Shown here: positions 1 through 64,000 of the stretch, piece after piece
Layout of the letters: the number at the start of each line of letters is the position of its first letter
How positions within the stretch are numbered: the stretch's first letter is position 1
Source of the DNA: Psychrosphaera sp. B3R10
GTDB lineage: Bacteria > Pseudomonadota > Gammaproteobacteria > Enterobacterales > Alteromonadaceae
Length of the DNA: 64,000 bases
Reading direction: 5' to 3'
NCBI RefSeq assembly: GCF_018861025.1
Contig: NZ_JAHKQH010000036.1
Span: forward strand, 1 to 64,000
Made by a program: the position numbers and the translations under genes
Notes under the pieces: generated by a model
Database searches by the model: none
What the model saw: only the letters and a program-made list of their open reading frames with translations
Told to the model about the DNA's origin: nothing

Positions 1-374
1 AACACATCCCTTGCAACGGCGTCCCTGCCGTTCACTTCGAGATATAAATCTCAACTAAGGGGGATTTAGACGAAGTAATATGCAGTCTGAACTTTAAGTG
101 CAATAACTCAAAATTTCAGAACAAAAAACGTCCTCAGTGCTTTGAAGGAGATCTCAAATATCGCTTCGCGATTTTGAGATGACGGGTAGCATGCAGAGGA
201 ATCTCATTATTCGTTTTAATCGAATCATAATTTCCAAACAGAAAACCGGCTCCCCAATTTGGCCTGGAAACTCTTAGTTACAACTTTCCTGAATCAAATC
301 AAGCAATAGCGTTCAGATTTCTGTTCAACTATGACATAGTGCCAGCGTTAAATAACCATAGGAATATAACAACA
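1..374. other. Gene-free stretch with several short hairpins
   Basis: I see no convincing gene here. Short inverted repeats are present: AACGGC/GCCGTT at about 14-31, GAGAT/ATCTC at 39-52, and a longer imperfect hairpin at 151-180 with arms ATCTCAAATATCGC and GCGATTTTGAGAT. Several small palindromes in one untranslated block resemble a REP- or MITE-like dispersed repeat, but only one copy lies in the window, so this is a guess. The promoter of the S46 peptidase should lie near the right end. Confidence 0.4.
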
Positions 375-2579
375 ATGGCAAAATGGAAATCAAGCAAGGC
401 AACTAGGCTATTGCTTTGTAAACTCGCAGTATTGGGGCTTTCAGTTTCAGCTTCAAGTTTCGCAAAAGAAGGGATGTTTACCCCTGAACAATTACCACTA
501 ATAAAAAATGATTTAGTCGCCACAGGCTTAGAATTACCACCTGAATCATTATCTTCATTAACTGAGTTTCCTATGGGCGCAATTGTTTCTTTAGGCGGCT
601 GTTCTGCCTCATTTGTGTCCCCTAAAGGCTTAGTCGTCACTAATCATCATTGTGCTCGTGGCTCAGTGCAATTTAATAGTACCGCTGAAAACAACTTCCT
701 AGAGAATGGCTTTGTTGCTAAGTCGTATGCAGAAGAATTACCCGCAGCTCCGGGTTCTCGTATCTACGTTACCGTTGATTTTAAAGATGTTACCGCTGAT
801 GTGGTTGGTTCACTCAACCCTAAGTTAACCGGTCGTGACCGCTATGAGGCGATCACTAAGAACAAAAAAGCGATTATCGCTGAATGTGAAAAAGACGAAG
901 GTCATCGTTGTTCGGTTCCATCTTTCCACCAGGGTTTAGAATATAAACTAATTAAGCAACTTGAGATTAAAGATGTCCGTATTGCCTATTCTCCGGCAGA
1001 TGCGATTGGCAAATATGGCGGTGATATTGACAATTGGATGTGGCCGCGTCATACCGGCGATTTCGCCTTTTATCGCGCTTATGTGGGTAAAGATGGTAAA
1101 CCAGCCGATTTCTCTAAAGACAACGTGCCATACCAGCCAGCTCATACCCTGAAAGTCTCTGCCGCAGGATTAGAAGAAGGTGATTTTGCCATGGCAGCGG
1201 GCTACCCAGGTTCGACTCAACGTTATCAGCGTTTAGTTAGAGTTGAACACGTATTTAGTTGGTCTTACCCGACATGGATCACTCTAATTGAAGACTGGAT
1301 TGCTATGATTGAAAAAACAGCACCAGAAGGCAGTGATGCGCGTGTTAAATACGAGTCGCTATTGTCAGGTCTTAACAATTTCATGAAAAACACAAAGGGC
1401 CAAATCAAAGGCGCAAAACGTGTTGGTTTAGTCGAGCGCCGAGCAGAACGAGAAGCAGAGTTGTTAGCTTGGATTGGCAACGTGCCGGAGCGTCAACAAT
1501 ACAAAAAAGCCATCGTCGAATTGGACAAATTAGAAACTGAAATTAGTGACCATGGCAAAGCACAATTTTTATATGGTAATGCCAGCCGTTCACAATTGTT
1601 AGGCACAGCTAAACGTTTATATCGACTCGCTATTGAAAAACAAAAACCTGATGCTGAACGTGAACAAGGCTACCAAGAACGTGACATGGATCAGTTCAAG
1701 CAAGGTTTACAACGTATAGACCGTCGATTTGATGCGACAGTAGAACAGGCTCTTTGGTTAATGTTTATTGAAAAATACGCCAAACAAGACCCATCACAAC
1801 GCGTTGCGGAGTTCGACAAAGTTATTGGTTTAAAAGGGTCTAAATTCAATAAAAATGACAAACAAAGAATTGCGAAAAAACTGGCTTCTTTCTACAAAAA
1901 AACAGTGTTGAGCGATGTTGAAAAACGCATAGCCCTAATGAACGCAACTCAAAAGGAGCTTGAAGCAAGTAATGACCCATTCATCAAGTTGGCTATCGCA
2001 ACTTATGCGCATGGTTTGAAAGTTGAAAACGAAGAAAAAGAACACGCCGGAAAACGCGCAAACTTGCGTCCTCAATATATGAAGGCCATCATTGATTGGC
2101 AAGCTTCTATGGGCAAACTAGCGTACCCTGATGCAAATTCAACGCTACGTGTTACCTATGGCAAAGTATTAGGTGGTTCACCTAAAGATGGTTTGATTTA
2201 CGAACCGTTCACGCGCTTAGAAGGTATTGTTGAAAAAGATACTGGAGAAGAACCATTTAATTCACCTAAGAAGCAACTAGAGCTTATCAACGACAAACAA
2301 TACGGTGATTACGCTCTAAAAAGTCTAGGCACAGTGCCAGTAAACTTCTTAACTGATTTAGACTCAACTGGCGGTAACTCAGGTTCTGCAACCTTGAACT
2401 CAAAAGGTGAGTTAATTGGCTTGTTGTTTGATGGCACATTTGAAAGTGTAAACTCTGACTGGGATTTTGATCCGAGAACAACTCGCACGATTCACGTTGA
2501 TTCGCGCTATATGTTATGGGTAATGGAATACGTCGACGACGCGAAACACTTAGTTGATGAAATGAGTATTGCTAAATAA
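375..2579 (+). CDS. S46 family dipeptidyl-peptidase (DPP7/DPP11 type)
   Basis: Predicted periplasmic or surface serine exopeptidase that removes dipeptides from oligopeptide N-termini. The start ATG at 375 gives a signal peptide ending near SASSFA and a mature protein of about 700 residues, the usual S46 size. The catalytic His lies in TNHHC (about residues 89-93) and the nucleophile Ser in GGNSGSATL (about residue 669). Eighteen residues after that Ser there is Gly (FDGTFES). In the family a Gly here marks broad hydrophobic DPP7-like specificity, while Arg marks acidic DPP11-like specificity, so I infer DPP7-type. An upstream in-frame GTG at 339 would lengthen the N-terminus ahead of the signal peptide and looks less likely. 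The gene is monocistronic and ends before a hairpin terminator. Confidence 0.9.
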   Translation: MAKWKSSKATRLLLCKLAVLGLSVSASSFAKEGMFTPEQLPLIKNDLVATGLELPPESLSSLTEFPMGAIVSLGGCSASFVSPKGLVVTNHHCARGSVQFNSTAENNFLENGFVAKSYAEELPAAPGSRIYVTVDFKDVTADVVGSLNPKLTGRDRYEAITKNKKAIIAECEKDEGHRCSVPSFHQGLEYKLIKQLEIKDVRIAYSPADAIGKYGGDIDNWMWPRHTGDFAFYRAYVGKDGKPADFSKDNVPYQPAHTLKVSAAGLEEGDFAMAAGYPGSTQRYQRLVRVEHVFSWSYPTWITLIEDWIAMIEKTAPEGSDARVKYESLLSGLNNFMKNTKGQIKGAKRVGLVERRAEREAELLAWIGNVPERQQYKKAIVELDKLETEISDHGKAQFLYGNASRSQLLGTAKRLYRLAIEKQKPDAEREQGYQERDMDQFKQGLQRIDRRFDATVEQALWLMFIEKYAKQDPSQRVAEFDKVIGLKGSKFNKNDKQRIAKKLASFYKKTVLSDVEKRIALMNATQKELEASNDPFIKLAIATYAHGLKVENEEKEHAGKRANLRPQYMKAIIDWQASMGKLAYPDANSTLRVTYGKVLGGSPKDGLIYEPFTRLEGIVEKDTGEEPFNSPKKQLELINDKQYGDYALKSLGTVPVNFLTDLDSTGGNSGSATLNSKGELIGLLFDGTFESVNSDWDFDPRTTRTIHVDSRYMLWVMEYVDDAKHLVDEMSIAK

Positions 2580-2643
2580 GCATAGCTTAGTTTGATCAGT
2601 GTAATTAATATTTGTTAATTGCAAACCAGCTAAATTGAATAAA

Positions 2644-2677
2644 ACCGAGAATGGGTAAAACCATCTCGGTTTTTTTA
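2644..2677 (+). terminator. Rho-independent terminator of the S46 peptidase gene
   Basis: Arms ACCGAGA-TGG and CCA-TCTCGGT form a stem with a short AT-rich loop, followed directly by a run of seven T. It lies 65 bases after the peptidase stop codon. Confidence 0.8.
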
Positions 2678-2689
2678 TTTGCCAATTGC

Positions 2690-3171
2690 GCTATTTAGCC
2701 GTGCTCTTATGTCGCGAGTAAACAATCATTTGTTCTTTGAAATAAATTTCTGATTTCTGATTTCTTATCAAAAAGAATGAGGTGCGAGATGGCCGATAAG
2801 CCGTGCTCTTATGTCGCGGAGTGAACAATCATTTGTGCTAAAAAAAAGGGGCGAGATGGCCGATAAGCCGTGCTTTTATGTCGCGGAGTGAACAATCATT
2901 TGTTCCTCATCTTTACTTTTATTTTGGGGAATGAGGTGCGAGATGGCCGATTAGCCGTGCTTTTATGTCGGCGGAGTGGACAATCATTTGTTCTTCATCT
3001 TTACTTTTATTTTGGGGAATGAGGTGCGAGATGGCCGATAAGCCGTGCTTTTATGTCGCGGAGTGAACAATCATTTGTTCTTCATCTTTACTTTTATTTT
3101 GGGGAATGAGGTGCGAGATGGCCGATAAGCCGTGCTCTAATGTCGCGGAGTGGACAATGATTGTCTTCGGC
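2690..3171 (-). repeat. Degenerate tandem array of rnpB 3'-end copies
   Basis: Five further copies of the RNase P RNA 3' end (plus-strand GGTGCGAGATGGCCGATAAG) start near 2781, 2848, 2935, 3023 and 3111, and a partial copy sits near 2690. The last intact spacings are about 88 bases. Each copy continues with a similar spacer (tgtcgcggagtgaacaatcatttg, with substitutions) and often a CTTTACTTTTATTTTGGGG segment. Read on the minus strand, the array lies just downstream of rnpB. Every unit repeats the 3' strand of the RNase P P1 helix. Escherichia coli also has tandem repeats derived from the rnpB 3' end after the gene, so this is a comparable arrangement with a different unit. Confidence 0.85.
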
Positions 3172-3222
3172 TAAATTTATTTTAATTTTAATTTTAATTT
3201 TAATTTTAATTTTAATTTTAAA
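3172..3222. repeat. TTTTAA hexanucleotide microsatellite
   Basis: About seven to eight perfect copies of a TTTTAA hexamer lie between the mature rnpB 3' end and the first rnpB-tail repeat. On the minus strand this is an A/T-only tract directly after the RNA. It may act in termination or 3'-end processing, and it is a likely slippage-prone site. Confidence 0.85.
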
Positions 3223-3224
3223 AA

Positions 3225-3627
<403 letters not shown>

Positions 3628-3633
3628 GCGCGG

Positions 3634-3639
3634 ATTATA
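3634..3639 (-). promoter_or_regulatory. -10 box of the rnpB promoter
   Basis: A perfect TATAAT on the minus strand, seven to eight bases before the predicted RNA 5' end. A GC-rich discriminator (CCGCGCCGCG) follows, as is typical of stable-RNA promoters under stringent control. I see no clear -35 hexamer. Confidence 0.7.
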
Positions 3640-3674
3640 GGGGATCTGGATGGATAATGCGAGAAATTACGCGT

Positions 3675-4517
3675 TTATTCTTTGTCCTGCCAACTCAATG
3701 CCAGTTTATACAGGTCATTCTTTTTAAGGCCATGTAATTCCGCCGTAATACCAGCCGCCTTTTTAAGCGGCAGATCCTGCATAAGTCGACGCAGCAGAGC
3801 ATCTGCTTCTGCCGACAGTCCTTGTTCTTCCTTATTTGGCGATATCATCACCACCATCTCACCTTGCAAACGGTCAGTGTCTTCATTGAGCCACTCAATG
3901 ATTGACTGACATGACCCTTTACTAAAGGCTTCATAGTGTTTGGTTAATTCTTTAGCCAACACCACTTCGCGCTCGTCACCCAAGGTTGCTTGAATTGTAG
4001 CGAGTGTATCGAGAATACGACGCGGGCTTTCATAAAACACTGAAGTATAAATGGCTTGTTTATGAGCTTCGATTTCTGTGATCTTCGCTTGTTGCTTAAC
4101 AGGTAAAAAACCACAAAACATAAATTTATCAGTCGGCAATCCCGCGGCGGATAAAGCGGTGATAACGGCACTCGGCCCTGGAATTGGCACGACAGCAACA
4201 CCTTGTTCACGGGCAACATTGACTAAGTTGTAACCAGGGTCAGAAATAAGAGGCGTTCCGGCATCACTGATCAAAGCGATGTTTTGCCCTTCTTTAATTT
4301 TGTTCACTAACAACTGCGACTTTTGCTTTTCATTATGATCATGTAGCGGAAACATTTTTGTTTTCACCCCAAAGTGGGATAACAACTTGCCACTGTGTCG
4401 CGTATCTTCCGCTGCAATCAAGTCCACTTCATTTAAAGTGTCTAATGCGCGTTGCGTAATGTCGCTAAGATTACCGATTGGCGTTGCGACGATAAATAAA
4501 GTGCCGGTTTCTGTCAT
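3675..4517 (-). CDS. rsmI: 16S rRNA (cytidine-1402-2'-O)-methyltransferase
   Basis: SAM-dependent tetrapyrrole-methylase-fold enzyme that 2'-O-methylates C1402 of 16S rRNA in the ribosomal P site. The 280 residues start with LFIVATPIGNLSDITQRA and carry AAEDTRHSGKLL, LISDAGTPLISDPG and VPIPGPSAVITALSAAGL, all hallmark RsmI motifs. The length matches the family. The gene is divergent from lpoA, the same arrangement as E. coli yraL/yraM, and lies 48 bases from the rnpB 5' end. Confidence 0.96.
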   Translation of the reverse strand: MTETGTLFIVATPIGNLSDITQRALDTLNEVDLIAAEDTRHSGKLLSHFGVKTKMFPLHDHNEKQKSQLLVNKIKEGQNIALISDAGTPLISDPGYNLVNVAREQGVAVVPIPGPSAVITALSAAGLPTDKFMFCGFLPVKQQAKITEIEAHKQAIYTSVFYESPRRILDTLATIQATLGDEREVVLAKELTKHYEAFSKGSCQSIIEWLNEDTDRLQGEMVVMISPNKEEQGLSAEADALLRRLMQDLPLKKAAGITAELHGLKKNDLYKLALSWQDKE

Positions 4518-4555
4518 TTTCTGTACTTTATGATCATTGTTAATGAGACTTGTGG

Positions 4556-4580
4556 CTTGTATGATACCCCTTCATACAAG
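4556..4580. promoter_or_regulatory. Perfect 9-bp inverted repeat between rsmI and lpoA
   Basis: CTTGTATGA and TCATACAAG are perfect inverted arms around a 7-base centre (TACCCCT) in the 128-base divergent intergenic region. No T-run follows, so it looks like a protein operator or a promoter-overlapping palindrome rather than a terminator. The regulator is unknown. Confidence 0.4.
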
Positions 4581-4645
4581 TTTCTAATACCTTTGATTTT
4601 GGTCGATATAGGATAAAAGCTTGTTTCATCTTGGTTGGGATAAAA

Positions 4646-6529
4646 ATGACAGTTAGCACCGCAATGAAATTCATCACTTTTGTATTTTTAGTCGTCTTAT
4701 TTTTAAACGGCTGTGGCTCCTCGCCTACGTCCGAAGCCAAGCGAGAAACTTTGCAAGAAGCTACAGTAGATAGTGACATTAGCACTCAGGATAAGCGCAG
4801 TAGCCAAGACTTTATACAAAAGGCCGATGCGTCCACTGGCAATGATGAACAGATGCGTGCAATGTACATTACAGCCTTAAAATATGCGATTGCAGAGCAA
4901 CGAAGTGAAGAATATTTACTTGCAATAATTGAGCGGATCGACAGCACAAAATACAACTCAGTAGCCTTAGACATTACATTGGCAAATGGCTTATTGTTTG
5001 CAGCCCGTTATGACGAAACGCTAAATCAAGACGCAGAAGTTGTCATGAACCGCTTAAATCAAGGCAACGTACACCGTAAACATCAAGTCGCATTGTGGAT
5101 CTTAAAAGCACAGTTGGAGTCGAATCAAAAACAACACATTCAAGTGGTTAAAACCGTTTTCCGTATTGAAGACCTGCACCAAAATCAATTAACTGAACAA
5201 GACAACATCCTACTGAATGACCTACTATGGCGTCATTTACTGCATGTATCCGGTGAAACTTTAACGCAATTTCAAAATGATTTTGGGCAATCCTCTGGTG
5301 GTTGGATAAGCCTTGCTAAAATTATTAAACAATATTTGTCCGACGCATACGAACTTCCCAGACAATTAGCAATTTGGCAACGTATGTTTCCACAACATGC
5401 CACTTCTAACTATTTGCCAACTGATATCAAAACGTTGTTAACCATTTCACCATTTACGCCAAATCATATTGCTTTATTACTGCCGCTTTCAGGAAAGTTA
5501 CAGCGCCAAGCTGAAAGTATTCGAAATGGATTTATCGCCGCAATGGATTTAAATGCAAATACCGCTTTGACGATTATTGATACGGATAAGTATGAATTGG
5601 CAGAAATTGAGCAAAAAATCTTAACTGCTAATGTCGACTTCATTGTTGGCCCTTTGGTAAAAGAAGATGTCGAAACAATTATGCATAGTGAGTTGCTTGC
5701 GCACATTCCGAGCTTACATCTAAATGCACCTGACTTTACGCCGCTGTTACCGCAAAGAACCAATGCCTATTATTTTGCCCTAGCCCCGGAAGACGAAATT
5801 GAGCAAGCAATAGAGTTCTTTTTAGCGAACAAAATTAAACACCCAACACTTATCTATGCCGACAACTCTTTAGGCCGTCGATTGGCTTTGCACTTTAATC
5901 AATTGTGGCTGCAAGCCACTGAGCGCGAAGCAGAGTCGATAGCATTTAAAAACAAATCTAAGTTGGGTGAAGCCGTCGAAGAATTACTCGACGTAAATTT
6001 AAGTAAAAAGCGAATTGCAGAAATGAAACGTTTATTTGGTACGGCTTTAGAAACAGCCTCTAGGTCTCGCACCGATATTGATGCCGTTTACATAATTGCC
6101 AATTCTCAACAAACACGGCTAATAAAACCGTTTTTTGATGTTAATGTCAGTGTATTTGGCGAAAAACTGCCTATTTTTGGCTCAAGCAGAAGTTACCTTG
6201 TAGATGAAAGTAAATCGCAAAAACGTGATTTAAACGACCTAACATTTACCGAAATGCCTTGGTTAATTAGAAACAAAGCGCGCTCATTGCACAATCTTTA
6301 TGCCAAAGTAGGCGAACAACAAACACAACTCAAAAAGCTATTTGCGTTTGGCTTTGACGCGCAACGTCTCATCTTTGCCCTTAAACAACTCGAAACGCTA
6401 ACAGACCAATCGTTTGATGGGTTAACAGGTCAACTTGCTATTACCAAAAACAACCGTATAAAACGGGATCTGGAGTGGTCTCGTTATCAACAAGGAAGAA
6501 TAATTGCAGTGGCTAAAACGGACCAATAA
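4646..6529 (+). CDS. lpoA: Penicillin-binding protein activator LpoA (outer-membrane lipoprotein)
   Basis: Outer-membrane lipoprotein that reaches through the peptidoglycan to activate PBP1A. The start ATG at 4646 precedes a hydrophobic signal and lipobox LFLNGC. An N-terminal helical (TPR-like) region covers roughly residues 40-260. A periplasmic-binding-protein-like domain follows, beginning with HIALLLPLSGKLQRQAESI and including DAVYIIANSQQTRLIKP. The length of about 627 residues fits the family. It heads the lpoA-yraN-diaA-dolP operon, and its last 26 bases overlap yraN. A TTG at 4631 is an alternative but poorer start. Confidence 0.93.
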   Translation: MTVSTAMKFITFVFLVVLFLNGCGSSPTSEAKRETLQEATVDSDISTQDKRSSQDFIQKADASTGNDEQMRAMYITALKYAIAEQRSEEYLLAIIERIDSTKYNSVALDITLANGLLFAARYDETLNQDAEVVMNRLNQGNVHRKHQVALWILKAQLESNQKQHIQVVKTVFRIEDLHQNQLTEQDNILLNDLLWRHLLHVSGETLTQFQNDFGQSSGGWISLAKIIKQYLSDAYELPRQLAIWQRMFPQHATSNYLPTDIKTLLTISPFTPNHIALLLPLSGKLQRQAESIRNGFIAAMDLNANTALTIIDTDKYELAEIEQKILTANVDFIVGPLVKEDVETIMHSELLAHIPSLHLNAPDFTPLLPQRTNAYYFALAPEDEIEQAIEFFLANKIKHPTLIYADNSLGRRLALHFNQLWLQATEREAESIAFKNKSKLGEAVEELLDVNLSKKRIAEMKRLFGTALETASRSRTDIDAVYIIANSQQTRLIKPFFDVNVSVFGEKLPIFGSSRSYLVDESKSQKRDLNDLTFTEMPWLIRNKARSLHNLYAKVGEQQTQLKKLFAFGFDAQRLIFALKQLETLTDQSFDGLTGQLAITKNNRIKRDLEWSRYQQGRIIAVAKTDQ

Positions 6530-6866
6530 GCGAAAGATTGGTGATGAAAAAGAGCATCGCGCAAAAGCCTATTTAGAGGCTCATGGATTAACCATTGTCA
6601 CTCTAAATTATGCTTGTCGATTTGGTGAAATCGACATTATTTGTTTTGACCCTGTAAACGAAACCTTAGTCATGGTTGAAGTTCGGTATCGAAATACCGA
6701 CAAATATGGTGGCGCCGCAGGTTCAGTCACAAAAAGCAAACAAGCAAAAATTAAAAAAGCCGCGCTTTTTTACCTCGCAACACGTAAACTAGATACCCGA
6801 GTCAGATTTGATGTCATCGCAATTGAACAACAACAGCTAAATTGGATCCAAAGTGCATTTTCATGA
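6504..6866 (+). CDS. yraN: YraN family (UPF0102) endonuclease-fold protein
   Basis: Small protein of 120 residues with a predicted restriction-endonuclease-like fold; its biological function is not settled. The motifs GEIDIICFD and VMVEVRYR (residues about 42-72) carry the E/D and E-x-R residues of the fold. The start is a TTG at 6504, forced by an in-frame stop immediately before it and supported by a good AAGGAAG ribosome binding site 5-6 bases upstream. It overlaps the lpoA end by 26 bases and the diaA start in an ATGA arrangement, so translation is probably coupled. Confidence 0.9.
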   Translation: MQWLKRTNKRKIGDEKEHRAKAYLEAHGLTIVTLNYACRFGEIDIICFDPVNETLVMVEVRYRNTDKYGGAAGSVTKSKQAKIKKAALFYLATRKLDTRVRFDVIAIEQQQLNWIQSAFS

Positions 6867-7450
6867 ACGACAATAAAATCAAGCAGTTATACACTTCAAA
6901 TATACAAAACTTTATTGCATCCGGTGAGCAAAATGCCGATAACTTAGCGTTATCTGCGGCCTTAGTTTCACAAACCTTGCTGTCGGGTAACAAGGTCTTA
7001 ACCTGCGGCGATTCCGCAAGTAAAATGATCGCGCAACACTTTGCCGGTATTTTGGTTAACTATTTTGAAATTGAACGTCCTTGTTTACCCGCAATCGCAC
7101 TAAATGACACCGTTCAGCATTGTGCAATTTCTTATAACGAACACGCCGATTTATTAGAAATTTACGCGCGCCAAATTAGAGCCATAGGCAACGAACAAGA
7201 CATCTTGGTTATATTTTCTTTAAATAATCGGGAACCAATGATCAAATCTGCAATCGAAGCTGCATTAACCCGAGATATTAAAGTAGTTGCGTTTACATCG
7301 GATGACGGTGGTGAGATCGCCGGTTTGTTAGGAGAGAACGACATCGAAATCCGCCTTCCAACCAATAAACCAAGTCGAACCCTTGAAATACAACTGTTTA
7401 CAATCCATGTATTAAGCGAGTTGATAGATGAAGTTATCTTCTCTATGTAA
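6863..7450 (+). CDS. diaA: DnaA initiator-associating SIS-domain protein DiaA
   Basis: SIS (sugar isomerase) domain protein of 195 residues. In E. coli DiaA binds DnaA and promotes timely initiation at oriC. Visible features are the N-terminal helix (IQNFIASGEQNADNLALSAA), the phosphosugar-binding-like GNKVLTCGDSASKMIAQHF and the GEIAGLLGENDIEIRLP segment. The family also contains GmhA (sedoheptulose-7-phosphate isomerase), but the operon position between yraN and dolP identifies DiaA. The ATG at 6863 overlaps the yraN stop (ATGA). Confidence 0.92.
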   Translation: MNDNKIKQLYTSNIQNFIASGEQNADNLALSAALVSQTLLSGNKVLTCGDSASKMIAQHFAGILVNYFEIERPCLPAIALNDTVQHCAISYNEHADLLEIYARQIRAIGNEQDILVIFSLNNREPMIKSAIEAALTRDIKVVAFTSDDGGEIAGLLGENDIEIRLPTNKPSRTLEIQLFTIHVLSELIDEVIFSM

Positions 7451-7473
7451 TTGAATTTAGGTTATTGCACATT

Positions 7474-8031
7474 ATGAAAAAAATTGTTTTTGTCATCCTT
7501 TCGACATTATTTTTACAGGCCTGTGTTGAAACCGCCATTGTGGCTGGTGCGATAACAGCCGTTAGCGCAGTGAACGATCCTAGAACGGTTGGCAAGCAAA
7601 TTGACGACAGCACGATTGAAGTCAAAGCAATGTACAACATGGCGCAGGATGAAGGCCTAAGAAAACATACTAATATCAATGTGATTTCATATGATGGCAT
7701 TGTTTTGGCTGTGGGTCAGTCACCAAACAAATTTCTAATAGATAAAGCCATTGCGATTCTCAACGAACTCGATGGTGTTAAGAAGGTCCATAACCAAATA
7801 AAACTTGGCACACCTGCGGATCTCTCTGCAAAAGCTAAAGATGCGTGGATCACTACGAAAGTAAAATCTGAGTTGCTTACCGACGAGCAGTTAGAAGGTC
7901 ATAAAATCAAAGTGATCACTGAAAACAAAGAAGTCTTTCTAATGGGCTTAGTTAAACCAGAAGAGGCTACTAGAGCCGCACAAATTGCCGCCGAGATTTA
8001 CGGCGTAGAACGCGTAGTTAAAGTTTTTTAG
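7474..8031 (+). CDS. dolP: BON-domain outer-membrane lipoprotein DolP
   Basis: Division- and outer-membrane-associated lipoprotein (formerly YraP) that supports envelope integrity. The start ATG at 7474 gives a short signal with lipobox LFLQAC. Two BON domains follow: one around residues 45-115 (TNINVISYDGIVLAVGQSP) and one around 120-185 (IKVITENKEVFLMGLVKPEEA). The 185 residues and the position after diaA match the E. coli order. An in-frame TTG at 7465 is a less likely start. Confidence 0.93.
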   Translation: MKKIVFVILSTLFLQACVETAIVAGAITAVSAVNDPRTVGKQIDDSTIEVKAMYNMAQDEGLRKHTNINVISYDGIVLAVGQSPNKFLIDKAIAILNELDGVKKVHNQIKLGTPADLSAKAKDAWITTKVKSELLTDEQLEGHKIKVITENKEVFLMGLVKPEEATRAAQIAAEIYGVERVVKVF

Positions 8032-8085
8032 CCAGTGCAATTATGTCGCAGTAACGTGATAAGCAAATAAGATAATAGGATTAAT

Positions 8086-9249
8086 ATGTACAAGCAGATT
8101 TGTGTATTGTTAGTTGTACTATTATCGATTTCAGTTGGTGTGAATTTCTATCTATTTAAAACACTACACTCACCGAATACAAACGACGAACAACCATCAC
8201 CTTTAACGCCAAATAACACAACGGCGACTAATATAGCCATAGAGCCCAAACTCACTGAGCAAGATAACAGTGACCTTGATGCTGCAATTAGAGCATTTTC
8301 TGAACATGATTTTGCACTCGCCATTGAAAAATATGACGACCTGATTAAATTAGAAGAACAGTCAGCACTTCAATTGAGACATAAATGGCGATTGAAAATA
8401 AAGTACTGGCTAGATAATAATGAACTAATACTCGCCAAGCAATTTCTACAGACAATATTGCATTACCAGCCTTTTGCCACAGATTTCTTAGAATTAGAAG
8501 CTTACCGACAGGAACTCAATGGCAACTTCATCGAAGCAATAGATCTGTATTATTTGATTTTGAGCGATACATTCGATCCCGCAGAACAAATCCGACTAAC
8601 GGTTTTATTACATGCGACCATTCAGCAGTATCAAACATTGTTATCTAACGAACAACAATGGCAGGAAATAATCACCCTACTAGAACGGGCCATTTACGAA
8701 GAACCAGAACACCTTTCTTTTCAGCTCAGTCTTGCTCAAACCTTAGTAAAACTAGGCCAATATGAACGAGCCAAAGTGTTGCTTGATGACATTATTGAGC
8801 AGCAAGAATACGAAATTTCGGCTAACGAACTGCTGGAACAAATTGAAAAATTGGAAATTGGTCAGCAGGCAATTCCCCTACAACAGGCGGGCAGTCATTA
8901 TTTAGTTACCGGCCAGTTTGGGCCGCAAAGCTCAGTCGCATTAATGATCGATACGGGAGCGAGTATGTCGGTCTTAACCCAACAACATTTTGATAACTTA
9001 GTGAATTGGCAATATCCGACTTACGTCCGAACCTCGGAATTTAATACCGCAGGTGGTCTGGTCGACGCACCAATATATCGGTTCGATAGATTCAGTATTG
9101 GTGGGTTTACCGTCAATGACATAGAGTTTGCAGTGATAAACATGCCAGAATTTTCGAGAGGCTCAGGTTTATTAGGAATGAACTTTTTACAACATTTTGT
9201 ATTTCAAATTGACCAGCAAGACAATCAACTTATCCTGCAACATCGTTAA
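8086..9249 (+). CDS. Membrane-anchored retropepsin-like aspartic protease with TPR-like region
   Basis: The 387 residues begin with a signal anchor (about 5-27), then a Thr/Asn/Pro-rich linker and a helical TPR-like region (about 60-260). The C-terminal domain holds the aspartic-protease signature ALMIDTGASMSVLT and the flap/second-half elements GLVDAPIYRFDRFSIGGF and GLLGMNFLQHF. It belongs to the TIGR02281/retropepsin-like group and presumably acts in the periplasm as a dimer, since only one DTG is present. It follows dolP by 54 bases on the same strand. The substrate is unknown. Confidence 0.82.
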   Translation: MYKQICVLLVVLLSISVGVNFYLFKTLHSPNTNDEQPSPLTPNNTTATNIAIEPKLTEQDNSDLDAAIRAFSEHDFALAIEKYDDLIKLEEQSALQLRHKWRLKIKYWLDNNELILAKQFLQTILHYQPFATDFLELEAYRQELNGNFIEAIDLYYLILSDTFDPAEQIRLTVLLHATIQQYQTLLSNEQQWQEIITLLERAIYEEPEHLSFQLSLAQTLVKLGQYERAKVLLDDIIEQQEYEISANELLEQIEKLEIGQQAIPLQQAGSHYLVTGQFGPQSSVALMIDTGASMSVLTQQHFDNLVNWQYPTYVRTSEFNTAGGLVDAPIYRFDRFSIGGFTVNDIEFAVINMPEFSRGSGLLGMNFLQHFVFQIDQQDNQLILQHR

Positions 9250-9314
9250 TACCGAACGCAGTACGCAACAGAATAATAATACTGCTACGTACTTAATGCC
9301 TTTGCAAACTTAGC

Positions 9315-10199
9315 CTACTCTTCTATTTTAATTTTAGTTGTTTTTGAGAAACCGCTAAAACGCCAGAATATTGCCATTAGTACTAATACAAGCAATATAA
9401 AAGAACTCGGCTCTGCAACATCGGTAATCGAACTATCCGCTGGAGACAAAGGATCGTAATTAAATTGACTAGCAGACTCTGTACGCCAGCTGTTAGCGAT
9501 TAGCTGCCCCCATTGCGTTACTGAGCCAGTACCAATTACATTTGCCTGTGGCGCTAATATAGAGGCATATACGGTGCCATCCATTTTTATGTATGTAGCA
9601 TCAACAAAGTTATATAGAACATCAACATCTGAACGCCCATCTAAACTCGAATCACTATAATTAAGATGAACACCATTAATGTATTGTCCGCCCCAGCTAA
9701 TATCAGCGTCAGAGCCAGTAATATTAAGTACAACCTGACCACTGAAAATACCACTTATCGCTATTTCAGTGACATTAAGTAAATCGGCAGCATCAAATGA
9801 AAAATAGTGAATGTCGTTGTTGCCAGTGCCGGCCGCTGCGGTTAATTCCAACTTACTAGACCAGGGTTTATTTACCGTACCAGTAGCAGAGTTCTCTGTT
9901 AGGGCTGTAGACAAATCAATTAGATGCTCAAATGCATCACCAAATTGCGCAGCCGTTGTTAGCAGCGCAGGTGGCGTTGGGATATTAAGTTCATCTAACA
10001 TCTGACCAAAATAATTTTGTTGGCCACTCGTATTCGTGATTTCGCCGCCAATTGCGCTATGTCCCTGAACATCACCAGTTGAGTACTCATACGTCTCTTT
10101 AATAAAAACGGTGTACTCTTCAGCGGCACCCAGGTCAATCATCCCAGCACTTGCAATGTGGGAAAATAATAAACCTATAACAATCACTAAAACTTTCAT
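9315..10199 (-). CDS. Choice-of-anchor A family protein with PEP-CTERM-like sorting tail
   Basis: Secreted protein of 294 residues with an N-terminal signal peptide (cleavage near HIASAG). The body carries features of the choice-of-anchor-A domain (NDIHYFSFDAADL, YASILAPQANVIGTGSV, GQLIANSW). The end has AEPSS, a hydrophobic helix (FILLVLVLMAIFW) and a basic patch, which is the layout of a PEP-CTERM sorting signal recognised by exosortase. It is atypical, with AEP instead of PEP and an extra acidic tail (KIKIEE). Likely exported and anchored or released into the extracellular matrix. PrsT lies 900 bases away on the same strand. Confidence 0.75.
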   Translation of the reverse strand: MKVLVIVIGLLFSHIASAGMIDLGAAEEYTVFIKETYEYSTGDVQGHSAIGGEITNTSGQQNYFGQMLDELNIPTPPALLTTAAQFGDAFEHLIDLSTALTENSATGTVNKPWSSKLELTAAAGTGNNDIHYFSFDAADLLNVTEIAISGIFSGQVVLNITGSDADISWGGQYINGVHLNYSDSSLDGRSDVDVLYNFVDATYIKMDGTVYASILAPQANVIGTGSVTQWGQLIANSWRTESASQFNYDPLSPADSSITDVAEPSSFILLVLVLMAIFWRFSGFSKTTKIKIEE

Positions 10200-10535
10200 T
10201 TGACGACCATCTTCCTATTTAAAGTTAACACTGATACCAATTTTCATGGTGGATAATAATGTAACTAAATAATAAATGACAGCGCTGTCTAAATAAATAG
10301 GGATTATCCCTACAGCGGGAGAGATAGGACTCAGTAGTAATTCAAATTTGTGGAAATTGGTTTTTGGTCGAGTAACTAATTACATCAGAAAGTATGCGTT
10401 ATTGCAGTTCGATGTATGCGTGTTTGAGTGCATCGAATTCGATAGAAGTGTAAATAAGATTTAGTTAACTATATTTAGGGGGTTGTAAGGTATCGCGAAT
10501 GAGAAAGAAGGGTGGAGGAAGTTAAAAATAAATTA
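10200..10535. other. Intergenic stretch without a recognised gene
   Basis: This 336-base region lies between two minus-strand genes. It should hold the promoter of the choice-of-anchor-A gene near 10200-10280. A small inverted repeat (TTCGATG/CATCGAA near 10408-10430) is the only structure I noticed. I found no sigma-54 -24/-12 pattern. Confidence 0.4.
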
Positions 10536-10560
10536 TCGCGGCCCAAGATTCGGTCCGCGA
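10536..10560 (-). terminator. Terminator downstream of the HU gene
   Basis: Arms TCGCGG-CC and GG-CCGCGA form a GC-rich stem. On the minus strand it is followed by a T-rich stretch (TAATTTATTTTTAAC). It lies 21 bases after the HU stop codon. Confidence 0.7.
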
Positions 10561-10581
10561 CAATTACCAATAAACGCTAAA

Positions 10582-10857
10582 TTATGCGTTTACAGCGTCT
10601 TTGATCGCTTTACCGGCTTTGAAAGCAGGAACTTTAGCAGCAGCGATTTGAATAGTTTCGCCAGTTTGAGGGTTACGACCGCTACGAGCTGCACGCTCAT
10701 TTACTTTAAAAGTACCGAAACCAACTAGAGATACATCACCGCCGTCAGCAAGTTCACCAGTTACTGTAGAAATAAAGCTATTTAGCGCACGTTCCGCATC
10801 AGCTTTAGTCATATCTGCACTTTGTGCCATTTTTTCGATCAATTCACTTTTGTTCAT
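10582..10857 (-). CDS. hupB: DNA-binding protein HU, beta type
   Basis: Nucleoid-associated DNA-bending protein of 91 residues. It shows the complete HU pattern: [12 protein letters not shown] at the N-terminus, LVGFGTFKV, and the DNA-binding arm [17 protein letters not shown] with the intercalating Pro, then [14 protein letters not shown]. The length is the usual one. It closely resembles HupB of gammaproteobacteria, although here the upstream neighbour is a PrsT-type gene rather than lon/ppiD. A TAGGATAAA-like sequence precedes the ATG. The dedicated terminator suggests a single-gene unit. Confidence 0.95.
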
Positions 10858-11106
10858 TATTTTATCCTATTGTTAAGACTTTCAGTATCCTAGGGACTTA
10901 AAAAATAAAATTCAACACTTTCATCCCCTAATTAACGAAAATGTCACAGCATCGCTAAATAAACAACAAAAACTTGTTATAAAACGACCAATTCACCATT
11001 ATTTGGGGCCTGCCGAGGAAAATTAACCTACTTTTAAAAGTTTTGCTAGTAGCAAAGTCAAAAGTCTTGAAAATTGTCACAAACCTATCCCAGTCAACAA
11101 CGAATG
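10858..11106. other. Spacer between prsT and hupB
   Basis: This 249-base AT-rich stretch probably contains the hupB promoter close to 10870-10930. I see no gene or clear hairpin terminator for prsT. Confidence 0.35.
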
Positions 11107-13884
11107 TTAAATATTGTATTGAGTCATTAAACTTTGCAACCTTTGTTTTTCTTTATTCGAACTCAATTCGTATCTTTTAATTTGACGATTCGCCAACGTC
11201 TTTTTGTCATTTAGCAACAAAATTTCGATGTAATTAACAAAAATAGTTTCGTCTATGTTGTTCTTCATCGCTTCCATTGCATTGGCAAGTAACTCCTCCG
11301 CTCGATCGAACTCTTTTTTCTTAACAGCGACCGACGCCAAAGTGTCCATTACACTGGCATTAGTAGGTTGGATCTCTAACGCTTTAGTTGCGTATTCTTC
11401 TGCGAGCTTCAAGTCACCTTGCTGCAGTACCAAGTAGGCTAGGTTATTTAAGGCAACAAAGTTGCTGTCGTTTAATGCTACCGCCTTTTTATAGGTAGGA
11501 ATCGCGCTCGATTGCGAAACAGATAATTGTAAACCTGCCAGTATCATTAAATTAATCTGATCCTTAGGTACCGCTTCAACATGAGCCGTTAAAAAATCGA
11601 TTGCAGCAGACTTGTCGGTGGTATTCATAATCGCTTTCATCATTAGCGTTGCGTTTTCGGAGGTTGGTCGTGCTTTGTACGCAATTTCTAAGTTCGTTTT
11701 GGCATCTTTATACTTTTTGTCCACAAACTGTAGCTGGCCTAATAGCCCTTTGGTATAAGGTCTTTGAAGCTCGCTTTTAGGTAATAAGTCATAAGCAGCT
11801 GCGGCTTCGTCATAATCTTCGTTTGTTATTAACAACTGAATATGAAAAAGGTCAATTTTGATGTCTTCACCACCCAGCTCATTTTTAAAACGAGTTGTTA
11901 ATTCAAGTGCTTTTTTGTGATCACCTCGCATTTGAAGAACTCGTGCCATTCCAAAGATCGCAACTGAATTATTTGGTTCCTTTTCAAACCACTTACGATA
12001 TATTTCCACGGCCTTTTCAAAGTTATCATTTTTCACATAAGCGTTAGCAAGCGACTGCCAATAATCCGCTGGGGTATCCGTTTTTATCGACTCAAATAAT
12101 GCGATAGCTTTGTCATTTTCGCCTTCAAGCAAATACATTTTGCCCAACACATTGATGATTTGAGGCGCATTATTATTTTTAATCCGTAAACTCTCTAAAT
12201 GCGAAATCATTTTAATTGGCTGTTTAAGAACTTTAGCTAACACATAGCGTTTTAAAACAGCAGGGATAAAGTTAGGAAATTTAGCAATCATCTTGTCAAC
12301 TTCAACCAACACAGCAAACTGCTCATCCTGGCTCGTTGTAGGCATGAGATTAATGACAGCCAATTGTGGTGACGGTTCCGTTGGTCTTATTTTTTGAGCT
12401 TGAAGATAACTTGCGGTAGCTTGTTCTTTCTCATTTTTACTTACTGCAATCGCCGCCATTAACATATGTCCATCAAACTTCATGGCGTCTTGCTGCAACC
12501 ATTCCTGTGCAATTTTGCTTGCTTCCTCAAATTTCCCAGACCGTAAATAACTATTTGATAATACCTGTTGAACAATGACTTTTTGATTCTCATCATTCGT
12601 TAAATTAGGCAGTGAATTTTCTAAATCTAGAATCCCCGACACATCATTTAGCGACAATTTCACCAGACCAAATTGAGTTAAGGTTTCCCCTTCCAATTTA
12701 TTCTCTTCGTTACGCATAATAAGCTGGCTAGCTTTCTTTTTTTCACCCGATTGACTCAAAGCTCCAGCAATTGACGACAATAAAATTGCATCACGTTCGT
12801 CCAATTCAACAAAGCGTTTAACCGTATCGTTGGCCTCAAGTGCATAGCCTAATTCTAACTGTGACTTAGCTAATAACCTTAACGCTTGGTGATTTTCCGG
12901 TAAGGCACTTGCGATAAGATTTAAGTGTTGATAAACCTCTTCAAACTTTCTAAGTTCAAATGCAGCTGCACCGGCAACAAGTCGTGTTGGTATGTCTTCA
13001 GGAGAAGACATAATGGATATGTTGGCAAAATGTAATGCTTGTTCAAAATCTTTTTGATGGAATCGAACAAGTGCTTTTATTTGGTTAAGGTAAGGCTGAT
13101 TTGCATTGATAGTCAGTAATTCATCAACTACTTCTTCTGCTTTTTCATACTTTTTGTAATCAACATAAAGTTGCGCAAGTAAAAAGTGATATTCGTATTC
13201 AAGCGGAGCAACGTCACGATATTTAGCGAGGAACTCGATACCAGCTTCAGCATCACCTTGTTTTAACGATTCTAATGCGGTTAATAATAGGGCTTCTGGA
13301 TGTTCTGGTGATTTGTCTAAGACGGCTTTTAATTGAATTAACGCAGCATCATCTTGTTTTTTTAACTTATATTCCAAATAAGAAGTCAGTGATTTATATT
13401 CAGAGTTCGTTTTAATCTGCTTGATTTCATTAATGATACTTTGGGCTTTTTCTTCTTGTTGCCCTTGGATATAAGCTTTTGCTTGATAGTATCTAATTTT
13501 AACTAAGTCACTTTTTTTAATGCCTTTAGATTTTAGGTCAAGCTTTAACAGTTGTGAGTCTGCCCCCATTTTACGGTAGGCCTCTGCAACCAATGGCACG
13601 ACTTCATCTGCGGAATAACTTAATTCAAGAGCTCGTTCGAGTTCTTTCTGTGCAAAAGCCCAATCACCACGTTCGAGATACAGCTTACCCAATAAAAATC
13701 GCGCTTCTGCATTTTGCGGTTCAATTCGCAAAACGTTCTTTAGCTGAATCATAGCGGTTTCGGTACTACCCTCAGAAAGTGCAGTTTGCGCTTCCTGCAT
13801 ATATTCTGTCGCCGATTTTTCGCCACATCCTTGGATTGCTAATACCGAACAAAAAACCATTGCAATTGTTCTTTTTCTAAACAT
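11107..13884 (-). CDS. prsT: PEP-CTERM system TPR-repeat lipoprotein (PrsT type)
   Basis: A lipoprotein of 925 residues with signal and lipobox LAIQGC (Cys about 20), then some twenty tetratricopeptide repeats across the whole length (for example ATEYMQEAQTALSEGSTETA and NAEARFLLGKLYLERGDWAFA). Size and opening match the PrsT family that accompanies exosortase/PEP-CTERM systems and exopolysaccharide loci. It probably acts as a periplasmic or outer-membrane scaffold in export or assembly. The exosortase is not in this window, but two PEP-CTERM-type proteins are. The assignment to PrsT rather than a generic TPR lipoprotein rests on the N-terminal region and length. Confidence 0.8.
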   Translation of the reverse strand: MFRKRTIAMVFCSVLAIQGCGEKSATEYMQEAQTALSEGSTETAMIQLKNVLRIEPQNAEARFLLGKLYLERGDWAFAQKELERALELSYSADEVVPLVAEAYRKMGADSQLLKLDLKSKGIKKSDLVKIRYYQAKAYIQGQQEEKAQSIINEIKQIKTNSEYKSLTSYLEYKLKKQDDAALIQLKAVLDKSPEHPEALLLTALESLKQGDAEAGIEFLAKYRDVAPLEYEYHFLLAQLYVDYKKYEKAEEVVDELLTINANQPYLNQIKALVRFHQKDFEQALHFANISIMSSPEDIPTRLVAGAAAFELRKFEEVYQHLNLIASALPENHQALRLLAKSQLELGYALEANDTVKRFVELDERDAILLSSIAGALSQSGEKKKASQLIMRNEENKLEGETLTQFGLVKLSLNDVSGILDLENSLPNLTNDENQKVIVQQVLSNSYLRSGKFEEASKIAQEWLQQDAMKFDGHMLMAAIAVSKNEKEQATASYLQAQKIRPTEPSPQLAVINLMPTTSQDEQFAVLVEVDKMIAKFPNFIPAVLKRYVLAKVLKQPIKMISHLESLRIKNNNAPQIINVLGKMYLLEGENDKAIALFESIKTDTPADYWQSLANAYVKNDNFEKAVEIYRKWFEKEPNNSVAIFGMARVLQMRGDHKKALELTTRFKNELGGEDIKIDLFHIQLLITNEDYDEAAAAYDLLPKSELQRPYTKGLLGQLQFVDKKYKDAKTNLEIAYKARPTSENATLMMKAIMNTTDKSAAIDFLTAHVEAVPKDQINLMILAGLQLSVSQSSAIPTYKKAVALNDSNFVALNNLAYLVLQQGDLKLAEEYATKALEIQPTNASVMDTLASVAVKKKEFDRAEELLANAMEAMKNNIDETIFVNYIEILLLNDKKTLANRQIKRYELSSNKEKQRLQSLMTQYNI

Positions 13885-14029
13885 GTTATGACTTCCTTTA
13901 ATTTAGACAAGTAACTAAAATATCAGGCATTGCCACAGCTTGGAACTGTTTAGACGAAAAACTATTATCAATTGTTAAATAAACTTAAATATTTTGTTTT
14001 TAATCAAATTTAAATTTTACTTCTATACT

Positions 14030-14059
14030 TGATCCCAACACCTATCGTTTACGTAATAA
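14030..14059 (+). promoter_or_regulatory. ECF (RpoE/ChrR-type) promoter before the LON-like gene
   Basis: TGATCC at 14030-14035, an 18-base spacer, then TAATAA at 14054-14059. This matches the TGATCC -35 and TA-rich -10 known for ChrR-controlled group sigma factors. The same -35 with the same spacing occurs again before the sigma gene at 14709. Confidence 0.65.
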
Positions 14060-14095
14060 AAGAATGTTTTAGTTTTACGTATTCTGGAGATCAAC

Positions 14096-14701
14096 ATTAA
14101 TATTCTACGCTGCGCCGTATTCCCACTTTCGGTTTATCTTTTACCCGGTGGCATTACTAAGTTGAAAATATTTGAACAACGTTACATACGCATGGTTAAA
14201 GAATCGATGCAAAGTGGATTTGTTCTCAGTCTGTATAAACCAGATTTAGTCCACGAAAGCTCGCCATGGGGTGTACATGTCAGCATCGTTGACTTTGAGA
14301 TGTTACCGGATGGCTTACTTGGCATTGTAATTAAAGCAAACAACTTAGTAGAACTGACCAACATGGAACTCGAACATGATGGTTTGCGGTGCGCAACAAT
14401 CAGTGTTTTGGAGCATTGGCCCGAACGAGATGAGGATCAATATAGTCAACGCCTCGCGGCGCAATTACAACAACTTATGACGCAAAATAAACAATATGGC
14501 TCGCTTTACCAAAATGCGTTATTTGACGCAGCGCCACAATGGCACAATCCCGTTTGGGTGAATCAACGTTGGCTCGAAATTTTACCAATTTCTTATCAAC
14601 ACCGTGCCAAGTTTATTCAATCATCAACTTTTGACGTCGCTCAAAACTTTATACAAACCATGGTCTTAGGGTTACAAAATTCGCCTACCATAAAAATATG
14701 A
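14096..14701 (+). CDS. LON substrate-binding-domain-like protein with a predicted ATT start
   Basis: Translation upstream of the TTG at 14162 stays open back to a stop at 14057. It reads VFPLSVYLLPGG before LKIFEQRYIRMV, the conserved beginning of the LON N-terminal (substrate-binding) domain, so the real start must lie upstream. There is no in-frame ATG, GTG or TTG there. A GGAG at 14086-14089 sits six bases before an ATT at 14096, which I take as the start (201 residues). CTG at 14084 is an alternative. Stand-alone LON-N proteins have no protease domain and their role is unclear. The ECF-type promoter just upstream ties it to the photo-oxidative stress regulon that follows. Confidence 0.65.
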   Translation: MNILRCAVFPLSVYLLPGGITKLKIFEQRYIRMVKESMQSGFVLSLYKPDLVHESSPWGVHVSIVDFEMLPDGLLGIVIKANNLVELTNMELEHDGLRCATISVLEHWPERDEDQYSQRLAAQLQQLMTQNKQYGSLYQNALFDAAPQWHNPVWVNQRWLEILPISYQHRAKFIQSSTFDVAQNFIQTMVLGLQNSPTIKI

Positions 14702-14708
14702 GCTATTG

Positions 14709-14738
14709 TGATCCAAATCATTTTAACCGCCGTACAAC
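14709..14738 (+). promoter_or_regulatory. Autoregulatory ECF-type promoter of the sigma/chrR operon
   Basis: TGATCC at 14709-14714, an 18-base spacer, then TACAAC at 14733-14738, giving a transcript start near 14745 and a short leader before the sigma gene. It is identical in -35 and spacing to the site at 14030, which supports recognition by the sigma factor encoded here. Confidence 0.65.
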
Positions 14739-14768
14739 TGACTAATCGAAAATCGTTGAGTAACTATT

Positions 14769-15395
14769 GTGAACACAATGAACCGACATCAAGAACAGTC
14801 AGCTTTAATCGGCCAGAACAGGGCGATTATGGATAAAGACGACACATCGCAATTACAAGGCTGGATGCTGGCAGTTGCCGACAAACGTTGTAAGCAAAGT
14901 TTTGCTAACCTATTTTATTGGTTCAGTGGCAAGGTGCAACGCATGGCCAGTCGCCAAGTGCATAATGACGCCTTAGCGGCGGAAATAATGCAAGAGGCTA
15001 TGACTCAAATCTGGCGAAAAGCCCATTTGTATCATGCTGACAAAGGTGCAGTGACAACTTGGGTTTATACTATTGCGAGAAATTTGTGCTTTGACCACTT
15101 ACGGAAAAAGCAAACTCAATGTGAACAAAATATCTCTGACGATTTATGGCCTATTCACGAAGAGGTCGTGGTCGAAAGTGATGTATTTACTGATCATTTG
15201 TTCGATAAAAAACTCCTTCAAAAATTAGAAAGTTTGCCTGAGAAACAAAAGCAAATTGTACAAGGTGTCTTTTTTCAAGAGTTTTCACAAGAGCAACTTG
15301 CCCGGCATTTGGACATTCCGCTTGGCACAGTTAAATCGAGACTTCGACTCGCCCTTTCACGTTTAAAACAAGAGTTTGGAGAACAAAATGATTAA
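14769..15395 (+). CDS. ECF RNA polymerase sigma factor (ChrR-partnered RpoE type)
   Basis: Sigma-70 family extracytoplasmic-function factor. Region 2 spans about residues 40-110 (AAEIMQEAMTQIWRKA, TWVYTIARNLCFDHLRKK) and region 4 about 150-205 (LESLPEKQKQIVQGVFFQ, LDIPLGTVKSRLRLALSRL). It is followed immediately by a ChrR-type anti-sigma gene overlapping by 8 bases, so it belongs to the group activated by singlet oxygen. The start is uncertain: GTG 14769, ATG 14778 and ATG 14829 are all in frame, and the last has an AGGG 5 bases upstream and gives a standard 188-residue length. Confidence 0.9.
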   Translation: MNTMNRHQEQSALIGQNRAIMDKDDTSQLQGWMLAVADKRCKQSFANLFYWFSGKVQRMASRQVHNDALAAEIMQEAMTQIWRKAHLYHADKGAVTTWVYTIARNLCFDHLRKKQTQCEQNISDDLWPIHEEVVVESDVFTDHLFDKKLLQKLESLPEKQKQIVQGVFFQEFSQEQLARHLDIPLGTVKSRLRLALSRLKQEFGEQND

Positions 15396-16077
15396 TCATC
15401 ACCCTTCACTCGATATTTTACAGTCTTATGTCAAAGCGGAATTACCCGCATCTATTACTGTTGCGGTTTCATTGCACGTTGATATGTGTGCCACTTGTAA
15501 AGCGATTGTAGACGCAAAAACAGCTGAGGTCGCAGATGTAGAATTAGCGACTCAAGACAATGTCACCGATGGTGAATTTGAAACCCAAATGCCATCTGGA
15601 ACAGAACCTGAACTTGATTTAGAAAATATGCTCAATGCAATTACTCAGGATGACTCACTTGCACGTATGGAACCTACTGCTCAGAAATTTTTTGAAGCCG
15701 GTAATAAAACACTACCAATACCAAGAGCATTATCAAACATCAATTTTGGTGATTGGTTAAACCTTGGCAAGCTTAGTCGCAGCAGAATGGAGATACCAGA
15801 CGGGAATCTACGCAGCAGCATGTTGTACATAGGGGCCGGTGGTGAAGTACCACACCATACCCATAATGGTTTTGAAATAACGTTAATTTTAGACGGCAGC
15901 TTTACCGACGAAATGGGAAGTTACGGCGTCGGAGATTTTATGTGGCTCAATGGCGAGCATAAGCATCAACCTGAAACAGTCGAAGGCTGTTTATGTTACA
16001 CAGTTGTCAGTGATTCATTGCACTTTAGTCATGGCGTGAGCCGACTGCTGAATCCCATTGGCAGATTAATCTATTAA
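15388..16077 (+). CDS. chrR: ChrR-type zinc-binding anti-sigma factor with cupin domain
   Basis: The 229-residue anti-sigma protein that holds the ECF sigma inactive until photo-oxidative stress. The N-terminal zinc anti-sigma domain has His30-x3-Cys34-x2-Cys37 (SLHVDMCATCKA) plus early His residues. The C-terminal cupin has VPHHTHNGFEI and DFMWLNGEHKHQP metal-ligand motifs. The ATG at 15388 has GGAG at the right distance and overlaps the sigma stop, so the two are translationally coupled. In Rhodobacter the two domains bind Zn and sense singlet oxygen; I infer the same here. Confidence 0.92.
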   Translation: MINHHPSLDILQSYVKAELPASITVAVSLHVDMCATCKAIVDAKTAEVADVELATQDNVTDGEFETQMPSGTEPELDLENMLNAITQDDSLARMEPTAQKFFEAGNKTLPIPRALSNINFGDWLNLGKLSRSRMEIPDGNLRSSMLYIGAGGEVPHHTHNGFEITLILDGSFTDEMGSYGVGDFMWLNGEHKHQPETVEGCLCYTVVSDSLHFSHGVSRLLNPIGRLIY

Positions 16078-16097
16078 GCTCAGTTAGGAGAGAATTG

Positions 16098-17045
16098 ATG
16101 TCGACAGACAAAATTAAAATTGGCATAAGCGCATGTTTAACTGGACAGGAAGTTCGGTTCGACAAAAGCCATAAACGTTCTACATTTTGCATGGACGCAC
16201 TATCTGAGTTTGTAGAATATCAGGCATTTTGCCCAGAAGTCGCCGTTGGATTACCGGTACCTCGCCCAACCATTAGGCAGATCCGCCACGAAGACATGAT
16301 CAAAGTCAGTCGACCAGATGGCACTATGGATGTAACGGATGCGTTAACTGAGTATGGAAAAAAAGTTGCCGAACAAACCGACCATCTTTCAGGCTTTATC
16401 TTTTGCGCCAAAAGCCCGAGTTGCGGTATGGAACGGGTAAAAGTTTATTCAGCAGACGGTAAAGGTTCAGACTCATCTGGTATTGGTATGTTTGCAAAAC
16501 AAATCATGCTCAATAATCCTAATTTACCGTGTGAAGAAAACGGTCGCCTTAATGACGCGGCATTACGTGAAAACTTTGTCATGCGCGTCTTTGTATATCG
16601 TCAATGGCAGGAACTCAAGGCGGCAAAAGTAACTAAACACGCCCTAACCGAATTTCATGCAAAGCATAAATATCTGCTCATGACTCATCACATAGCGACC
16701 TATAAAAAGTTGGGGAACAAATTGGGCACTAGCACCTTGCCGCTTGAAGAACTAGCAGAGCAGTACATCGCAGACTTAATGGCCGCATTAAGTAAAAATG
16801 CAACGCGTAAAGGACACTGTAATACATTGATGCACCTATTGGGTTACTTCAAAAAGTTCTTAACAGCGAGTCAAAAGCAAGAAATGCTAGAAAACATAGA
16901 TGGTTACAGTAAAGGACTTGTTCCTTTGTTTGCGCCATTAACTTTGTTTAGCCACTATTTAAAAGAATACCCTAACGACTATCTATCGAAGCAAAGTTAT
17001 TTTTCACCTTACCCTTTGCAATTACGTCTGCGATACGGGTACTAA
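16098..17045 (+). CDS. DUF523-DUF1722 protein (YbgA-like)
   Basis: Two-domain protein of 315 residues. The N-terminal DUF523 region (about 5-150) has GISACLTGQEVRFD and SPSCGMERV with conserved Cys. The C-terminal DUF1722 region (about 190-300) has KYLLMTHHIATYKKLG, the YbgA core. E. coli ybgA lies directly before phrB, and the same order is found here. The biochemical function has been unclear; the association with photolyase and the stress sigma factor supports a role in light or oxidative-damage responses. ATG 16098 is preceded by TAGGAGAG six bases upstream. Confidence 0.9.
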   Translation: MSTDKIKIGISACLTGQEVRFDKSHKRSTFCMDALSEFVEYQAFCPEVAVGLPVPRPTIRQIRHEDMIKVSRPDGTMDVTDALTEYGKKVAEQTDHLSGFIFCAKSPSCGMERVKVYSADGKGSDSSGIGMFAKQIMLNNPNLPCEENGRLNDAALRENFVMRVFVYRQWQELKAAKVTKHALTEFHAKHKYLLMTHHIATYKKLGNKLGTSTLPLEELAEQYIADLMAALSKNATRKGHCNTLMHLLGYFKKFLTASQKQEMLENIDGYSKGLVPLFAPLTLFSHYLKEYPNDYLSKQSYFSPYPLQLRLRYGY

Positions 17046-17051
17046 ACACCG

Positions 17052-18428
17052 ATGAATAATCATTCAATTATTTGGTTCCGCAATGACTTACGTGTAGATG
17101 ATAATCCCGCCCTCCAAAACGCATTAAGCGCCAATACTAAATTGGCGCTGTTTTTTAATTGCGAACCACAGTGGCGAAAACACCAGATGGCGGAAGTTAA
17201 AATTAACTTTATTCATCGCCACGTTCAGTTATTAAAAGCACAGTTAGCGCAGTTAGGTATCGAACTCCTTGTTATCGATACCACCGATTTTAATGAACAA
17301 CACACTAGCCTTGCGAAATTGTGTGAACAACACGATATCACCACGGTATACGCGAACTCTGAGTTAGAACTCAATGAGCAAGTTCGCGACAACAAGATAA
17401 TCAAAAGTGGCATTAACTTACACCTTACTGAAGCCGATACGATAGTTCCCAAAGGGACCATCAAAAATAAACAAGGTGAGATGTATCGAGTTTTTTCAGC
17501 TTACCGGCGCATTTGGTTAGAACAAGTTCAAATGACTGGGTTTTCTCACTTTCCCCTTGAGAATCATCTCACTCAAGTTAACGACGCTTCCGACCAAAAT
17601 CAGCTCTCAAGCAAATGGCCACTTGCAAACGAAGTTGAACAAACGGTTTTACCCACGTTCTTTCAAACTAAATTAGCAAATTACAAGGTGGACAGAGACA
17701 TCCCTGGTGTAAAAGGGACATCTGGACTATCGCCTTATTTAGCCATCGGTGCGATAAGTGCCCGTAGCGTTTTAAAACGATTAATGTATAAACACCCAGA
17801 CATTTTGTACTCACCCGACAGTGCCGAATTTAGTTGGTTAAATGAGTTGATTTGGCGAGATTTTTATCGCCATCTACTGTTCCATTTTCCAGACTTAATT
17901 AAGGGCCGGAGTTTTAATGCCAAATACGATCAGCTTCAGTGGCCACCTACCGAAACCTATTTCCAATTATGGCGAGATGCTAAAACAGGCTTCCCTATAA
18001 TCGACGCTGCGATGCGACAACTGCAACAAACCGGTTGGATGCACAATCGTCTAAGAATGATTGTAGCGAGTTTTCTTACCAAAAACTTACTCGTAAATTG
18101 GAGATTAGGTGAAGCTTATTTTATGCAGCAATTAATCGATGGCGACTTTGCGGCAAATAACGGTGGTTGGCAATGGTCTGCCGGCACTGGTTGTGACGCT
18201 CAACCGTATTTTCGAGTTTTTAATCCGCAGTCTCAAAGTAAAAAGTTTGATCCGTCTGGCAAGTTCATACGTACATATCTACCAGAGTTAAGAGATGTGC
18301 CAGACAAATACATCCATGCCCCTTTTGAATATCTTATCCAACAGGGTCAAGCGGATAATTACTGGCCTGAAATTGTCGACTTAAAATCGAGTCGCGTAAA
18401 CGCAATAGAATTTTATGGTATGAAATAA
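17052..18428 (+). CDS. phrB: Deoxyribodipyrimidine photolyase (CPD class I)
   Basis: FAD-dependent light-driven repair enzyme for cyclobutane pyrimidine dimers, 458 residues. The N-terminal alpha/beta antenna-cofactor domain starts IIWFRNDLRVDDNPAL. The C-terminal FAD domain includes WLNELIWRDFYRHLLFHFP, TGFPIIDAAMRQL, GWMHNRLRMIVASFL and GDFAANNGGWQWSAGTGCDAQP, all typical of class I PhrB. It lies six bases after the YbgA-like gene. The stop overlaps the next ATG by one base, showing an operon. Likely induced by the ECF sigma factor. Confidence 0.96.
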   Translation: MNNHSIIWFRNDLRVDDNPALQNALSANTKLALFFNCEPQWRKHQMAEVKINFIHRHVQLLKAQLAQLGIELLVIDTTDFNEQHTSLAKLCEQHDITTVYANSELELNEQVRDNKIIKSGINLHLTEADTIVPKGTIKNKQGEMYRVFSAYRRIWLEQVQMTGFSHFPLENHLTQVNDASDQNQLSSKWPLANEVEQTVLPTFFQTKLANYKVDRDIPGVKGTSGLSPYLAIGAISARSVLKRLMYKHPDILYSPDSAEFSWLNELIWRDFYRHLLFHFPDLIKGRSFNAKYDQLQWPPTETYFQLWRDAKTGFPIIDAAMRQLQQTGWMHNRLRMIVASFLTKNLLVNWRLGEAYFMQQLIDGDFAANNGGWQWSAGTGCDAQPYFRVFNPQSQSKKFDPSGKFIRTYLPELRDVPDKYIHAPFEYLIQQGQADNYWPEIVDLKSSRVNAIEFYGMK

Positions 18429-18871
18429 TGTCTAAGCAGCCAGATAAACCGCTATGGTTAAGCCAATTCATCGAAGTTTATTCACAACTTTCGGTTGAAA
18501 ACGTCCATCATATAATTGATGTCTACCACGAAGATATTAAATTTAGTGACCCTGCACATCAACTTTCGGGTATGTCGCAACTGCTTAAATATTTTGATCA
18601 ACTTTATAGCAATGTTACGGAATGCACTTTCGTTATAGACGAAGTGTTTTTTCAAGATAAAAACGCCGCTGTATATTGGACAATGACCTATCGTCACAGA
18701 CGTCTTAACAGCCACAAGCCAATAACCGTAACTGGTCACAGTAAGCTTGTTGGCGAAAAAGACAGAGTCACTCACCACAAAGACTATCTCGATTTAGGCC
18801 AAATGGTGTATGAACATGTGCCTTTAATTGGCCTCGTCATAAAAAAACTCAAAAATAAGTTATCGTCATGA
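18428..18871 (+). CDS. NTF2-like (SnoaL-fold) small protein
   Basis: Cytoplasmic protein of 147 residues with an NTF2-like alpha+beta barrel pattern: HIIDVYHEDIKFSDPAHQLSG near the N-terminus, then AVYWTMTYRHRR and VTGHSKLVGEKD, ending with a basic helix. Homologues usually accompany ChrR-regulated SDR / FAD oxidoreductase / DUF1365 / cfa clusters. Function unknown; the fold often binds small hydrophobic ligands. The start overlaps the phrB stop by one base and the end overlaps the SDR start by four bases. Confidence 0.8.
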   Translation: MSKQPDKPLWLSQFIEVYSQLSVENVHHIIDVYHEDIKFSDPAHQLSGMSQLLKYFDQLYSNVTECTFVIDEVFFQDKNAAVYWTMTYRHRRLNSHKPITVTGHSKLVGEKDRVTHHKDYLDLGQMVYEHVPLIGLVIKKLKNKLSS

Positions 18872-19593
18872 GTGAGGCTAAATTTGCTCTGGTAACCGGA
18901 GCTACTTCTGGCATAGGTGCAGAAATTGCCAAAAACCTCGCAAACTCTTATCAAGTGTATGGTTGCGGCCGGAATGTAGATAGACTAAATACTCTGACTA
19001 AATCGAGTAAAAATATCTACCCGCTGCAGTTTGACGTCACCAACAAGCCAGAGATCGAAGAGGCCTCAAAGGCAATTTTTGATTTAGATTTAATTGTCCT
19101 AAACGCAGGCGACTGCGAATACATCGACGACACCATCAACTTTGATGACAAATTGTTTGAACGGATCATTAAAACCAATTTAATTTCCATTGGATATTGT
19201 CTCAACCTTTGGCTCCCCAGATTGAAACCTGGCGGTCACATTGTTTTTATCGGCTCGAGTGTCACCTATTTTCCCTTCGCCAAAGCAGAAGCCTACGGCG
19301 CTTCAAAGGCGGGTATCAATTATTTAGCCAATTCAATGAGACAATCTCTAGCGCCAAAAGGTTATACCGTTACATTGGTCGAACCCGGTTTTGTCAAAAC
19401 CCCTTTGACCGATAAAAACACTTTTGACATGCCATTTTTAATGACCGCCAAGGAAGCCAGTGACGCCATTGTTAAAGGAATTTCGAAAAAGAAAAATCGA
19501 ATACGCTTTCCACTTATGCTTATTTTGACCCTCAAATTTCTTTCCCTTTTGCCTGTTAAGTGGCAGACATTGTTAACTGTAAAGGACGTTTAA
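18868..19593 (+). CDS. Short-chain dehydrogenase/reductase
   Basis: Rossmann-fold oxidoreductase of 241 residues. It has the nucleotide-binding TGATSGIGAEIA, the structural NAG in LNAGD, catalytic Ser in GSSVTYFP and the YGASK catalytic Tyr/Lys, followed by EPGFVKTPLT. It ends in a hydrophobic segment (LMLILTLKFLSLLPV) that may attach it to the membrane, consistent with a lipid substrate. It overlaps the NTF2-like gene by four bases and is directly abutted by the FAD oxidoreductase. The exact substrate cannot be read from sequence. Confidence 0.88.
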   Translation: MSEAKFALVTGATSGIGAEIAKNLANSYQVYGCGRNVDRLNTLTKSSKNIYPLQFDVTNKPEIEEASKAIFDLDLIVLNAGDCEYIDDTINFDDKLFERIIKTNLISIGYCLNLWLPRLKPGGHIVFIGSSVTYFPFAKAEAYGASKAGINYLANSMRQSLAPKGYTVTLVEPGFVKTPLTDKNTFDMPFLMTAKEASDAIVKGISKKKNRIRFPLMLILTLKFLSLLPVKWQTLLTVKDV

Positions 19594-20850
19594 ATGAAAA
19601 ACATCGCAGTAATCGGTACTGGCGTATCTGGCTTAGTTAGTGCTCACCTTTTATCTAAACGTCACAATGTCACTGTCTTCGAAAAAAATGACTACATTGG
19701 CGGGCATACTGCTACCGTTGAAGTGAATTTAGACGGCAAATCCTATGATATTGACACTGGGTTTATCGTATTTAATGACCGTACTTACCCAAACTTTCAA
19801 AAACTACTTGGTCAAATAAGCATAGACGAACAAGAAACTGAGATGAGTTTTAGTGTATTAAATACCCTTACAGGTTTGGAATATAATGGGCACAATTTAA
19901 ATTCCCTATTTGCCCAGCGCAAAAATATTTTTAGCCTGACCTTTTGGCGTTTGCTACGTTCGATTGTACGTTTTAACAAAACATGCAAATCCTTATATAC
20001 GGAAGGGGCAATTGACCCAAACCTAACACTTGGACAGTTTTTAAAAGATCAGAGGTTTAATGATTTTTTTGCTCAACATTACATTTTGCCAATGGGCGCA
20101 GCGATTTGGTCCACCAGCCTAACTCAAATGCGGGACTTCCCGTTGCAGTTTTTTATTCAGTTTTTCTACAATCACGGCTTACTTAATATTAGTGATCGGC
20201 CCCAGTGGTATGTCATTCCGGGTGGCTCAAAAAATTATATTCCTAATTTAATAAAACCCTTTGCCGACAACATCATTTTAAACTCAGACATCGCCAAAGT
20301 TATTCAAGATGAGACAGGCCCGATCATCGAGTTTTCAAACGGTGACCAACAACAATTTGATGAAGTCATTTTAGCCTGTCACTCAGATCAAGCACTTGCC
20401 CTATTAGATAATCCAACGGCGCAGCAACAAGATATATTAGGTGATATCGAATATTCACAAAATGAAGTCATACTACATACTGATACCAATTTATTACCCA
20501 AACACAAACTCGCTTGGGCCAGCTGGAATTATCAACTCGACGACAATCGAGATCAACCCGCTGCGGTGACCTACAATATGAATATTTTAATGGGATTGAA
20601 AAACACACCACACACGTTTTGTGTCACCTTAAATCAATCTCAAAACATTCAACCTGACAAAGTATTAAAGAAATTTATTTACCATCACCCCATCTTTAAC
20701 AACAAAAGTTTTAAAGCACAAAAACGCCGAGAAGAAATATGTGGAACCAATAACATTCACTTTGCGGGTGCTTATTGGTACAACGGATTTCATGAAGACG
20801 GCGTTAAAAGTGCACTTGATGTAACCGCAAGGTTTGGTCTCTACCTATGA
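19594..20850 (+). CDS. FAD-dependent amine-oxidase-fold oxidoreductase
   Basis: Flavoprotein of 418 residues. The N-terminal dinucleotide-binding motif is VIGTGVSGLVSAHLLSK with GGHTATVEV, and a C-terminal FAD contact is AGAYWYNGFHEDGVKSALD. The family sits beside DUF1365 and cyclopropane-synthase-like methyltransferases in many bacteria. In Rhodobacter, flavin enzymes of this type act with a methyltransferase in making furan fatty acids under the ChrR sigma regulon. I infer a role in oxidising or desaturating acyl chains of phospholipids. It overlaps the DUF1365 gene by four bases. Confidence 0.87.
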   Translation: MKNIAVIGTGVSGLVSAHLLSKRHNVTVFEKNDYIGGHTATVEVNLDGKSYDIDTGFIVFNDRTYPNFQKLLGQISIDEQETEMSFSVLNTLTGLEYNGHNLNSLFAQRKNIFSLTFWRLLRSIVRFNKTCKSLYTEGAIDPNLTLGQFLKDQRFNDFFAQHYILPMGAAIWSTSLTQMRDFPLQFFIQFFYNHGLLNISDRPQWYVIPGGSKNYIPNLIKPFADNIILNSDIAKVIQDETGPIIEFSNGDQQQFDEVILACHSDQALALLDNPTAQQQDILGDIEYSQNEVILHTDTNLLPKHKLAWASWNYQLDDNRDQPAAVTYNMNILMGLKNTPHTFCVTLNQSQNIQPDKVLKKFIYHHPIFNNKSFKAQKRREEICGTNNIHFAGAYWYNGFHEDGVKSALDVTARFGLYL

Positions 20851-21587
20851 GCAAACAGCTCAACAGCGGCTTATATGTTGGACAAATAAGACACCGCCGT
20901 TTTAGCCCTAAACAACATGAATTCAGTTATGGCCTGTTCATGGTTGCCATTGATGTTGATGAAATCCCACAATTAACGCAACAGTCTCGATTATTTGGCA
21001 CAAACTGGTGGTCACCACTAAGATTTAAGCAATCGGATTACATGAAAAATAAAAGTGATCCAACTGATTTAAAAAAACGTATTAAAGACAAAGCGCTGGA
21101 ATTAGGCGAAAGCCGAGAAATTGACAAAATAATACTTGTTGCTCAATGTCGTTGTTTTGGTTTGTATTTCAGCCCAGTAAATTTTTATTTTTGCTATAGC
21201 CAAAATAAGTGCGTGGTGATGATAGCTGAGGTTTCTAATACACCTTGGAATCAGACTCACTATTATTTAGTTAACTTAGACGTGGTTGGTGGGAGTACCA
21301 ATAAAAAGGACTTCCATGTGTCACCATTTATGCCAATAGACATGACTTATCACTGGCGGGTGAGCCCTCCAAAAAGCAAGTTACTTGTGCATATTGAAAA
21401 CCACAAAACTGACAAAGTATTCGACGCAACATTGACCCTTAAAAAGACAGTGTTAAACCGCCGAAATCTGTTAAAAGTGCTGTTTAAGCATCCCTTAATG
21501 ACATTCAAAATCGTATTAGGGATTTATTGGCAAGCGGCTAAATTATTTGCGAAACGTATACCGTTTATCGCAAACCCAAAACCTTGA
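20847..21587 (+). CDS. DUF1365 family protein
   Basis: Protein of 246 residues with the family opening LYVGQIRHRRFSPKQHEFSY and the motifs CFGLYFSPVNFYFCY, VSNTPWNQTHYY and KDFHVSPFMPIDMTYHWRV. DUF1365 is almost always found between an FAD amine-oxidase-like gene and a cyclopropane-fatty-acid-synthase-like gene. Its activity is not known to me. Start and stop are tightly packed with its neighbours, so stoichiometric co-expression is likely. Confidence 0.92.
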   Translation: MSKQLNSGLYVGQIRHRRFSPKQHEFSYGLFMVAIDVDEIPQLTQQSRLFGTNWWSPLRFKQSDYMKNKSDPTDLKKRIKDKALELGESREIDKIILVAQCRCFGLYFSPVNFYFCYSQNKCVVMIAEVSNTPWNQTHYYLVNLDVVGGSTNKKDFHVSPFMPIDMTYHWRVSPPKSKLLVHIENHKTDKVFDATLTLKKTVLNRRNLLKVLFKHPLMTFKIVLGIYWQAAKLFAKRIPFIANPKP

Positions 21588-21594
21588 GGAAACT

Positions 21595-22824
21595 ATGGAA
21601 AACATTAGAATCCAGTCGGATAATGAAATAAAACATTCGTGGTTTGAGAAGCGTTGTCGCCAGCTTGTTTTTAAGCAGTTTGAAAAACTGACAGACGCCG
21701 GTCTAACGATAAAAGAAGGCTCTAACGAACAGTATTTTGGCGATTTAAACTCCGAACTGCAAAGCCAGATCATTATCCACGACAGTAGCACATTTGTTGA
21801 CATGGTTAAGGGCGGTAGTATCGGCGCCGCTGAAGCCTATTTAGATGGCAAGTGGTCAAGCAATAATCTAGTCACCTTAATCCGCGTATTTGCTCGATTC
21901 CAAGCAATATTGGATAAACTTGAGAACAGTAAGTCTGTATTGTCGAAAATCGCAGATTGGCTCATGCATCGCAGTAATCGAAACTCAATGTTCCAAGCCA
22001 AAAAAAATATCATGGCCCATTATGATCTTGGTAACGATTTATACGAGCAATTTTTAGATGACAATATGGTGTATTCGTCGGCTATATTCAGCGACCCAGA
22101 CCAATCTTTGGAACAAGCGCAAATAAACAAGTTTGAACTCATTTGCCAAAGGCTCGACCTAAAGCCTGGCGAATCCCTACTTGAAATCGGTACAGGTTGG
22201 GGAGGCCTAGCGATATACGCCGCTCAACACTATGGCGTTCATGTCACAACAACAACCATTTCTGAGCAGCAATTTGATTACGCCAATAACCGAGTTAACG
22301 AGCTTGGCCTTAGTAGCAAGATCACTTTACTGAAAGAAGATTATCGCTTACTTACTGGAACGTATGACAAGGTCGTTTCAATTGAAATGATTGAAGCTGT
22401 GGGCAAAGAGTATTTTGCAACGTATTTCAAAAAGCTTAATTCTTTATTGAAACCAGACGGGAAGTTACTGCTTCAAGCCATTACCATTGCCGATCAGCGA
22501 TTTGAATATTACGCAAACAATGTTGATTTTATTCAAAAATACATATTCCCTGGTGGTTGTTTGCCTTCTGTTACTGTGATGAACCAGCACCTTACAAAAT
22601 ATACCGAAATGGTGCCTATTACTCTGGCTGATATTGGTATCGATTACGCAAAAACGCTAAACCATTGGCGAGAACGTTTCCAAAGCAATTGGTCACATAT
22701 AAATGAACTTGGTTACGACGAGAAGTTTAAACGCCTTTGGGATTATTACCTGTGTTATTGCGAGGGCGCTTTTTTAGAGCGTCGAGTAAGCACTGTCCAT
22801 CTCGTCGCACAAAAATCCGTTTAG
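21595..22824 (+). CDS. cfa: Cyclopropane-fatty-acyl-phospholipid synthase family methyltransferase
   Basis: SAM-dependent enzyme acting on unsaturated acyl chains of membrane phospholipids, 409 residues. It shows MAHYDLGNDLYEQFLDD, the SAM site LLEIGTGWGGLAIYAA, VSIEMIEAVGKEYF and FIQKYIFPGGCLPS, all family signatures. The start ATG at 21595 has GAGGA upstream. The last gene of the block. It may be a true CFA synthase or the methyltransferase step of a branched/furan fatty acid route; the neighbours (FAD enzyme, DUF1365, SDR) make the second possibility real. Confidence 0.9.
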   Translation: MENIRIQSDNEIKHSWFEKRCRQLVFKQFEKLTDAGLTIKEGSNEQYFGDLNSELQSQIIIHDSSTFVDMVKGGSIGAAEAYLDGKWSSNNLVTLIRVFARFQAILDKLENSKSVLSKIADWLMHRSNRNSMFQAKKNIMAHYDLGNDLYEQFLDDNMVYSSAIFSDPDQSLEQAQINKFELICQRLDLKPGESLLEIGTGWGGLAIYAAQHYGVHVTTTTISEQQFDYANNRVNELGLSSKITLLKEDYRLLTGTYDKVVSIEMIEAVGKEYFATYFKKLNSLLKPDGKLLLQAITIADQRFEYYANNVDFIQKYIFPGGCLPSVTVMNQHLTKYTEMVPITLADIGIDYAKTLNHWRERFQSNWSHINELGYDEKFKRLWDYYLCYCEGAFLERRVSTVHLVAQKSV

Positions 22825-23019
22825 TCGAAAATAATGACGGCTATTGGTTCAACTTAAATTATCCGATAGCCCCATTCTCCATGTTGTTCCTAACAAATAA
22901 CTGCATTTAAAGGTATTTTTCATAACGTATAGGGCAAAAACTTATACTGACAAATAGAAAAAATTGCTTTAGTCTAAATTTTACGCATTGGCATGAAATA
23001 ACAGACTAATAATAATAAA

Positions 23020-25836
23020 ATGAACATTCAAATTAGCGTGATCTTAACTTGCTTGCTCCTGTCTGCTTGCAGCGGTGGCAGCGATGGCGAAAGTAAAAAA
23101 CAGGTTGATACCACACCAGACATTACAGACGGTGAAATTTCTCAAATTGTTATCAACGAAGCCGCTTCCCAAAACTCTTTATACGACGATGCAGACGGCG
23201 ATTCCCCTGATTGGATCGAGTTATATAATGGCTCAGATGAAACGGTATCACTCGCTAATTGGTCACTTACAGACGATGTTGACGAGCCATCAAAATGGTC
23301 ATTTCCAGCAATGGCTATTTCTCCCAAAAGCTATCTATTGGTTTGGGCGTCTGACAAAGATCGCCAATTTTCTGGGCAATACCGAACATTTGTAACCACT
23401 GAACACGATGTTACCTACCTCACGCCAAAATCGGCTGTTGCAAGTGATTGGCCAGAACTTAACTTTGACACTGCAGGTTGGTCACCGGGAAAATCAGGTC
23501 TTGGTTATGGCGATAATGACGACACAACTATAGTAGAAGCTGGAGTGCGCTCGATATTCGCTCGCTTTACCTTTAACCTCGATAACACCACAGCAATTGA
23601 ACAATTATTTTTAGACATAGATTATGACGACGCATTTGTTGCGTACTTAAACGGCAAAGAAATCGCTCGTAATAATATTGGCGGATTGTTGCCAAGCTAC
23701 AATACCCCCGCAACCGCTTCACATGAAGCTGTTATCTACTCTGGCGGTTCCCCTGAAAGATTTGATGTAAGCGCATTCATTGATGAACTGATAATCGGCG
23801 ACAATGTGTTAGCAATTCAAGTCCATAACCACGGAGAATCGTCGAGTGATTTGTCAATGCGTCCGTATTTAACGGGTCATATCAACAACGGCGAATTGCC
23901 TTTTACAAGTGGTGTAACGCCACCTGCGCTATTAAAGCTGACAGATAATGAACTGCATAGTAATTTTAAACTATCAAGTACCGACCCTGAAACCTTGTAT
24001 TTAATTGACGACACTGGGGAGTTAGTTCATTCACTATTAGTGGGTCGGCACTCACTTAATGGCTCAGTAGGAATAAATGACGAGGGTGAGTCAGTTTATT
24101 TTAAAGAGGCTACACCGGAACAAGAAAATTCGAGCACCTCGTTTTTAGGGGCCGTAATCAATGAACCAATTTATTCACATCAAGGCGGACTTGTTGATGA
24201 CCTCAGTTTAATTATTAGTGGCGCTGAGACTGGGCAAGAAATTCGATATACGACGGATCACAGCGTGCCGACAGAAACCTCGCCACTCTATACCGGGCCA
24301 ATAAATATCGACGCCGACACGGTAGTTCGAGCAGCTATATTTGCACCCAATGCAATCCCTTCACCCACTTCGACACGCGTATTTTTACCTAATAAAGATC
24401 ATGTTTTACCTATAATTTCCTTGGTCACTGAAGATAAAAATTTATGGGATCACCATAACGGAATGTATGTTTCAGGTCCCAATGCCAATAGTATCTTGCC
24501 ATTTTTCAATTCAAATTTTTGGCAAGACTGGGAAAAACCTATGCATTTTTCCATGTACGGTCGTGATAACAATTTATTGGTTGAAATTGATTTAGGAGCC
24601 AAAATATTTGGAGGCTGGAGTCGCGCGAACGAACAACGTTCATTTTCACTCTTTGCTCGCGGGCGTTATGGTGAAAAAGAAATTGAAGGTACGTTTTTTG
24701 ATGATCTACCCTACGATAAATTTCAAAGTTTAGTCCTTCGAAATTCGGGCCAGGATTGGCTAAAAACCATGTTTAAGGACATTGCGACAACTCGGCTAAT
24801 GGTAGGCTCAGGTATCGATGTTCAAGCCGCTCAACCCAGCCTTGTTTATCTAAACGGAGCTTTCTGGGGACTATACAACTTACGGGAAAAAGTGAACGAA
24901 CACTTTTTGGCGAGCAAACATGACCTAAACCCCGACCAAATCGATATTGTTGAAGCCAACGGCGTACTGGTTCATGGCGACAATAGAGACTTTAAAAACT
25001 TAATGGCATTTGTGGCTTCGAATAACTTAAACAATGACGACAATTACGCATATGTAGACAGTAAAATTGATATCGACAATTTTATGCGTTATCAAATTGC
25101 ACAAATTTATTTCGACAACCACGATTGGCCTGGAAATAATATTAAAATGTGGCGTCCCAAAAACGGCAAGTGGCATTGGATTTTATATGACACAGATTTT
25201 TCGTTTAATAACTTCCCCAGTTGGCATGAGCAAAACTCATTTGATTCGTTAAGTTTTGCCACTACCGAATATGGTCCTGATTGGCCAAATCCACCTTGGT
25301 CCACATTACTACTGCGTTCGCTATTGACCAATGAAAGCTTTAAACATCGTTTTATTAATCAATTTTCAGATGACTTAAATAGTCGATTTGAACCCAACGC
25401 GGTTTCTCAACATATCGCCAATTTAGCTGCCCATATTGAGTCTGAAATTCCGGCGCAATTTCAACGTTGGACAGGCAGTAGTAGCACGCAACCGTGGCAC
25501 AGCGAGGTTGCAATAATGCAAGAATTTGCCATGCTTCGCCCGGGATATATGCGCACACATATAAAAAACTATTTTGCACTAAATCAAGACTATGCACTCA
25601 CCATAGACAATAATTTGCCGAACAAGGCCATGATTCAATTGAATTCAATCGAGTTAAATGCCCCTTCATGGCAAGGTCGATATTTCTCTTCCATACCTAT
25701 TCAATTTGAAGCTAAGCCACAAGATAGCGTAGTCTTTTCTCATTGGTTAGTTAACGGACAAAAAATGGAAGGCGCTAAAGTGCAGATTACCCTTAGTTCA
25801 AATACGAGTGTAGAAGCCGTATTTGTAGAGCCATAA
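23020..25836 (+). CDS. Lipoprotein with lamin-tail, chitobiase-C-like and CotH kinase-like domains
   Basis: Surface lipoprotein of 938 residues (lipobox LLSAC near residue 17). A lamin-tail domain covers about 40-120 (IVINEAASQ, DWIELYNGSDE). A central region follows, with a chitobiase/beta-hexosaminidase C-terminal-like repeat around 395-450 (IRYTTDHSVPTETSPLYTGP). The CotH-like domain covers about 460-820 (LVLRNSGQDW, LYNLREKVNEHFL, WHWILYDTDFSFN). CotH proteins are atypical kinases in spore formers; in non-spore-formers the role is open. It is followed at 4 bases by a VTC-domain gene and then DUF4956, a recurrent trio. Confidence 0.85.
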   Translation: MNIQISVILTCLLLSACSGGSDGESKKQVDTTPDITDGEISQIVINEAASQNSLYDDADGDSPDWIELYNGSDETVSLANWSLTDDVDEPSKWSFPAMAISPKSYLLVWASDKDRQFSGQYRTFVTTEHDVTYLTPKSAVASDWPELNFDTAGWSPGKSGLGYGDNDDTTIVEAGVRSIFARFTFNLDNTTAIEQLFLDIDYDDAFVAYLNGKEIARNNIGGLLPSYNTPATASHEAVIYSGGSPERFDVSAFIDELIIGDNVLAIQVHNHGESSSDLSMRPYLTGHINNGELPFTSGVTPPALLKLTDNELHSNFKLSSTDPETLYLIDDTGELVHSLLVGRHSLNGSVGINDEGESVYFKEATPEQENSSTSFLGAVINEPIYSHQGGLVDDLSLIISGAETGQEIRYTTDHSVPTETSPLYTGPINIDADTVVRAAIFAPNAIPSPTSTRVFLPNKDHVLPIISLVTEDKNLWDHHNGMYVSGPNANSILPFFNSNFWQDWEKPMHFSMYGRDNNLLVEIDLGAKIFGGWSRANEQRSFSLFARGRYGEKEIEGTFFDDLPYDKFQSLVLRNSGQDWLKTMFKDIATTRLMVGSGIDVQAAQPSLVYLNGAFWGLYNLREKVNEHFLASKHDLNPDQIDIVEANGVLVHGDNRDFKNLMAFVASNNLNNDDNYAYVDSKIDIDNFMRYQIAQIYFDNHDWPGNNIKMWRPKNGKWHWILYDTDFSFNNFPSWHEQNSFDSLSFATTEYGPDWPNPPWSTLLLRSLLTNESFKHRFINQFSDDLNSRFEPNAVSQHIANLAAHIESEIPAQFQRWTGSSSTQPWHSEVAIMQEFAMLRPGYMRTHIKNYFALNQDYALTIDNNLPNKAMIQLNSIELNAPSWQGRYFSSIPIQFEAKPQDSVVFSHWLVNGQKMEGAKVQITLSSNTSVEAVFVEP

Positions 25837-25840
25837 GCCT

Positions 25841-26629
25841 GTGGGAGCTCGTAGTTTTTCTCTCGATTTGAATATATTAAATTCGTTTAACCAGCATGGG
25901 TTAGATGATCTTAAAAATGCAAAATTAATGAATCGGGTCGACAGTAAGTTTTTGTTACCTATGGCCCAATTGCCTTTATTGTTAAAAGACTTAAAGCCCC
26001 ATTGCAGCTTGTTAAATATAAATGGCAACTTACTTGCTCAATATGAAAACGTCTATTACGACACGCCAGAATTTGATTTTTATCATCAGCACCACAACGG
26101 TAAACTTAATCGCGTTAAAGTTCGACGACGCTGTTATGCCGATCATGATTTAGCTTTTTTTGAACTTAAAATTAAATCTAATAAATCACGCACCGAAAAA
26201 ACCAGAATTAAAATTGTCGCCGACAATGAAGCTAAGCAGTTTACAACCTTTACGACGCAGCAGTGCTTGCAGAAATTTGGGGCATTAATCGATGTTCAAA
26301 ATTGCAATTACCAACGGTTAAGTTTGGCAAACGAACAGCTTGGTGAGCGGGTGACAATAGACTTAAATACTGAGTTTACAGACTTACAAACCAACAACAC
26401 AATCACCCTTGACCGGGTTTGTATTGTCGAATTAAAGCAACAAAAATTAAACCTAAGCTCACCACTTTATCGAGTCTTAAAACACAACGGGTTGCGACCC
26501 AGCTCGTTTAGCAAATATTGTTTGGGGACGGCATTACTGCGACCAAATGAGATTAAATCTAATTTATTTAAACCTACCCTTTTGGCGTTAAAACGCCGCC
26601 ACGGAGTTATTAATGAACCTAACGTTTGA
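25841..26629 (+). CDS. VTC-domain (polyphosphate polymerase-like) protein
   Basis: Protein of 262 residues from a GTG start. It carries elements of the VTC triphosphate-tunnel fold: NRVDSKFLL near residue 30, NVYYDTPEFDFYHQHHNGKL, KVRRRCYADHDLAFFELKIKS with clustered basic residues, and TLDRVCIVELKQ near the end. Eukaryotic VTC4 makes polyphosphate from ATP; bacterial relatives are annotated polyphosphate polymerase domain proteins, with activity largely inferred. It lies four bases after the CotH-like gene and overlaps the DUF4956 gene by 17 bases. Confidence 0.85.
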   Translation: MGARSFSLDLNILNSFNQHGLDDLKNAKLMNRVDSKFLLPMAQLPLLLKDLKPHCSLLNINGNLLAQYENVYYDTPEFDFYHQHHNGKLNRVKVRRRCYADHDLAFFELKIKSNKSRTEKTRIKIVADNEAKQFTTFTTQQCLQKFGALIDVQNCNYQRLSLANEQLGERVTIDLNTEFTDLQTNNTITLDRVCIVELKQQKLNLSSPLYRVLKHNGLRPSSFSKYCLGTALLRPNEIKSNLFKPTLLALKRRHGVINEPNV

Positions 26630-27209
26630 ACTTCTTAATACCGATTTTTTAACACGATTCGCAATTAATTTTGTTAGTCTAATCGTTTTATTACGAGGCA
26701 TTTATTATCGAAACGATGCTCAAAGTGAATCTAGTTCGGGCTTTTTAGTCTTTGGTAATGGGGTATTTTTTGTCACCGCCCTGCTTCACGATGTCGAGAT
26801 GTCCATGGGATTCGCTTTTGGTCTATTTGCCGTTTTCTCAATGTTACGCTATCGAACCGAAACATTGTCAGTGCGTGATATGACCTACCTTTTTGTTTTA
26901 ATCGCAATTTCATTACTTTCTTCGGTAAGTTCGCTAAGTATGATGGAACTTACTGGGGTCAATGCGGCTCTATGTATCATTACACGATTTAGTGAAACGT
27001 CTTTATTTACTAAAACCATCGAACACAAACTGGTTCGTTATGAAAATATTGCGTTAATTAAGCCTAGCGAAAGTCAGCAACTTTATGCTGATTTAGAGCA
27101 ACGACTTGGCGTGGAAGTGACCAACGTTGAAATCGGTGATGTCGATTTTTTAAGGGACAGTGCCTTATTAAAAGTGTTTTATCGTCGTCCCGTGAACCCC
27201 ATAGAATAA
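26613..27209 (+). CDS. DUF4956 integral membrane protein
   Basis: Protein of 198 residues with about four predicted membrane helices in the first 120 residues (including FAINFVSLIVLLRGIYY and FVLIAISLLSSVSSLS), then a soluble C-terminal domain (YADLEQRLGVEVTNVEIGDVDFL). The loop SMLRYRTETLSVRDMTYLF is typical of the family. DUF4956 proteins occur next to VTC and CotH genes; a role as a membrane channel or partner for polyphosphate translocation is only a hypothesis. Confidence 0.88.
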   Translation: MNLTFELLNTDFLTRFAINFVSLIVLLRGIYYRNDAQSESSSGFLVFGNGVFFVTALLHDVEMSMGFAFGLFAVFSMLRYRTETLSVRDMTYLFVLIAISLLSSVSSLSMMELTGVNAALCIITRFSETSLFTKTIEHKLVRYENIALIKPSESQQLYADLEQRLGVEVTNVEIGDVDFLRDSALLKVFYRRPVNPIE

Positions 27210-27220
27210 AGTGATGATAT

Positions 27221-28414
27221 ATGTTTTATAAACCTTTTGATTTATCAATCGTTAACAATACTGCCCAAGCTGCATTTGCTTTATCGGTATTGACGCTCTT
27301 TACATTACCCGCTGCAACAGCCGCCGAATCAATTGTTGAAAACGAGGCCGAACAAAAACCGGCTTTAGAGATATCAGGCAAGGTTATGGTTGATGTTCGT
27401 CAAGCAGATGATTTGTTTCTCGACGATGATTTTGAAGATGCATTACTGCGGCGCTTAGACTTAACCGCTGAATATACATTTTCTGAACTTTGGAGTGCCG
27501 AACTCCAAGTCGCCTACGACCAAATAGAAGAGAAAATAGAAGTCAAAGACGCCAGTATTAAAAGCAAATATTTTTCTGCCTTTAACGTTACGGTAGGTCA
27601 ATTTAAAGAGCCTATGGGTTTAGAATATCTAACAAGCTCAACAAAAGTTGGGGCCATGGAACGGTCGATGGCAACCAATACTTTTGCTCCTAAACGCAAT
27701 GCCGGGATCATGCTTAGCGATAACCAAAAGCGCTATACGTGGGCTGTCGGTGTATTTAATAACTCCGAAGACATTGATTTTAAACAAACAGCGATAACCG
27801 CTCGGGCGACATATAACAAAAAGTTTCTTTTGCCATTCAGTCAAACCAATAAGTTCAGATTGCATCTTGGTCTTTCTGCCACCAGCCGCAATCAAGATCC
27901 AGATGACTCAATTCGAATTAACGAAGACTTAGAGCTTTATGGATCTAATTCAATTATAGAAAGTGAAAAAATCGACGCGACTGACCAATCTACCACCGGA
28001 CTTGAATTTGCGTTTATAGCTGAAAGAGTTGTTTTGCAAGGCGAATATTTTAACCAAAAAGTCACTGCCGCCCCAGACTCGTCAGACTTAAACAGTCAAT
28101 ACGATGGTTTCTACACACAAATGACCTACACCTTAACCGGTGAAGAAATGGACTACAAAAATGGCAAACTCGGAGGCATAAAACCAGAATCGGATTATGG
28201 TGCTTTAAGTTTAGTGGTTCGATATGGTGAGCTAAATGCGCGGGATAATTACGATGGTACGGAAGCGACATCGCTTTATTACGGTTTAAACTACACCTAT
28301 AGCAAACATCTTAGAGCCCAGCTTGGTTATCAACAAGCCGATATATCAGGTAAAAACGCTTTGCTCATTAATCATGGTTCCGCGACCTCTTTGAGGTTAC
28401 AGTATTCATTTTAA
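27221..28414 (+). CDS. OprP/OprO-like phosphate-selective porin
   Basis: Outer-membrane beta-barrel of 397 residues with an N-terminal signal region and alternating beta-strand pattern ending in an aromatic Phe (SLRLQYSF), as expected for a barrel. The segments YFSAFNVTVGQFKEPMGLEY and MERSMATNTFAPKRNAGIML are hallmarks of the OprP family. It lies 11 bases after the DUF4956 gene, so it is probably the fourth gene of the CotH-VTC-DUF4956 operon. This links the operon to phosphate or another anion. Substrate selectivity is inferred. Confidence 0.82.
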   Translation: MFYKPFDLSIVNNTAQAAFALSVLTLFTLPAATAAESIVENEAEQKPALEISGKVMVDVRQADDLFLDDDFEDALLRRLDLTAEYTFSELWSAELQVAYDQIEEKIEVKDASIKSKYFSAFNVTVGQFKEPMGLEYLTSSTKVGAMERSMATNTFAPKRNAGIMLSDNQKRYTWAVGVFNNSEDIDFKQTAITARATYNKKFLLPFSQTNKFRLHLGLSATSRNQDPDDSIRINEDLELYGSNSIIESEKIDATDQSTTGLEFAFIAERVVLQGEYFNQKVTAAPDSSDLNSQYDGFYTQMTYTLTGEEMDYKNGKLGGIKPESDYGALSLVVRYGELNARDNYDGTEATSLYYGLNYTYSKHLRAQLGYQQADISGKNALLINHGSATSLRLQYSF

Positions 28415-28440
28415 ATAAAGGTTCCTTACCCTGTATAATA

Positions 28441-28471
28441 AAAAACGGTCACCTTTGGTGACCGTTTTTTA
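28441..28471 (+). terminator. Bidirectional terminator between porin and mscS
   Basis: Arms AAAAACGGTCACC and GGTGACCGTTTTTT around a TTT loop give a strong stem with a T-run on both strands. It serves the plus-strand porin operon and the minus-strand mscS gene. Confidence 0.9.
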
Positions 28472-28519
28472 TTGATGGCATAACGTACTAACGTCATCAA
28501 CCGTATTGAAAATTGTTAA

Positions 28520-29398
28520 TTATTTTGGTGCCCGAGTAATGGTAACCGCACCGTCAATATGGACGTCACGTTGTGGAAACGCAATAACAATGTTCTTTTC
28601 TTCAAATAACTCGCTTATCCTGAACCTGATGCGACTTCGAGCCATTCTCAGTCCACCTTCAACACTTGAGTTAATCCAAAAATTAACGTCAAATATTAGC
28701 GCGTTATCGCCAAAATCCTCAAACGTAACAATCGGTTTTGGATCTTGCAATACTTCCTGCTGCTCATCTGTCGCCTGTTGAATTAACGCCGCAACTTGTT
28801 TTGGATCTGAGCCATAGGCTACCCCAATTCGTACAGTAGAACGGACTAACCGGTCTACTAACGTCCAGTTAACCACGGTATTTTCCAGCAGTTTACTGTT
28901 TGGTATTAGCATATGAACCCCGTCCACTCGTCGTATACGAGTTGACCGCGTATTGATCTCTTCAACCACACCTTTAACTTCTTCAACTTCTAAAAAGTCG
29001 CCTATTCTTATTGGCTTTTCCCACATCAAAATCCAACCACTGATGAAGTTGTTAATGATGTTTTGGGCTCCAAAACCAAAACCGATGGCAATGGCACCCG
29101 AAAGAAATGCAAACGCAGTTATCGGCACATTTAAAATGTCTAAAATGGTGATAACCAAAATCGCTATCGCAACAACATAAAACAATCGTTGCATCAAGTG
29201 AATGACATTAGGGTCGGTGTGTTTTGACGCCAAATTTTGACTAACACGTCGAACTAACATCTTAGTTAGCTTTAGACCCAAAACAATCAATATCGGTATC
29301 ATAAGCAGCCCACCAAAGGTGATGGGTTGCTCCGACACAGTAAATATTGTTGTCCCTAATACATCTCTAATCGAACTAAATGTTTGCTGAAAATCCAT
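28520..29398 (-). CDS. MscS-family mechanosensitive ion channel
   Basis: Inner-membrane channel of 292 residues that opens under membrane tension. Three N-terminal helices are followed by the pore helix AFLSGAIAIGFGFGAQNIINN and the beta domain WEKPIRIGDFLEVEEVKGVV with INTRSTRIRRVDGVHMLIPNS. The C-terminal alpha/beta part includes VTFEDFGDNALIFDVNFWI. Length and motifs fit the small-conductance channel family. It is followed upstream in the operon by the rim genes, three bases away, so it may be co-transcribed with them. Confidence 0.93.
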   Translation of the reverse strand: MDFQQTFSSIRDVLGTTIFTVSEQPITFGGLLMIPILIVLGLKLTKMLVRRVSQNLASKHTDPNVIHLMQRLFYVVAIAILVITILDILNVPITAFAFLSGAIAIGFGFGAQNIINNFISGWILMWEKPIRIGDFLEVEEVKGVVEEINTRSTRIRRVDGVHMLIPNSKLLENTVVNWTLVDRLVRSTVRIGVAYGSDPKQVAALIQQATDEQQEVLQDPKPIVTFEDFGDNALIFDVNFWINSSVEGGLRMARSRIRFRISELFEEKNIVIAFPQRDVHIDGAVTITRAPK

Positions 29399-29401
29399 AA
29401 C

Positions 29402-29854
29402 TTACACTTTTATTTCGTCGTTAGTTTGAGAATTAATAAACACTTTTGATGGGTCCACCAAAAATCGCTTACCTATTGCTTCACGGCCAAACAACATTAA
29501 GTAGTTCATGTCAGAGCGGTCAGTCAACGATATTTCAATCATCCACTGCTCGTCACCTAACTCACATAAAGTTTCAATGACGTAACGTTGCTCTGCTTCA
29601 CCGTTTGATGATTTCACTTTGCGAATATCACAAATAGGTGCAATACAACTGACGACCTTGTCAACATTATGGACATCAGGATGAATATCAAACTTGACTA
29701 AAGGCTTGCCTTTTTTAACTACTTTTTGAATATTATCAACATGTAACGATGACGTTTTAGCGCCAGTATCCACTCGTACTTGTAAATCACCTATCGCCAA
29801 ATCTGGCAATGCTATCGATTCTAAACGCCCTATGATTTTTTTGTTATTCATCAC
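29402..29854 (-). CDS. rimB: RimB-like retropepsin-fold protease (Zn_protease/DUF785 family)
   Basis: Protein of 150 residues from the family annotated ATP-dependent zinc protease; the visible motif RVDTGAKTSSLHV is a retropepsin-type DTGA. In Pseudomonas, RimB trims the poly-glutamate tail that RimK adds to ribosomal protein S6. Here it lies between an aspartoacylase-like gene and mscS, 12 bases after the former, with rimK at the head of the operon. The assignment rests on the family plus context. Confidence 0.85.
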   Translation of the reverse strand: MMNNKKIIGRLESIALPDLAIGDLQVRVDTGAKTSSLHVDNIQKVVKKGKPLVKFDIHPDVHNVDKVVSCIAPICDIRKVKSSNGEAEQRYVIETLCELGDEQWMIEISLTDRSDMNYLMLFGREAIGKRFLVDPSKVFINSQTNDEIKV

Positions 29855-29866
29855 TGAGTCCTAAAT

Positions 29867-30892
29867 TTAAATTTGCATACCATCAGGTAATAATTGGCCC
29901 TGAACAGTTTCAATTTGCTCTACAATGTCCTGGCTATCTTCTTCAAAGTCAGCAATGTGGAACATAGCTTCACCTTCCTGCACTAACGGAATATTTTGTT
30001 TGCCAATCAAAATACCGCTGCGTGTTGCTTTTACAACATCGATGACTTCACCAAATGGACTACCGATTTCAGCTAAGATATCGTTTTTCTCGATTTGGTC
30101 ACCTAAATCAACTTTATTGTGAACAATGCCACTCGCATTTGCCCGCATCCAGCCACTGCTATTAGCAATAAAAGGTTCTAATGGTTTCCGTTTTTTGCCC
30201 GAGCTTCTTCGCATCATGCCTAAAAACTGTAAAACATTTAATATACCTTTCATTCCAGCTCGGATTGAAAACTCGTCAAATCGTAAAGCTTCACCGGCTT
30301 CGTACAACAATACCTTAGTATCATTTTCTACTGCCGCTTGACGCAAAGAACCGTCTAATACGTTTGAATGCAATACAACAGGAACCCCAAATACTTGGGC
30401 TAACTCTTTAGTAGCATCATCGGTTAAATCGGCACGAATTTGTGGCAAATTAGAACGATGAATCGCACCTGTGTGCAAATCAATACCGTAGTCACACTGC
30501 TTGACTATTTCATTCAAAAATTTAAACGCAACACGACCAGCCAATGAACCTTTACTTGACCCCGGAAAACAACGGTTTAGGTCACGTCGGTCAGGCATAT
30601 AACGGCTTTGATTTACAACGCCATATACGTTAACCATAGGCACAGCAATTACAGTTCCACGAATAATTTTAAAGTTCTTCTGGGTGATAAGACGGCGGAT
30701 AATTTCAATCCCATTCAACTCATCACCATGCACAGCTGCACTTATAAATATTGTTGGCCCTGGTTTTTTAGAGCGAAAAATATGCACAGGTAAAGATACA
30801 TCAGCATCGGTATACAATTTAGCAACGGGTAATTCAATTTTACGTTGCTCACCTGGCATAATTGTAAATTCGCCAATTTTTAATGGCGCCAT
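29867..30892 (-). CDS. Succinylglutamate desuccinylase/aspartoacylase-type M14 metallopeptidase
   Basis: Zinc carboxypeptidase-like protein of about 341 residues. Zinc ligands are in AAVHGDELNGIE and the DLHTGAIHRSN loop. A C-terminal domain around 240-310 resembles the biotinyl-like lid. The third in-frame ATG (30892) has AAGGA six bases upstream, so I prefer it to the ATG at 30907. Genes of this kind sit between rimK and the zinc protease in many marine gammaproteobacteria; the substrate may be a glutamylated peptide, which is inference. Confidence 0.85.
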   Translation of the reverse strand: MAPLKIGEFTIMPGEQRKIELPVAKLYTDADVSLPVHIFRSKKPGPTIFISAAVHGDELNGIEIIRRLITQKNFKIIRGTVIAVPMVNVYGVVNQSRYMPDRRDLNRCFPGSSKGSLAGRVAFKFLNEIVKQCDYGIDLHTGAIHRSNLPQIRADLTDDATKELAQVFGVPVVLHSNVLDGSLRQAAVENDTKVLLYEAGEALRFDEFSIRAGMKGILNVLQFLGMMRRSSGKKRKPLEPFIANSSGWMRANASGIVHNKVDLGDQIEKNDILAEIGSPFGEVIDVVKATRSGILIGKQNIPLVQEGEAMFHIADFEEDSQDIVEQIETVQGQLLPDGMQI

Positions 30893-30918
30893 CGTCATTC
30901 CTTTCATATCTTTACCTA

Positions 30919-31824
30919 CTAACCTTTACCGCGCGTTTTTGTCGCATGTAGTTTTGCATTTTTTTCAATAAATTCGATAACCATTCCGGCTACGTCTTTA
31001 CCCGTCGCATTTTCAATACCTTCAAGACCTGGAGAAGAGTTAACTTCCATAACCATAGGTCCGTTTTGTGAACGCAGTAAATCGACCCCACATACATTCA
31101 AACCCATTATTTTTGCTGCGTTTACCGCAGTCTCACGCTCTTGTTTCGTTAACTTGATCACTTCAGCAGATCCGCCACGGTGTAAGTTAGAACGGAATTC
31201 ACCTTCAGCACCTTGACGTTTCATCGCGGCAACCACTTTACCGCCAACCACCAAACAGCGAATATCGGCACCACCAGCTTCTTTAATAAATTCTTGAACC
31301 AATATGTTTGCTTTTAAGCCCATGAACGCTTCAATAATCGCTTCAGCAGCTTTTGCCGTATCGGCTAATACAACACCAATTCCCTGTGTACCTTCAAGTA
31401 ATTTGATAACAACGGGTGCGCCACCAACATTTTTAATTAAGTCTTTAATGTTGTCTGGCTTGCTCGCGAAACCAGTGCGCGGTAGACCAATGCCCCTACG
31501 AGATAACAATTGTAAAGAGCGTAATTTGTCACGAGAACGACTGATAGCAACCGATTCGTTAACGTTAAACGTTCCCATCATCTCAAACTGACGCGCAACC
31601 GCAGTACCGTAAAACGTTACCGACGCACCAATTCGCGGAATAATCGCATCATACATTGGCAGTTCTTTACCATGGTAACGAACCGTTGGACGACTACTCG
31701 TGATGTCCATGTAGCAATGAAGAGTGTCGATAATATCCACTTCGTGACCCATTGCTTCGCCAGCTTCTTTTAAGCGACGAGTTGAGTATAAGTTTGCGTT
31801 GCGAGATAAAATTGCGATTTTCAT
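30919..31824 (-). CDS. rimK: Ribosomal protein S6--L-glutamate ligase RimK
   Basis: ATP-grasp enzyme of 301 residues that adds glutamates to the C-terminus of ribosomal protein S6. It shows [54 protein letters not shown] and [14 protein letters not shown], all RimK signatures. Length is the same as in E. coli. First gene of a leftward operon with the M14 peptidase, RimB-like protease and probably mscS. The divergent LysR gene begins 149 bases away and could regulate it. Confidence 0.95.
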
Positions 31825-31972
31825 AATATTTTGTCCAACTTTTAAGTTTGTTTCCGTTTCACTAACGGGTTAATGTTTAAAGAGTGTAGACTGCATTTAT
31901 CAAACAACAAAACGCAATATTTTGGTCGGTTTAATCAATTTTTTTGATTAGACTGGTAAGAAAGAAAAAGCC

Positions 31973-32821
31973 ATGAAAATTGAATTACTTAAAACATTCT
32001 TGGAAGTAAGCCGTACGCTGCATTTTCGACTTGCGGCAGAATCGCTCTATATAACTCAATCCGCCGTGAGTGCACGAATTAAACTGCTCGAAGACGATTT
32101 AGGGGTCATGTTATTTGACCGCAGTCAAAAACACCTCAAATTAACACCGGAAGGCAATCGATTAATAAAACACGCCAACGAGCTGTTATTAATGTGGCAG
32201 AAGACCAAACAAGATGTTGGCGTCTCTGAACATATTTCGTCGCAACTGGTCATTGGGTCAATGATGTCTATTTGGGATATTATTTTGCAGAGTTGGTTAC
32301 AAAAAATTCATCGAAATTTAGATGACTTAAGTTTGATGACAACAAACTATAGCCCTTTTGAATTGCGGAAAAATCTTCTTAGTCGCCTAATTGATATCGC
32401 GTTTTTGTTTGAGCCCCCTTATGTAGAAGAACTAATGACTGAAAAAGTCGCTACAGTTCCTTTAACGCTAGTTTCATCAGAACCAATGCCACTAAATTCA
32501 GCAATAAATATGGATAATTATGTCATGGTTGATTACGGCGAGGCCATTAATGCACAGCATTTAAGGGAGTTTAGTGCAGCGCCACCGCCAAAACATATGA
32601 TGAGCCAACCTAGAATTGCACTCAATTTTATATTAGATGCCGGAGGCAGTGCTTATCTTCCCCGTCAGATGACGTTTGAGCATATTGCGTCACAACGGTT
32701 ACATCTAATTGAAAGCGCACCGGTTTATTCCCGGGACGTGTACGCCGCATATTTAGCTAAAAGCCAAAAAGTAGAAATTATCGAGCAGGTTTTGAATTTA
32801 TTTCCCCACATAAAATTTTAG
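31973..32821 (+). CDS. LysR-family transcriptional regulator (HdfR-like)
   Basis: Regulator of 282 residues with an N-terminal winged helix-turn-helix (LKTFLEVSRTLHFRLAAESL, TQSAVSARIKLLEDDLGVML) and a C-terminal effector-binding domain. HdfR-type proteins share the opening and the SMMSIWDIILQSWL region. It is divergent from rimK across a 148-base gap, the usual LysR arrangement, so the rim operon is a candidate target. Confidence 0.88.
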   Translation: MKIELLKTFLEVSRTLHFRLAAESLYITQSAVSARIKLLEDDLGVMLFDRSQKHLKLTPEGNRLIKHANELLLMWQKTKQDVGVSEHISSQLVIGSMMSIWDIILQSWLQKIHRNLDDLSLMTTNYSPFELRKNLLSRLIDIAFLFEPPYVEELMTEKVATVPLTLVSSEPMPLNSAINMDNYVMVDYGEAINAQHLREFSAAPPPKHMMSQPRIALNFILDAGGSAYLPRQMTFEHIASQRLHLIESAPVYSRDVYAAYLAKSQKVEIIEQVLNLFPHIKF

Positions 32822-32824
32822 GGC

Positions 32825-32857
32825 ATAAAAAATGCGCTTCGTAACTGTAAGCGCATT
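32825..32857 (-). terminator. Terminator downstream of the ZntB-like gene
   Basis: Arms AATGCGCTT and AAGCGCATT. On the minus strand the stem is followed by TTTTTT, so it fits the end of the leftward CorA/ZntB-like gene. On the plus strand the T-run is weak. Confidence 0.7.
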
Positions 32858-32875
32858 TGCAAATGTTAAGTTCTG

Positions 32876-33838
32876 TTAAAACCACTTATTCTTTTTAAAT
32901 AACCAAATTTGTACAGAAATTATAGCCACTAAGCTTGCTACAAAAACACTAAACGCGGTCGAGCTTTCGGCACCTGGGATACCCCCAACGTTGACTCCCC
33001 ACAATCCTGTTAAAAAACCCAGCGGTAAAAATATTGCGGCCACAATCGACAACACATACATTCTGCTGTTCATTTGCTCGGCAAGACCATTACTTAACTC
33101 TTCTTGTGTCACTGCAGCTCGGTCGCGGACAGAATCTAAGTCTTCGACTAAACGGGTGAGATGATCAGTGGTTTCACGCAATTGAATTTTTTCTGAAGCG
33201 GTAAAAAATGCAATCTTTTCACTTATCAGCTGATTCATCGCTTCTTTTTGTGGGGACAAATAACGTCGAAGTGAAATAATTTGGCGTCGCACATCTGATA
33301 TTTCGTTACGCAGAGCATAGCTATTGTTCGTTAAAATACTCTCTTCGATAACTGAAACCTTATCTTCAATATCTTCAATGGTGTTGGTCATTCTAGAGAT
33401 CAATAGATCGGTCAGTTGCACCACAAGATCAGTGGCAGACTTTGGTCCCGTACCATTTTCCATACTTACAGCAATATCGTTAGCCGATAATAATCTCCGA
33501 CGTCTGGTACTGATCACGCGGTTTTTGGTTACCCACAGGCGAATTGACACCATATCTTCTGGATCACTATTGGGCGCTAAATTAACACCACGCAATGAGA
33601 TGAGTAAACCATCGTCTAGCGTCGTCGCGCGGGGACGCGTTTCATCACACAATAATGCATCAGCAACGACGGGATTAAGTCCACTGACTTCCCTTAAATA
33701 GGTCTGGGTTGTCTCTTCTGTGTAGTCAAAGTGCAACCAGCTTGGACGGTTATTATCTAACTCATTTAATGACGGAATGGGATCTGCTGGCCCTTCCGCA
33801 TTAAAGTAAAAGCCATAAATAAAATCTGAATTTGACAT
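32876..33838 (-). CDS. zntB: CorA/ZntB-family divalent cation transporter
   Basis: Pentameric inner-membrane metal channel type, 320 residues from the preferred ATG at 33838 (MSNSDFIYGFYF). A long cytosolic domain is followed by two C-terminal helices, the first ending in the pore signature GLWGVNVGG and a second ending in the basic KKNKWF. The signature is GVN where CorA has GMN and E. coli ZntB has GIN; the acidic entry loop IPGAE is present. Zinc or magnesium cannot be settled from sequence. An ATG at 33895 would add 19 residues unlike the family. Confidence 0.85.
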   Translation of the reverse strand: MSNSDFIYGFYFNAEGPADPIPSLNELDNNRPSWLHFDYTEETTQTYLREVSGLNPVVADALLCDETRPRATTLDDGLLISLRGVNLAPNSDPEDMVSIRLWVTKNRVISTRRRRLLSANDIAVSMENGTGPKSATDLVVQLTDLLISRMTNTIEDIEDKVSVIEESILTNNSYALRNEISDVRRQIISLRRYLSPQKEAMNQLISEKIAFFTASEKIQLRETTDHLTRLVEDLDSVRDRAAVTQEELSNGLAEQMNSRMYVLSIVAAIFLPLGFLTGLWGVNVGGIPGAESSTAFSVFVASLVAIISVQIWLFKKNKWF

Positions 33839-33972
33839 AAATTGTTCAAACCTTATAAGTTTGTTACCTGTAGAATTACCGCTAAACATACACAAATAAA
33901 CCGAAGTCGCACATCAATTTATTCCTAAAACAGCGTTTATTTTATGCCGCGTTTCGCAATTAACTCGGGCGA

Positions 33973-34146
33973 CTAAGGCTCATTTGGTGTTTTTCCCACG
34001 TCGTGGTTAACCTCTGTATCTGGTTGTTTATTTTTTTGCTCAATTTGCCATTTCTCCAGCTCAGCAAAATACACATCCCAGACACATGGACAACAACTAC
34101 CGCCGCCACAACATTCACTCAAGCCGGGTTTTTCTGGTTTTTCCAT
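33973..34146 (-). CDS. Small Cys-rich oxidoreductase-like (OXLD1-type) protein
   Basis: A 57-residue ORF. The motif ECCGGGSCCPCVWDVYFAEL is the core of the small oxidoreductase-like domain (Pfam Oxidored-like, found in human OXLD1 and many proteobacterial short proteins), with five Cys in CCxxxxCCxC. The tail is charged and low in complexity. It is isolated in the 400-base gap between the ZntB-like gene and the flavoprotein gene. The function of this family is not established; metal or iron-sulfur binding is plausible. Confidence 0.75.
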   Translation of the reverse strand: MEKPEKPGLSECCGGGSCCPCVWDVYFAELEKWQIEQKNKQPDTEVNHDVGKTPNEP

Positions 34147-34243
34147 ACAAATACCGCGCGGTAAACTTATACCATTCCACCTAATTATTCGTCACTTAGT
34201 GAGTATACAAAAGATTTTGACAGTGAAAACTAAGGGCTGTTAA

Positions 34244-34753
34244 TTAGTTACGATCCATCTGTATTACAAACTTGGCAATAACTTCGTGATGATGTTCTAC
34301 AAGATATTGCGACTCACATTGGCAATACAGCATGCCGCGATAATCCATGCCTAAGTATCTGAAGGTCAGTTGAAACATCTGTTCAAAACAGTTCGGCGGG
34401 ATCTTGTCGCTGCCGGTTGCTAAAACAACCACTTGTTTACCCCGTAACTGCCTGCCTTTGGCTTTATCCGTTTTTAATAGATCAGACCAACGGTCAATAA
34501 ATGTCTTCATTTGTGCACTGGCACTGTACCAATACATTGGCGTCGCTAGAATTATTCTGTCGTATTTAAGTAAGCCTACCATGAGGGAAATAAAGTCATC
34601 GTTATAGTCTGCATTATAATCAAAGGGGCTTATCTCATAATCGTTAAGATCCACTACGGTCGCATTTATGATTGTCGCGTAATCATGAACGAGTGCGCTT
34701 GTATTACCGTCACTTCGGCTAGAACCTAAAATAATTACCGTTGACTCAGACAT
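34244..34753 (-). CDS. NADPH-dependent FMN reductase/flavodoxin-fold protein
   Basis: Flavoprotein of 169 residues. The start is ATG 34753, with GAGGA 7 bases upstream and overlapping the VOC gene end by 8 bases; longer starts run through that gene. The phosphate-binding loop of the FMN fold is VIILGSSRSDGNTSALV, and TPMYWYSASAQMKTFIDRWSD contacts flavin. It is the last gene of an operon under a predicted SoxR-activated promoter, so a role in redox-cycling drug or quinone detoxification is likely. Confidence 0.87.
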   Translation of the reverse strand: MSESTVIILGSSRSDGNTSALVHDYATIINATVVDLNDYEISPFDYNADYNDDFISLMVGLLKYDRIILATPMYWYSASAQMKTFIDRWSDLLKTDKAKGRQLRGKQVVVLATGSDKIPPNCFEQMFQLTFRYLGMDYRGMLYCQCESQYLVEHHHEVIAKFVIQMDRN

Positions 34754-35162
34754 ACAAATTCCTCTGCGCTGGAATGTCCGATAGGTATTCAACAAATTCG
34801 ACTTCATATCCGTCAGGGTCAATAAAATACGCATTCTTTCGGTATTCATCGGCATCTGAATATTTGGCTAGTTCAAACCCAACTAACCTTAATCTGTCGA
34901 TGACATCTTGTAAGTTAGTGGTTACAAATGCAAAGTGCGCCATACCAACAGAGTTAGACTTCAAGTCACGGTTTTCACCGGAACCGCCGTCATTAAATGT
35001 TAAATAATTGTAATCATCACCAAAATGTAGCCAGTTTCTTGGTGTGCCATACCAAGTCGACTGCCCTTCCCCACGAATAACCCAATGCGGAAATGCGGCT
35101 TGATAAAATGCTAACGATTTTTCAAGACTGACAACCACTAAATTTAAATGTTCCAGTTTCAT
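34746..35162 (-). CDS. VOC-family (glyoxalase/bleomycin-resistance) protein
   Basis: Small metalloenzyme-fold protein of 138 residues with two beta-alpha-beta-beta-beta modules: MKLEHLNLVVVSLEKSLAF, then GMAHFAFVTTNLQDVIDRL and YFIDPDGYEVEFVEYL, which hold the usual His and Glu metal ligands. AAGGAG stands just before the start. It belongs to the SoxR-controlled operon with the flavoprotein; the substrate is unknown. Confidence 0.87.
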   Translation of the reverse strand: MKLEHLNLVVVSLEKSLAFYQAAFPHWVIRGEGQSTWYGTPRNWLHFGDDYNYLTFNDGGSGENRDLKSNSVGMAHFAFVTTNLQDVIDRLRLVGFELAKYSDADEYRKNAYFIDPDGYEVEFVEYLSDIPAQRNLYV

Positions 35163-35173
35163 TTTTGTTCTCC

Positions 35174-35329
35174 TTATTTCAAATTCATAACGGCATTAAA
35201 TAAACTGCAAAAGCGGTAACCCAGTTGTTTGTCGTTCATTCGTTCGGTTTTGGACTGTCTAATGTTGTTCTCGGCGCAAGCTGAAGTTAATTTTCTAGGT
35301 GCCTGATCATGTTGCTTTGTATTTTTCAT
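35174..35329 (-). CDS. Predicted 51-residue protein of the SoxR operon
   Basis: A short ORF. It has an AGGAGAATCAA ribosome binding site directly before ATG 35329, and it ends 11 bases before the VOC gene start. The product starts MKNTKQHDQAPRKL and is basic, with two Cys and no signal or membrane segment. I recognise no family. Position right after the SoxR-type promoter and a good ribosome binding site make it likely to be translated, but a leader peptide or non-functional ORF cannot be excluded. Confidence 0.5.
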   Translation of the reverse strand: MKNTKQHDQAPRKLTSACAENNIRQSKTERMNDKQLGYRFCSLFNAVMNLK

Positions 35330-35385
35330 TTGATTCTCCTAATGCATTTCATTTTTTAATAATTAGCTCGATTAAGCTGTTGCAC

Positions 35386-35416
35386 ATCCTAAAACCTCAA
35401 GTTAACCTGAGGTAAA
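35386..35416 (-). promoter_or_regulatory. SoxR operator within a 19-bp-spacer promoter
   Basis: The palindrome ACCTCAAGTTAACCTGAGGT at 35394-35413 has one mismatch between arms and matches known SoxR boxes. On the minus strand it lies between a -35 TTTACC (35411-35416) and a -10 TAGGAT (35386-35391) exactly 19 bases apart, the overlong spacer that MerR-family activators such as SoxR need. It should drive the leftward ORF51-VOC-flavoprotein operon and may also control soxR, whose start is 30 bases away. Confidence 0.85.
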
Positions 35417-35443
35417 GTGTTATTTTGAAAAAAGTGAAAAAAA

Positions 35444-35887
35444 ATGGAACAAGAACCTACATGGGCCGTCGGACGAGTGGCAAAACGGTGCGGCGTAAAA
35501 GTATCAACGTTGCACTTTTATGAAGAAAAAGGATTGATTAGAAGTTGGCGCAATCAAGGTAATCAACGGCGTTATAAACCAGAAGTATTACGTCGTATAT
35601 CTGTCATTAAAGCGGCGCAAAAAATGGGGGTGAGTTTAGATGAAATAAAACATGCCTTTTCGACATTACCAAACAATAGAACGCCAACTAAAGAAGATTG
35701 GCAACATTTAAGTCAATTATGGCATGACGCCCTTAATCGTAAAATTCACCAATTGGAGAACCTCCGTGACTCACTGACCGGATGTATTGGTTGTGGTTGT
35801 TTGTCCCTGAATTCGTGTCCAATTTACAATCCCGACGATGAGCTTTCCAGTCAAGGACCAGGACCCGTTATTTTAGATTCAAAATAA
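35444..35887 (+). CDS. soxR: Redox-sensitive transcriptional activator SoxR
   Basis: MerR-family regulator of 147 residues. The DNA-binding domain reads VGRVAKRCGVKVSTLHFYEEKGLI, followed by the dimerisation helix. The C-terminal iron-sulfur site is Cys114-x2-Cys117-x-Cys119-x5-Cys125 (CIGCGCLSLNSC), diagnostic of SoxR. There is no soxS in view; as in most non-enteric bacteria it appears to act directly on a small neighbouring operon through the box at 35394-35413. Confidence 0.95.
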   Translation: MEQEPTWAVGRVAKRCGVKVSTLHFYEEKGLIRSWRNQGNQRRYKPEVLRRISVIKAAQKMGVSLDEIKHAFSTLPNNRTPTKEDWQHLSQLWHDALNRKIHQLENLRDSLTGCIGCGCLSLNSCPIYNPDDELSSQGPGPVILDSK

Positions 35888-36014
35888 TAGCCGTGAAGAT
35901 ATGATAACAATCCACATAACGCACAAGTTCGTTCAAAGTCTCCTCAGAGCTCTGATAATTAGCCAAATTTATGTCTTTTGCTAAAAAATTTACATCATGA
36001 TTAGAAAATTATTT

Positions 36015-36542
36015 TTAATCTGCGTAACCGCTGCCAATCGCTCTGAACGGCATATCGAGTTCCAGTTCTGGTATTTGCACTCCTAACCAAGCAGGAAATG
36101 TATTGCTATTAGGGCCAGGGAATAATGTGTATTCATCAGCCCACGGATACCTTGCAACTGCGGCAACGATTTTAGGAATGAGTTTTTCGGCTTTTGCACC
36201 TTTAATTGACAATACTTTTTCTGGCTTAGCGCCATACCAGTATGTATCAGGTGTTATGGTTTTATATTCTTTAAGTGCTGGCAGTCCACTGCGAACACGC
36301 CACCCGACCACTTCATATACAGTGTACTCTACGGCCTTTTCAGGTTTTATAGCAACCCACGTATGCACGGCAAACCATCCGCGCCAACTAAACGCATCTG
36401 CTGCGTAAAACTCAATAACCGCCGCTTCTTCGACCCAAGGTTTAGGTGAAATACCAGCAGGTTCTCGACTGGCCGTTCGCCAGTTGGAATTTGCACAACT
36501 GGTGACAAACATTACTAAAACCAAAACTAATAGCGCTTTCAT
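36015..36542 (-). CDS. DUF3750 family lipoprotein
   Basis: Protein of 175 residues with a lipoprotein signal (MFVTSC, Cys about 16) and DUF3750 features: SREPAGISPKP, AVIEFYAADAFSWRGWFAVHTW and YPWADEYTLFPGPNSNTFPAW. No function has been assigned to the family that I know. It stands alone between soxR and an antiporter gene, on the minus strand. Confidence 0.85.
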   Translation of the reverse strand: MKALLVLVLVMFVTSCANSNWRTASREPAGISPKPWVEEAAVIEFYAADAFSWRGWFAVHTWVAIKPEKAVEYTVYEVVGWRVRSGLPALKEYKTITPDTYWYGAKPEKVLSIKGAKAEKLIPKIVAAVARYPWADEYTLFPGPNSNTFPAWLGVQIPELELDMPFRAIGSGYAD

Positions 36543-36633
36543 GACAAACCCAAACTGTTTATTTACTTAACTCCTACAAAGCATAAAGCCTTGCTTGGTG
36601 ATTTCAATTCAGAAATTTAACATTCAGCAATAT

Positions 36634-38433
36634 TTATTCAGATACAGGCGTTTCTGGCTTTATTAAACTGACTATGCCTTTTATTTTATCTTCACTATAG
36701 GTTGTTTCTTTGGTTACCAATTTAACGTGATTTTTTTCGTCAAACATAAACAAAGGGGTATACCTATTTTCATATTTCTTTTTATAGTCTTCCCATGAAA
36801 ACTCAGCTGTGATCGACGTCTTTTTAAGGCTTGCGCCTTGTGATGACATACTCGCTAACTTCGAGTAACTCACGTTATTAAACAAACCTAAGCTCTTCAT
36901 GTATTTTTCAGTTGGCAAATGCCCTTCAAATTCTTTTTTATCCGTTGCACCTAGACCTGCCACATGTTCTTCACCAAACAAAAATTGATAGTACTGGGTC
37001 ACTAGAGAATTCATTTGTTTATGAGGTGACAACACTAATAGATTTCCAATACCAGTGAGATCCATTGTACGTTGTGCATGTTCAGAACTTGGGTTACCAA
37101 AGTAAGTTGGGATGCCTTCCATTCGAGCCGCAGAAATAGCTTCCCAGTTAGTATCAGCAATCTTTACCTGCAGGCCAGTTTGCATCAGCTCTTTAGCCAA
37201 CAACCGGGCAAAATGATTCCCGCCAAAAATTAAGAATCCAAGTGGTGCTGGTTCACGCTCACCTAACATTTTGGCAATCGGTTTGGCGGTTAAACTTTGC
37301 AATACGACGGTAAATATAATCACAAAAAATACCAAGGACGCCAAAATACTTGCTTCATCCATGCCGTTTTGTTCGAGTTTTATAGAGAATAATGCAGAGA
37401 CTGCAGCGGCAACTATGCCTCGCGGTGCGATCCAGCTAATAAGTGCTTTTTCTTGCCAACGCAGTGATGACGACATCGTCGATAAGTAAACACCAATTGG
37501 CCTTGCAACAAAAATCATACACAATAAAAGCACCGTTGAGTTCACGCTGATATCGGCTAATTGAGCCAAATCAACCCGAGCCGCCAAGATGATAAATAAC
37601 CCTGAAATAAGCAATACACTTAACGTTTCTTTAAATTCGATAATGCTATTAATCGATACGTCTTTTTTATTTGCTAACCAAATCCCCATTATCGTGACCG
37701 TTAACAGGCCACTTTCATGCGCCGCAACATTAGACAGTTGAAAGGCACCAAGGACAAAGGTAAATACCGCTGTGTTGATAAGGTATTCAGGGATCAACCC
37801 ACGCTTTAAGGTAACACTTAACAAATGCCCAAATAAGGCACCACAGATAACGCCTACAGACACTGTTTTGCCAAATGCCACGAGTGTATGTTGTATCGCA
37901 TTTTGAGTTGATATTATGTATTCAAAGGTTAGTACGGCGAGGATTGCACCTATTGGATCGATGATGATCCCTTCCCATTTAAGAATTTGTGCCACATTTT
38001 TACTGGGCCGAACCGTTCTTAACATAGGTACGATGACCGTAGGTCCGGTAACCGTAACAATCGCACTAAACAAAAACGCAATTTGCCATGATATGCCTAA
38101 TACAAAATGGGCGACGGGCGCGACAACCAGCCAGTTAACTAAGGTGCCTATTGTGCAAAGATTTCGCACGACTTTACCCTGTGATCCCAACTCAGAAAAG
38201 TTGAGCGACAATGCACCTTCAAAAAGAATGATTGCCACTGAAAGCGAGACCATTGGAAACAATAAATCACCAAATAACTGCTCACTATTAAGTTGCCCAA
38301 AGACGGGGCCAACCATAAGGCCAATAAGCAATAGCGGTAAAATCGCCGGAATTTTTAGTTTATGAGCAAACAATTGGCAAGAAATAGACAGGATGCCTAT
38401 CAAAACAAGTAACGAAATAGGTTCGAAATCCAT
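36634..38433 (-). CDS. CPA1-type sodium (cation)/proton antiporter with TrkA-N domain
   Basis: Protein of 599 residues with about 12-13 membrane helices in the first 400 residues (the exchanger domain, including VTVTGPTVIVPMLRTV and LISWIAPRGIVAAAVSALF) and a soluble C-terminal TrkA-N/RCK nucleotide-binding domain starting LGFLIFGGNHFARLLAKEL. It probably uses the proton gradient to expel Na or K ions, important in a marine cell. NAD(H) may gate it through the RCK domain. Monocistronic. Confidence 0.9.
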   Translation of the reverse strand: MDFEPISLLVLIGILSISCQLFAHKLKIPAILPLLLIGLMVGPVFGQLNSEQLFGDLLFPMVSLSVAIILFEGALSLNFSELGSQGKVVRNLCTIGTLVNWLVVAPVAHFVLGISWQIAFLFSAIVTVTGPTVIVPMLRTVRPSKNVAQILKWEGIIIDPIGAILAVLTFEYIISTQNAIQHTLVAFGKTVSVGVICGALFGHLLSVTLKRGLIPEYLINTAVFTFVLGAFQLSNVAAHESGLLTVTIMGIWLANKKDVSINSIIEFKETLSVLLISGLFIILAARVDLAQLADISVNSTVLLLCMIFVARPIGVYLSTMSSSLRWQEKALISWIAPRGIVAAAVSALFSIKLEQNGMDEASILASLVFFVIIFTVVLQSLTAKPIAKMLGEREPAPLGFLIFGGNHFARLLAKELMQTGLQVKIADTNWEAISAARMEGIPTYFGNPSSEHAQRTMDLTGIGNLLVLSPHKQMNSLVTQYYQFLFGEEHVAGLGATDKKEFEGHLPTEKYMKSLGLFNNVSYSKLASMSSQGASLKKTSITAEFSWEDYKKKYENRYTPLFMFDEKNHVKLVTKETTYSEDKIKGIVSLIKPETPVSE

Positions 38434-38792
38434 GAAGTAAAGTTCTCAATTATCCAGTGAAGAAAAAGAGTAATTGAAAAACGAGTAGATACCAAACTAA
38501 TTCTAATGCTAATTTGGTCCTCTACTGGACTGCAAATACCCAGTGTGTAACACACTTAATGTTATAGCTTGTAAAACGAACTTTATAAAAATACTTTTAG
38601 TATTCCGTTAACTTTTATTTCTTTAATGGATTCTCTTAAATAAAAATACCGCGTGATCACTAAGATGGATAGAAGGACTGATTGAAAACAACGATTAGCA
38701 AATTTACTTAAGGCTGTTAATCTTTTAAACATTACCCCTGTATTAATTTAGTGCGGGCTAAAAATTACAAACAACTATAAAAAGGTAAAATC
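38434..38792. other. Divergent intergenic region, antiporter and MAPEG genes
   Basis: This 359-base AT-rich stretch must contain the promoters of the leftward antiporter gene and the rightward MAPEG gene. I see no further ORF with a ribosome binding site and no strong palindrome. Confidence 0.4.
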
Positions 38793-39182
38793 ATGGAATT
38801 ATCAGTTTTAATTATAATGGTCGCGCTGTTGCAATACAGTTGGTTCACTTTAAAAGTGGGTATTTCAAGACCAAAATTCGAAGTCACTGCACCTAATATT
38901 AGCGGTGAAAAAACATGGGAAAGGCTCTTTCGAGTGCAACAAAATACGTTAGAGCAACTTATCATCTATATCCCATCGTTATTAGCGTTTACCTATTATG
39001 TTAGCGCGAAATGGGCGTTTATTCCGGGTGTTATATTTATTATTGGTCGCCAACTTTATGCGATGGCTTATGTTAACGATCCATCAAAACGCACAATCGG
39101 TTTCGCACTAACTTTTTTCAGCAATATGGCACTCGTGTTAATTACTGCAGGTTTTATCGTTGGCCAACTATTGTACAAATAA
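38793..39182 (+). CDS. MAPEG-family membrane protein
   Basis: Small integral membrane protein of 129 residues with four predicted helices and the MAPEG signature region FRVQQNTLEQLIIYIPSLLA plus GRQLYAMAYVNDPSKRTIGF. The family includes microsomal glutathione S-transferases and related proteins. The bacterial role is mostly glutathione-dependent detoxification by inference. AAAAGGTAAAATC precedes the ATG. Confidence 0.9.
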   Translation: MELSVLIIMVALLQYSWFTLKVGISRPKFEVTAPNISGEKTWERLFRVQQNTLEQLIIYIPSLLAFTYYVSAKWAFIPGVIFIIGRQLYAMAYVNDPSKRTIGFALTFFSNMALVLITAGFIVGQLLYK

Positions 39183-39194
39183 AAAGGTAAATAG

Positions 39195-39219
39195 CCGGGT
39201 GATATGTCACTCGGTTTTT
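39195..39219 (+). terminator. Terminator of the MAPEG gene
   Basis: Arms CCGGGTGA and TCACTCGG form an 8-bp stem with one wobble, followed by TTTTT, 12 bases after the stop. Confidence 0.8.
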
Positions 39220-39696
39220 CTCGCGTTACCTGACGCCTGCGTAAATATATTGTTTAATCAATTGGAGGTGAGTGTTACTACCTAAAAGTGACAAAAAGCA
39301 CTTCGTTATGGTGACGCGCTTTCCTCAATGTGTATTTATTCATTATGACAAATAGTTGCAATCATAAATGTACTTAAAACCGACAAAATACACATTCGTA
39401 ATTATTTGAATAAATACCACAGGTAAACACTGGCAGTAATTACCATAAACAGAATTTATCGAACGTCTTGTAATTAACCTAATCATTGCATGTTAATAGC
39501 AAAAATAGTGTTAATTTTGAATATACTTGCGGTTTAACCTAAGCGCCATATATTAAAATGTAGACGACTAAATTTCTCTTAAATGTATTTTTTACCAAAA
39601 TAATACACTTACACTACAATAAGCGTATAGTATCAGGTTGAATCGCACCTAATGCGCAACAACATATTACGTAATGATAATGACGAGGGAACTGAA
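39220..39696. promoter_or_regulatory. Upstream region of the GntR regulator with TGTGTATTT motifs
   Basis: No gene is visible in this stretch. The nonamer TGTGTATTT occurs at 39329-39337, and its reverse complement AAATACACA occurs at 39386-39394. The same nonamer occurs upstream of the fucose operon at 48905-48913. This shared word is a candidate operator of the local GntR protein, but AT-rich 9-mers can recur by chance. Confidence 0.35.
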
Positions 39697-40602
39697 TTGA
39701 GCAACAAGACTTACCTGTTTAAAAATTCGATCAATCAAATGCTTGACCTAATTTCGAATCTTGAAGCTGGTCAAACAAAAATGCCTAATGATATCGAATT
39801 AACCAAACTGCTAAGCATCAGTCGTACTACTGTAAGAACGTGTGTTGAAGAACTTATTAAGACTGGCGTTATCAAACGTGATGGTTTTAATAAAATCGTT
39901 TTGCGACCACCGACCAAGGAAGATTATTACGAAATCGACGAGCAAAATTCGACTAAAGAAGTCCAAATTGAAAAGTACTTTTTGAATCTAATTAATACGA
40001 GTCAGTTATTGCCTGGTGATCGATTTTCAGAGTTAAGTTTAGCTAAAAACTCCGGTTGCACTACGGTTACCGTACGTGAGTTTCTAATTAAATTTTCGAA
40101 TAATGGCTTAATAGAAAAAATTCCACGTGGACGTTGGAAAATGGTTAAGTTTGACGATAGCTTTGCCCGAGAATTAATCGCATTTAGAGAAATGGTAGAA
40201 ATGCGCGCGCTGACAGAACTACTTAAATTCCCAAAATCACATGAAGTTTGGCAATCGTTAAAAGTTCTTTTAGAAAAACATCAAGAAGTAAGAGCGGATT
40301 TAGAAAATCGGTACTTGGAGTTCCCAGATCTTGATAGAGAATTGCATTTAATCATTCAGAAAAGTTCTCAGAACAGATTTACTCAACAGTTCTTCGACAT
40401 TGTTTCATTTGTCTGTCACTACCACTATCAGTGGGATAAAACCGGTGAATTAGAACGTTTTACAGTCGCAATTGATGAACATATCGACCTGATGAATAAT
40501 CTATTAACACACAATAACGCAGGCTCAATTATGAGTATGGAAAAGCATCTACGAAGTGCCGAAAGTACGCTCTTGCGTTGTGTTCATGGTTTAGAACAGT
40601 AA
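39697..40602 (+). CDS. GntR/FadR-family regulator with two winged-helix domains
   Basis: Likely regulator of the adjacent sugar operon. Two GntR-like winged helices are visible: residues about 5-70 (MPNDIELTKLLSISRTTVRT) and about 95-160 (LLPGDRFSELSLAKNSGCTT, VREFLIKFSNNGLIEKIPRG). An all-helical FCD effector domain follows (about 170-300, ELIAFREMVEMRALTELL, DRELHLIIQKSS). FadR-type members normally have one winged helix, so the tandem is unusual. TTG 39697 has GAGGGA six bases upstream and is my start; ATG 39652 is in frame but lacks a ribosome binding site. Confidence 0.85.
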   Translation: MSNKTYLFKNSINQMLDLISNLEAGQTKMPNDIELTKLLSISRTTVRTCVEELIKTGVIKRDGFNKIVLRPPTKEDYYEIDEQNSTKEVQIEKYFLNLINTSQLLPGDRFSELSLAKNSGCTTVTVREFLIKFSNNGLIEKIPRGRWKMVKFDDSFARELIAFREMVEMRALTELLKFPKSHEVWQSLKVLLEKHQEVRADLENRYLEFPDLDRELHLIIQKSSQNRFTQQFFDIVSFVCHYHYQWDKTGELERFTVAIDEHIDLMNNLLTHNNAGSIMSMEKHLRSAESTLLRCVHGLEQ

Positions 40603-40653
40603 AAAAATTAAGTCTAGCGACTTTAATAAAAGTCTAAAATCGTCAATTGAAAA

Positions 40654-40690
40654 TAAAAAAGCTCAAATATAAAAAATTTGAGCTTTTTTG
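40654..40690. terminator. Bidirectional terminator between the regulator and lldD
   Basis: Arms AAAAAAGCTCAAAT and ATTTGAGCTTTTTT with a short loop give T-runs on both strands, ending the rightward regulator gene and the leftward sugar operon. Confidence 0.88.
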
Positions 40691-40741
40691 CTATTAAAGA
40701 TTTATCAGCTAACTTTTGTTAAAAGTAGCCAATTGGGGTTG

Positions 40742-41884
40742 TTAACTTGGTAAGTTGACTAACGACTCGGTGGACAAATCATGTATAGAATGTGCGCCTG
40801 TTAATGTCATCGCTACTCGCATTTCTTTATCGTACAAGTCTAACAATTGCTCTACACCCTTTTGTCCTTGCGCCGCTAAGGCATAGATATATGATCGACC
40901 TAATAAGGTGCAATCGGCGCCCAACGCCAACATACGAACAACATCTAAACCAGAACGTATTCCTGAGTCGACAAATATTTTAGTCTCACCTTTAACTGCA
41001 TCAGCAATCGCAGGCAACGCGCGGGCTGATGACAAAACACCATCAAGTTGACGACCACCATGATTTGAAACAACAATGCCGTCGGCCCCAAATTTTACTG
41101 CAGCTTTTGCGTCTTCAACATCAAGAATGCCTTTAATGACCATAGGGCCATCCCAGAATTCTCTTATCCACTCAAGGTCTTTCCAGCAAATCGATGGATC
41201 AAAGTTATTCCCTAACCAACCAATATAGTCTTCAAGTTTTGTTGGTTCGCCACGATACGCTGAGATATTACCCAAGTCGTGAGGTTTACCAAACAGACCA
41301 ACATCAAATGCCCAATGAGGGTGAGTCATCGCTTGTAAAATTCGACGAGATGCCGCAAATGGGCCACTCATTCCCGAATGCATATCGCGATAACGTGCGC
41401 CGGGGACTGGCATATCAACAGTAAATACTAAAGTTGTTACACCTGCTGCCTTAGCTCGTTGCAGCACATTTTTCATGAATTCACGGTCTTTTAAAACATA
41501 CAATTGAAACCACATTGGTCTCTCAATCGCAGGTGTCACCTCTTCAATTGGGCAAACGGAAACCGTGGACATGATAAAAGGAATGCCTTTCTTTTCAGCC
41601 GCCTTAGCCGCTTGAACTTCACCACGGTTTGCGTACATACCAGTAAGACCAACAGGCGCTAAAGCGATAGGTAAATCTAATTTTTCACCAAATATTTCGG
41701 TGCTTAAATCAAGCTCAGACATATTGTTCAATACGCGTTGCTTTAGCCCGATGTCCGCTAAGTCATCAACATTACGACGCAGTGTGTCCTCTCGGTATGA
41801 ACCTCCATCAATATAATGAAATAAAAATGGCGGTAGGCGCTTTTTAGCCGCTGCACGAAAATCCGTAGGAGCTGAAATTATCAT
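40742..41884 (-). CDS. lldD: FMN-dependent L-lactate dehydrogenase
   Basis: Membrane-linked flavoenzyme oxidising L-lactate to pyruvate, 380 residues. It shows the alpha-hydroxyacid oxidase motifs [28 protein letters not shown]-type core ([20 protein letters not shown]), [14 protein letters not shown] with the catalytic His, and [18 protein letters not shown]. It is the last gene of the leftward sugar operon. This is meaningful because the non-phosphorylating L-fucose route ends in pyruvate plus L-lactate, and this enzyme would recover the lactate. Confidence 0.93.
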
Positions 41885-41905
41885 AACCTATCCCTTTAGT
41901 TTGAT

Positions 41906-42754
41906 TTAGGCTTTGTAACGTTCAACAGTTTGTTGCTGAACCCCTAACCCATCGATGCCTAAACGCATTACATCACCTTCTTTTAGATATAATGGTGGTT
42001 TCATTCCAAGACCAACGCCTGGAGGTGTACCTGTACTGATAATATCGCCAGGTTGTAAGCTCATGAATTGGCTTATGTAATGTACTAAGTGTGGCACTTT
42101 ATAAACCATGGTATTGGTCGAACCGTTTTGCACTTTTTTGCCGTTAAGTTCTAACCAAATGTTCAGGTTATCAAAATCTTCAACTTCGTCCGGTGTCACT
42201 AAATAAGGACCAACAGGACCAAAAGTGTCACATCCCTTACCTTTACACCATTGACCAGCGCGCTCTATTTGATATTCGCGTTCTGACAAGTCGTTAACGA
42301 CACAGAAACCAGCAACGTAATCCATTGCATCTTCTTCTGATACATATTTAGCTTCTTTGCCAATAACGACACCTAGCTCGACTTCCCAATCACTTTTTTC
42401 TGATTTAGGTGGCAATACAACGTTGTCGTTTGGACCGATAATAGAAGATGTTGCTTTGAAGAATAAAACCGGCTCTGGCGGTACATCCATACCAGACTCA
42501 GCCGCATGATCCGCATAGTTCAAACCAACACAGATCATTTTCCCTACTTCAGCTACAGGCTCTGCAATACGTACATTGCGGTCGACCACTGGTAGGCTTG
42601 AAATATCTAATTTTTGTAATTTAGCCAGACCGTTATCGTTAAAAAAAGCTTTGTCGTAATCATCAAAATGACTAGACGCATCGCGAAGCTCACCTTGGCT
42701 GTCTAAAATTCCAGGTTTCTCTTGACCTAAGTCGCCAAATCTTACTAATTTCAT
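41906..42754 (-). CDS. FAH-family hydrolase, predicted 2,4-diketo-3-deoxy-L-fuconate hydrolase
   Basis: Fumarylacetoacetate-hydrolase-fold enzyme of 282 residues. Visible motifs are ICVGLNYADHAAESG, DWEVELGVVIGKEAKYV with the metal-binding Glu pair, CKGKGCDTFGPVGPYLVT and GDIISTGTPPGVGLGM. In the L-fucose pathway it cleaves the diketo acid to pyruvate and L-lactate. The family alone would also allow ureidoglycolate lyase-type roles; the neighbours decide. Confidence 0.85.
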   Translation of the reverse strand: MKLVRFGDLGQEKPGILDSQGELRDASSHFDDYDKAFFNDNGLAKLQKLDISSLPVVDRNVRIAEPVAEVGKMICVGLNYADHAAESGMDVPPEPVLFFKATSSIIGPNDNVVLPPKSEKSDWEVELGVVIGKEAKYVSEEDAMDYVAGFCVVNDLSEREYQIERAGQWCKGKGCDTFGPVGPYLVTPDEVEDFDNLNIWLELNGKKVQNGSTNTMVYKVPHLVHYISQFMSLQPGDIISTGTPPGVGLGMKPPLYLKEGDVMRLGIDGLGVQQQTVERYKA

Positions 42755-42780
42755 AATTACCTCTGCTTCAATTTTTTACA

Positions 42781-43128
42781 TTATTGTTCATTTAAATCAA
42801 AAATTTTATCCATCAGTTCCCAGCTTTGGCCTTCATTCGCCCAGGGTAACTTTTGTTGAAAAGTGCTCATTAACGCTTCCCATTCTTGTACTTTTTCGCT
42901 TTGTTGGTCGACTCTTGTTTTGTTCTCAAAACTGAATGTCTCGTCGACATTCATGATCATAAATAAGCGGTTTCCAACCAAAAAAATCTCCATTCCCGTA
43001 ATGCCTACTGACCTAATACTTTCAACAATTTCAGGCCAAACGGCACCACTTTCGTGGTATTTTTTGTATTCTTCGATTAGCTTATTGTCATTTTTTAAAT
43101 CTAGGGCAAAACAATACTTACTAGCCAT
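42781..43128 (-). CDS. RhaM-like sugar mutarotase (L-fucose/L-rhamnose type)
   Basis: Dimeric alpha-beta-barrel protein of 115 residues resembling L-rhamnose mutarotase: CFALDLKNDNKLIEEYKKYH, IRSVGITGMEIFLVGNRLFM, MNVDE and LPWANEGQSWELMDKIFDL with the usual catalytic Tyr/His and Trp positions. It interconverts sugar anomers. Next to FucP and fucose-pathway genes it most likely acts on L-fucose. It abuts the permease stop directly. Confidence 0.85.
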   Translation of the reverse strand: MASKYCFALDLKNDNKLIEEYKKYHESGAVWPEIVESIRSVGITGMEIFLVGNRLFMIMNVDETFSFENKTRVDQQSEKVQEWEALMSTFQQKLPWANEGQSWELMDKIFDLNEQ

Positions 43129-44499
43129 TTAGTTCACCTGTTGCGAACGTTTGCCATAAATAGCAATAACAACAAAGCACAATAACGGCAGCACAAATGA
43201 CGCTTTAGTCGCCGAGAAACTGTCAAATATTGTGTTCATATCAATGATTGATGCCTGTGCCATTGGCAAGAAAGTCCCGCCGACAATAGCCATAATTAGT
43301 CCAGCGGCACCCAATTTGGCATCATCGCCAGTGTCTGTTAACGCGATACCGTATATAGTTGGAAACATCAGTGACATACAGGCGGATATTCCAACAAGGG
43401 CATAAACCCCTGCAACGCCATCTAAGAATATAGTTAATACGGTAAAGAACATGCCGCCGGCAGCCAGTAACATCAACAACTTACTTGGGTTAATGTACTT
43501 TAATAAAAAAGTACAAATAAAGCGGCTGAGACAAAATATGATCATCGCGTAAATATTCATCATTTGCGATTTTGCTTCAGCAGCTTGTTCTGTCATTCCT
43601 AGCTGGACAAACACTTCTGTGCCGTAGTGAATAATGAAAGTCCAACACATGATTTGCGCACCCACATAAAACATTTGTGCGATAACACCTTCACGATAAT
43701 TTCGGTTTGCCAACAGGCGTTTAAAAGTACCTTTTAAATCAAGCCCTTCTGACACAGTTTCAGTACGCGGCATTTTTTTAATGGCGATAACAAAAAGGAC
43801 CAACAATACGACTACACCAATCGCCAAATACGGATTACGAATTACCTCTAAGTCATTGGCCGTAATCGCAGATAGCTTATCCAGCGCAGCAGCTGAACCG
43901 TCTGCCGCGAGGGCCTGACGTTCTGCATCTGAAGCTGGGTTTAGTTTTTGAATGATAAACTGGGTGGCGACAAACATACCGAGTAATGAACCAACAGGAT
44001 TAAACGCCTGGGCCAAATTGAGTCGTTGAGTTGCCGTTTCTTTTGGTCCCATTGATAAAATATATGGATTTGCACTCGTTTCCAAAAACGAAAGCCCACA
44101 AGTCATTACAAAAAAGGCCAATAAAAACGGCGCAAATGCCTGGGCACCAGCTGCCGGTATAAACAACAACGCACCCAACGCATAAAACCCTAATCCCATA
44201 AGCAAACCTGCTTTATAGGAGAATTTTTTTATAAAGATAGCAGCGGGAATGGCCATTACGCCATAACCACCGTAAAACGCCACTTGCACCCAGGTACTTT
44301 GAGTTGTACTCATCTGCAATACTTTTGAAAAAGCTTTTACCAAAGGGTTCGTTATATCATTTGCAAATCCCCACAAAGGAAAACACAAAGTGACAAGGAT
44401 AAAACTAACAAGGTATACCTTTGGCACGACTTCTTTTGAAGATCTTTCACCACCCTGTTGAAGGTCAGCAGCGCTGTTTGCGGTATCTGTCGTATTCAT
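43129..44499 (-). CDS. fucP: FucP-like L-fucose/proton symporter (MFS)
   Basis: Twelve-helix permease of 456 residues of the FucP subfamily. It shows LVTLCFPLWGFANDITNPL, LQMSTTQSTWVQVAFYGGYG, LSFLETSANPYILSMGPKET and FPTIYGIALTDTGDDAKLGAAG, all close to E. coli FucP. The acidic residues that bind protons in FucP fall in these segments. It supplies the pathway with a deoxy-hexose from the periplasm; L-galactose and D-arabinose are alternative substrates of E. coli FucP. Confidence 0.9.
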   Translation of the reverse strand: MNTTDTANSAADLQQGGERSSKEVVPKVYLVSFILVTLCFPLWGFANDITNPLVKAFSKVLQMSTTQSTWVQVAFYGGYGVMAIPAAIFIKKFSYKAGLLMGLGFYALGALLFIPAAGAQAFAPFLLAFFVMTCGLSFLETSANPYILSMGPKETATQRLNLAQAFNPVGSLLGMFVATQFIIQKLNPASDAERQALAADGSAAALDKLSAITANDLEVIRNPYLAIGVVVLLVLFVIAIKKMPRTETVSEGLDLKGTFKRLLANRNYREGVIAQMFYVGAQIMCWTFIIHYGTEVFVQLGMTEQAAEAKSQMMNIYAMIIFCLSRFICTFLLKYINPSKLLMLLAAGGMFFTVLTIFLDGVAGVYALVGISACMSLMFPTIYGIALTDTGDDAKLGAAGLIMAIVGGTFLPMAQASIIDMNTIFDSFSATKASFVLPLLCFVVIAIYGKRSQQVN

Positions 44500-44546
44500 A
44501 ATTGGCCTTATTTTATTATTTTTATTAGTACAAATTTATAAAACGT

Positions 44547-45317
44547 TTAGTTATTGATCGTTACAAAACCACCATCAATTGGGAAATTACTGCCGGTGAT
44601 GAAGGAAGCTTCATCTGAACATAAGTATTTTACTAATGCGCCGATTTCCTTTGGTGTGCCCATTCGACCAATCGGTTGTGTTTTTGATAATGTTTCAAAC
44701 ATTTCATCGACTTGGTCTGGGTAATTTTTTTCTAAGTAGCTGTCGACAAACGGTGTATGTACTCGGGCTGGTGCAACGCTGTTACAGCGAATACCGTCAT
44801 TAACGTAATCTTTAGCGATAGAATAAGTCATGGTCAACACCGCCCCTTTACTCATTGAATAAGCAAAACGGTCAGGGATACCAACACTAGAGGCGATTGA
44901 TGCCATGTTAACGATAACACCTGATTGCTGCTTTTTCATATGGCCAACAACCGCTTGAGCACAGTTGTAAACCCCTTTAACATTGACACGGTAGACTTTA
45001 TCAAGCTCATCTTCTGGCGTTTGTTCTAATGTACCAACAGAGCCAATTCCGGCATTATTAACTAAAACGTCAATACGGCCGTGTTTGTCGGCAATATTAT
45101 CAAAAGTCTCTTTTGTCAGTTGATGATTAGACACGTCCAGCGCAACTGCCTCGGCATTACCACCTAGAGATTTGATCTCATCCACGGTTGTCTGCGCGGA
45201 TTCTAACGATAGGTCAACCACAATGATGTACTGCTCCGCAGATGCTAATGCGATAGAGATAGCGTGACCGATGCCGCTGCCACCGCCCGTTACAATTGAA
45301 ACTTTTTGCGTATTCAT
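44547..45317 (-). CDS. SDR, predicted 2-keto-3-deoxy-L-fuconate dehydrogenase
   Basis: Classical short-chain dehydrogenase of 256 residues from ATG 45317. It has VTGGGSGIGHAISIAL, the NNAG loop (VNNAGIGSVG), catalytic Ser in MASIASSVG and YSMSKG, then DGGFVTINN at the C-terminus. In the Xanthomonas-type L-fucose pathway an SDR oxidises C4 of 2-keto-3-deoxyfuconate. Family alone does not give the substrate; the surrounding pathway does. ATG 45329 is an alternative start. Confidence 0.85.
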   Translation of the reverse strand: MNTQKVSIVTGGGSGIGHAISIALASAEQYIIVVDLSLESAQTTVDEIKSLGGNAEAVALDVSNHQLTKETFDNIADKHGRIDVLVNNAGIGSVGTLEQTPEDELDKVYRVNVKGVYNCAQAVVGHMKKQQSGVIVNMASIASSVGIPDRFAYSMSKGAVLTMTYSIAKDYVNDGIRCNSVAPARVHTPFVDSYLEKNYPDQVDEMFETLSKTQPIGRMGTPKEIGALVKYLCSDEASFITGSNFPIDGGFVTINN

Positions 45318-45351
45318 CTTAAATCCCATGATTTCTATTTAATCGTTTTTG

Positions 45352-46209
45352 TTAACGATTCAGTTGGTAAAATTCGTTTGCTGTACCGTACCAAAACCGT
45401 TCTTTTTCCTGTTCTGATAAGTCACTCACTAATGTTTGTGAAAGAGTCAGCCAGTCAGAGTAATTGCTTTTTAAATTCACCACTGGCCAATCACTGCCCC
45501 ACATCATTCGGCTTGCACCAAATGTCTGATAGACATGATCAAAATAATGTTGGAAATGAGCGCTGCTTTGTTGATCAGCATTCGCTTCGGTAGTTAATCC
45601 TGATACTTTGATATAAACATTGGTTAGCGGTTTAAACACCGCTAATTCATCTGCCCATAATTGGAACTCATTTTCAGTGATATTGGGTTTCGCACAATGG
45701 TCGATCACAATTTTGAGTTTTGGGTGACGATTCGCAAGGGTATAAATTGTTTTCAAATGTTCTGTTTTAACTAATGCATCAAAGCTCAAATCTAGGTTCA
45801 CTAAACATTCAAACGTCGGATTAAAGGCTGGATTTAAAATCCATTCGACATCTTCAATGTCTTGCAACATTGGCCGTACACCTTTAAAAAAAGGATTAAC
45901 TGAAAGCTGCTTTAAACGTTCGACAACAATTTGACTTATTCCATCAAATTGAACCCAGCCAACGACACCAGACACCAGCTCATTTTCAGAGGCCAATTGC
46001 AAAAGAAAGTCCGTCTCTTCATCACTATCAGCCGCCTGCACTAAAACCGTATTGCTAGGTAAATTTTTTCCTGCAACTTGAATATAATCCGTCGGTAAAA
46101 AATCGCTATACAAATTCGATAACTCAGGCGTCAACCAGCTATAGTCGCCACGACTCAACTGCCAAAAATGCTGATGGCTATCTATAATTTCAGCGCGGGC
46201 ATCTGTCAT
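45352..46209 (-). CDS. Amidohydrolase-family lactonase, predicted L-fuconolactone hydrolase
   Basis: COG3618-type metal hydrolase of 285 residues. It opens IIDSHQHFWQLSRGDYSWL with the HxH metal motif, has LKIVIDHCAKPNITE, and MWGSDWPVVNL near the end. It opens the sugar lactone made by the aldo-keto reductase. It overlaps the reductase gene by one base. L-rhamnono- or galactono-lactone are other possible substrates in this family. Confidence 0.87.
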   Translation of the reverse strand: MTDARAEIIDSHQHFWQLSRGDYSWLTPELSNLYSDFLPTDYIQVAGKNLPSNTVLVQAADSDEETDFLLQLASENELVSGVVGWVQFDGISQIVVERLKQLSVNPFFKGVRPMLQDIEDVEWILNPAFNPTFECLVNLDLSFDALVKTEHLKTIYTLANRHPKLKIVIDHCAKPNITENEFQLWADELAVFKPLTNVYIKVSGLTTEANADQQSSAHFQHYFDHVYQTFGASRMMWGSDWPVVNLKSNYSDWLTLSQTLVSDLSEQEKERFWYGTANEFYQLNR

Positions 46210-47246
46210 TAGTAAGCGTCTCTAGTTGGTAATGGCGCATCTTGTCGCAACAGCCCATCATCTTTAAGCTGAGTCCAAAACGCCTTTGGAATATCGTAGT
46301 TAAACAACTCTATGGCTTGATCGACTCGTTTGGCACTGCCCAAACCAGGTATAACTGTCGAGACCGCAGAATGTCCTAGTGGAAATTGTAACGCCGCGGC
46401 GGCAAGTGGTACTTGAAACTGCGCGCAGATGTCTTCAATTTTATTAACTTTCGCCACCACTTCAGCCGGCGCAGGTTCATAGTTGTAGTAAGGTGTAATC
46501 TTACTATTTTTAACACCTGTCGCTAAAATCCCCGAGTTATAGGGACCACCTAATATAATGGATGCTCCGTGTTGCTCACATTGAGGTAAAAAAGTGTCTA
46601 ACGCGTCTTGCTCAAGTAATGAATACCGACCGGCTAATAAGAAACAATCAAATTGACCAATTCCCATAACCCGTTCGCAAATTTCGGTTTCATTTACACC
46701 TAGGCCAACGGCTTTAATTACACCTTGGGAACGAAGTTCATCCAGCGCTTTATAACCGCTAGAAGCTAGTTGTTGGTAATAATAAGGGTCTTGCTCACCG
46801 TGAGTATCTACGCCAATATCATGTACTAATAAAATATCAATTTGAGCCAAGCCTAAACGCTGTAAACTATCTTCAAACGAACGCATTATGCCGTCGTAGG
46901 TATAGTCGTAGTGCGAGTCAAAAGGCATTGGGGTGTCAAAACCGTACCTAAGTTCTTTTACATTTGCTTTGTGATCAGGAGTTAAAATTCGGCCAACTTT
47001 GGTGGAAATTACATAGTCAGATTTAGGTAATGTTCTAAGCGCATCACCTAGTCTTCTTTCGCTTAAACCCAGTCCATATCTCGGTGCAGTATCATAAAGG
47101 TTAATCCCCGATGCTTTTGCTGCATCAAGGGTTTCTTGAGCTTCATTATCAGAAATAGCCTTGTATAAATTTCCAAGCGATGCCGCTCCAAAACCAAGTT
47201 CTGAAACTTCAAGACCTGTGTCACCAATTTGTCTGTTTTTAAACAT
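46209..47246 (-). CDS. Aldo-keto reductase, predicted L-fucose (D-threo-aldose) dehydrogenase
   Basis: TIM-barrel oxidoreductase of 345 residues. Motifs are GLEVSELGFGAASLGNLY, INLYDTAPRYGLGLSERRLG with catalytic Asp/Tyr, LVHDIG and TVIPGLGSAKRVDQAIEL. It resembles D-threo-aldose 1-dehydrogenases, which oxidise L-fucose, L-galactose and D-arabinose at C1 with NAD(P). First enzymatic step of the pathway encoded here. Confidence 0.87.
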   Translation of the reverse strand: MFKNRQIGDTGLEVSELGFGAASLGNLYKAISDNEAQETLDAAKASGINLYDTAPRYGLGLSERRLGDALRTLPKSDYVISTKVGRILTPDHKANVKELRYGFDTPMPFDSHYDYTYDGIMRSFEDSLQRLGLAQIDILLVHDIGVDTHGEQDPYYYQQLASSGYKALDELRSQGVIKAVGLGVNETEICERVMGIGQFDCFLLAGRYSLLEQDALDTFLPQCEQHGASIILGGPYNSGILATGVKNSKITPYYNYEPAPAEVVAKVNKIEDICAQFQVPLAAAALQFPLGHSAVSTVIPGLGSAKRVDQAIELFNYDIPKAFWTQLKDDGLLRQDAPLPTRDAY

Positions 47247-47261
47247 CGATTTTCGACTCCA

Positions 47262-48455
47262 CTATCTAATGGTAGGCAAGCAAGAAGGACCAATTCCTTC
47301 AAACTTTTTGTACGTTAACACAAATTCTTGGTGCCCTAACTCTTCAGATTTAGATTGTTTGCCTTGCGCTACTTCTTTCACCAATTGGTAAATTTCTTCA
47401 CCAACTTGGTCAACGGTTGCTTCACCGTTGATGACTTTACCAGCGTTAATATCCATATCCTCGGACAAATTTTCATAGGTTTCTGGATTAGCACAAACTT
47501 TAATAACAGGAGAAATTGCAGAACCGACAACAGAGCCTCGGCCTGTTGTAAATAAAATGATATGGGATCCAGATGCGATCATTTCGACAATTTCTGCACT
47601 ATCGACAATGTTTGGAAAACCAAACATCGGGTCGCCGTCAGGTACAACGTCCATTAAATACAAACCACCTTGGGTTGGAATATCACCTGGCTTAATCAAA
47701 CCATGTATTTTAGAGCTGCCCGATTTAGCGTACGCCCCCATCGATTTTTCTTCTTGAGTAGAAAGGCCACCTTCAGCATTGCCTGGTGCAAAACTGCCGT
47801 AGCCCATGCGGGTATAGTAATCTTCTGCTTTCTCGACGGATTTTATAATTTCAACACCAAGCTCTGGCGTTATGGCTCGTTCAGCCATGATCTGTTCACA
47901 ACCGATTAATTCACCAGTTTCTTCAAACATACAAATAGCATCATCTTCGATAAGCTTGTCAAAGCAACGACCAACCGCAGGATTTGCACCTATACCACTT
48001 GTTCCGTCAGAGCCACCACAAATAGTCCCGACAACAAGTTCATTCATGGCCATAGGCACTAACTCAGTTTGATCCGCGATTTCACGAAGTCGGCTAACAC
48101 TTGATAACCCAGCTTCAATGGTTTTCCTTGTGCCACCTGATTGCTGGATAACAAGTGTTTCTACTGGTCTGCCGCTTGCTTCGACAGTTTTGGCTAATTG
48201 CTCGCGGTTAAAGCCTTCACAACCTAAAGAAACAATAAGGACACCACCTACGTTCGGATGACTGCACAAACCTTCCATTATTTTTAACGAATATTCATTT
48301 GGGTAACATCCAGGAAAGCCAATGAGTTGTACCTCATCATCAGTTGAGTCAGCAACGACAGAACGAGCAACATGGTGCGCGCATTCCACTAGGTAAGTGA
48401 CTAATATGACGTTACGAATACCTTTGCGGCCATCCGCTCTTAGATAACCTTTCAT
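47262..48455 (-). CDS. UxaA-family dehydratase large subunit, predicted L-fuconate dehydratase
   Basis: Protein of 397 residues equal to the C-terminal catalytic part of altronate/galactarate dehydratases: MKGYLRADGRKGIRNVILVT, VSLGCEGFNREQLA, VGTICGGSDGTSGIGANPAVG and FTTGRGSVVGSAISPVIKVCANPE, including conserved Cys residues. It probably works with the small SAF-domain subunit encoded just upstream and overlapping by four bases. Xanthomonas uses an enolase-superfamily enzyme for L-fuconate dehydration, so this would be a non-homologous replacement. Confidence 0.87.
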   Translation of the reverse strand: MKGYLRADGRKGIRNVILVTYLVECAHHVARSVVADSTDDEVQLIGFPGCYPNEYSLKIMEGLCSHPNVGGVLIVSLGCEGFNREQLAKTVEASGRPVETLVIQQSGGTRKTIEAGLSSVSRLREIADQTELVPMAMNELVVGTICGGSDGTSGIGANPAVGRCFDKLIEDDAICMFEETGELIGCEQIMAERAITPELGVEIIKSVEKAEDYYTRMGYGSFAPGNAEGGLSTQEEKSMGAYAKSGSSKIHGLIKPGDIPTQGGLYLMDVVPDGDPMFGFPNIVDSAEIVEMIASGSHIILFTTGRGSVVGSAISPVIKVCANPETYENLSEDMDINAGKVINGEATVDQVGEEIYQLVKEVAQGKQSKSEELGHQEFVLTYKKFEGIGPSCLPTIR

Positions 48456-48757
48456 GACTCTTCCCCTGTTCGACTCTGGCGTGTGTGGCTAGCAATATAG
48501 TCACTTTTCATATTGTGCATATGGATGTGTTCGCCAAATACAATATCCTGTGTAGCGGATCCAATTGATACGCCGTATTTAATAATTTTGTCGCCTTTGC
48601 TTATCTCTGTTCTTGCGATTTTGTGGCCGACAGTGATATCGGTTGTCATAGCAACTTCGACTGTTTCTAAGGTCGTTAAACTGCCAGCAGCCAACTGCTT
48701 GCAACATACAAAAACATTGTCAGCTTGGTGCAGCAATACAAAATGTTTGTTTATCAT
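48452..48757 (-). CDS. UxaA-family dehydratase small subunit (SAF domain)
   Basis: Protein of 101 residues matching the N-terminal SAF domain of altronate dehydratases: NVFVCCKQLAAGS, VGHKIARTEISKGDKIIKYG, and VFGEHIHMHNMKSD, where His residues may bind metal. In E. coli UxaA both parts are fused; here they are separate and overlap by four bases. First gene of the leftward sugar operon, so its upstream region holds the operon promoter. Confidence 0.87.
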   Translation of the reverse strand: MINKHFVLLHQADNVFVCCKQLAAGSLTTLETVEVAMTTDITVGHKIARTEISKGDKIIKYGVSIGSATQDIVFGEHIHMHNMKSDYIASHTRQSRTGEES

Positions 48758-49419
48758 TTTTACATCCTATTGAGATCATTAAGCCAAGCATTCGCCGAGG
48801 AACAACTATGACACTCGCAGCTAAACCTAATTTTTATGCGCATCGAAAAGCTATTTCCGGATATCGTGAATTTAAACAACATTCAAGCTCTTCGTCAATA
48901 AATTTGTGTATTTTTATATTTAACTCTACACATTTTATGTATAAAAATAGTCAAACATCATAATCAATACGACCAAATAAGGTTTCAGATAGCCTTTTAT
49001 TACCGGCTTAAAAGCGTTTCAAAATGGCCAATTTCGAAATTTCAAAATAGCTGATACTTTGATAACAAAAGAACACCTTAAAAAACGTAAAAATGACTAA
49101 ATGGCAGGCGATTTAAAAGCCAAGTTTGGGACGTCAAGATGTGAGCGAGCCCATCACTTTATAAACCATCAATAAGGTAAATTTTATTGCTGTTATATGG
49201 TGATTGTGAGGTTATAGGAAAAACAGTCGCACCGGTGGGGTATACCAAGACGCGTTGTGAAAAGGTGAATATAAAAGAGTGTAGGACTTGCGACCATGTA
49301 AACTAGCATTAAGTTGTGCTTCCCTAACCCTATGCTATTACCTCCGGTGAATAATTTTTCCACCGAAGGTCAGGTTCCGTCTTTTGTGGTTTGGCTTATG
49401 CCGCTAAGTAACAGCTAAA
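48758..49419. promoter_or_regulatory. Gene-free region upstream of the sugar operon, with an inverted repeat
   Basis: This 662-base stretch contains no credible ORF. It should carry the promoter of the leftward sugar operon. Perfect 10-base arms TATTTTTATA (48909-48918) and TATAAAAATA (48940-48949) flank 21 bases, and TGTGTATTT at 48905 recurs upstream of the GntR gene. A separate hairpin, ACCTCCGGTG/CACCGAAGGT (49340-49370, one mismatch), lies 50 bases after the kinase gene and may help end it, although no T-run follows. Confidence 0.4.
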
Positions 49420-50676
49420 CTAAGCGTTAACCATTTCACTGAGCTTTTGAAAGGATGCCGACGATTTATCCTTAACATCACAGATGCTAAGTAAGTCATC
49501 GATAAAGTGCATAAGTGCGCGGTATTCTATTTGTTTAACAAGAGCTTGCTGAGTTCCCGTCAACATGTGATACATGGTCGCAGCGCCAAAATCACCAACA
49601 ATAATATTAGCCTCGTCATCAAATAACGAATTGTGAGCATAGAGATCACCATGGCAAACTTGGTTTTGATGTAAGTGTTCAAAGACCTCTGTCATCTGTT
49701 CTACCATTTTATTTATCTTTGAAATTGGCAAACTCAGACCGGGGGCAAAATTGTCACGAGTGCACGAATCAAAACACGGTGGCAAGCCTAGGTTATAAAA
49801 ATTATCTGGGATTAATTCCATGATTAGCGCTAAATAGCCAGCTTCATTAACTTGGGCTAATGACTGAATAAGATTAGGATGATTACCTACTTTTAAACAC
49901 GCTTGCAGTTCGTCTTGAGGATAACCATCGCTGGTCACTTCACCTTTAAATACTTTAACTGCTACGTCTTCTGGAAACTGATTTTCTGGAAACTGATTTT
50001 GTGGTTTACGCCATTTAGCTTTTGAGATCACTCCCGAGGCTCCTTGCCCAAGCACTTGTTGCAGTTCAAAACTATCGAAACGAACCGTAGGCACATCTTG
50101 TATTTTAATGTTAACTTGGCAAAAAGGATTACCAGAAAATGCCAACCATGCCAATTTAGGCAAACCTAATAATTGCTCAGGGCATTCGGTAAGTTGATTA
50201 GCTGATATCCTGATAAGTTCGAGGTTGTGTAAATGGCGCATGCTTTGTGGCAAAGCTTTAAGCTGGTTCCCAGATAGTGCCAACTTTTGCAATCGTGGGC
50301 GATAACCTAACGACTCCGGTAATAACTCTATTTCGTTATCGGTCAAAATCAACCAACGCAACTGTTCTGGTAAAGCCTGTTCTGGAACGTGTTTGATTTG
50401 GTTCGCTTTAAAGCCGATCATTTCAAGGTTTTTGCATTGACCTAACACCACCGGCAAACTGGTAAATAAGTTATTAGAAGCAAATACAATTTTTAGCTTG
50501 TGCAATTGGCTAAACTCTGGCGGTAAACTGCTTAGGCGGTTTCCCGACAAATCTAATATCTCTAAACTATCCGCTAGGGTCAAAATTTCCATTGGAAATG
50601 AAGTTAAATCTTGTTGGATTTTTAGGTGCTGTGCGCCAACGAGTTCACCAGATTGAAGTTGAGATAGAGTATGCAA
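49420..50676 (-). CDS. Leucine-rich-repeat protein kinase
   Basis: Cytosolic protein of 418 residues. The first 200 hold seven to eight LRRs of the LP-x-x-L type (LEILDLSGNRLSSLPPEF, LQKLALSGNQLKALP). A eukaryotic-like Ser/Thr kinase follows: glycine loop LGQGASGVISKAKW, VAVKVF lysine, ELQAC Glu, catalytic loop HGDLYAHN (HGD instead of HRD) and GDFGAATM. The start is TTG 50676, since MHTLSQLQSGEL is the usual family opening. A 15-base tandem duplication (NQFPENQFPE) lies between the glycine loop and the Lys. The LRR part is probably a ligand or partner sensor; targets are unknown. Confidence 0.87.
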   Translation of the reverse strand: MHTLSQLQSGELVGAQHLKIQQDLTSFPMEILTLADSLEILDLSGNRLSSLPPEFSQLHKLKIVFASNNLFTSLPVVLGQCKNLEMIGFKANQIKHVPEQALPEQLRWLILTDNEIELLPESLGYRPRLQKLALSGNQLKALPQSMRHLHNLELIRISANQLTECPEQLLGLPKLAWLAFSGNPFCQVNIKIQDVPTVRFDSFELQQVLGQGASGVISKAKWRKPQNQFPENQFPEDVAVKVFKGEVTSDGYPQDELQACLKVGNHPNLIQSLAQVNEAGYLALIMELIPDNFYNLGLPPCFDSCTRDNFAPGLSLPISKINKMVEQMTEVFEHLHQNQVCHGDLYAHNSLFDDEANIIVGDFGAATMYHMLTGTQQALVKQIEYRALMHFIDDLLSICDVKDKSSASFQKLSEMVNA

Positions 50677-50734
50677 AACAAAACGTCCAAATGTTGAAAA
50701 ACAAATCGCGCGTAGTCTACAAGGTTTTGCCGAA

Positions 50735-50775
50735 AAAATCAGATGGCGTTACCGACTAATTGTGGAACGCCATCT
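50735..50775 (-). terminator. Terminator of the GH172-like gene
   Basis: Arms AGATGGCGTT and AACGCCATCT form a perfect 10-bp stem. On the minus strand it is followed by GATTTTTTC. It lies 130 bases after the stop of the DUF2961 gene. Confidence 0.75.
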
Positions 50776-50903
50776 CAAATTGATGTTGCCGCTTGGCCAT
50801 TTTAAGTCTCTGTGATAAGCATTTACCAATGGCTCAGGGTAATATCGAGTAGGTGGAACGATGAACAATTAGGCTTCATCGCCACACAAACCCGCATCTG
50901 AAT

Positions 50904-52583
50904 TTAGTCTAGTTTTGATTCCAACTCAGTTAATTTGGGCGCATTGGTAACATTTGTCTCGCCATTATTTTTAGTGGCTAAATCACCATACCAATAAGCG
51001 CCAACCGCATATCCCATTTCAACGTCTTTCCAGTGCCACACTTCCATATCTAAAGTAAGTGACTTAGAAAATGGCATAGTATCAAGTGAGCGAGTACGTG
51101 TTTCAACACTATAACCCTGCGTATTTCGTTCATTTGTCTCTTTGCGATTTAACTGATTATAAACGTTACTCGCCGGTTGAGCATGGAATGGGTGTTGGTA
51201 AAAGTCGGTACTTATACCGCCCCACGAATACCCATAATAGTCTTCGGTACCCGTTCCAAAAATTGATGGGAATGTTTCGCCGTCAACATAGATTTTTTCA
51301 TCGCCTTCACCCCACCAGCGGGCAATCGGATTCCAAATGGTCAACGTATCACCCACATAAACCCCGCGGCCACTTAATTTAACGTAATTCCAGTCTGAGA
51401 ACGGACGAGTGGCAACAGGATATTCGCCACGCCAGCTCGCATGAAAATAAAGTGAGCTGTCATCCCATTTACGATCAGTGACTTTAACCTGAAGTGTAAA
51501 ATCGACAGGCTTATTGGACATATTTAAAATCGACACTTTAGCTGTTTTTTGGAATGGCATAACCCAACGAGTCGTTAACTTACCGGCTTTGGTGACCGTT
51601 CGATACCAACCTTCAAACGGGTTTAAGCCAACGCCAGTGCCAAAAAATTCACTAATTGGTGTATAGACCGTTTGTTGCCCATCAAATTCTATTTTTAAAA
51701 CAACTGAACGTGTGATGTTTTTATCACTATAATCATTCAGTTTTAATGACAATTCGTTAATCGCCGACGAACCGGTATCGATATCTAACGATTTCTCCTC
51801 ACCGTTGTTTAACGTCCCAGCGATTGCATTAACCTGACCTTCTACTGCTTTGTATGGTGCATTAAGTTGTTTTGCGACTTTTTCCATCAAAGGTATTGCT
51901 GCTGTAAACTCTGCCGCAGAATAACTTTCAACTTTAGCTGTTTTGTTATATTCACGATAAGTCATTTGGTAAAAGAACGGGCGTTCCGAAACGGTAATTT
52001 TTAGACCTTTGGCATATGGAATTGGATAGAATGAAACCGCAGAACGAAGCGATTCATGCGCAAGTGGGAAGGGTATGGCGCCTTTACCATTTAACAACTC
52101 AAACATGTTGCCTTCTAGCACAGGCTCTTTTGCGCCATCTATATAAAAGCGAATGATCGAATTGGTCGTTGCTTTTTTATCATTTTTCCACGGCATCCAA
52201 GTACGCACTAAAGCCCCCGGACCTTTTGCATCCATTAAGACCCATTCATTACCATTTGCTGTTTCTTCAATTCTAATAAAGTTTTTATCTTTTTTATTAC
52301 TGTTAAAATCATGATTTAAAAACCATGTTTCTGGATTTTGTGGATCGTCAGACGCCCTGTTGTAACTAGACTCTTGCTTTAGCCTAAATTCTGCGTCTGG
52401 ATAATGCGTAATCAAATCCCGGTCAATCATTTCTGTTAAAAGCGACTTTACCGAAATAAGTCTTGCGCCCCTGTCCTCACCGCTGCTGGTTTTTCCTGAC
52501 TCCGAATTGTGGGTTAAATTAATAACACTAAGGGCAAGAACCCCTAATAAAACGACAATTACGAAATATCTTAACTTTGGCAT
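50904..52583 (-). CDS. DUF2961 (GH172) family glycoside hydrolase
   Basis: Protein of 559 residues with an N-terminal membrane anchor or signal (LRYFVIVVLLGVLALSVI). The body has DUF2961 features: GPGALVRTWMPW near residue 130, GWYRTVTKAGKLTTRWVMPF, and FPSIFGTGTEDYYGYSWGG, whose Glu is in the catalytic region of GH172. Characterised GH172 members act on alpha-D-fructofuranosides or alpha-D-arabinofuranosides. Next to a pathway that could use D-arabinose, the second activity is attractive but unproven. Confidence 0.85.
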   Translation of the reverse strand: MPKLRYFVIVVLLGVLALSVINLTHNSESGKTSSGEDRGARLISVKSLLTEMIDRDLITHYPDAEFRLKQESSYNRASDDPQNPETWFLNHDFNSNKKDKNFIRIEETANGNEWVLMDAKGPGALVRTWMPWKNDKKATTNSIIRFYIDGAKEPVLEGNMFELLNGKGAIPFPLAHESLRSAVSFYPIPYAKGLKITVSERPFFYQMTYREYNKTAKVESYSAAEFTAAIPLMEKVAKQLNAPYKAVEGQVNAIAGTLNNGEEKSLDIDTGSSAINELSLKLNDYSDKNITRSVVLKIEFDGQQTVYTPISEFFGTGVGLNPFEGWYRTVTKAGKLTTRWVMPFQKTAKVSILNMSNKPVDFTLQVKVTDRKWDDSSLYFHASWRGEYPVATRPFSDWNYVKLSGRGVYVGDTLTIWNPIARWWGEGDEKIYVDGETFPSIFGTGTEDYYGYSWGGISTDFYQHPFHAQPASNVYNQLNRKETNERNTQGYSVETRTRSLDTMPFSKSLTLDMEVWHWKDVEMGYAVGAYWYGDLATKNNGETNVTNAPKLTELESKLD

Positions 52584-52687
52584 TATATTTACCTTATGAG
52601 TTACCGCTTATTTTCTACTAAAAACCGAACATTGCACGGGTAGAAACAATCTGATTTTGAAGCTGATAAATGACTATTTTTAAATTT

Positions 52688-52735
52688 GTAGAAGCTAGGC
52701 CAACTGAATAAACGTCAGTGATTCAAAGCTTCTAC
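52688..52735 (-). terminator. Hairpin downstream of the cohesin-like gene
   Basis: Arms GTAGAAGCT and AGCTTCTAC are perfect. On the minus strand they precede an AT-rich but not T-pure stretch. Placed just after the cohesin-like gene stop, so a weak terminator is likely. Confidence 0.45.
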
Positions 52736-52740
52736 TTAGA

Positions 52741-53298
52741 TTACTTACTAGAAGCGCGACGTTTACCGACCAATAACACAAGCGAGCAGATTAGAAATGC
52801 AAATGCTGAAGGCTCAGGTACGTCAGTTACACTAAATGTAACGCTGCTATCAACGGCTTCATACCCAAAATTAGCCAAGAATATGCCTGTAAACATGCCA
52901 TCGTTACCCAATAACGTTAGGGTATCTGAACCGGCTGTATGAGCAGTAAAATTAAGCGTTGCTAATGTCACTTGAGCACTGTTAATTGGGTCAAAAGAAA
53001 CGACAAACTGATCGATATCTGCGCCGCCAGGAAATGACATAAAGTCTAAATTAAATAGACTGTCACCTAAATAATCGACAGTTTGTAATGCTTCATCATT
53101 AATATCAAAAGCGAAACCTTCTAACGTTTGCTGCGTTGCATTATCAAATACAACGTCGATAGTAAAATCATCACCTACTTTGATATCTGTAGATGAAATT
53201 TCATAGATAATGCCAGCTTGTGCACTTGTAGATAAAATCAAAAAGAGTGAGACCAAACATGTCTTCATCGAGTTTTTTAGTGATATTAGTGTTTTCAT
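52741..53298 (-). CDS. PEP-CTERM protein with cohesin-like domain
   Basis: Secreted protein of 185 residues: signal peptide ending near STSAQA, then a single beta-sandwich resembling cohesin (DIKVGDDFTIDVVFDNA, LEGFAFDINDEALQTVDYLG, AQVTLATLNFTAHTAGSDTLTL, FGYEAVDSSVTFSV), then a canonical PEP-CTERM tail VPEPSAFAFLICSLVLLVGKRR. It is encoded directly after a glycoside hydrolase that ends in a dockerin module, separated only by a terminator. It may act as a surface or matrix receptor for that enzyme. The cohesin call is by pattern and needs a profile check. Confidence 0.75.
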   Translation of the reverse strand: MKTLISLKNSMKTCLVSLFLILSTSAQAGIIYEISSTDIKVGDDFTIDVVFDNATQQTLEGFAFDINDEALQTVDYLGDSLFNLDFMSFPGGADIDQFVVSFDPINSAQVTLATLNFTAHTAGSDTLTLLGNDGMFTGIFLANFGYEAVDSSVTFSVTDVPEPSAFAFLICSLVLLVGKRRASSK

Positions 53299-53321
53299 TA
53301 AAAGTTACCTATTTATTATTG

Positions 53322-53358
53322 TTTTAAAATGCCGCCACATAAAGAGTTAGTGGCGGCA
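53322..53358 (-). terminator. Terminator between the dockerin hydrolase and the cohesin-like gene
   Basis: Arms TGCCGCCAC and GTGGCGGCA form a GC-rich 9-bp stem, followed on the minus strand by TTTTAAAAC. It sits 11 bases after the hydrolase stop, so the cohesin-like gene would depend on read-through or its own promoter. Confidence 0.8.
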
Positions 53359-53368
53359 AGTTGATTGA

Positions 53369-55639
53369 TTATTGTTGACGGTAAATAGCGTAAAGCTGAC
53401 CATAATCTAAGCGTGAAATGACACCATCGTTATCGAAGTCAGCAGCGGGCAAATAACCCTCGTCGCTACTTCTTAAACCATAGACAGCCATAAATGCCGT
53501 AATGTCACCGCGGTTAATTTCGCCATCGTTGTTAATATCACCAGCAATTTGTGGTTCTGGGAACGTGATGACATAAGCAACAACCGATTTTGCATTTATC
53601 TCGGTTTCTGCACTTGTTTCAGTCATTTTAGTAAGTGACATCTGCTCACCTTCTGCCGATGTCCCTTCAAACCAAGCAACACGTTCAATAGTCGCATCAC
53701 CAAGTTCTTCGCCATTAATATTAAGCGTTGTATCTAAGTGCTCAGCTTCATTGCTATTCATAACCCAAAGGATTAATTTATTGCCATCGCGAAACGCCAT
53801 GGTTTCAACATTGGCTAAACCTGTTTTTTGGGTTGGAATATAATGCGCACCAGCTGGGGCATGGTTACCAAACATTTTCATGATGTAGTAAGCACGCATA
53901 CGCTCACCTTCACCTTTGTTCGCGAAATAAATAGCGCGTGTTTCACGCCCGATACCGCGTGACCACGGTTCAAAAAACAATTCACCTTCCATACCTGAAC
54001 GATAAAACATAGCTCGGCTAGACATTCGACCAATTGGAAAATCCATGTCCAACTCGACACCATAAGTAGGGCCAGTTCCTAGACCCGTCTCAGTGTGCCA
54101 AACAGACAAACCCAATTCATTGGCGTTATTAATAAGAGTGGTCCATGTTGCTTCCGTCGCGTTGTCATAACTATGAGTTGAAATTCCTTTAAACAAACCA
54201 AGCGCATTTTGATTTTTGTAGCTGTTTAAAATAGAGATCGCTTGCTTAGTGCCCCAAGTTGATGGTCCTGAAAACTCTGGTTCAGGCACGCCAGCGTAGT
54301 CACTTGTTGTTAATAGACGTTTAATTTCTTGTATCACGGCAACTTCGTTTGTTGCTGAAACCACCTGAGACCACTCTTTAACCACGCTCATTACACTAAT
54401 TGCAACGTCGTTATCACTCATGTACTTGAGATAATCAGCTAAAAATCGTGCGTACTTTTGAATGTTAAGTTTGCTTGGTTCGTAACTACCGCCATTGTGT
54501 CCACCGCCGGTATAAATCCAGTCTGGTAGATTATTGGTTGTGCCATACCCGTCATAATCAGATTTTAATGTCGCCCAAAACTTAAGGTTTGGATTAGATT
54601 GTCTCGCCATTTTCATTGATAAAACGGCTCTATTGTAAAAAGCCAAATTTGGTGCACCTTCAACTAATTCTTGCTTACGGTCGTAAGACACTCGTGAATA
54701 GTCGAATTTAATGTCTTTGAATACCCAATCTGAAATTTGTTGCGAATTACTGGCATTATTTAGGAAGAATTGCGAGCGCTCCATATCTGAGCCCATCAAG
54801 GTAATTTCTTGTTGAGGATCAGTTAAGTCAATCGTAATACTGTTTTCAACTTCAACCGGGCGCGACCAACAAAATTTACTTCTACCTGACGCTGGGTCAC
54901 CAAATACGCTATTTGAGCAAGAGACATCTTCATATACCGTTTTATAAAAGAAAGCGCCTTCTCTGCCATAAGCGACTTCATGATAGTCAGTTAAGTAACA
55001 TGTATCACCTTCTGAACCGCAATATGTCCATTCTTCGCCCTCTGGCGCAACTGGTTCTTCAGTAACCGGTTGTCTAATCCAGCAGTGCTTGTATTTACCC
55101 GGTGCAGCGTCACCGAATACCGCATTTGTACAGCTCGCGCCATCTTCATGGGTTTGAAATGCAAATAACCCATCACGACCAAAAGCGACTTCATATGTGC
55201 CTTCAAATGGACAGGTATTACGTTCACCTATGCAAAAAATCCAGCCGGCCCCCTCTGGCGGTGTTAAATGTGATGTATCTTTACGTGTCCAACAGTACTT
55301 TCTTTTTCCTGGCAAAGGGTCGCCAAAAACCGAAGGCGCGCAATACACGCCATCAGTATGATATTGATAAGCAAAAGCGCCATTGACCCCAAAAGCAACT
55401 TCTTTGCTTCCGTCAAATTCGCAGGTTTCTAACGCGCTAGAACATAAACTCCAGTTAGCACCAGGTGGAATGGTTTCCGCTGCTTGGGAAGCGCCAGCAA
55501 ATAGGCCTAGACACATAACAAGCATGAGATGTAATGATTTGAAATACGACGCGTATGAGACTTGTGCTTTAGAAACACGAATCTTCCGCTTTCCTCGGTA
55601 CTGATTTATTCCGTTTTTAATTTGTTGATGATTACTCAT
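53369..55639 (-). CDS. Dockerin-bearing glycoside hydrolase with three Cys-rich N-terminal repeats
   Basis: Secreted enzyme of 756 residues. ATG 55639 has AAGG upstream and gives a long signal ending near GASQAA. Three Cys-containing repeats of about 65 residues follow (each with C-F/Y-x-G/D-EVAFG/EVAYG, VFGDP-PG and K-x-CW). The catalytic (alpha/beta)8-like domain covers about 265-590, with SVVKEWSQVV and VWHTETGLG as candidate acid/base and nucleophile Glu, a clan-A pattern near GH30. A beta domain follows. The end is a type I dockerin with two calcium loops (DINNDGEINRGD, DFDNDGVISRLD). The substrate is unknown. Confidence 0.78.
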   Translation of the reverse strand: MSNHQQIKNGINQYRGKRKIRVSKAQVSYASYFKSLHLMLVMCLGLFAGASQAAETIPPGANWSLCSSALETCEFDGSKEVAFGVNGAFAYQYHTDGVYCAPSVFGDPLPGKRKYCWTRKDTSHLTPPEGAGWIFCIGERNTCPFEGTYEVAFGRDGLFAFQTHEDGASCTNAVFGDAAPGKYKHCWIRQPVTEEPVAPEGEEWTYCGSEGDTCYLTDYHEVAYGREGAFFYKTVYEDVSCSNSVFGDPASGRSKFCWSRPVEVENSITIDLTDPQQEITLMGSDMERSQFFLNNASNSQQISDWVFKDIKFDYSRVSYDRKQELVEGAPNLAFYNRAVLSMKMARQSNPNLKFWATLKSDYDGYGTTNNLPDWIYTGGGHNGGSYEPSKLNIQKYARFLADYLKYMSDNDVAISVMSVVKEWSQVVSATNEVAVIQEIKRLLTTSDYAGVPEPEFSGPSTWGTKQAISILNSYKNQNALGLFKGISTHSYDNATEATWTTLINNANELGLSVWHTETGLGTGPTYGVELDMDFPIGRMSSRAMFYRSGMEGELFFEPWSRGIGRETRAIYFANKGEGERMRAYYIMKMFGNHAPAGAHYIPTQKTGLANVETMAFRDGNKLILWVMNSNEAEHLDTTLNINGEELGDATIERVAWFEGTSAEGEQMSLTKMTETSAETEINAKSVVAYVITFPEPQIAGDINNDGEINRGDITAFMAVYGLRSSDEGYLPAADFDNDGVISRLDYGQLYAIYRQQ

Positions 55640-56168
55640 AGTAATACCTTTTATTTTTATTATATTTTTCAAATTACCTGTCGACTTTTGGCAGTAAATT
55701 CATTCCACTACCGTTTCTTTCATCTTTATTGTTAATACACCTCGGTTAATACGTGAACATTCAACCTTCCTAAATAAACGACGATCGTCACTCGCAAAAT
55801 ACCAACGAATTAACGAAATCAATTTCAACCATAGGTGGTAAAACCGCATGCCCTTACTCCGGCCTAAAATTTAAACAATAGAAAATACGAAAACCGTAAA
55901 TATTCGTTAATATTTCGAATATTGTTGTGAGGTTGGCGGATATAAAACAATGTCGAGACGTGGTGAAATGGAACTAAATTTCAGGTAGATAAGGTAATAA
56001 TTTAGGAAAATATGCTGATTGCAAACATGACAAAAAGAGCACGAAGGTCATTAATACGTTCATAGTTTGTAAATAAGAGCGCACATATTTTGTGTTCAGC
56101 GCCCTCGAATTACGATTAAAGTGTCATTAATTGCGCTCTATTATTACTCGATAATAAAGTAGGTCATG
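55640..56168. other. Upstream region of the dockerin hydrolase
   Basis: A 529-base AT-rich stretch without a convincing gene. It should hold the promoter of the leftward dockerin hydrolase. I see an AT-rich imperfect palindrome near 55890-55925 (AATATTCG/CGAATATT) but no assigned operator. Confidence 0.35.
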
Positions 56169-57194
56169 CTAATTTACTGCTTTTGGTGGTTTTAATTTGC
56201 GGGAGCCAGGAACTTTGGATGCGCTAATTTCAGGAGAAAATTGAACCATTTTAATGCTGCCATCTTCATTAAAATCCATACGCTCAAAACTTGCAGAGCG
56301 TCGGAAAAAGGTCCCGTCATTAACATCACTCCGATGGTAAAATAAGTACCATTGGTTCTCGAATTCAATTGCAGAAGTATGCGCTGGAGAATCTGTTTGA
56401 TCCGGTGTCATTGGCCCCATGTGAGTTGCATATGATGAAGGCAGTGGCGAATCTGACATAAAATATTCAGTTCTAGCTCCGCGGCGCGCTAAAAAGTAGT
56501 ACTTACCTTCTCGTTTAAACACTGTCACAGCTTCGTTTACCTGCTCTTTCGATAGTCTGACCCATGGTCCATCTAACTCTGTCATGTTCGATTTGAGTTT
56601 CGCGCCCATGACATGCCAACCGGGAGCACCGATATCCACTTTATGATCATTGCCATAAATATAGGCTTGGCCGTCGTCATCAACAAATACGGTTGGGTCA
56701 AAAATAGAGGTTATCTTGTCAGTGACAGCTTCTTCCCAAGGTCCGATGGGCGTTCGGCTTTTAGCGACGCCAACATGTGTTTTTTCATATGGAAAGTAGA
56801 AATAATACCAACCATCTTTATAGGCAACATCAGGTGCATTCATTTGGCCCGATGCCCAGCTATACTGCCTAGGTTTGAGCACTACGCCGTGATTTATCCA
56901 GGTTTTTAAGTCCGATGATTCCAAAACTAAATAATCTTGCATGCTATTAAAACTTTTTGCATCAGGTTGGTCATGAGATGCGTAAACATAGACTTTGCCG
57001 TCAAATACTTCAGCGGCAGGGTCAGCTACATACAAAAAACCCGCTTCGCCTTTTTTTAAGATAGGGTTAGAAGGTAACACCTCAGCCTTTTCTGTATTGT
57101 CTGTTTTAATAGGGGATGTATTGCACGCAACGAGTAAACTCATTACCAGAGCCATTGTTAATGTTGCCATAACCTTAATTCGTTTTTGATCCAT
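56169..57194 (-). CDS. GH43-family beta-propeller glycosidase lipoprotein
   Basis: Lipoprotein of 341 residues (lipobox LLVAC). The GH43 catalytic triad is visible as Asp in FLYVADPAAEVFDGKVYVY, a pKa-tuning Asp in SIFDPTVFVDDDGQAYIYG, and Glu in EQVNEAVTVFKREGKYYF. Predicted exo-acting arabinofuranosidase, xylosidase or galactosidase on the cell surface or in the periplasm. It lies in the hydrolase block with GH172 and an SSS symporter gene, all leftward. Confidence 0.85.
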   Translation of the reverse strand: MDQKRIKVMATLTMALVMSLLVACNTSPIKTDNTEKAEVLPSNPILKKGEAGFLYVADPAAEVFDGKVYVYASHDQPDAKSFNSMQDYLVLESSDLKTWINHGVVLKPRQYSWASGQMNAPDVAYKDGWYYFYFPYEKTHVGVAKSRTPIGPWEEAVTDKITSIFDPTVFVDDDGQAYIYGNDHKVDIGAPGWHVMGAKLKSNMTELDGPWVRLSKEQVNEAVTVFKREGKYYFLARRGARTEYFMSDSPLPSSYATHMGPMTPDQTDSPAHTSAIEFENQWYLFYHRSDVNDGTFFRRSASFERMDFNEDGSIKMVQFSPEISASKVPGSRKLKPPKAVN

Positions 57195-57230
57195 CTAAGT
57201 ACGCTCATGTTAATTCGGAAAATCTAAATT

Positions 57231-57265
57231 AAAAAAGGCTGCTAATATTCATTAGCAGCCTTTTT
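57231..57265. terminator. Strong bidirectional terminator after the SSS symporter gene
   Basis: Arms AAAAAGGCTGCTAAT and ATTAGCAGCCTTTTT around a 4-base loop make a 15-bp perfect stem with T-runs on both strands, 63 bases after the symporter stop. Confidence 0.92.
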
Positions 57266-57327
57266 CAGTATTATTCTAAAAGTACCTTGCAATAAAAATA
57301 CTGCTCTATAAAGGTACTAGACTTTGA

Positions 57328-58890
57328 CTACCACCATGTGGTGTAAAGGGCGATTAGAATGATTACAACAACAACCGTAGCAATATTAAATCCTTTGGTC
57401 GTTTCAAAACTGACTTCACTTAAATCAACACTTTCATTACTTGATTCAGCTTTACCTGCAAGCGAAACGATGACGCATAATGCCAAACATAATAAGAAGA
57501 CAACGCCTACACGGTCCATAAACGGCAGTTCAGGCCAGTAAACTTTAAGTAGTAATGAGAACCCGGCTGAACCTAATGCAGCAGCTAATGCACCGGCAGA
57601 TGTCGCTTTAGACCAGAACATACCCATAACAAATATCACAACAATACCCGGCGTAAAGAAGCCCGTGAATTCTTGGATATACTGGAATGCTTGGTCAAAC
57701 TTACCAAGTAATGGTTCAGCGACAAATAGCGCGATTGTTAGTGATGCTAACGCTGCAACACGGCCAACTTGTACATAATGACGTTGCGACTTCCCTTGTT
57801 TTATTTTAGCGTAAATATCCATAGTGAATATTGTTGAAATACTGTTAGTCATTGATGCTAATGACGACACAATTGCCGCAACTAATGCCGCAAATACTAA
57901 ACCTTTAATACCGACTGGCATTAATGACATCATCGAAGGATAAGCTTGGTCAGGTGCGCTTAATTGAGGATATAGAATAACTGCAGCGATACCAGGTACA
58001 ACAACAATCAACGGCATTAGTAATTTAAGGAAAGCAGCAAACGCGATGCCTTTTTGGGCTTCTTTTACATCTTTAGCCGCTAAAGCTCGTTGAATAATAT
58101 ATTGATTGAAACCCCAGTAGCTGAAGTTCATTATCCACATACCACCAACTAATACCGATATACCTGGTAGGCTCATATAATGTTCATTTTCAGGGGATAA
58201 GATCATGTCAAAATGAGCAGGAGCATGTTCAGTTAAAACACTAAACCCAGCGATAAAGCCTTGACCATCAGAAACCGCGTCTAGCGCTAAGTAACTTAGT
58301 AACAAACCACCAAAGACTAACAATACAACCTGTAAAATGTCGGTATAAGCAACCGCTTTTAAACCGCCATATAACGAATAAGCAATAGAGAATACTGCAA
58401 GGAAGATCATGCCATACATCCAATCTACGCCTGCTACCGTTTCAATCGCTAATCCGCCTAACCAAAGTACCGCGGTTAAGTTAACAAATACATAAACTGC
58501 TAACCAAAATAGCGCTAACGTCGTTTTCACTTTGCTATCAAAACGTTGCTCTAAATACTGTGGCATAGTGTAGATATTGTTTTTCAGGAAAATAGGCAAC
58601 ATGTATTTACCTACAATAATTAGGGTAATGGCCGCCATCCATTCATACGATGCTATTGCGATACCAACCGCATATCCTGAACCAGACATACCGATAATTT
58701 GTTCTGCTGATATGTTAGAGGCTATGAGTGATGCGCCAATTGCCCACCATGGTAAAGACTTACTCGCTAAAAAATAATCTTCGGTATTTTTACCGCCTTG
58801 TTTATCTTCACGTGAAATCCACAGCGCTAGCATTAGCAGACCTAATACATATGCAATGAATACCGTTGTATCCAACATTTCTAACTTCAT
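57328..58890 (-). CDS. Sodium:solute symporter (SSS family, SGLT-like)
   Basis: Inner-membrane protein of 520 residues with about 14 helices. Signatures are SLPWWAIGASLIASNISAEQ, the typical SSS loop of sugar symporters, YSLYGGLKAVAYTDILQVVL and LVFAALVAAIVSSLASMTNS with a sodium-site Ser pair. It would import a sugar released by the surrounding hydrolases with Na. AAGGAAC lies six bases before the start. Confidence 0.92.
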   Translation of the reverse strand: MKLEMLDTTVFIAYVLGLLMLALWISREDKQGGKNTEDYFLASKSLPWWAIGASLIASNISAEQIIGMSGSGYAVGIAIASYEWMAAITLIIVGKYMLPIFLKNNIYTMPQYLEQRFDSKVKTTLALFWLAVYVFVNLTAVLWLGGLAIETVAGVDWMYGMIFLAVFSIAYSLYGGLKAVAYTDILQVVLLVFGGLLLSYLALDAVSDGQGFIAGFSVLTEHAPAHFDMILSPENEHYMSLPGISVLVGGMWIMNFSYWGFNQYIIQRALAAKDVKEAQKGIAFAAFLKLLMPLIVVVPGIAAVILYPQLSAPDQAYPSMMSLMPVGIKGLVFAALVAAIVSSLASMTNSISTIFTMDIYAKIKQGKSQRHYVQVGRVAALASLTIALFVAEPLLGKFDQAFQYIQEFTGFFTPGIVVIFVMGMFWSKATSAGALAAALGSAGFSLLLKVYWPELPFMDRVGVVFLLCLALCVIVSLAGKAESSNESVDLSEVSFETTKGFNIATVVVVIILIALYTTWW

Positions 58891-59057
58891 TATTGTTCCT
58901 TGGGATGGTTCTTATTTTATTATTAGTAAACAAGCGGAACATCAAAAAACCGTATTTTTAATATCAGCAATAATAAGACATTGAATTATTTATATTTTTG
59001 ACGGGAGATTGTGGGTGCCTAATATACGTAACACATGCTGCACTTTGATTCGAGCCA

Positions 59058-59094
59058 AAAAATTAAGGGGGCTAACAATATGTTGGCCCCTTTA
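59058..59094 (-). terminator. Terminator of the beta-propeller hydrolase gene
   Basis: Arms AAGGGG-CTAAC and GTT-GCCCCTT form a stem. On the minus strand TTAATTTTTTGG follows. Twenty-eight bases after the stop codon. Confidence 0.8.
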
Positions 59095-59121
59095 GTTATC
59101 TACAATGATAAGTTAGACACG

Positions 59122-60189
59122 TTAGTCTACTTTTTTAGGAATGATCTTAAATAAATGCGAAGCACTGCCATGTTCTGGAGTTTCATTTATGCCTGTGGCC
59201 ATATAAACATAAGCCGGTTTGCCATCGATAAATAAGATTTGTGGGCGTTCTAAACGACCATTTATTTTACCGCGATAGACAATAGAGTCTTTGAGCGCCG
59301 CTTTGCCAACATAGTGCTCCAATGCTTCAAAAGAGCGTGTAATTTTTTCCTCTGGGAAAAACATGCCGTCATCTGAGCGCCAAAGTAAACCACCACCGTG
59401 ATCGCCTTTTAAGTTACCAAAATCGCGACTCAGCAAATAGACACTGTCTTTGTACTCAAACGCATAAGCATCTTCAATGCCTGCACGGGTTGTTGCACTT
59501 TTGTGATAAGTGTATGGTCCTTCTAAATTATCAGAACTTGCTATACCGTAAGTGAACGCGCCTCTTTTTTTCTTTGGATTTTTCTGAATTACAGATTTTA
59601 AATACAACAGATATTTACCATCTTTTTTAATCAGGCTTGGATTAGAAACACCCAGTCTTGCGTGGTAATTCCAAGCAGTTTTGTCAGTAGATTTACGTAA
59701 AATGGTACCGTCAGCCTCAGCACTTTTAGCCGGTCGCCAGTTACCCTTTAAGTCATCGGCGACAAACATAATAATTCGTTGTGTTTTTAACTGGTTGTTA
59801 GAGTTCACTATAAAAGTAAGTACATACTTTCCATCTAAGTATTTAATTGTAGGGTTGTGCGGGGCATTAAAACCGGTGTCCAAATCGGCAACCGCTTTAC
59901 CAAGATAGGTAAACGGGCCTTCTGGTTTATCGGCGACATAATGGCCTATTTCGCTATCTTTAAACCAACCGCTAAAATTTTTTTGGGTTTTAGTTGGCCA
60001 TTGGGCAACAAATAAATGCACTTTGCCGTCTGGACCTATAATAGGTGATGCTCCCCATATATGGGTATCTTTTTTCTCCAATACCTTGCCTACATATTCG
60101 TAGTCAAAATCATAAGTTTCAGCTTGGCTTAACCCAGGAATTAAGAATAAAAAAGCAAATAAGCTCCTTTTTAAGAAGGCGAATTTCAT
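59122..60189 (-). CDS. Secreted beta-propeller glycosidase (GH43/GH117-like superfamily)
   Basis: Protein of 355 residues with a signal peptide (cleavage near LSQA). The pattern of repeated blades (IWGASPIIGPDGKVHLFVAQW, APHNPTIKYLDGKYVLTFIV, GVSNPSLIKKDGKYLLYLKS, IEDAYAFEYKDSVYLLSRDF) fits five-bladed propeller hydrolases. I cannot fix the family: no clear GH43 DPA motif is present, and GH117-type or an unassigned group is possible. Candidate acids are Asp in GIEDAYAF and Glu in SFEALEHYVG. Periplasmic role in the same carbohydrate programme. Confidence 0.7.
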   Translation of the reverse strand: MKFAFLKRSLFAFLFLIPGLSQAETYDFDYEYVGKVLEKKDTHIWGASPIIGPDGKVHLFVAQWPTKTQKNFSGWFKDSEIGHYVADKPEGPFTYLGKAVADLDTGFNAPHNPTIKYLDGKYVLTFIVNSNNQLKTQRIIMFVADDLKGNWRPAKSAEADGTILRKSTDKTAWNYHARLGVSNPSLIKKDGKYLLYLKSVIQKNPKKKRGAFTYGIASSDNLEGPYTYHKSATTRAGIEDAYAFEYKDSVYLLSRDFGNLKGDHGGGLLWRSDDGMFFPEEKITRSFEALEHYVGKAALKDSIVYRGKINGRLERPQILFIDGKPAYVYMATGINETPEHGSASHLFKIIPKKVD

Positions 60190-60404
60190 TTAGTATGCTC
60201 CGATAAATGTACTTGGTTTTTCTCGTTATGATTAAAACAAATGATGTAGCAAAAACCGCATTAATTTAATTGTAATAAAAGATAAGCAGCGGAAAATAAC
60301 GCACTAGCGGTGCTAATCCCTATCAGGAAATAAATGAAATGGTGTTTAAAGCAAGCGCGGAGCATCATGCGAAATAAGTACTTTTATCAAAACAAAATTA
60401 CAAT

Positions 60405-60893
60405 TTAATGGATCTCTAAAATAGCAATCAGCCGCGTTTCATTACCCACTTTAAATTGCACTTCATCGTCAATTTCTTTGCCGAGCAATGCCTTACCGAT
60501 TGGAGATAGTACAGAGATGACCGTCACGCATTTATCGTCAAATTGCAATTTTAAGCCACCAGCCTCATTGCCCAGTAGATAATATAAAACCTGTTCCTGC
60601 TCATTTTCGACACAAACTAATGAGCCGACGTTAACAACAGCTTCACCGTTTAGAGATTTTTCTTTCAACATTTTCCAATCTGCAATGGCCTGTTTAAAAC
60701 CCTCAACACGTTTAGATTGCCCCTCAGCTAAATAAGCCGCCTCGATGGCAACGGTGTCGTATTGGGTCTCGGCTTTACTTTGGTCATGCGTCGCAAGATC
60801 ATGGGCATCTTTCGCTGCTTGTACGGCATTTAAAAGAGACTGTTGCAACTCAGCGATCAGAGATTGGATCAGCTCTTGTTTATCAATATGCAT
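60405..60893 (-). CDS. GreA/GreB-family transcription factor-like protein
   Basis: Protein of 162 residues with an N-terminal coiled coil (LIAELQQSLLNAVQAAKDAH to KQAIADWKML) and a C-terminal FKBP-like domain (VNVGSLVCVENEQEQVLYYLLG, VTVISVLSPIGKALLGKEIDDEV), as in GreA/GreB. The coil tip has Asp/Glu in THDQSKAETQYD rather than the usual DLSENAEY-like pair, so transcript-cleavage activity is uncertain. It may bind the RNA polymerase secondary channel in another way. Confidence 0.82.
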   Translation of the reverse strand: MHIDKQELIQSLIAELQQSLLNAVQAAKDAHDLATHDQSKAETQYDTVAIEAAYLAEGQSKRVEGFKQAIADWKMLKEKSLNGEAVVNVGSLVCVENEQEQVLYYLLGNEAGGLKLQFDDKCVTVISVLSPIGKALLGKEIDDEVQFKVGNETRLIAILEIH

Positions 60894-61156
60894 TTATAGA
60901 GATCACTATTGGTCGAAAGCAAAGCGTTAAATTGCCAACATAAAGAAGGCTAACAAGGTGGTCATTTTAACGTAGTTAGGTGTCTATTAATATGTAAGGC
61001 TGGAAATGACAAAGAGATTAACTCAGAAAGCTCGAAGCACATAAGCGGCTCGAGTATCGTGAGATGTTCGGGCTATATTTTGACAACCCGCTATTTAGCG
61101 CGCACAAAAACTTCTCAAAAAGGCTACTTATTAAGTTTAATTGGATAAGTGGGGTG
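60894..61156. other. Gene-free spacer before the tRNA remnant
   Basis: No ORF with a ribosome binding site is seen. It must contain the promoter of the GreA/B-like gene near 60900-60960. No repeat was noticed. Confidence 0.35.
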
Positions 61157-61221
61157 ATTTTTATTAGAAGAAAAATGGTGCCTCGACCCGGAATCGAACT
61201 AGGGACACGGGGATTTTCAAT
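61157..61221 (-). pseudogene. 3' half tRNA-Phe copy with downstream flank (possible att relic)
   Basis: The 46 bases 61176-61221 equal the tRNA-Phe 3' half from the anticodon loop to CCA, with one change (C to T in the T arm), and then stop matching. The repeat extends past the tRNA 3' end into a similar flank (GATTTTTATTAG then A-rich), so 61157-61221 mirrors 61529-61595. No 5' half is present, so it cannot make a tRNA. It resembles the duplicated target left by integration into a tRNA gene. Confidence 0.75.
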
Positions 61222-61549
61222 TAGTCAATATACTTTCTATTAGTTACTAGATATGCATGAAATCCAAGAGTTTCAACATTCTGATTTTATGGGAGGGTTA
61301 CACAAGCCAAGGATGTTTGTGGTGCTCATACCCTTCACAGTTTTTTACTCCACCACTAACCTGCAACCTATTAATGCTTTTTACCTTCTGTTCGCGAGTT
61401 CGGGCTGCATATACTGCGGGATTGAAAGCGAATTTAAGACCCAATTGATTTTGTAGAAATAAAGAAAAAGACAGAATCAACCCAATTCGATAAAACGTGC
61501 GAATACTGCTGGATATAAAGGATTTGGGAGATTTTTATTAGGATAAAAA
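61222..61549. other. Unassigned 330-base insert between the tRNA-Phe repeats
   Basis: A segment bounded by the direct repeats of tRNA-Phe 3' end. Only ORFs of about 60 codons exist on either strand, none with a clear ribosome binding site and none I recognise. No integrase fragment was identified. Probably a decayed remnant of a larger insert or the result of local duplication. Confidence 0.4.
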
Positions 61550-61625
61550 TGGTGCCTCGACCCGGAATCGAACCAGGGACACGGGGATTTTCAATCCCCT
61601 GCTCTACCGACTGAGCTATCGAGGC
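61550..61625 (-). tRNA. tRNA-Phe (GAA)
   Basis: 76-nt cloverleaf with encoded CCA. The acceptor GCCTCGA pairs with TCGAGGC, the D arm is GCTCAGTCGGTAGAGC, the anticodon loop TTGAAAA carries GAA, and the T loop is GGTTCGATTCC. Identical to the copy at 61794-61869. Last gene of a three-tRNA leftward operon. Confidence 0.97.
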
Positions 61626-61651
61626 ACTTAGGAGGTGCAATTTTAGAGAAA

Positions 61652-61727
<76 letters not shown>

Positions 61728-61793
61728 ACACTGGATACTCAAAGAGTACTCTCTAAAAGAGACTGTATGAATGACCATCTTTTTGGTGAAAGA

Positions 61794-61869
61794 TGGTGCC
61801 TCGACCCGGAATCGAACCAGGGACACGGGGATTTTCAATCCCCTGCTCTACCGACTGAGCTATCGAGGC
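61794..61869 (-). tRNA. tRNA-Phe (GAA)
   Basis: 76-nt cloverleaf with CCA, identical over its length to the copy at 61550-61625. First gene of the tRNA operon, 44 bases after the predicted transcript start. Confidence 0.97.
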
Positions 61870-61919
61870 ACATACTGTGCTTTTTTCCCGTAACAAGGCT
61901 GTCCTTGTTGCGGGCGTGT

Positions 61920-61948
61920 ATTAAACGGATTTTGGCTTTTTAAGTCAA
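61920..61948 (-). promoter_or_regulatory. Promoter of the tRNA-Phe/Thr/Phe operon
   Basis: On the minus strand, -35 TTGACT (61943-61948), a 17-base spacer and -10 TTTAAT (61920-61925), then a GC-rich discriminator (CGCCCGC). The transcript would begin at about 61913 with a 12-bp hairpin (CCCGCAACAAGG/CCTTGTTACGGG, 61887-61914) before the first tRNA. Confidence 0.8.
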
Positions 61949-62003
61949 CTATTTTTTGCAATAGTTTTACCAAATGTGTAGTTTTTAGCCTATTCGAGCA
62001 GTT

Positions 62004-63158
62004 TTAAGCCCAAACATACGGTTTTGAGTAATAATATCCTTGTACAACTTCAATTCCCGCTTCTTTAACAAAAGCTAATTCTTGTTTGGTTTCGACGCCC
62101 TCAGCAATAACTGTCATACCTAAAGCGTGAGCCATTTCAACAACGCTCTTTATAATAGCTTGGTTTTCGGTATTTATGTGGCAATCAGCAATATATTGTC
62201 TATCGACTTTTAACTCTTGAAATGGAAATTCGGTCAGTTGCTTCATCGTTGAATAACCCGTACCGTAGTCATCGATAGAAACAGAGCACCCTAGTAAACG
62301 TAATCGCGTGGTGATTTCCTGTGCAATCAGCAAATTATCGACAATGCACGATTCCGTTAATTCTATGGTCAACCTATTAGGTTCTAGGCCATATTTTTTT
62401 AGTAACCCGTCTATCTCGTTGACAAACTCGTGAGACGTTAAATCTTTCATCGACAAATTAATTGAAAAATTAACGTCTTTATAATCCGCCATTTTCTCAA
62501 ATGAGCAATCAAAAAGAACTTTGTTAAATTCGGTGATCCTACCGTTATTCTCAAACAAATGAATAAACTGATTTGGGTAAATAATAGTGCCGTCAAAGGA
62601 TTTTAAGCGAGACAATATTTCGTACCCGACTATATGCTCATTGCCCATTTCGACCTTGGGTTGAATAACCGGATAAAAAGTTTCTTTTGATATTTCAAAT
62701 GTCTCGGCATCAAAAACGGCTTCGGCTAATGGATTGCCAACCGCCTTATTAGACATGATCCTCGCGGTAGCCTTATCGACAAGACCAACCAATTGTGTCG
62801 TGGAGAATGGCTTGGTGAGTTGACCCAGTATCGCGAGATCATGCTGTTTTGCTATAGATTCAGCCATTTGCAGAACTTTTGACTCAAATCCCGAAATCAC
62901 AATCACTTGACCTTGGTACCGCATGTCACCCAAAAATTTTAAAAATGCGATTCCATCAATTTTTGGCATCTGTAAATCAACCAAAACGATGTCATTTATA
63001 CTAGAACCCCGGCAAAGATAATCTAGTCCTTGTTGCGGACAAGCGTACTGTCCAATTGACTCAATTCCAATTTCACCGAACTTGTCTTCGATAAATTGTA
63101 AAAAGAATGGGTCGTCGTCAACTGCGGTAATATTATTTAATAATTCTAAATTTTCCAT
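62004..63158 (-). CDS. Response regulator with REC and EAL (c-di-GMP phosphodiesterase) domains
   Basis: Cytosolic regulator of 384 residues. The receiver domain (about 8-125) has DDDPFFLQFIEDKFG, phospho-Asp in IVLVDLQMPKIDG and a KPF motif. The EAL domain (about 140-380) keeps the metal and catalytic residues: GYEILSRL (EIL variant), NLSMKDL, IELTES, SIDDYGTGYS, LKVDRQYI, AEGVET and VQGYYYSKP. It should therefore hydrolyse c-di-GMP on phosphorylation. ATG 63158 has AGGAT upstream. It is divergent from a membrane signalling gene at 63280, a likely partner. Confidence 0.92.
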   Translation of the reverse strand: MENLELLNNITAVDDDPFFLQFIEDKFGEIGIESIGQYACPQQGLDYLCRGSSINDIVLVDLQMPKIDGIAFLKFLGDMRYQGQVIVISGFESKVLQMAESIAKQHDLAILGQLTKPFSTTQLVGLVDKATARIMSNKAVGNPLAEAVFDAETFEISKETFYPVIQPKVEMGNEHIVGYEILSRLKSFDGTIIYPNQFIHLFENNGRITEFNKVLFDCSFEKMADYKDVNFSINLSMKDLTSHEFVNEIDGLLKKYGLEPNRLTIELTESCIVDNLLIAQEITTRLRLLGCSVSIDDYGTGYSTMKQLTEFPFQELKVDRQYIADCHINTENQAIIKSVVEMAHALGMTVIAEGVETKQELAFVKEAGIEVVQGYYYSKPYVWA

Positions 63159-63279
63159 ACATCCTGTACCAAACCACACATACTAGTTTAAGTTTTAGAT
63201 TGAATTGTCGAAATAAGCAAACGATACTGTATTACATCAACGTCAAATAATCTTAAAAATAATAGACTAAAGCGAATTT

Positions 63280-64000
63280 ATGGATATCGAAGCTAAGAAA
63301 GTGCCATTTTTAAAGCCCGCGCAGCTTTTTACAATTTGGATTACGATTTTTGTATGTTTTGTCGTACTTGCCGCATTAGGAGGACTCAAAACCCTTCAAC
63401 AATGGCACGAGCCTCAAAACTATAAATCGGAGTTACAGAGTCATCTTGCATCCGCAGTTAAAGGCTTGCCTCTTGACTATCTAAGCTCAAATAAAGCTGC
63501 AGCGGCTCAAAACTACATTAATGCGGTACACGGTGGGGCTAAAAATAAAGCTTTTTTCTTATATAGAATGTCCGCCGGCAAGCTCGTTTTACATGCTAAA
63601 ACTGGTGCATTTGATGGTTATATGCCAACACCAATATTGGCAAATCACGAAACCGATTTAAACAACTGGGTTGAGATAAGACGCATTATTAAAGTCGATA
63701 ATCAAGACGCGGGACTTATAATCGCAGCAATGCAAAAGAAGAAAGCCGATGTGCGGTCTTGGTTTATTGTTTTGTTGGTCGCTCTAATCGCGTCCATAAT
63801 ATTGACCCGAATAATTGCCTCAATGCTAAACCTTTCGGTTTCTAAATATGCGGTTCCTCTATTAAAAGACACCAATTTAATTGTAAATAAAAACAGCTTT
63901 GAAAAACGTTTAGCCGTCAAAAAATTTGGTGCCTTCTCTGAACTCGCAGGCTCTTTAAACAAGTTGTTTAAATATGTCGCCCGCACCGAGCAAGCTAATA
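63280..64000 (+). CDS. Membrane signalling protein, truncated by the window end
   Basis: Open from ATG 63280 to the window end without a stop (240 residues visible). Two membrane helices (about 17-40, IWITIFVCFVVLAALGG, and about 160-187, SWFIVLLVALIASIILTRII) bound a periplasmic sensor region of about 120 residues. A juxtamembrane region that looks HAMP-like follows. This is the layout of a histidine kinase or GGDEF/EAL protein. It is divergent from the REC-EAL gene and may be its sensor; the output domain lies beyond the window. Confidence 0.8.
   Translation, partial: MDIEAKKVPFLKPAQLFTIWITIFVCFVVLAALGGLKTLQQWHEPQNYKSELQSHLASAVKGLPLDYLSSNKAAAAQNYINAVHGGAKNKAFFLYRMSAGKLVLHAKTGAFDGYMPTPILANHETDLNNWVEIRRIIKVDNQDAGLIIAAMQKKKADVRSWFIVLLVALIASIILTRIIASMLNLSVSKYAVPLLKDTNLIVNKNSFEKRLAVKKFGAFSELAGSLNKLFKYVARTEQAN

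Follow-up and report, generated by a model that had tools for sequence, protein, structure and literature searches.

Single-cohesin proteins with PEP-CTERM-like tails and dockerin-tailed, predicted secreted enzymes form a gene cassette shared by relatives of Psychrosphaera

In Psychrosphaera sp. B3R10, a gene for a small single-cohesin protein lies beside the gene for a predicted secreted enzyme with a dockerin tail, and this cohesin–dockerin pair is a family-wide cassette. The window analyzed here comprises positions 1 to 64,000 of contig NZ_JAHKQH010000036.1 (GCF_018861025.1). It carries the enzyme gene at 53369..55639 (756 aa, with a GH30-like catalytic domain and predicted to be secreted) and the cohesin gene at 52741..53298 (185 aa, predicted secreted); these genes and all features described below are on the reverse strand. 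The initial annotation had noticed a cohesin-like gene next to a dockerin-tailed enzyme gene, and our analysis confirms that observation. Judging from sequence and genome comparison, the cohesin is probably a dedicated socket for this enzyme, which would bind the dockerin and keep the enzyme at the cell surface or in exopolysaccharide. The most likely design is one of private, one-cohesin, exosortase-sorted tethers.

The enzyme begins with an N-terminal region containing a signal peptide read from the sequence (…LGLFAGASQAA, 55478..55639), followed by three Cys-containing repeats of ~65 aa each (54830..55471, sequence reading), which share 39% identity over 197 aa with repeats at the C terminus of a Streptomyces chitinase and are possibly carbohydrate-binding. 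The catalytic domain (53570..54820) is distantly GH30-like: it scores 27.6 bits against NCBIfam XynC, far under the cut-off of 650, and its profile (A6) matches GH30 xylanases in the PDB (best 8.8e-8), while searches of the enzyme against Pfam glycoside hydrolase families returned none at E<=1. The C-terminal type I dockerin (53396..53545) passes the curated PF00404 cut-off (27.9 vs. 22.9) and contains a duplicated D-x-N/D-x-D-G calcium loop, DINNDGEINRGD and DFDNDGVISRLD, so that the dockerin assignment made in the initial annotation stands.

The cohesin protein consists of a signal peptide (…LSTSAQA, 53215..53298; sequence reading, with an AlphaFold2 helix at residues 2-22), a cohesin domain (52834..53202) assigned by profile A3 and fold matches, and a PEP-CTERM-like tail (52744..52821) with a VPEP motif, a hydrophobic helix, and a basic end. 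The cohesin identity proposed for this 185-residue protein was borne out at the level of the family profile and the fold. Of the 28 best PDB matches of the family profile, 27 are to cohesins or modules resembling them (top value 3.5e-12); PF00963 recognizes 29 of 60 family members at E<=0.1 (top value 3.2e-6); and structure matches place the window protein itself in the cohesin fold, its closest folds including the Clostridium perfringens modules 2vo8, 2w1n, and 2jh2. The Pfam check suggested in the initial annotation thus succeeded for the dockerin and fell short for this cohesin alone, which scores 15.7 against PF00963 (curated cut-off 24.1). A single-sequence PDB search with the window cohesin retrieved no cohesin, and a protein-database search gave only three relatives at E<=0.01; relatives were therefore gathered by genome searches. 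A ciliary and a translocon protein appeared among the ten best fold matches in one search, and complement and macroglobulin domains in the lower rows of another. The tail is predicted to be exosortase-processed: on its own it scores 12.1 bits against PF07589, under the cut-off of 20.7, while the tails of 40 of 60 family members match that model at E<=0.1, the Aliiglaciecola orthologue passes TIGR02595, and the host genome encodes an exosortase (PF09721, 228.2 bits, G000:C2).

Across 196 related genomes, profile A3 found 99 cohesin places in 57 genomes, and at 96 of them a same-strand dockerin gene is located no more than 1 kb away. The single-case framing of the initial annotation thus gives way to a family-wide cassette, and the refutation test it had set, a lack of co-occurrence in related genomes, was decided in favor of the partnership. 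In these 96 pairs the cohesin gene follows the dockerin gene in 88 and precedes it in eight; it comes first in Aliiglaciecola lipolytica as well. A five-row profile centered on the window, two of whose matches are its own rows, recovered pairs at 22 of 22 places at E<=1e-4, 24 of 25 at 1e-3, and 26 of 37 at 1e-2. Approached from the dockerin side, 36 of 93 PF00404 places (96 matches, three neighboring double matches merged) have no downstream cohesin; for five of the 36 it lies on the opposite side or behind an internal dockerin, some resemble EF-hands or sit at contig ends, and real orphans remain, including one in the host genome. The expected link with exosortase also held: an exosortase match is present in 57 of 57 cohesin genomes vs. 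57 of 139 others and, inside the family, in 55 of 55 vs. 36 of 63.

By domain content, the partner proteins match nucleases, metalloproteases (collagenases among them), and in some cases enzymes active on polysaccharides. Among the matches listed (match counts for the first 25 families in either set, where a protein may match several families), up to 49 of 96 pairs match nuclease families, and nuclease and metalloprotease matches are commoner than those to glycoside hydrolases, so that the system is not confined to polysaccharides. Where a lamin-tail domain is present, it is on the dockerin protein. The same enzyme families occur with and without dockerin, which provides an internal control: a cohesin neighbor was found for 29 of 38 dockerin-tailed homologous collagenases and nucleases examined, many of them also among the 96 pairs, vs. 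0 of 42 dockerin-less ones (Fisher 3.1e-14). Within this set, 19 of 28 dockerin-tailed nucleases had a cohesin and none was seen for nine; a twentieth (G008) gains one with profile A3, bringing the Fisher value to 5.5e-15. Dockerin-less nucleases were picked by a match stopping before the dockerin, at loci reaching ~0.8-0.9 kb past the homology end. The notion that the dockerin stands in for a sorting anchor in cis is weakly supported, and we no longer advance it as a main claim: of 20 additionally fetched dockerin-less nucleases, only one (L287) ends in such a tail, of GG type.

Dockerins and cohesins co-vary across pairs (Mantel r 0.50), a value reached in 0 of 2000 shuffles and 0 of 2000 within-genome shuffles, although joint inheritance of two adjacent genes could explain this. 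When partners were swapped within genomes, leaving out near-identical paralogues (dockerins or cohesins differing by <0.2), the true pairing was favored in 54 of 55 comparisons and in 29 of the 30 multi-pair genomes, which suggests distinct partners; the sole failure is the window's own genome, at a near tie (-0.023). AlphaFold2 modeling of a single-chain dockerin-linker-cohesin construct folded both domains well and gave no confident docked pose, with a pTM of 0.54 that by our own estimate is about the value expected from the cohesin part alone. The VIA rows for this model cover the cohesin part.

Between the two genes lies a predicted hairpin with a 9-bp stem (53330..53358; RNA fold -18 kcal/mol, z -4.88). 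It is stronger than coding or upstream controls and no different from stretches 3′ of the cohesin gene (control gene starts set by rule of thumb), and it is absent from the list of a consensus terminator scan. We rejected it as a specific regulatory element because stretches after the cohesin gene fold equally well; for the same reason it could simply mark a 3′ end or act as a terminator.

We propose that the signal peptides read from the sequences would export both proteins and that exosortase, which co-occurs with the cassette, would process the cohesin protein at its tail. Once both proteins are beyond the inner membrane, the dockerin, which depends on calcium, would plug into the cohesin, a step we infer from the two families, gene linkage, and pairwise co-variation, and the enzyme would stay near the cell rather than diffuse off. 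The hairpin 3′ of the enzyme gene, whose fold is predicted, might determine how abundant the two transcripts are relative to each other. In its broadest form, which we regard as an even call, the model is that Gram-negatives own a modular surface-attachment system in which any large secreted enzyme could acquire a dockerin and a private, exosortase-sorted single-cohesin tether next door, with pair specificity kept apart in one cell and a hairpin-set ratio; within the family, cohesin–dockerin pairs would naturally serve this purpose above all, with targets that are largely extracellular DNA and protein.

The private-tether reading has to be weighed against sharing, in which one or two anchored cohesins would serve several dockerin enzymes by exchange, as a minimal dispersed cellulosome. 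We think this possible, though rather unlikely. The host genome lends it some weight: a PF00404-only search of its dockerins finds three dockerin enzymes, all GH30-like, and profile A3 two cohesins, so that the single-enzyme design of the initial annotation is uncertain there; moreover, the orphan dockerin on C45 is identical to the window's at 44 of 62 positions, and the swap test cannot separate the host's two own pairs. In a further genome (G016), PF00404 finds four dockerins against a single cohesin, and next to this cohesin lies an additional, divergent dockerin gene. Against sharing stand the one-by-one matching in the other multi-pair genomes and the host's 48-contig assembly, where we found two single-cohesin genes and no multi-cohesin scaffoldin, the only extra PF00963 signal being a stretch within a 1046-aa frame on C34 that scores 12.4 bits, under the cut-off. 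The second host cohesin (C11) has a tail made up of a GG motif, a helix, and a basic end, and the genome encodes a rhombosortase that scores over cut-off; the NCBIfam GlyGly-CTERM model gave no match to this protein, and we rejected its assignment as a certain GlyGly-CTERM protein.

It is doubtful that the cohesin is instead an export or release helper, binding the dockerin only in transit until exosortase frees the complex into matrix or medium. At the time the system was described, Haft et al. 2006 (PMC1569441) left the fate of PEP-CTERM proteins open and considered that many likely cross the outer membrane and join extracellular material; PMC11980579 and PMC12188702 tie MYXO-CTERM and PEP-CTERM tails, respectively, to the cell surface or exterior. 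It appears improbable that we are looking at an ordinary matrix protein of the PEP-CTERM type that has a cohesin fold, binds no dockerin, and is merely co-transcribed with secreted enzymes: binding in these pairs is predicted only, and the fold also resembles the other proteins and domains named above, but the cohesin neighbor tracks the dockerin tail rather than the enzyme family, and the linkage spans nuclease, protease, and glycosidase families and both gene orders. Least credible, to the point of near-dismissal, is an artefact in which an iterated profile trained on dockerin neighborhoods pulls in arbitrary secreted PEP-CTERM proteins. The wide cohesin profile was indeed seeded in dockerin loci and a second dockerin profile built from paired dockerins; however, signal peptide and tail were removed before the cohesin profile was made, the genome-wide search gave 42 places outside the training set of profile A3, 39 of them paired, and the PDB matches of the profile are cohesins.

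The private tether, if correct, would tie exosortase sorting to concrete extracellular enzymes, account for the retention of DNases, collagenases, and enzymes that act on polysaccharides close to the cell, and offer many natural candidate cohesin–dockerin pairs for display on Gram-negative cells. The 96 two-gene cassettes come with predicted partners, and some are in named, cultured relatives (Gayadomonas joobiniege, Aliiglaciecola lipolytica). In literature mostly outside subscription journals, we found neither PEP-CTERM with cohesin (with or without dockerin), of which an earlier mention is possible (e.g., in the survey of noncellulosomal modules by Peer et al. 2009), nor dockerin, nuclease, and Alteromonadales together; dockerin with exosortase led to an archaeal review only, whose available portion has no such gene pair.

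In the cellulosome (e.g., CipA of Clostridium thermocellum), type I dockerin enzymes assemble on a surface-attached multi-cohesin scaffold. The cassettes resemble it in the type I dockerin on secreted enzymes, the cohesin-fold partner, and the proposed surface attachment, and differ in having one cohesin per protein, Gram-negative hosts, a PEP-CTERM-like tail, and many partners that match nucleases and proteases; each large secreted enzyme held by its own socket would make a one-enzyme relative of the cellulosome. Outside cellulosomes, the role of cohesins and dockerins is stated as not known in PMC5244752. The C. perfringens GH33 and GH84 cohesin modules (2vo8, 2w1n, 2jh2) are close in fold, non-cellulosomal, and likewise associated with secreted hydrolases, but according to their structure titles the cohesin is a module within the enzyme, whereas in the cassettes it stands alone as a small protein ending in a sorting tail. 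The ‘Planctosome’ of freshwater Planctomycetes (PMC6461901) is a similar domain-based hypothesis, in which cohesin–dockerin contacts would hold peptidases extracellularly; its anchor is a single 2,210-aa protein with lamin-tail and cohesin, plus an adaptor, in contrast to a ~180-aa cohesin with a PEP-CTERM-like tail and a lamin-tail, if any, on the dockerin protein. GlyGly-CTERM/rhombosortase and PEP-CTERM/exosortase systems share the tripartite C-terminal tail, and GlyGly-CTERM cargo includes extracellular nucleases and proteases (PMC3237569 and PMC1569441); in those systems the enzyme carries the tail, in the cassettes its separate docking partner does. A man-made version of this design exists: PMC9705933 describes engineered Escherichia coli in which cell-surface attachment relies on an Archaeoglobus cohesin–dockerin pair, so that a Gram-negative cell displaying cohesin captures a dockerin-tagged enzyme, and cassettes of the window type would be its natural counterpart.

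The dockerin-tailed enzyme (53369-55639, minus strand; 756 aa) and the small cohesin protein (52741-53298, minus strand; 185 aa) are both predicted to be secreted, and 70 nt separate the stop codon of the enzyme from the smaller gene. We read the N-terminus of the enzyme as a probable signal peptide. Three Cys-containing repeats of ~65 aa each (54830-55471, minus strand) share 39% identity over 197 aa with repeats at the C-terminus of a Streptomyces chitinase and are possibly a common unnamed binding module; weaker relatives of these repeats include GH78 and galactose-oxidase-like proteins. The catalytic domain hits the NCBIfam XynC model with an E-value of 1.5e-6, yet far under that model's cut-off, and a 23-row profile of the domain matches solved GH30 xylanases at 8.8e-8, so that it appears distantly related to GH30. 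The enzyme ends in a type I dockerin that scores above the Pfam cut-off. The 185-aa protein is laid out as a putative signal peptide, a beta-sandwich and a VPEP-helix-KRR tail; taken by itself, it scores 15.7 bits against the cohesin family PF00963 and 12.1 bits against PEP-CTERM, both under cut-off.

The flanks of the pair (50904-60189, minus strand) encode a DUF2961 protein, two GH43-like proteins and a sodium:solute symporter, which suggests a polysaccharide-use locus. Nearby, a run of five genes (43129-48455, minus strand) encoding an MFS transporter, a short-chain dehydrogenase, an amidohydrolase, an aldo-keto reductase and a galactarate/altronate dehydratase looks like a sugar-acid catabolic operon. 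In one protein (49420-50676, minus strand) a protein kinase domain comes after leucine-rich repeats, to our knowledge an unusual layout in a bacterium.

We searched 196 genomes, comprising the own genome and relatives, from both sides of the pair. The dockerin family PF00404 was found in 63 of them, with 96 matches that reduce to 93 places once double matches are merged. Using a cohesin profile with signal peptide and tail removed, we examined the surroundings of all 93: 57 dockerin genes, spread over 44 of the 63 genomes, are followed on their own strand by a cohesin-like gene, in 54 cases at most 200 nt away. The reverse search used a wide cohesin profile (A3, seeded in dockerin neighbourhoods), without regard to dockerins, and returned 99 cohesin places in 57 genomes. 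A dockerin-profile match (E<=0.01) lies on the same strand within 1000 nt of 96 of them, the cohesin following the dockerin gene in 88 pairs and preceding it in 8; the three unpaired places are G117:C3:265330, G042:C32:24302 and G133:C76:15982. Among cohesin places outside the set from which A3 was built, 39 of 42 are paired. A five-row profile around the window cohesin gave paired matches in 22/22 (E<=1e-4), 24/25 (1e-3) and 26/37 (1e-2) cases, and all 11 unpaired matches at 1e-2 are absent from the A3 list. In Aliiglaciecola lipolytica E3, which carries a close relative, gene order is reversed, cohesin first, and sulfatase-like and GH2-like genes lie nearby (names read from sequence).

At four cohesin-first loci (L155, L182, L191 and L193), the partner protein carries its dockerin close to the N-terminus. 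Many paired dockerins carry a C-terminal Cys pair of the LCTRxRCA type; dockerins lacking this Cys pair more often show, by eye, a longer inter-loop linker and a window-type cohesin partner.

Pfam was run on the 96 partner proteins in two sets of 48 (E<=1e-4), and counts are among the matches listed. Exo_endo_phos (33), the lamin-tail domain (32), Endonuclease_1 (16) and M43 (6) recur, and collagenase M9 was found in 10 of the first 48 partners and is not among the families listed for the second 48; rarer families include GH98 (1), porphyranase domains (2) and glucuronyl esterase (1). Up to 49 of 96 partners match a nuclease family among the matches listed, a single protein being able to match both families. 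PF00404 itself is reached at 1e-4 by 33 of 96, the rest having lower PF00404 scores or matching the paired-dockerin profile. From this domain content, the cassette does not chiefly serve glycoside hydrolases, and among its partners the enzyme in the window is a minority case.

As a control for enzyme family, one nuclease and one collagenase served as queries over the same 196 genomes, and tails were read at 30 nuclease and 30 collagenase places among the matches listed, plus 20 nuclease places picked because the match stops before the dockerin. A cohesin gene adjoins 10/10 dockerin-tailed and 0/20 dockerin-less collagenases, and lies within the flank of 19/28 dockerin-tailed and 0/22 dockerin-less nucleases; the dockerin-tailed genes overlap heavily with the 96 pairs, and the new information is the 42 dockerin-less ones. 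The cohesin tracks the dockerin, not the enzyme. The two domains also co-vary: across the 96 pairs, distances between dockerins correlate with those between cohesins (r 0.50), a value reached by 0/2000 shuffles and by 0/2000 within-genome shuffles. In genomes with at least two pairs, and with near-identical paralogues left out, true pairing beats a swap in 54/55 comparisons and 29/30 genomes, the sole miss (-0.023) being the window's own genome, in which one pair is a close paralogue of the other. The result argues against species history alone as the explanation of the co-variation; joint inheritance of adjacent genes could still be a source. We also ran AlphaFold2 on a single artificial chain that links the window dockerin to the cohesin through the intergenic read-through; of the 80 rows in its alignment, 35, counting the first, were joined pairs. 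Confidence is 93-97 in dockerin blocks and 80-97 in most cohesin blocks, with dips to 56-65; the pTM is 0.54, to which, by our estimate, the cohesin alone would come close, and we claim no docking from this model.

Exosortase (PF09721) occurs in 114/196 genomes: 57/57 with the cohesin family, counting one (G106) whose match is a fragment under cut-off, vs 57/139 others, and, within the own family Alteromonadaceae, 55/55 cohesin-bearing genomes vs 36/63 others. PEP-CTERM models match 40/60 (PF07589, E<=0.1) and 30/60 (TIGR02595, E<=0.01) cohesin proteins. The own genome has 12 PF07589 places at E<=0.01, and the window cohesin protein is not one of them.

PF00404 finds three dockerins in the own genome, all on proteins with a GH30-like domain. 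The dockerin gene on contig C11 is directly followed by a cohesin-like gene (L006:9013-9651) whose product is 37% identical to the window cohesin; the one on contig C45, whose dockerin matches that of the window at 44/62 residues, has no adjoining cohesin. At its C-terminus the C11 cohesin carries SSGG where the window protein has VPEP, then a hydrophobic helix and a basic end, with no match to a GlyGly-CTERM model, and the genome encodes a rhombosortase above cut-off (155.8 bits vs 84) as well as an exosortase. The two sister cohesins may thus use different sorting enzymes. Adjoining the C11 pair is a fourth GH30-like paralogue (L006:10032-12653, minus strand) with no dockerin seen, whose repeats resemble those of the C45 enzyme.

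Beyond the relatives, the cohesin family occurs in 25/274 genomes of a class sample (2 of the 25 in the own family) and in 11/398 across the phylum (8 of the 11 in the own family); among the relatives, 55/118 own-family genomes have it. A dockerin (E<=0.1) lies within 1.5 kb at 12/26 class-sample loci outside the own family, but two of the 12 show the same place, and in another (L217) the dockerin shares the cohesin's frame. At another such locus (L206), dockerin genes flank the cohesin gene on both sides.

RNA folding predicts a hairpin between the two genes (53330-53358, minus strand), with -18 kcal/mol (z -4.88) for the 72 nt that run from the enzyme's stop codon in the direction of the cohesin start. 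At least 30 nt separate the genes in 49/88 cohesin-after pairs, and 31/49 of these fold below -12 kcal/mol, with hairpin sequences that differ between pairs. The median z of these intergenic stretches (-2.28) differs from that of coding (0.03) and upstream stretches (-0.15, n=42); stretches downstream of the cohesin gene (-2.16) show no such difference. Stem-loops in the Clostridium cellulolyticum cellulosome operon set subunit ratios (PMC4423207), and our guess by analogy is that the hairpins might do so here.

The simplest reading, and a likely one, is a private tether between a dockerin enzyme and a one-cohesin, exosortase-sorted partner: the enzyme's dockerin would pair with the cohesin encoded by its neighbour, akin to a cellulosome anchoring pair. 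We do not class the pair as a cellulosome because no multi-cohesin gene was found in the own genome. The literature searched, with subscription journals mostly outside its scope, yielded no paper joining cohesins or dockerins this way with PEP-CTERM or exosortase. Display on Gram-negative cells figures in a 2025 review of cellulosomes as an adaptation made by engineering (PMC12484212), and the nearest concepts are the proposed planctosome (PMC6461901) and engineered display in Escherichia coli (PMC9705933).
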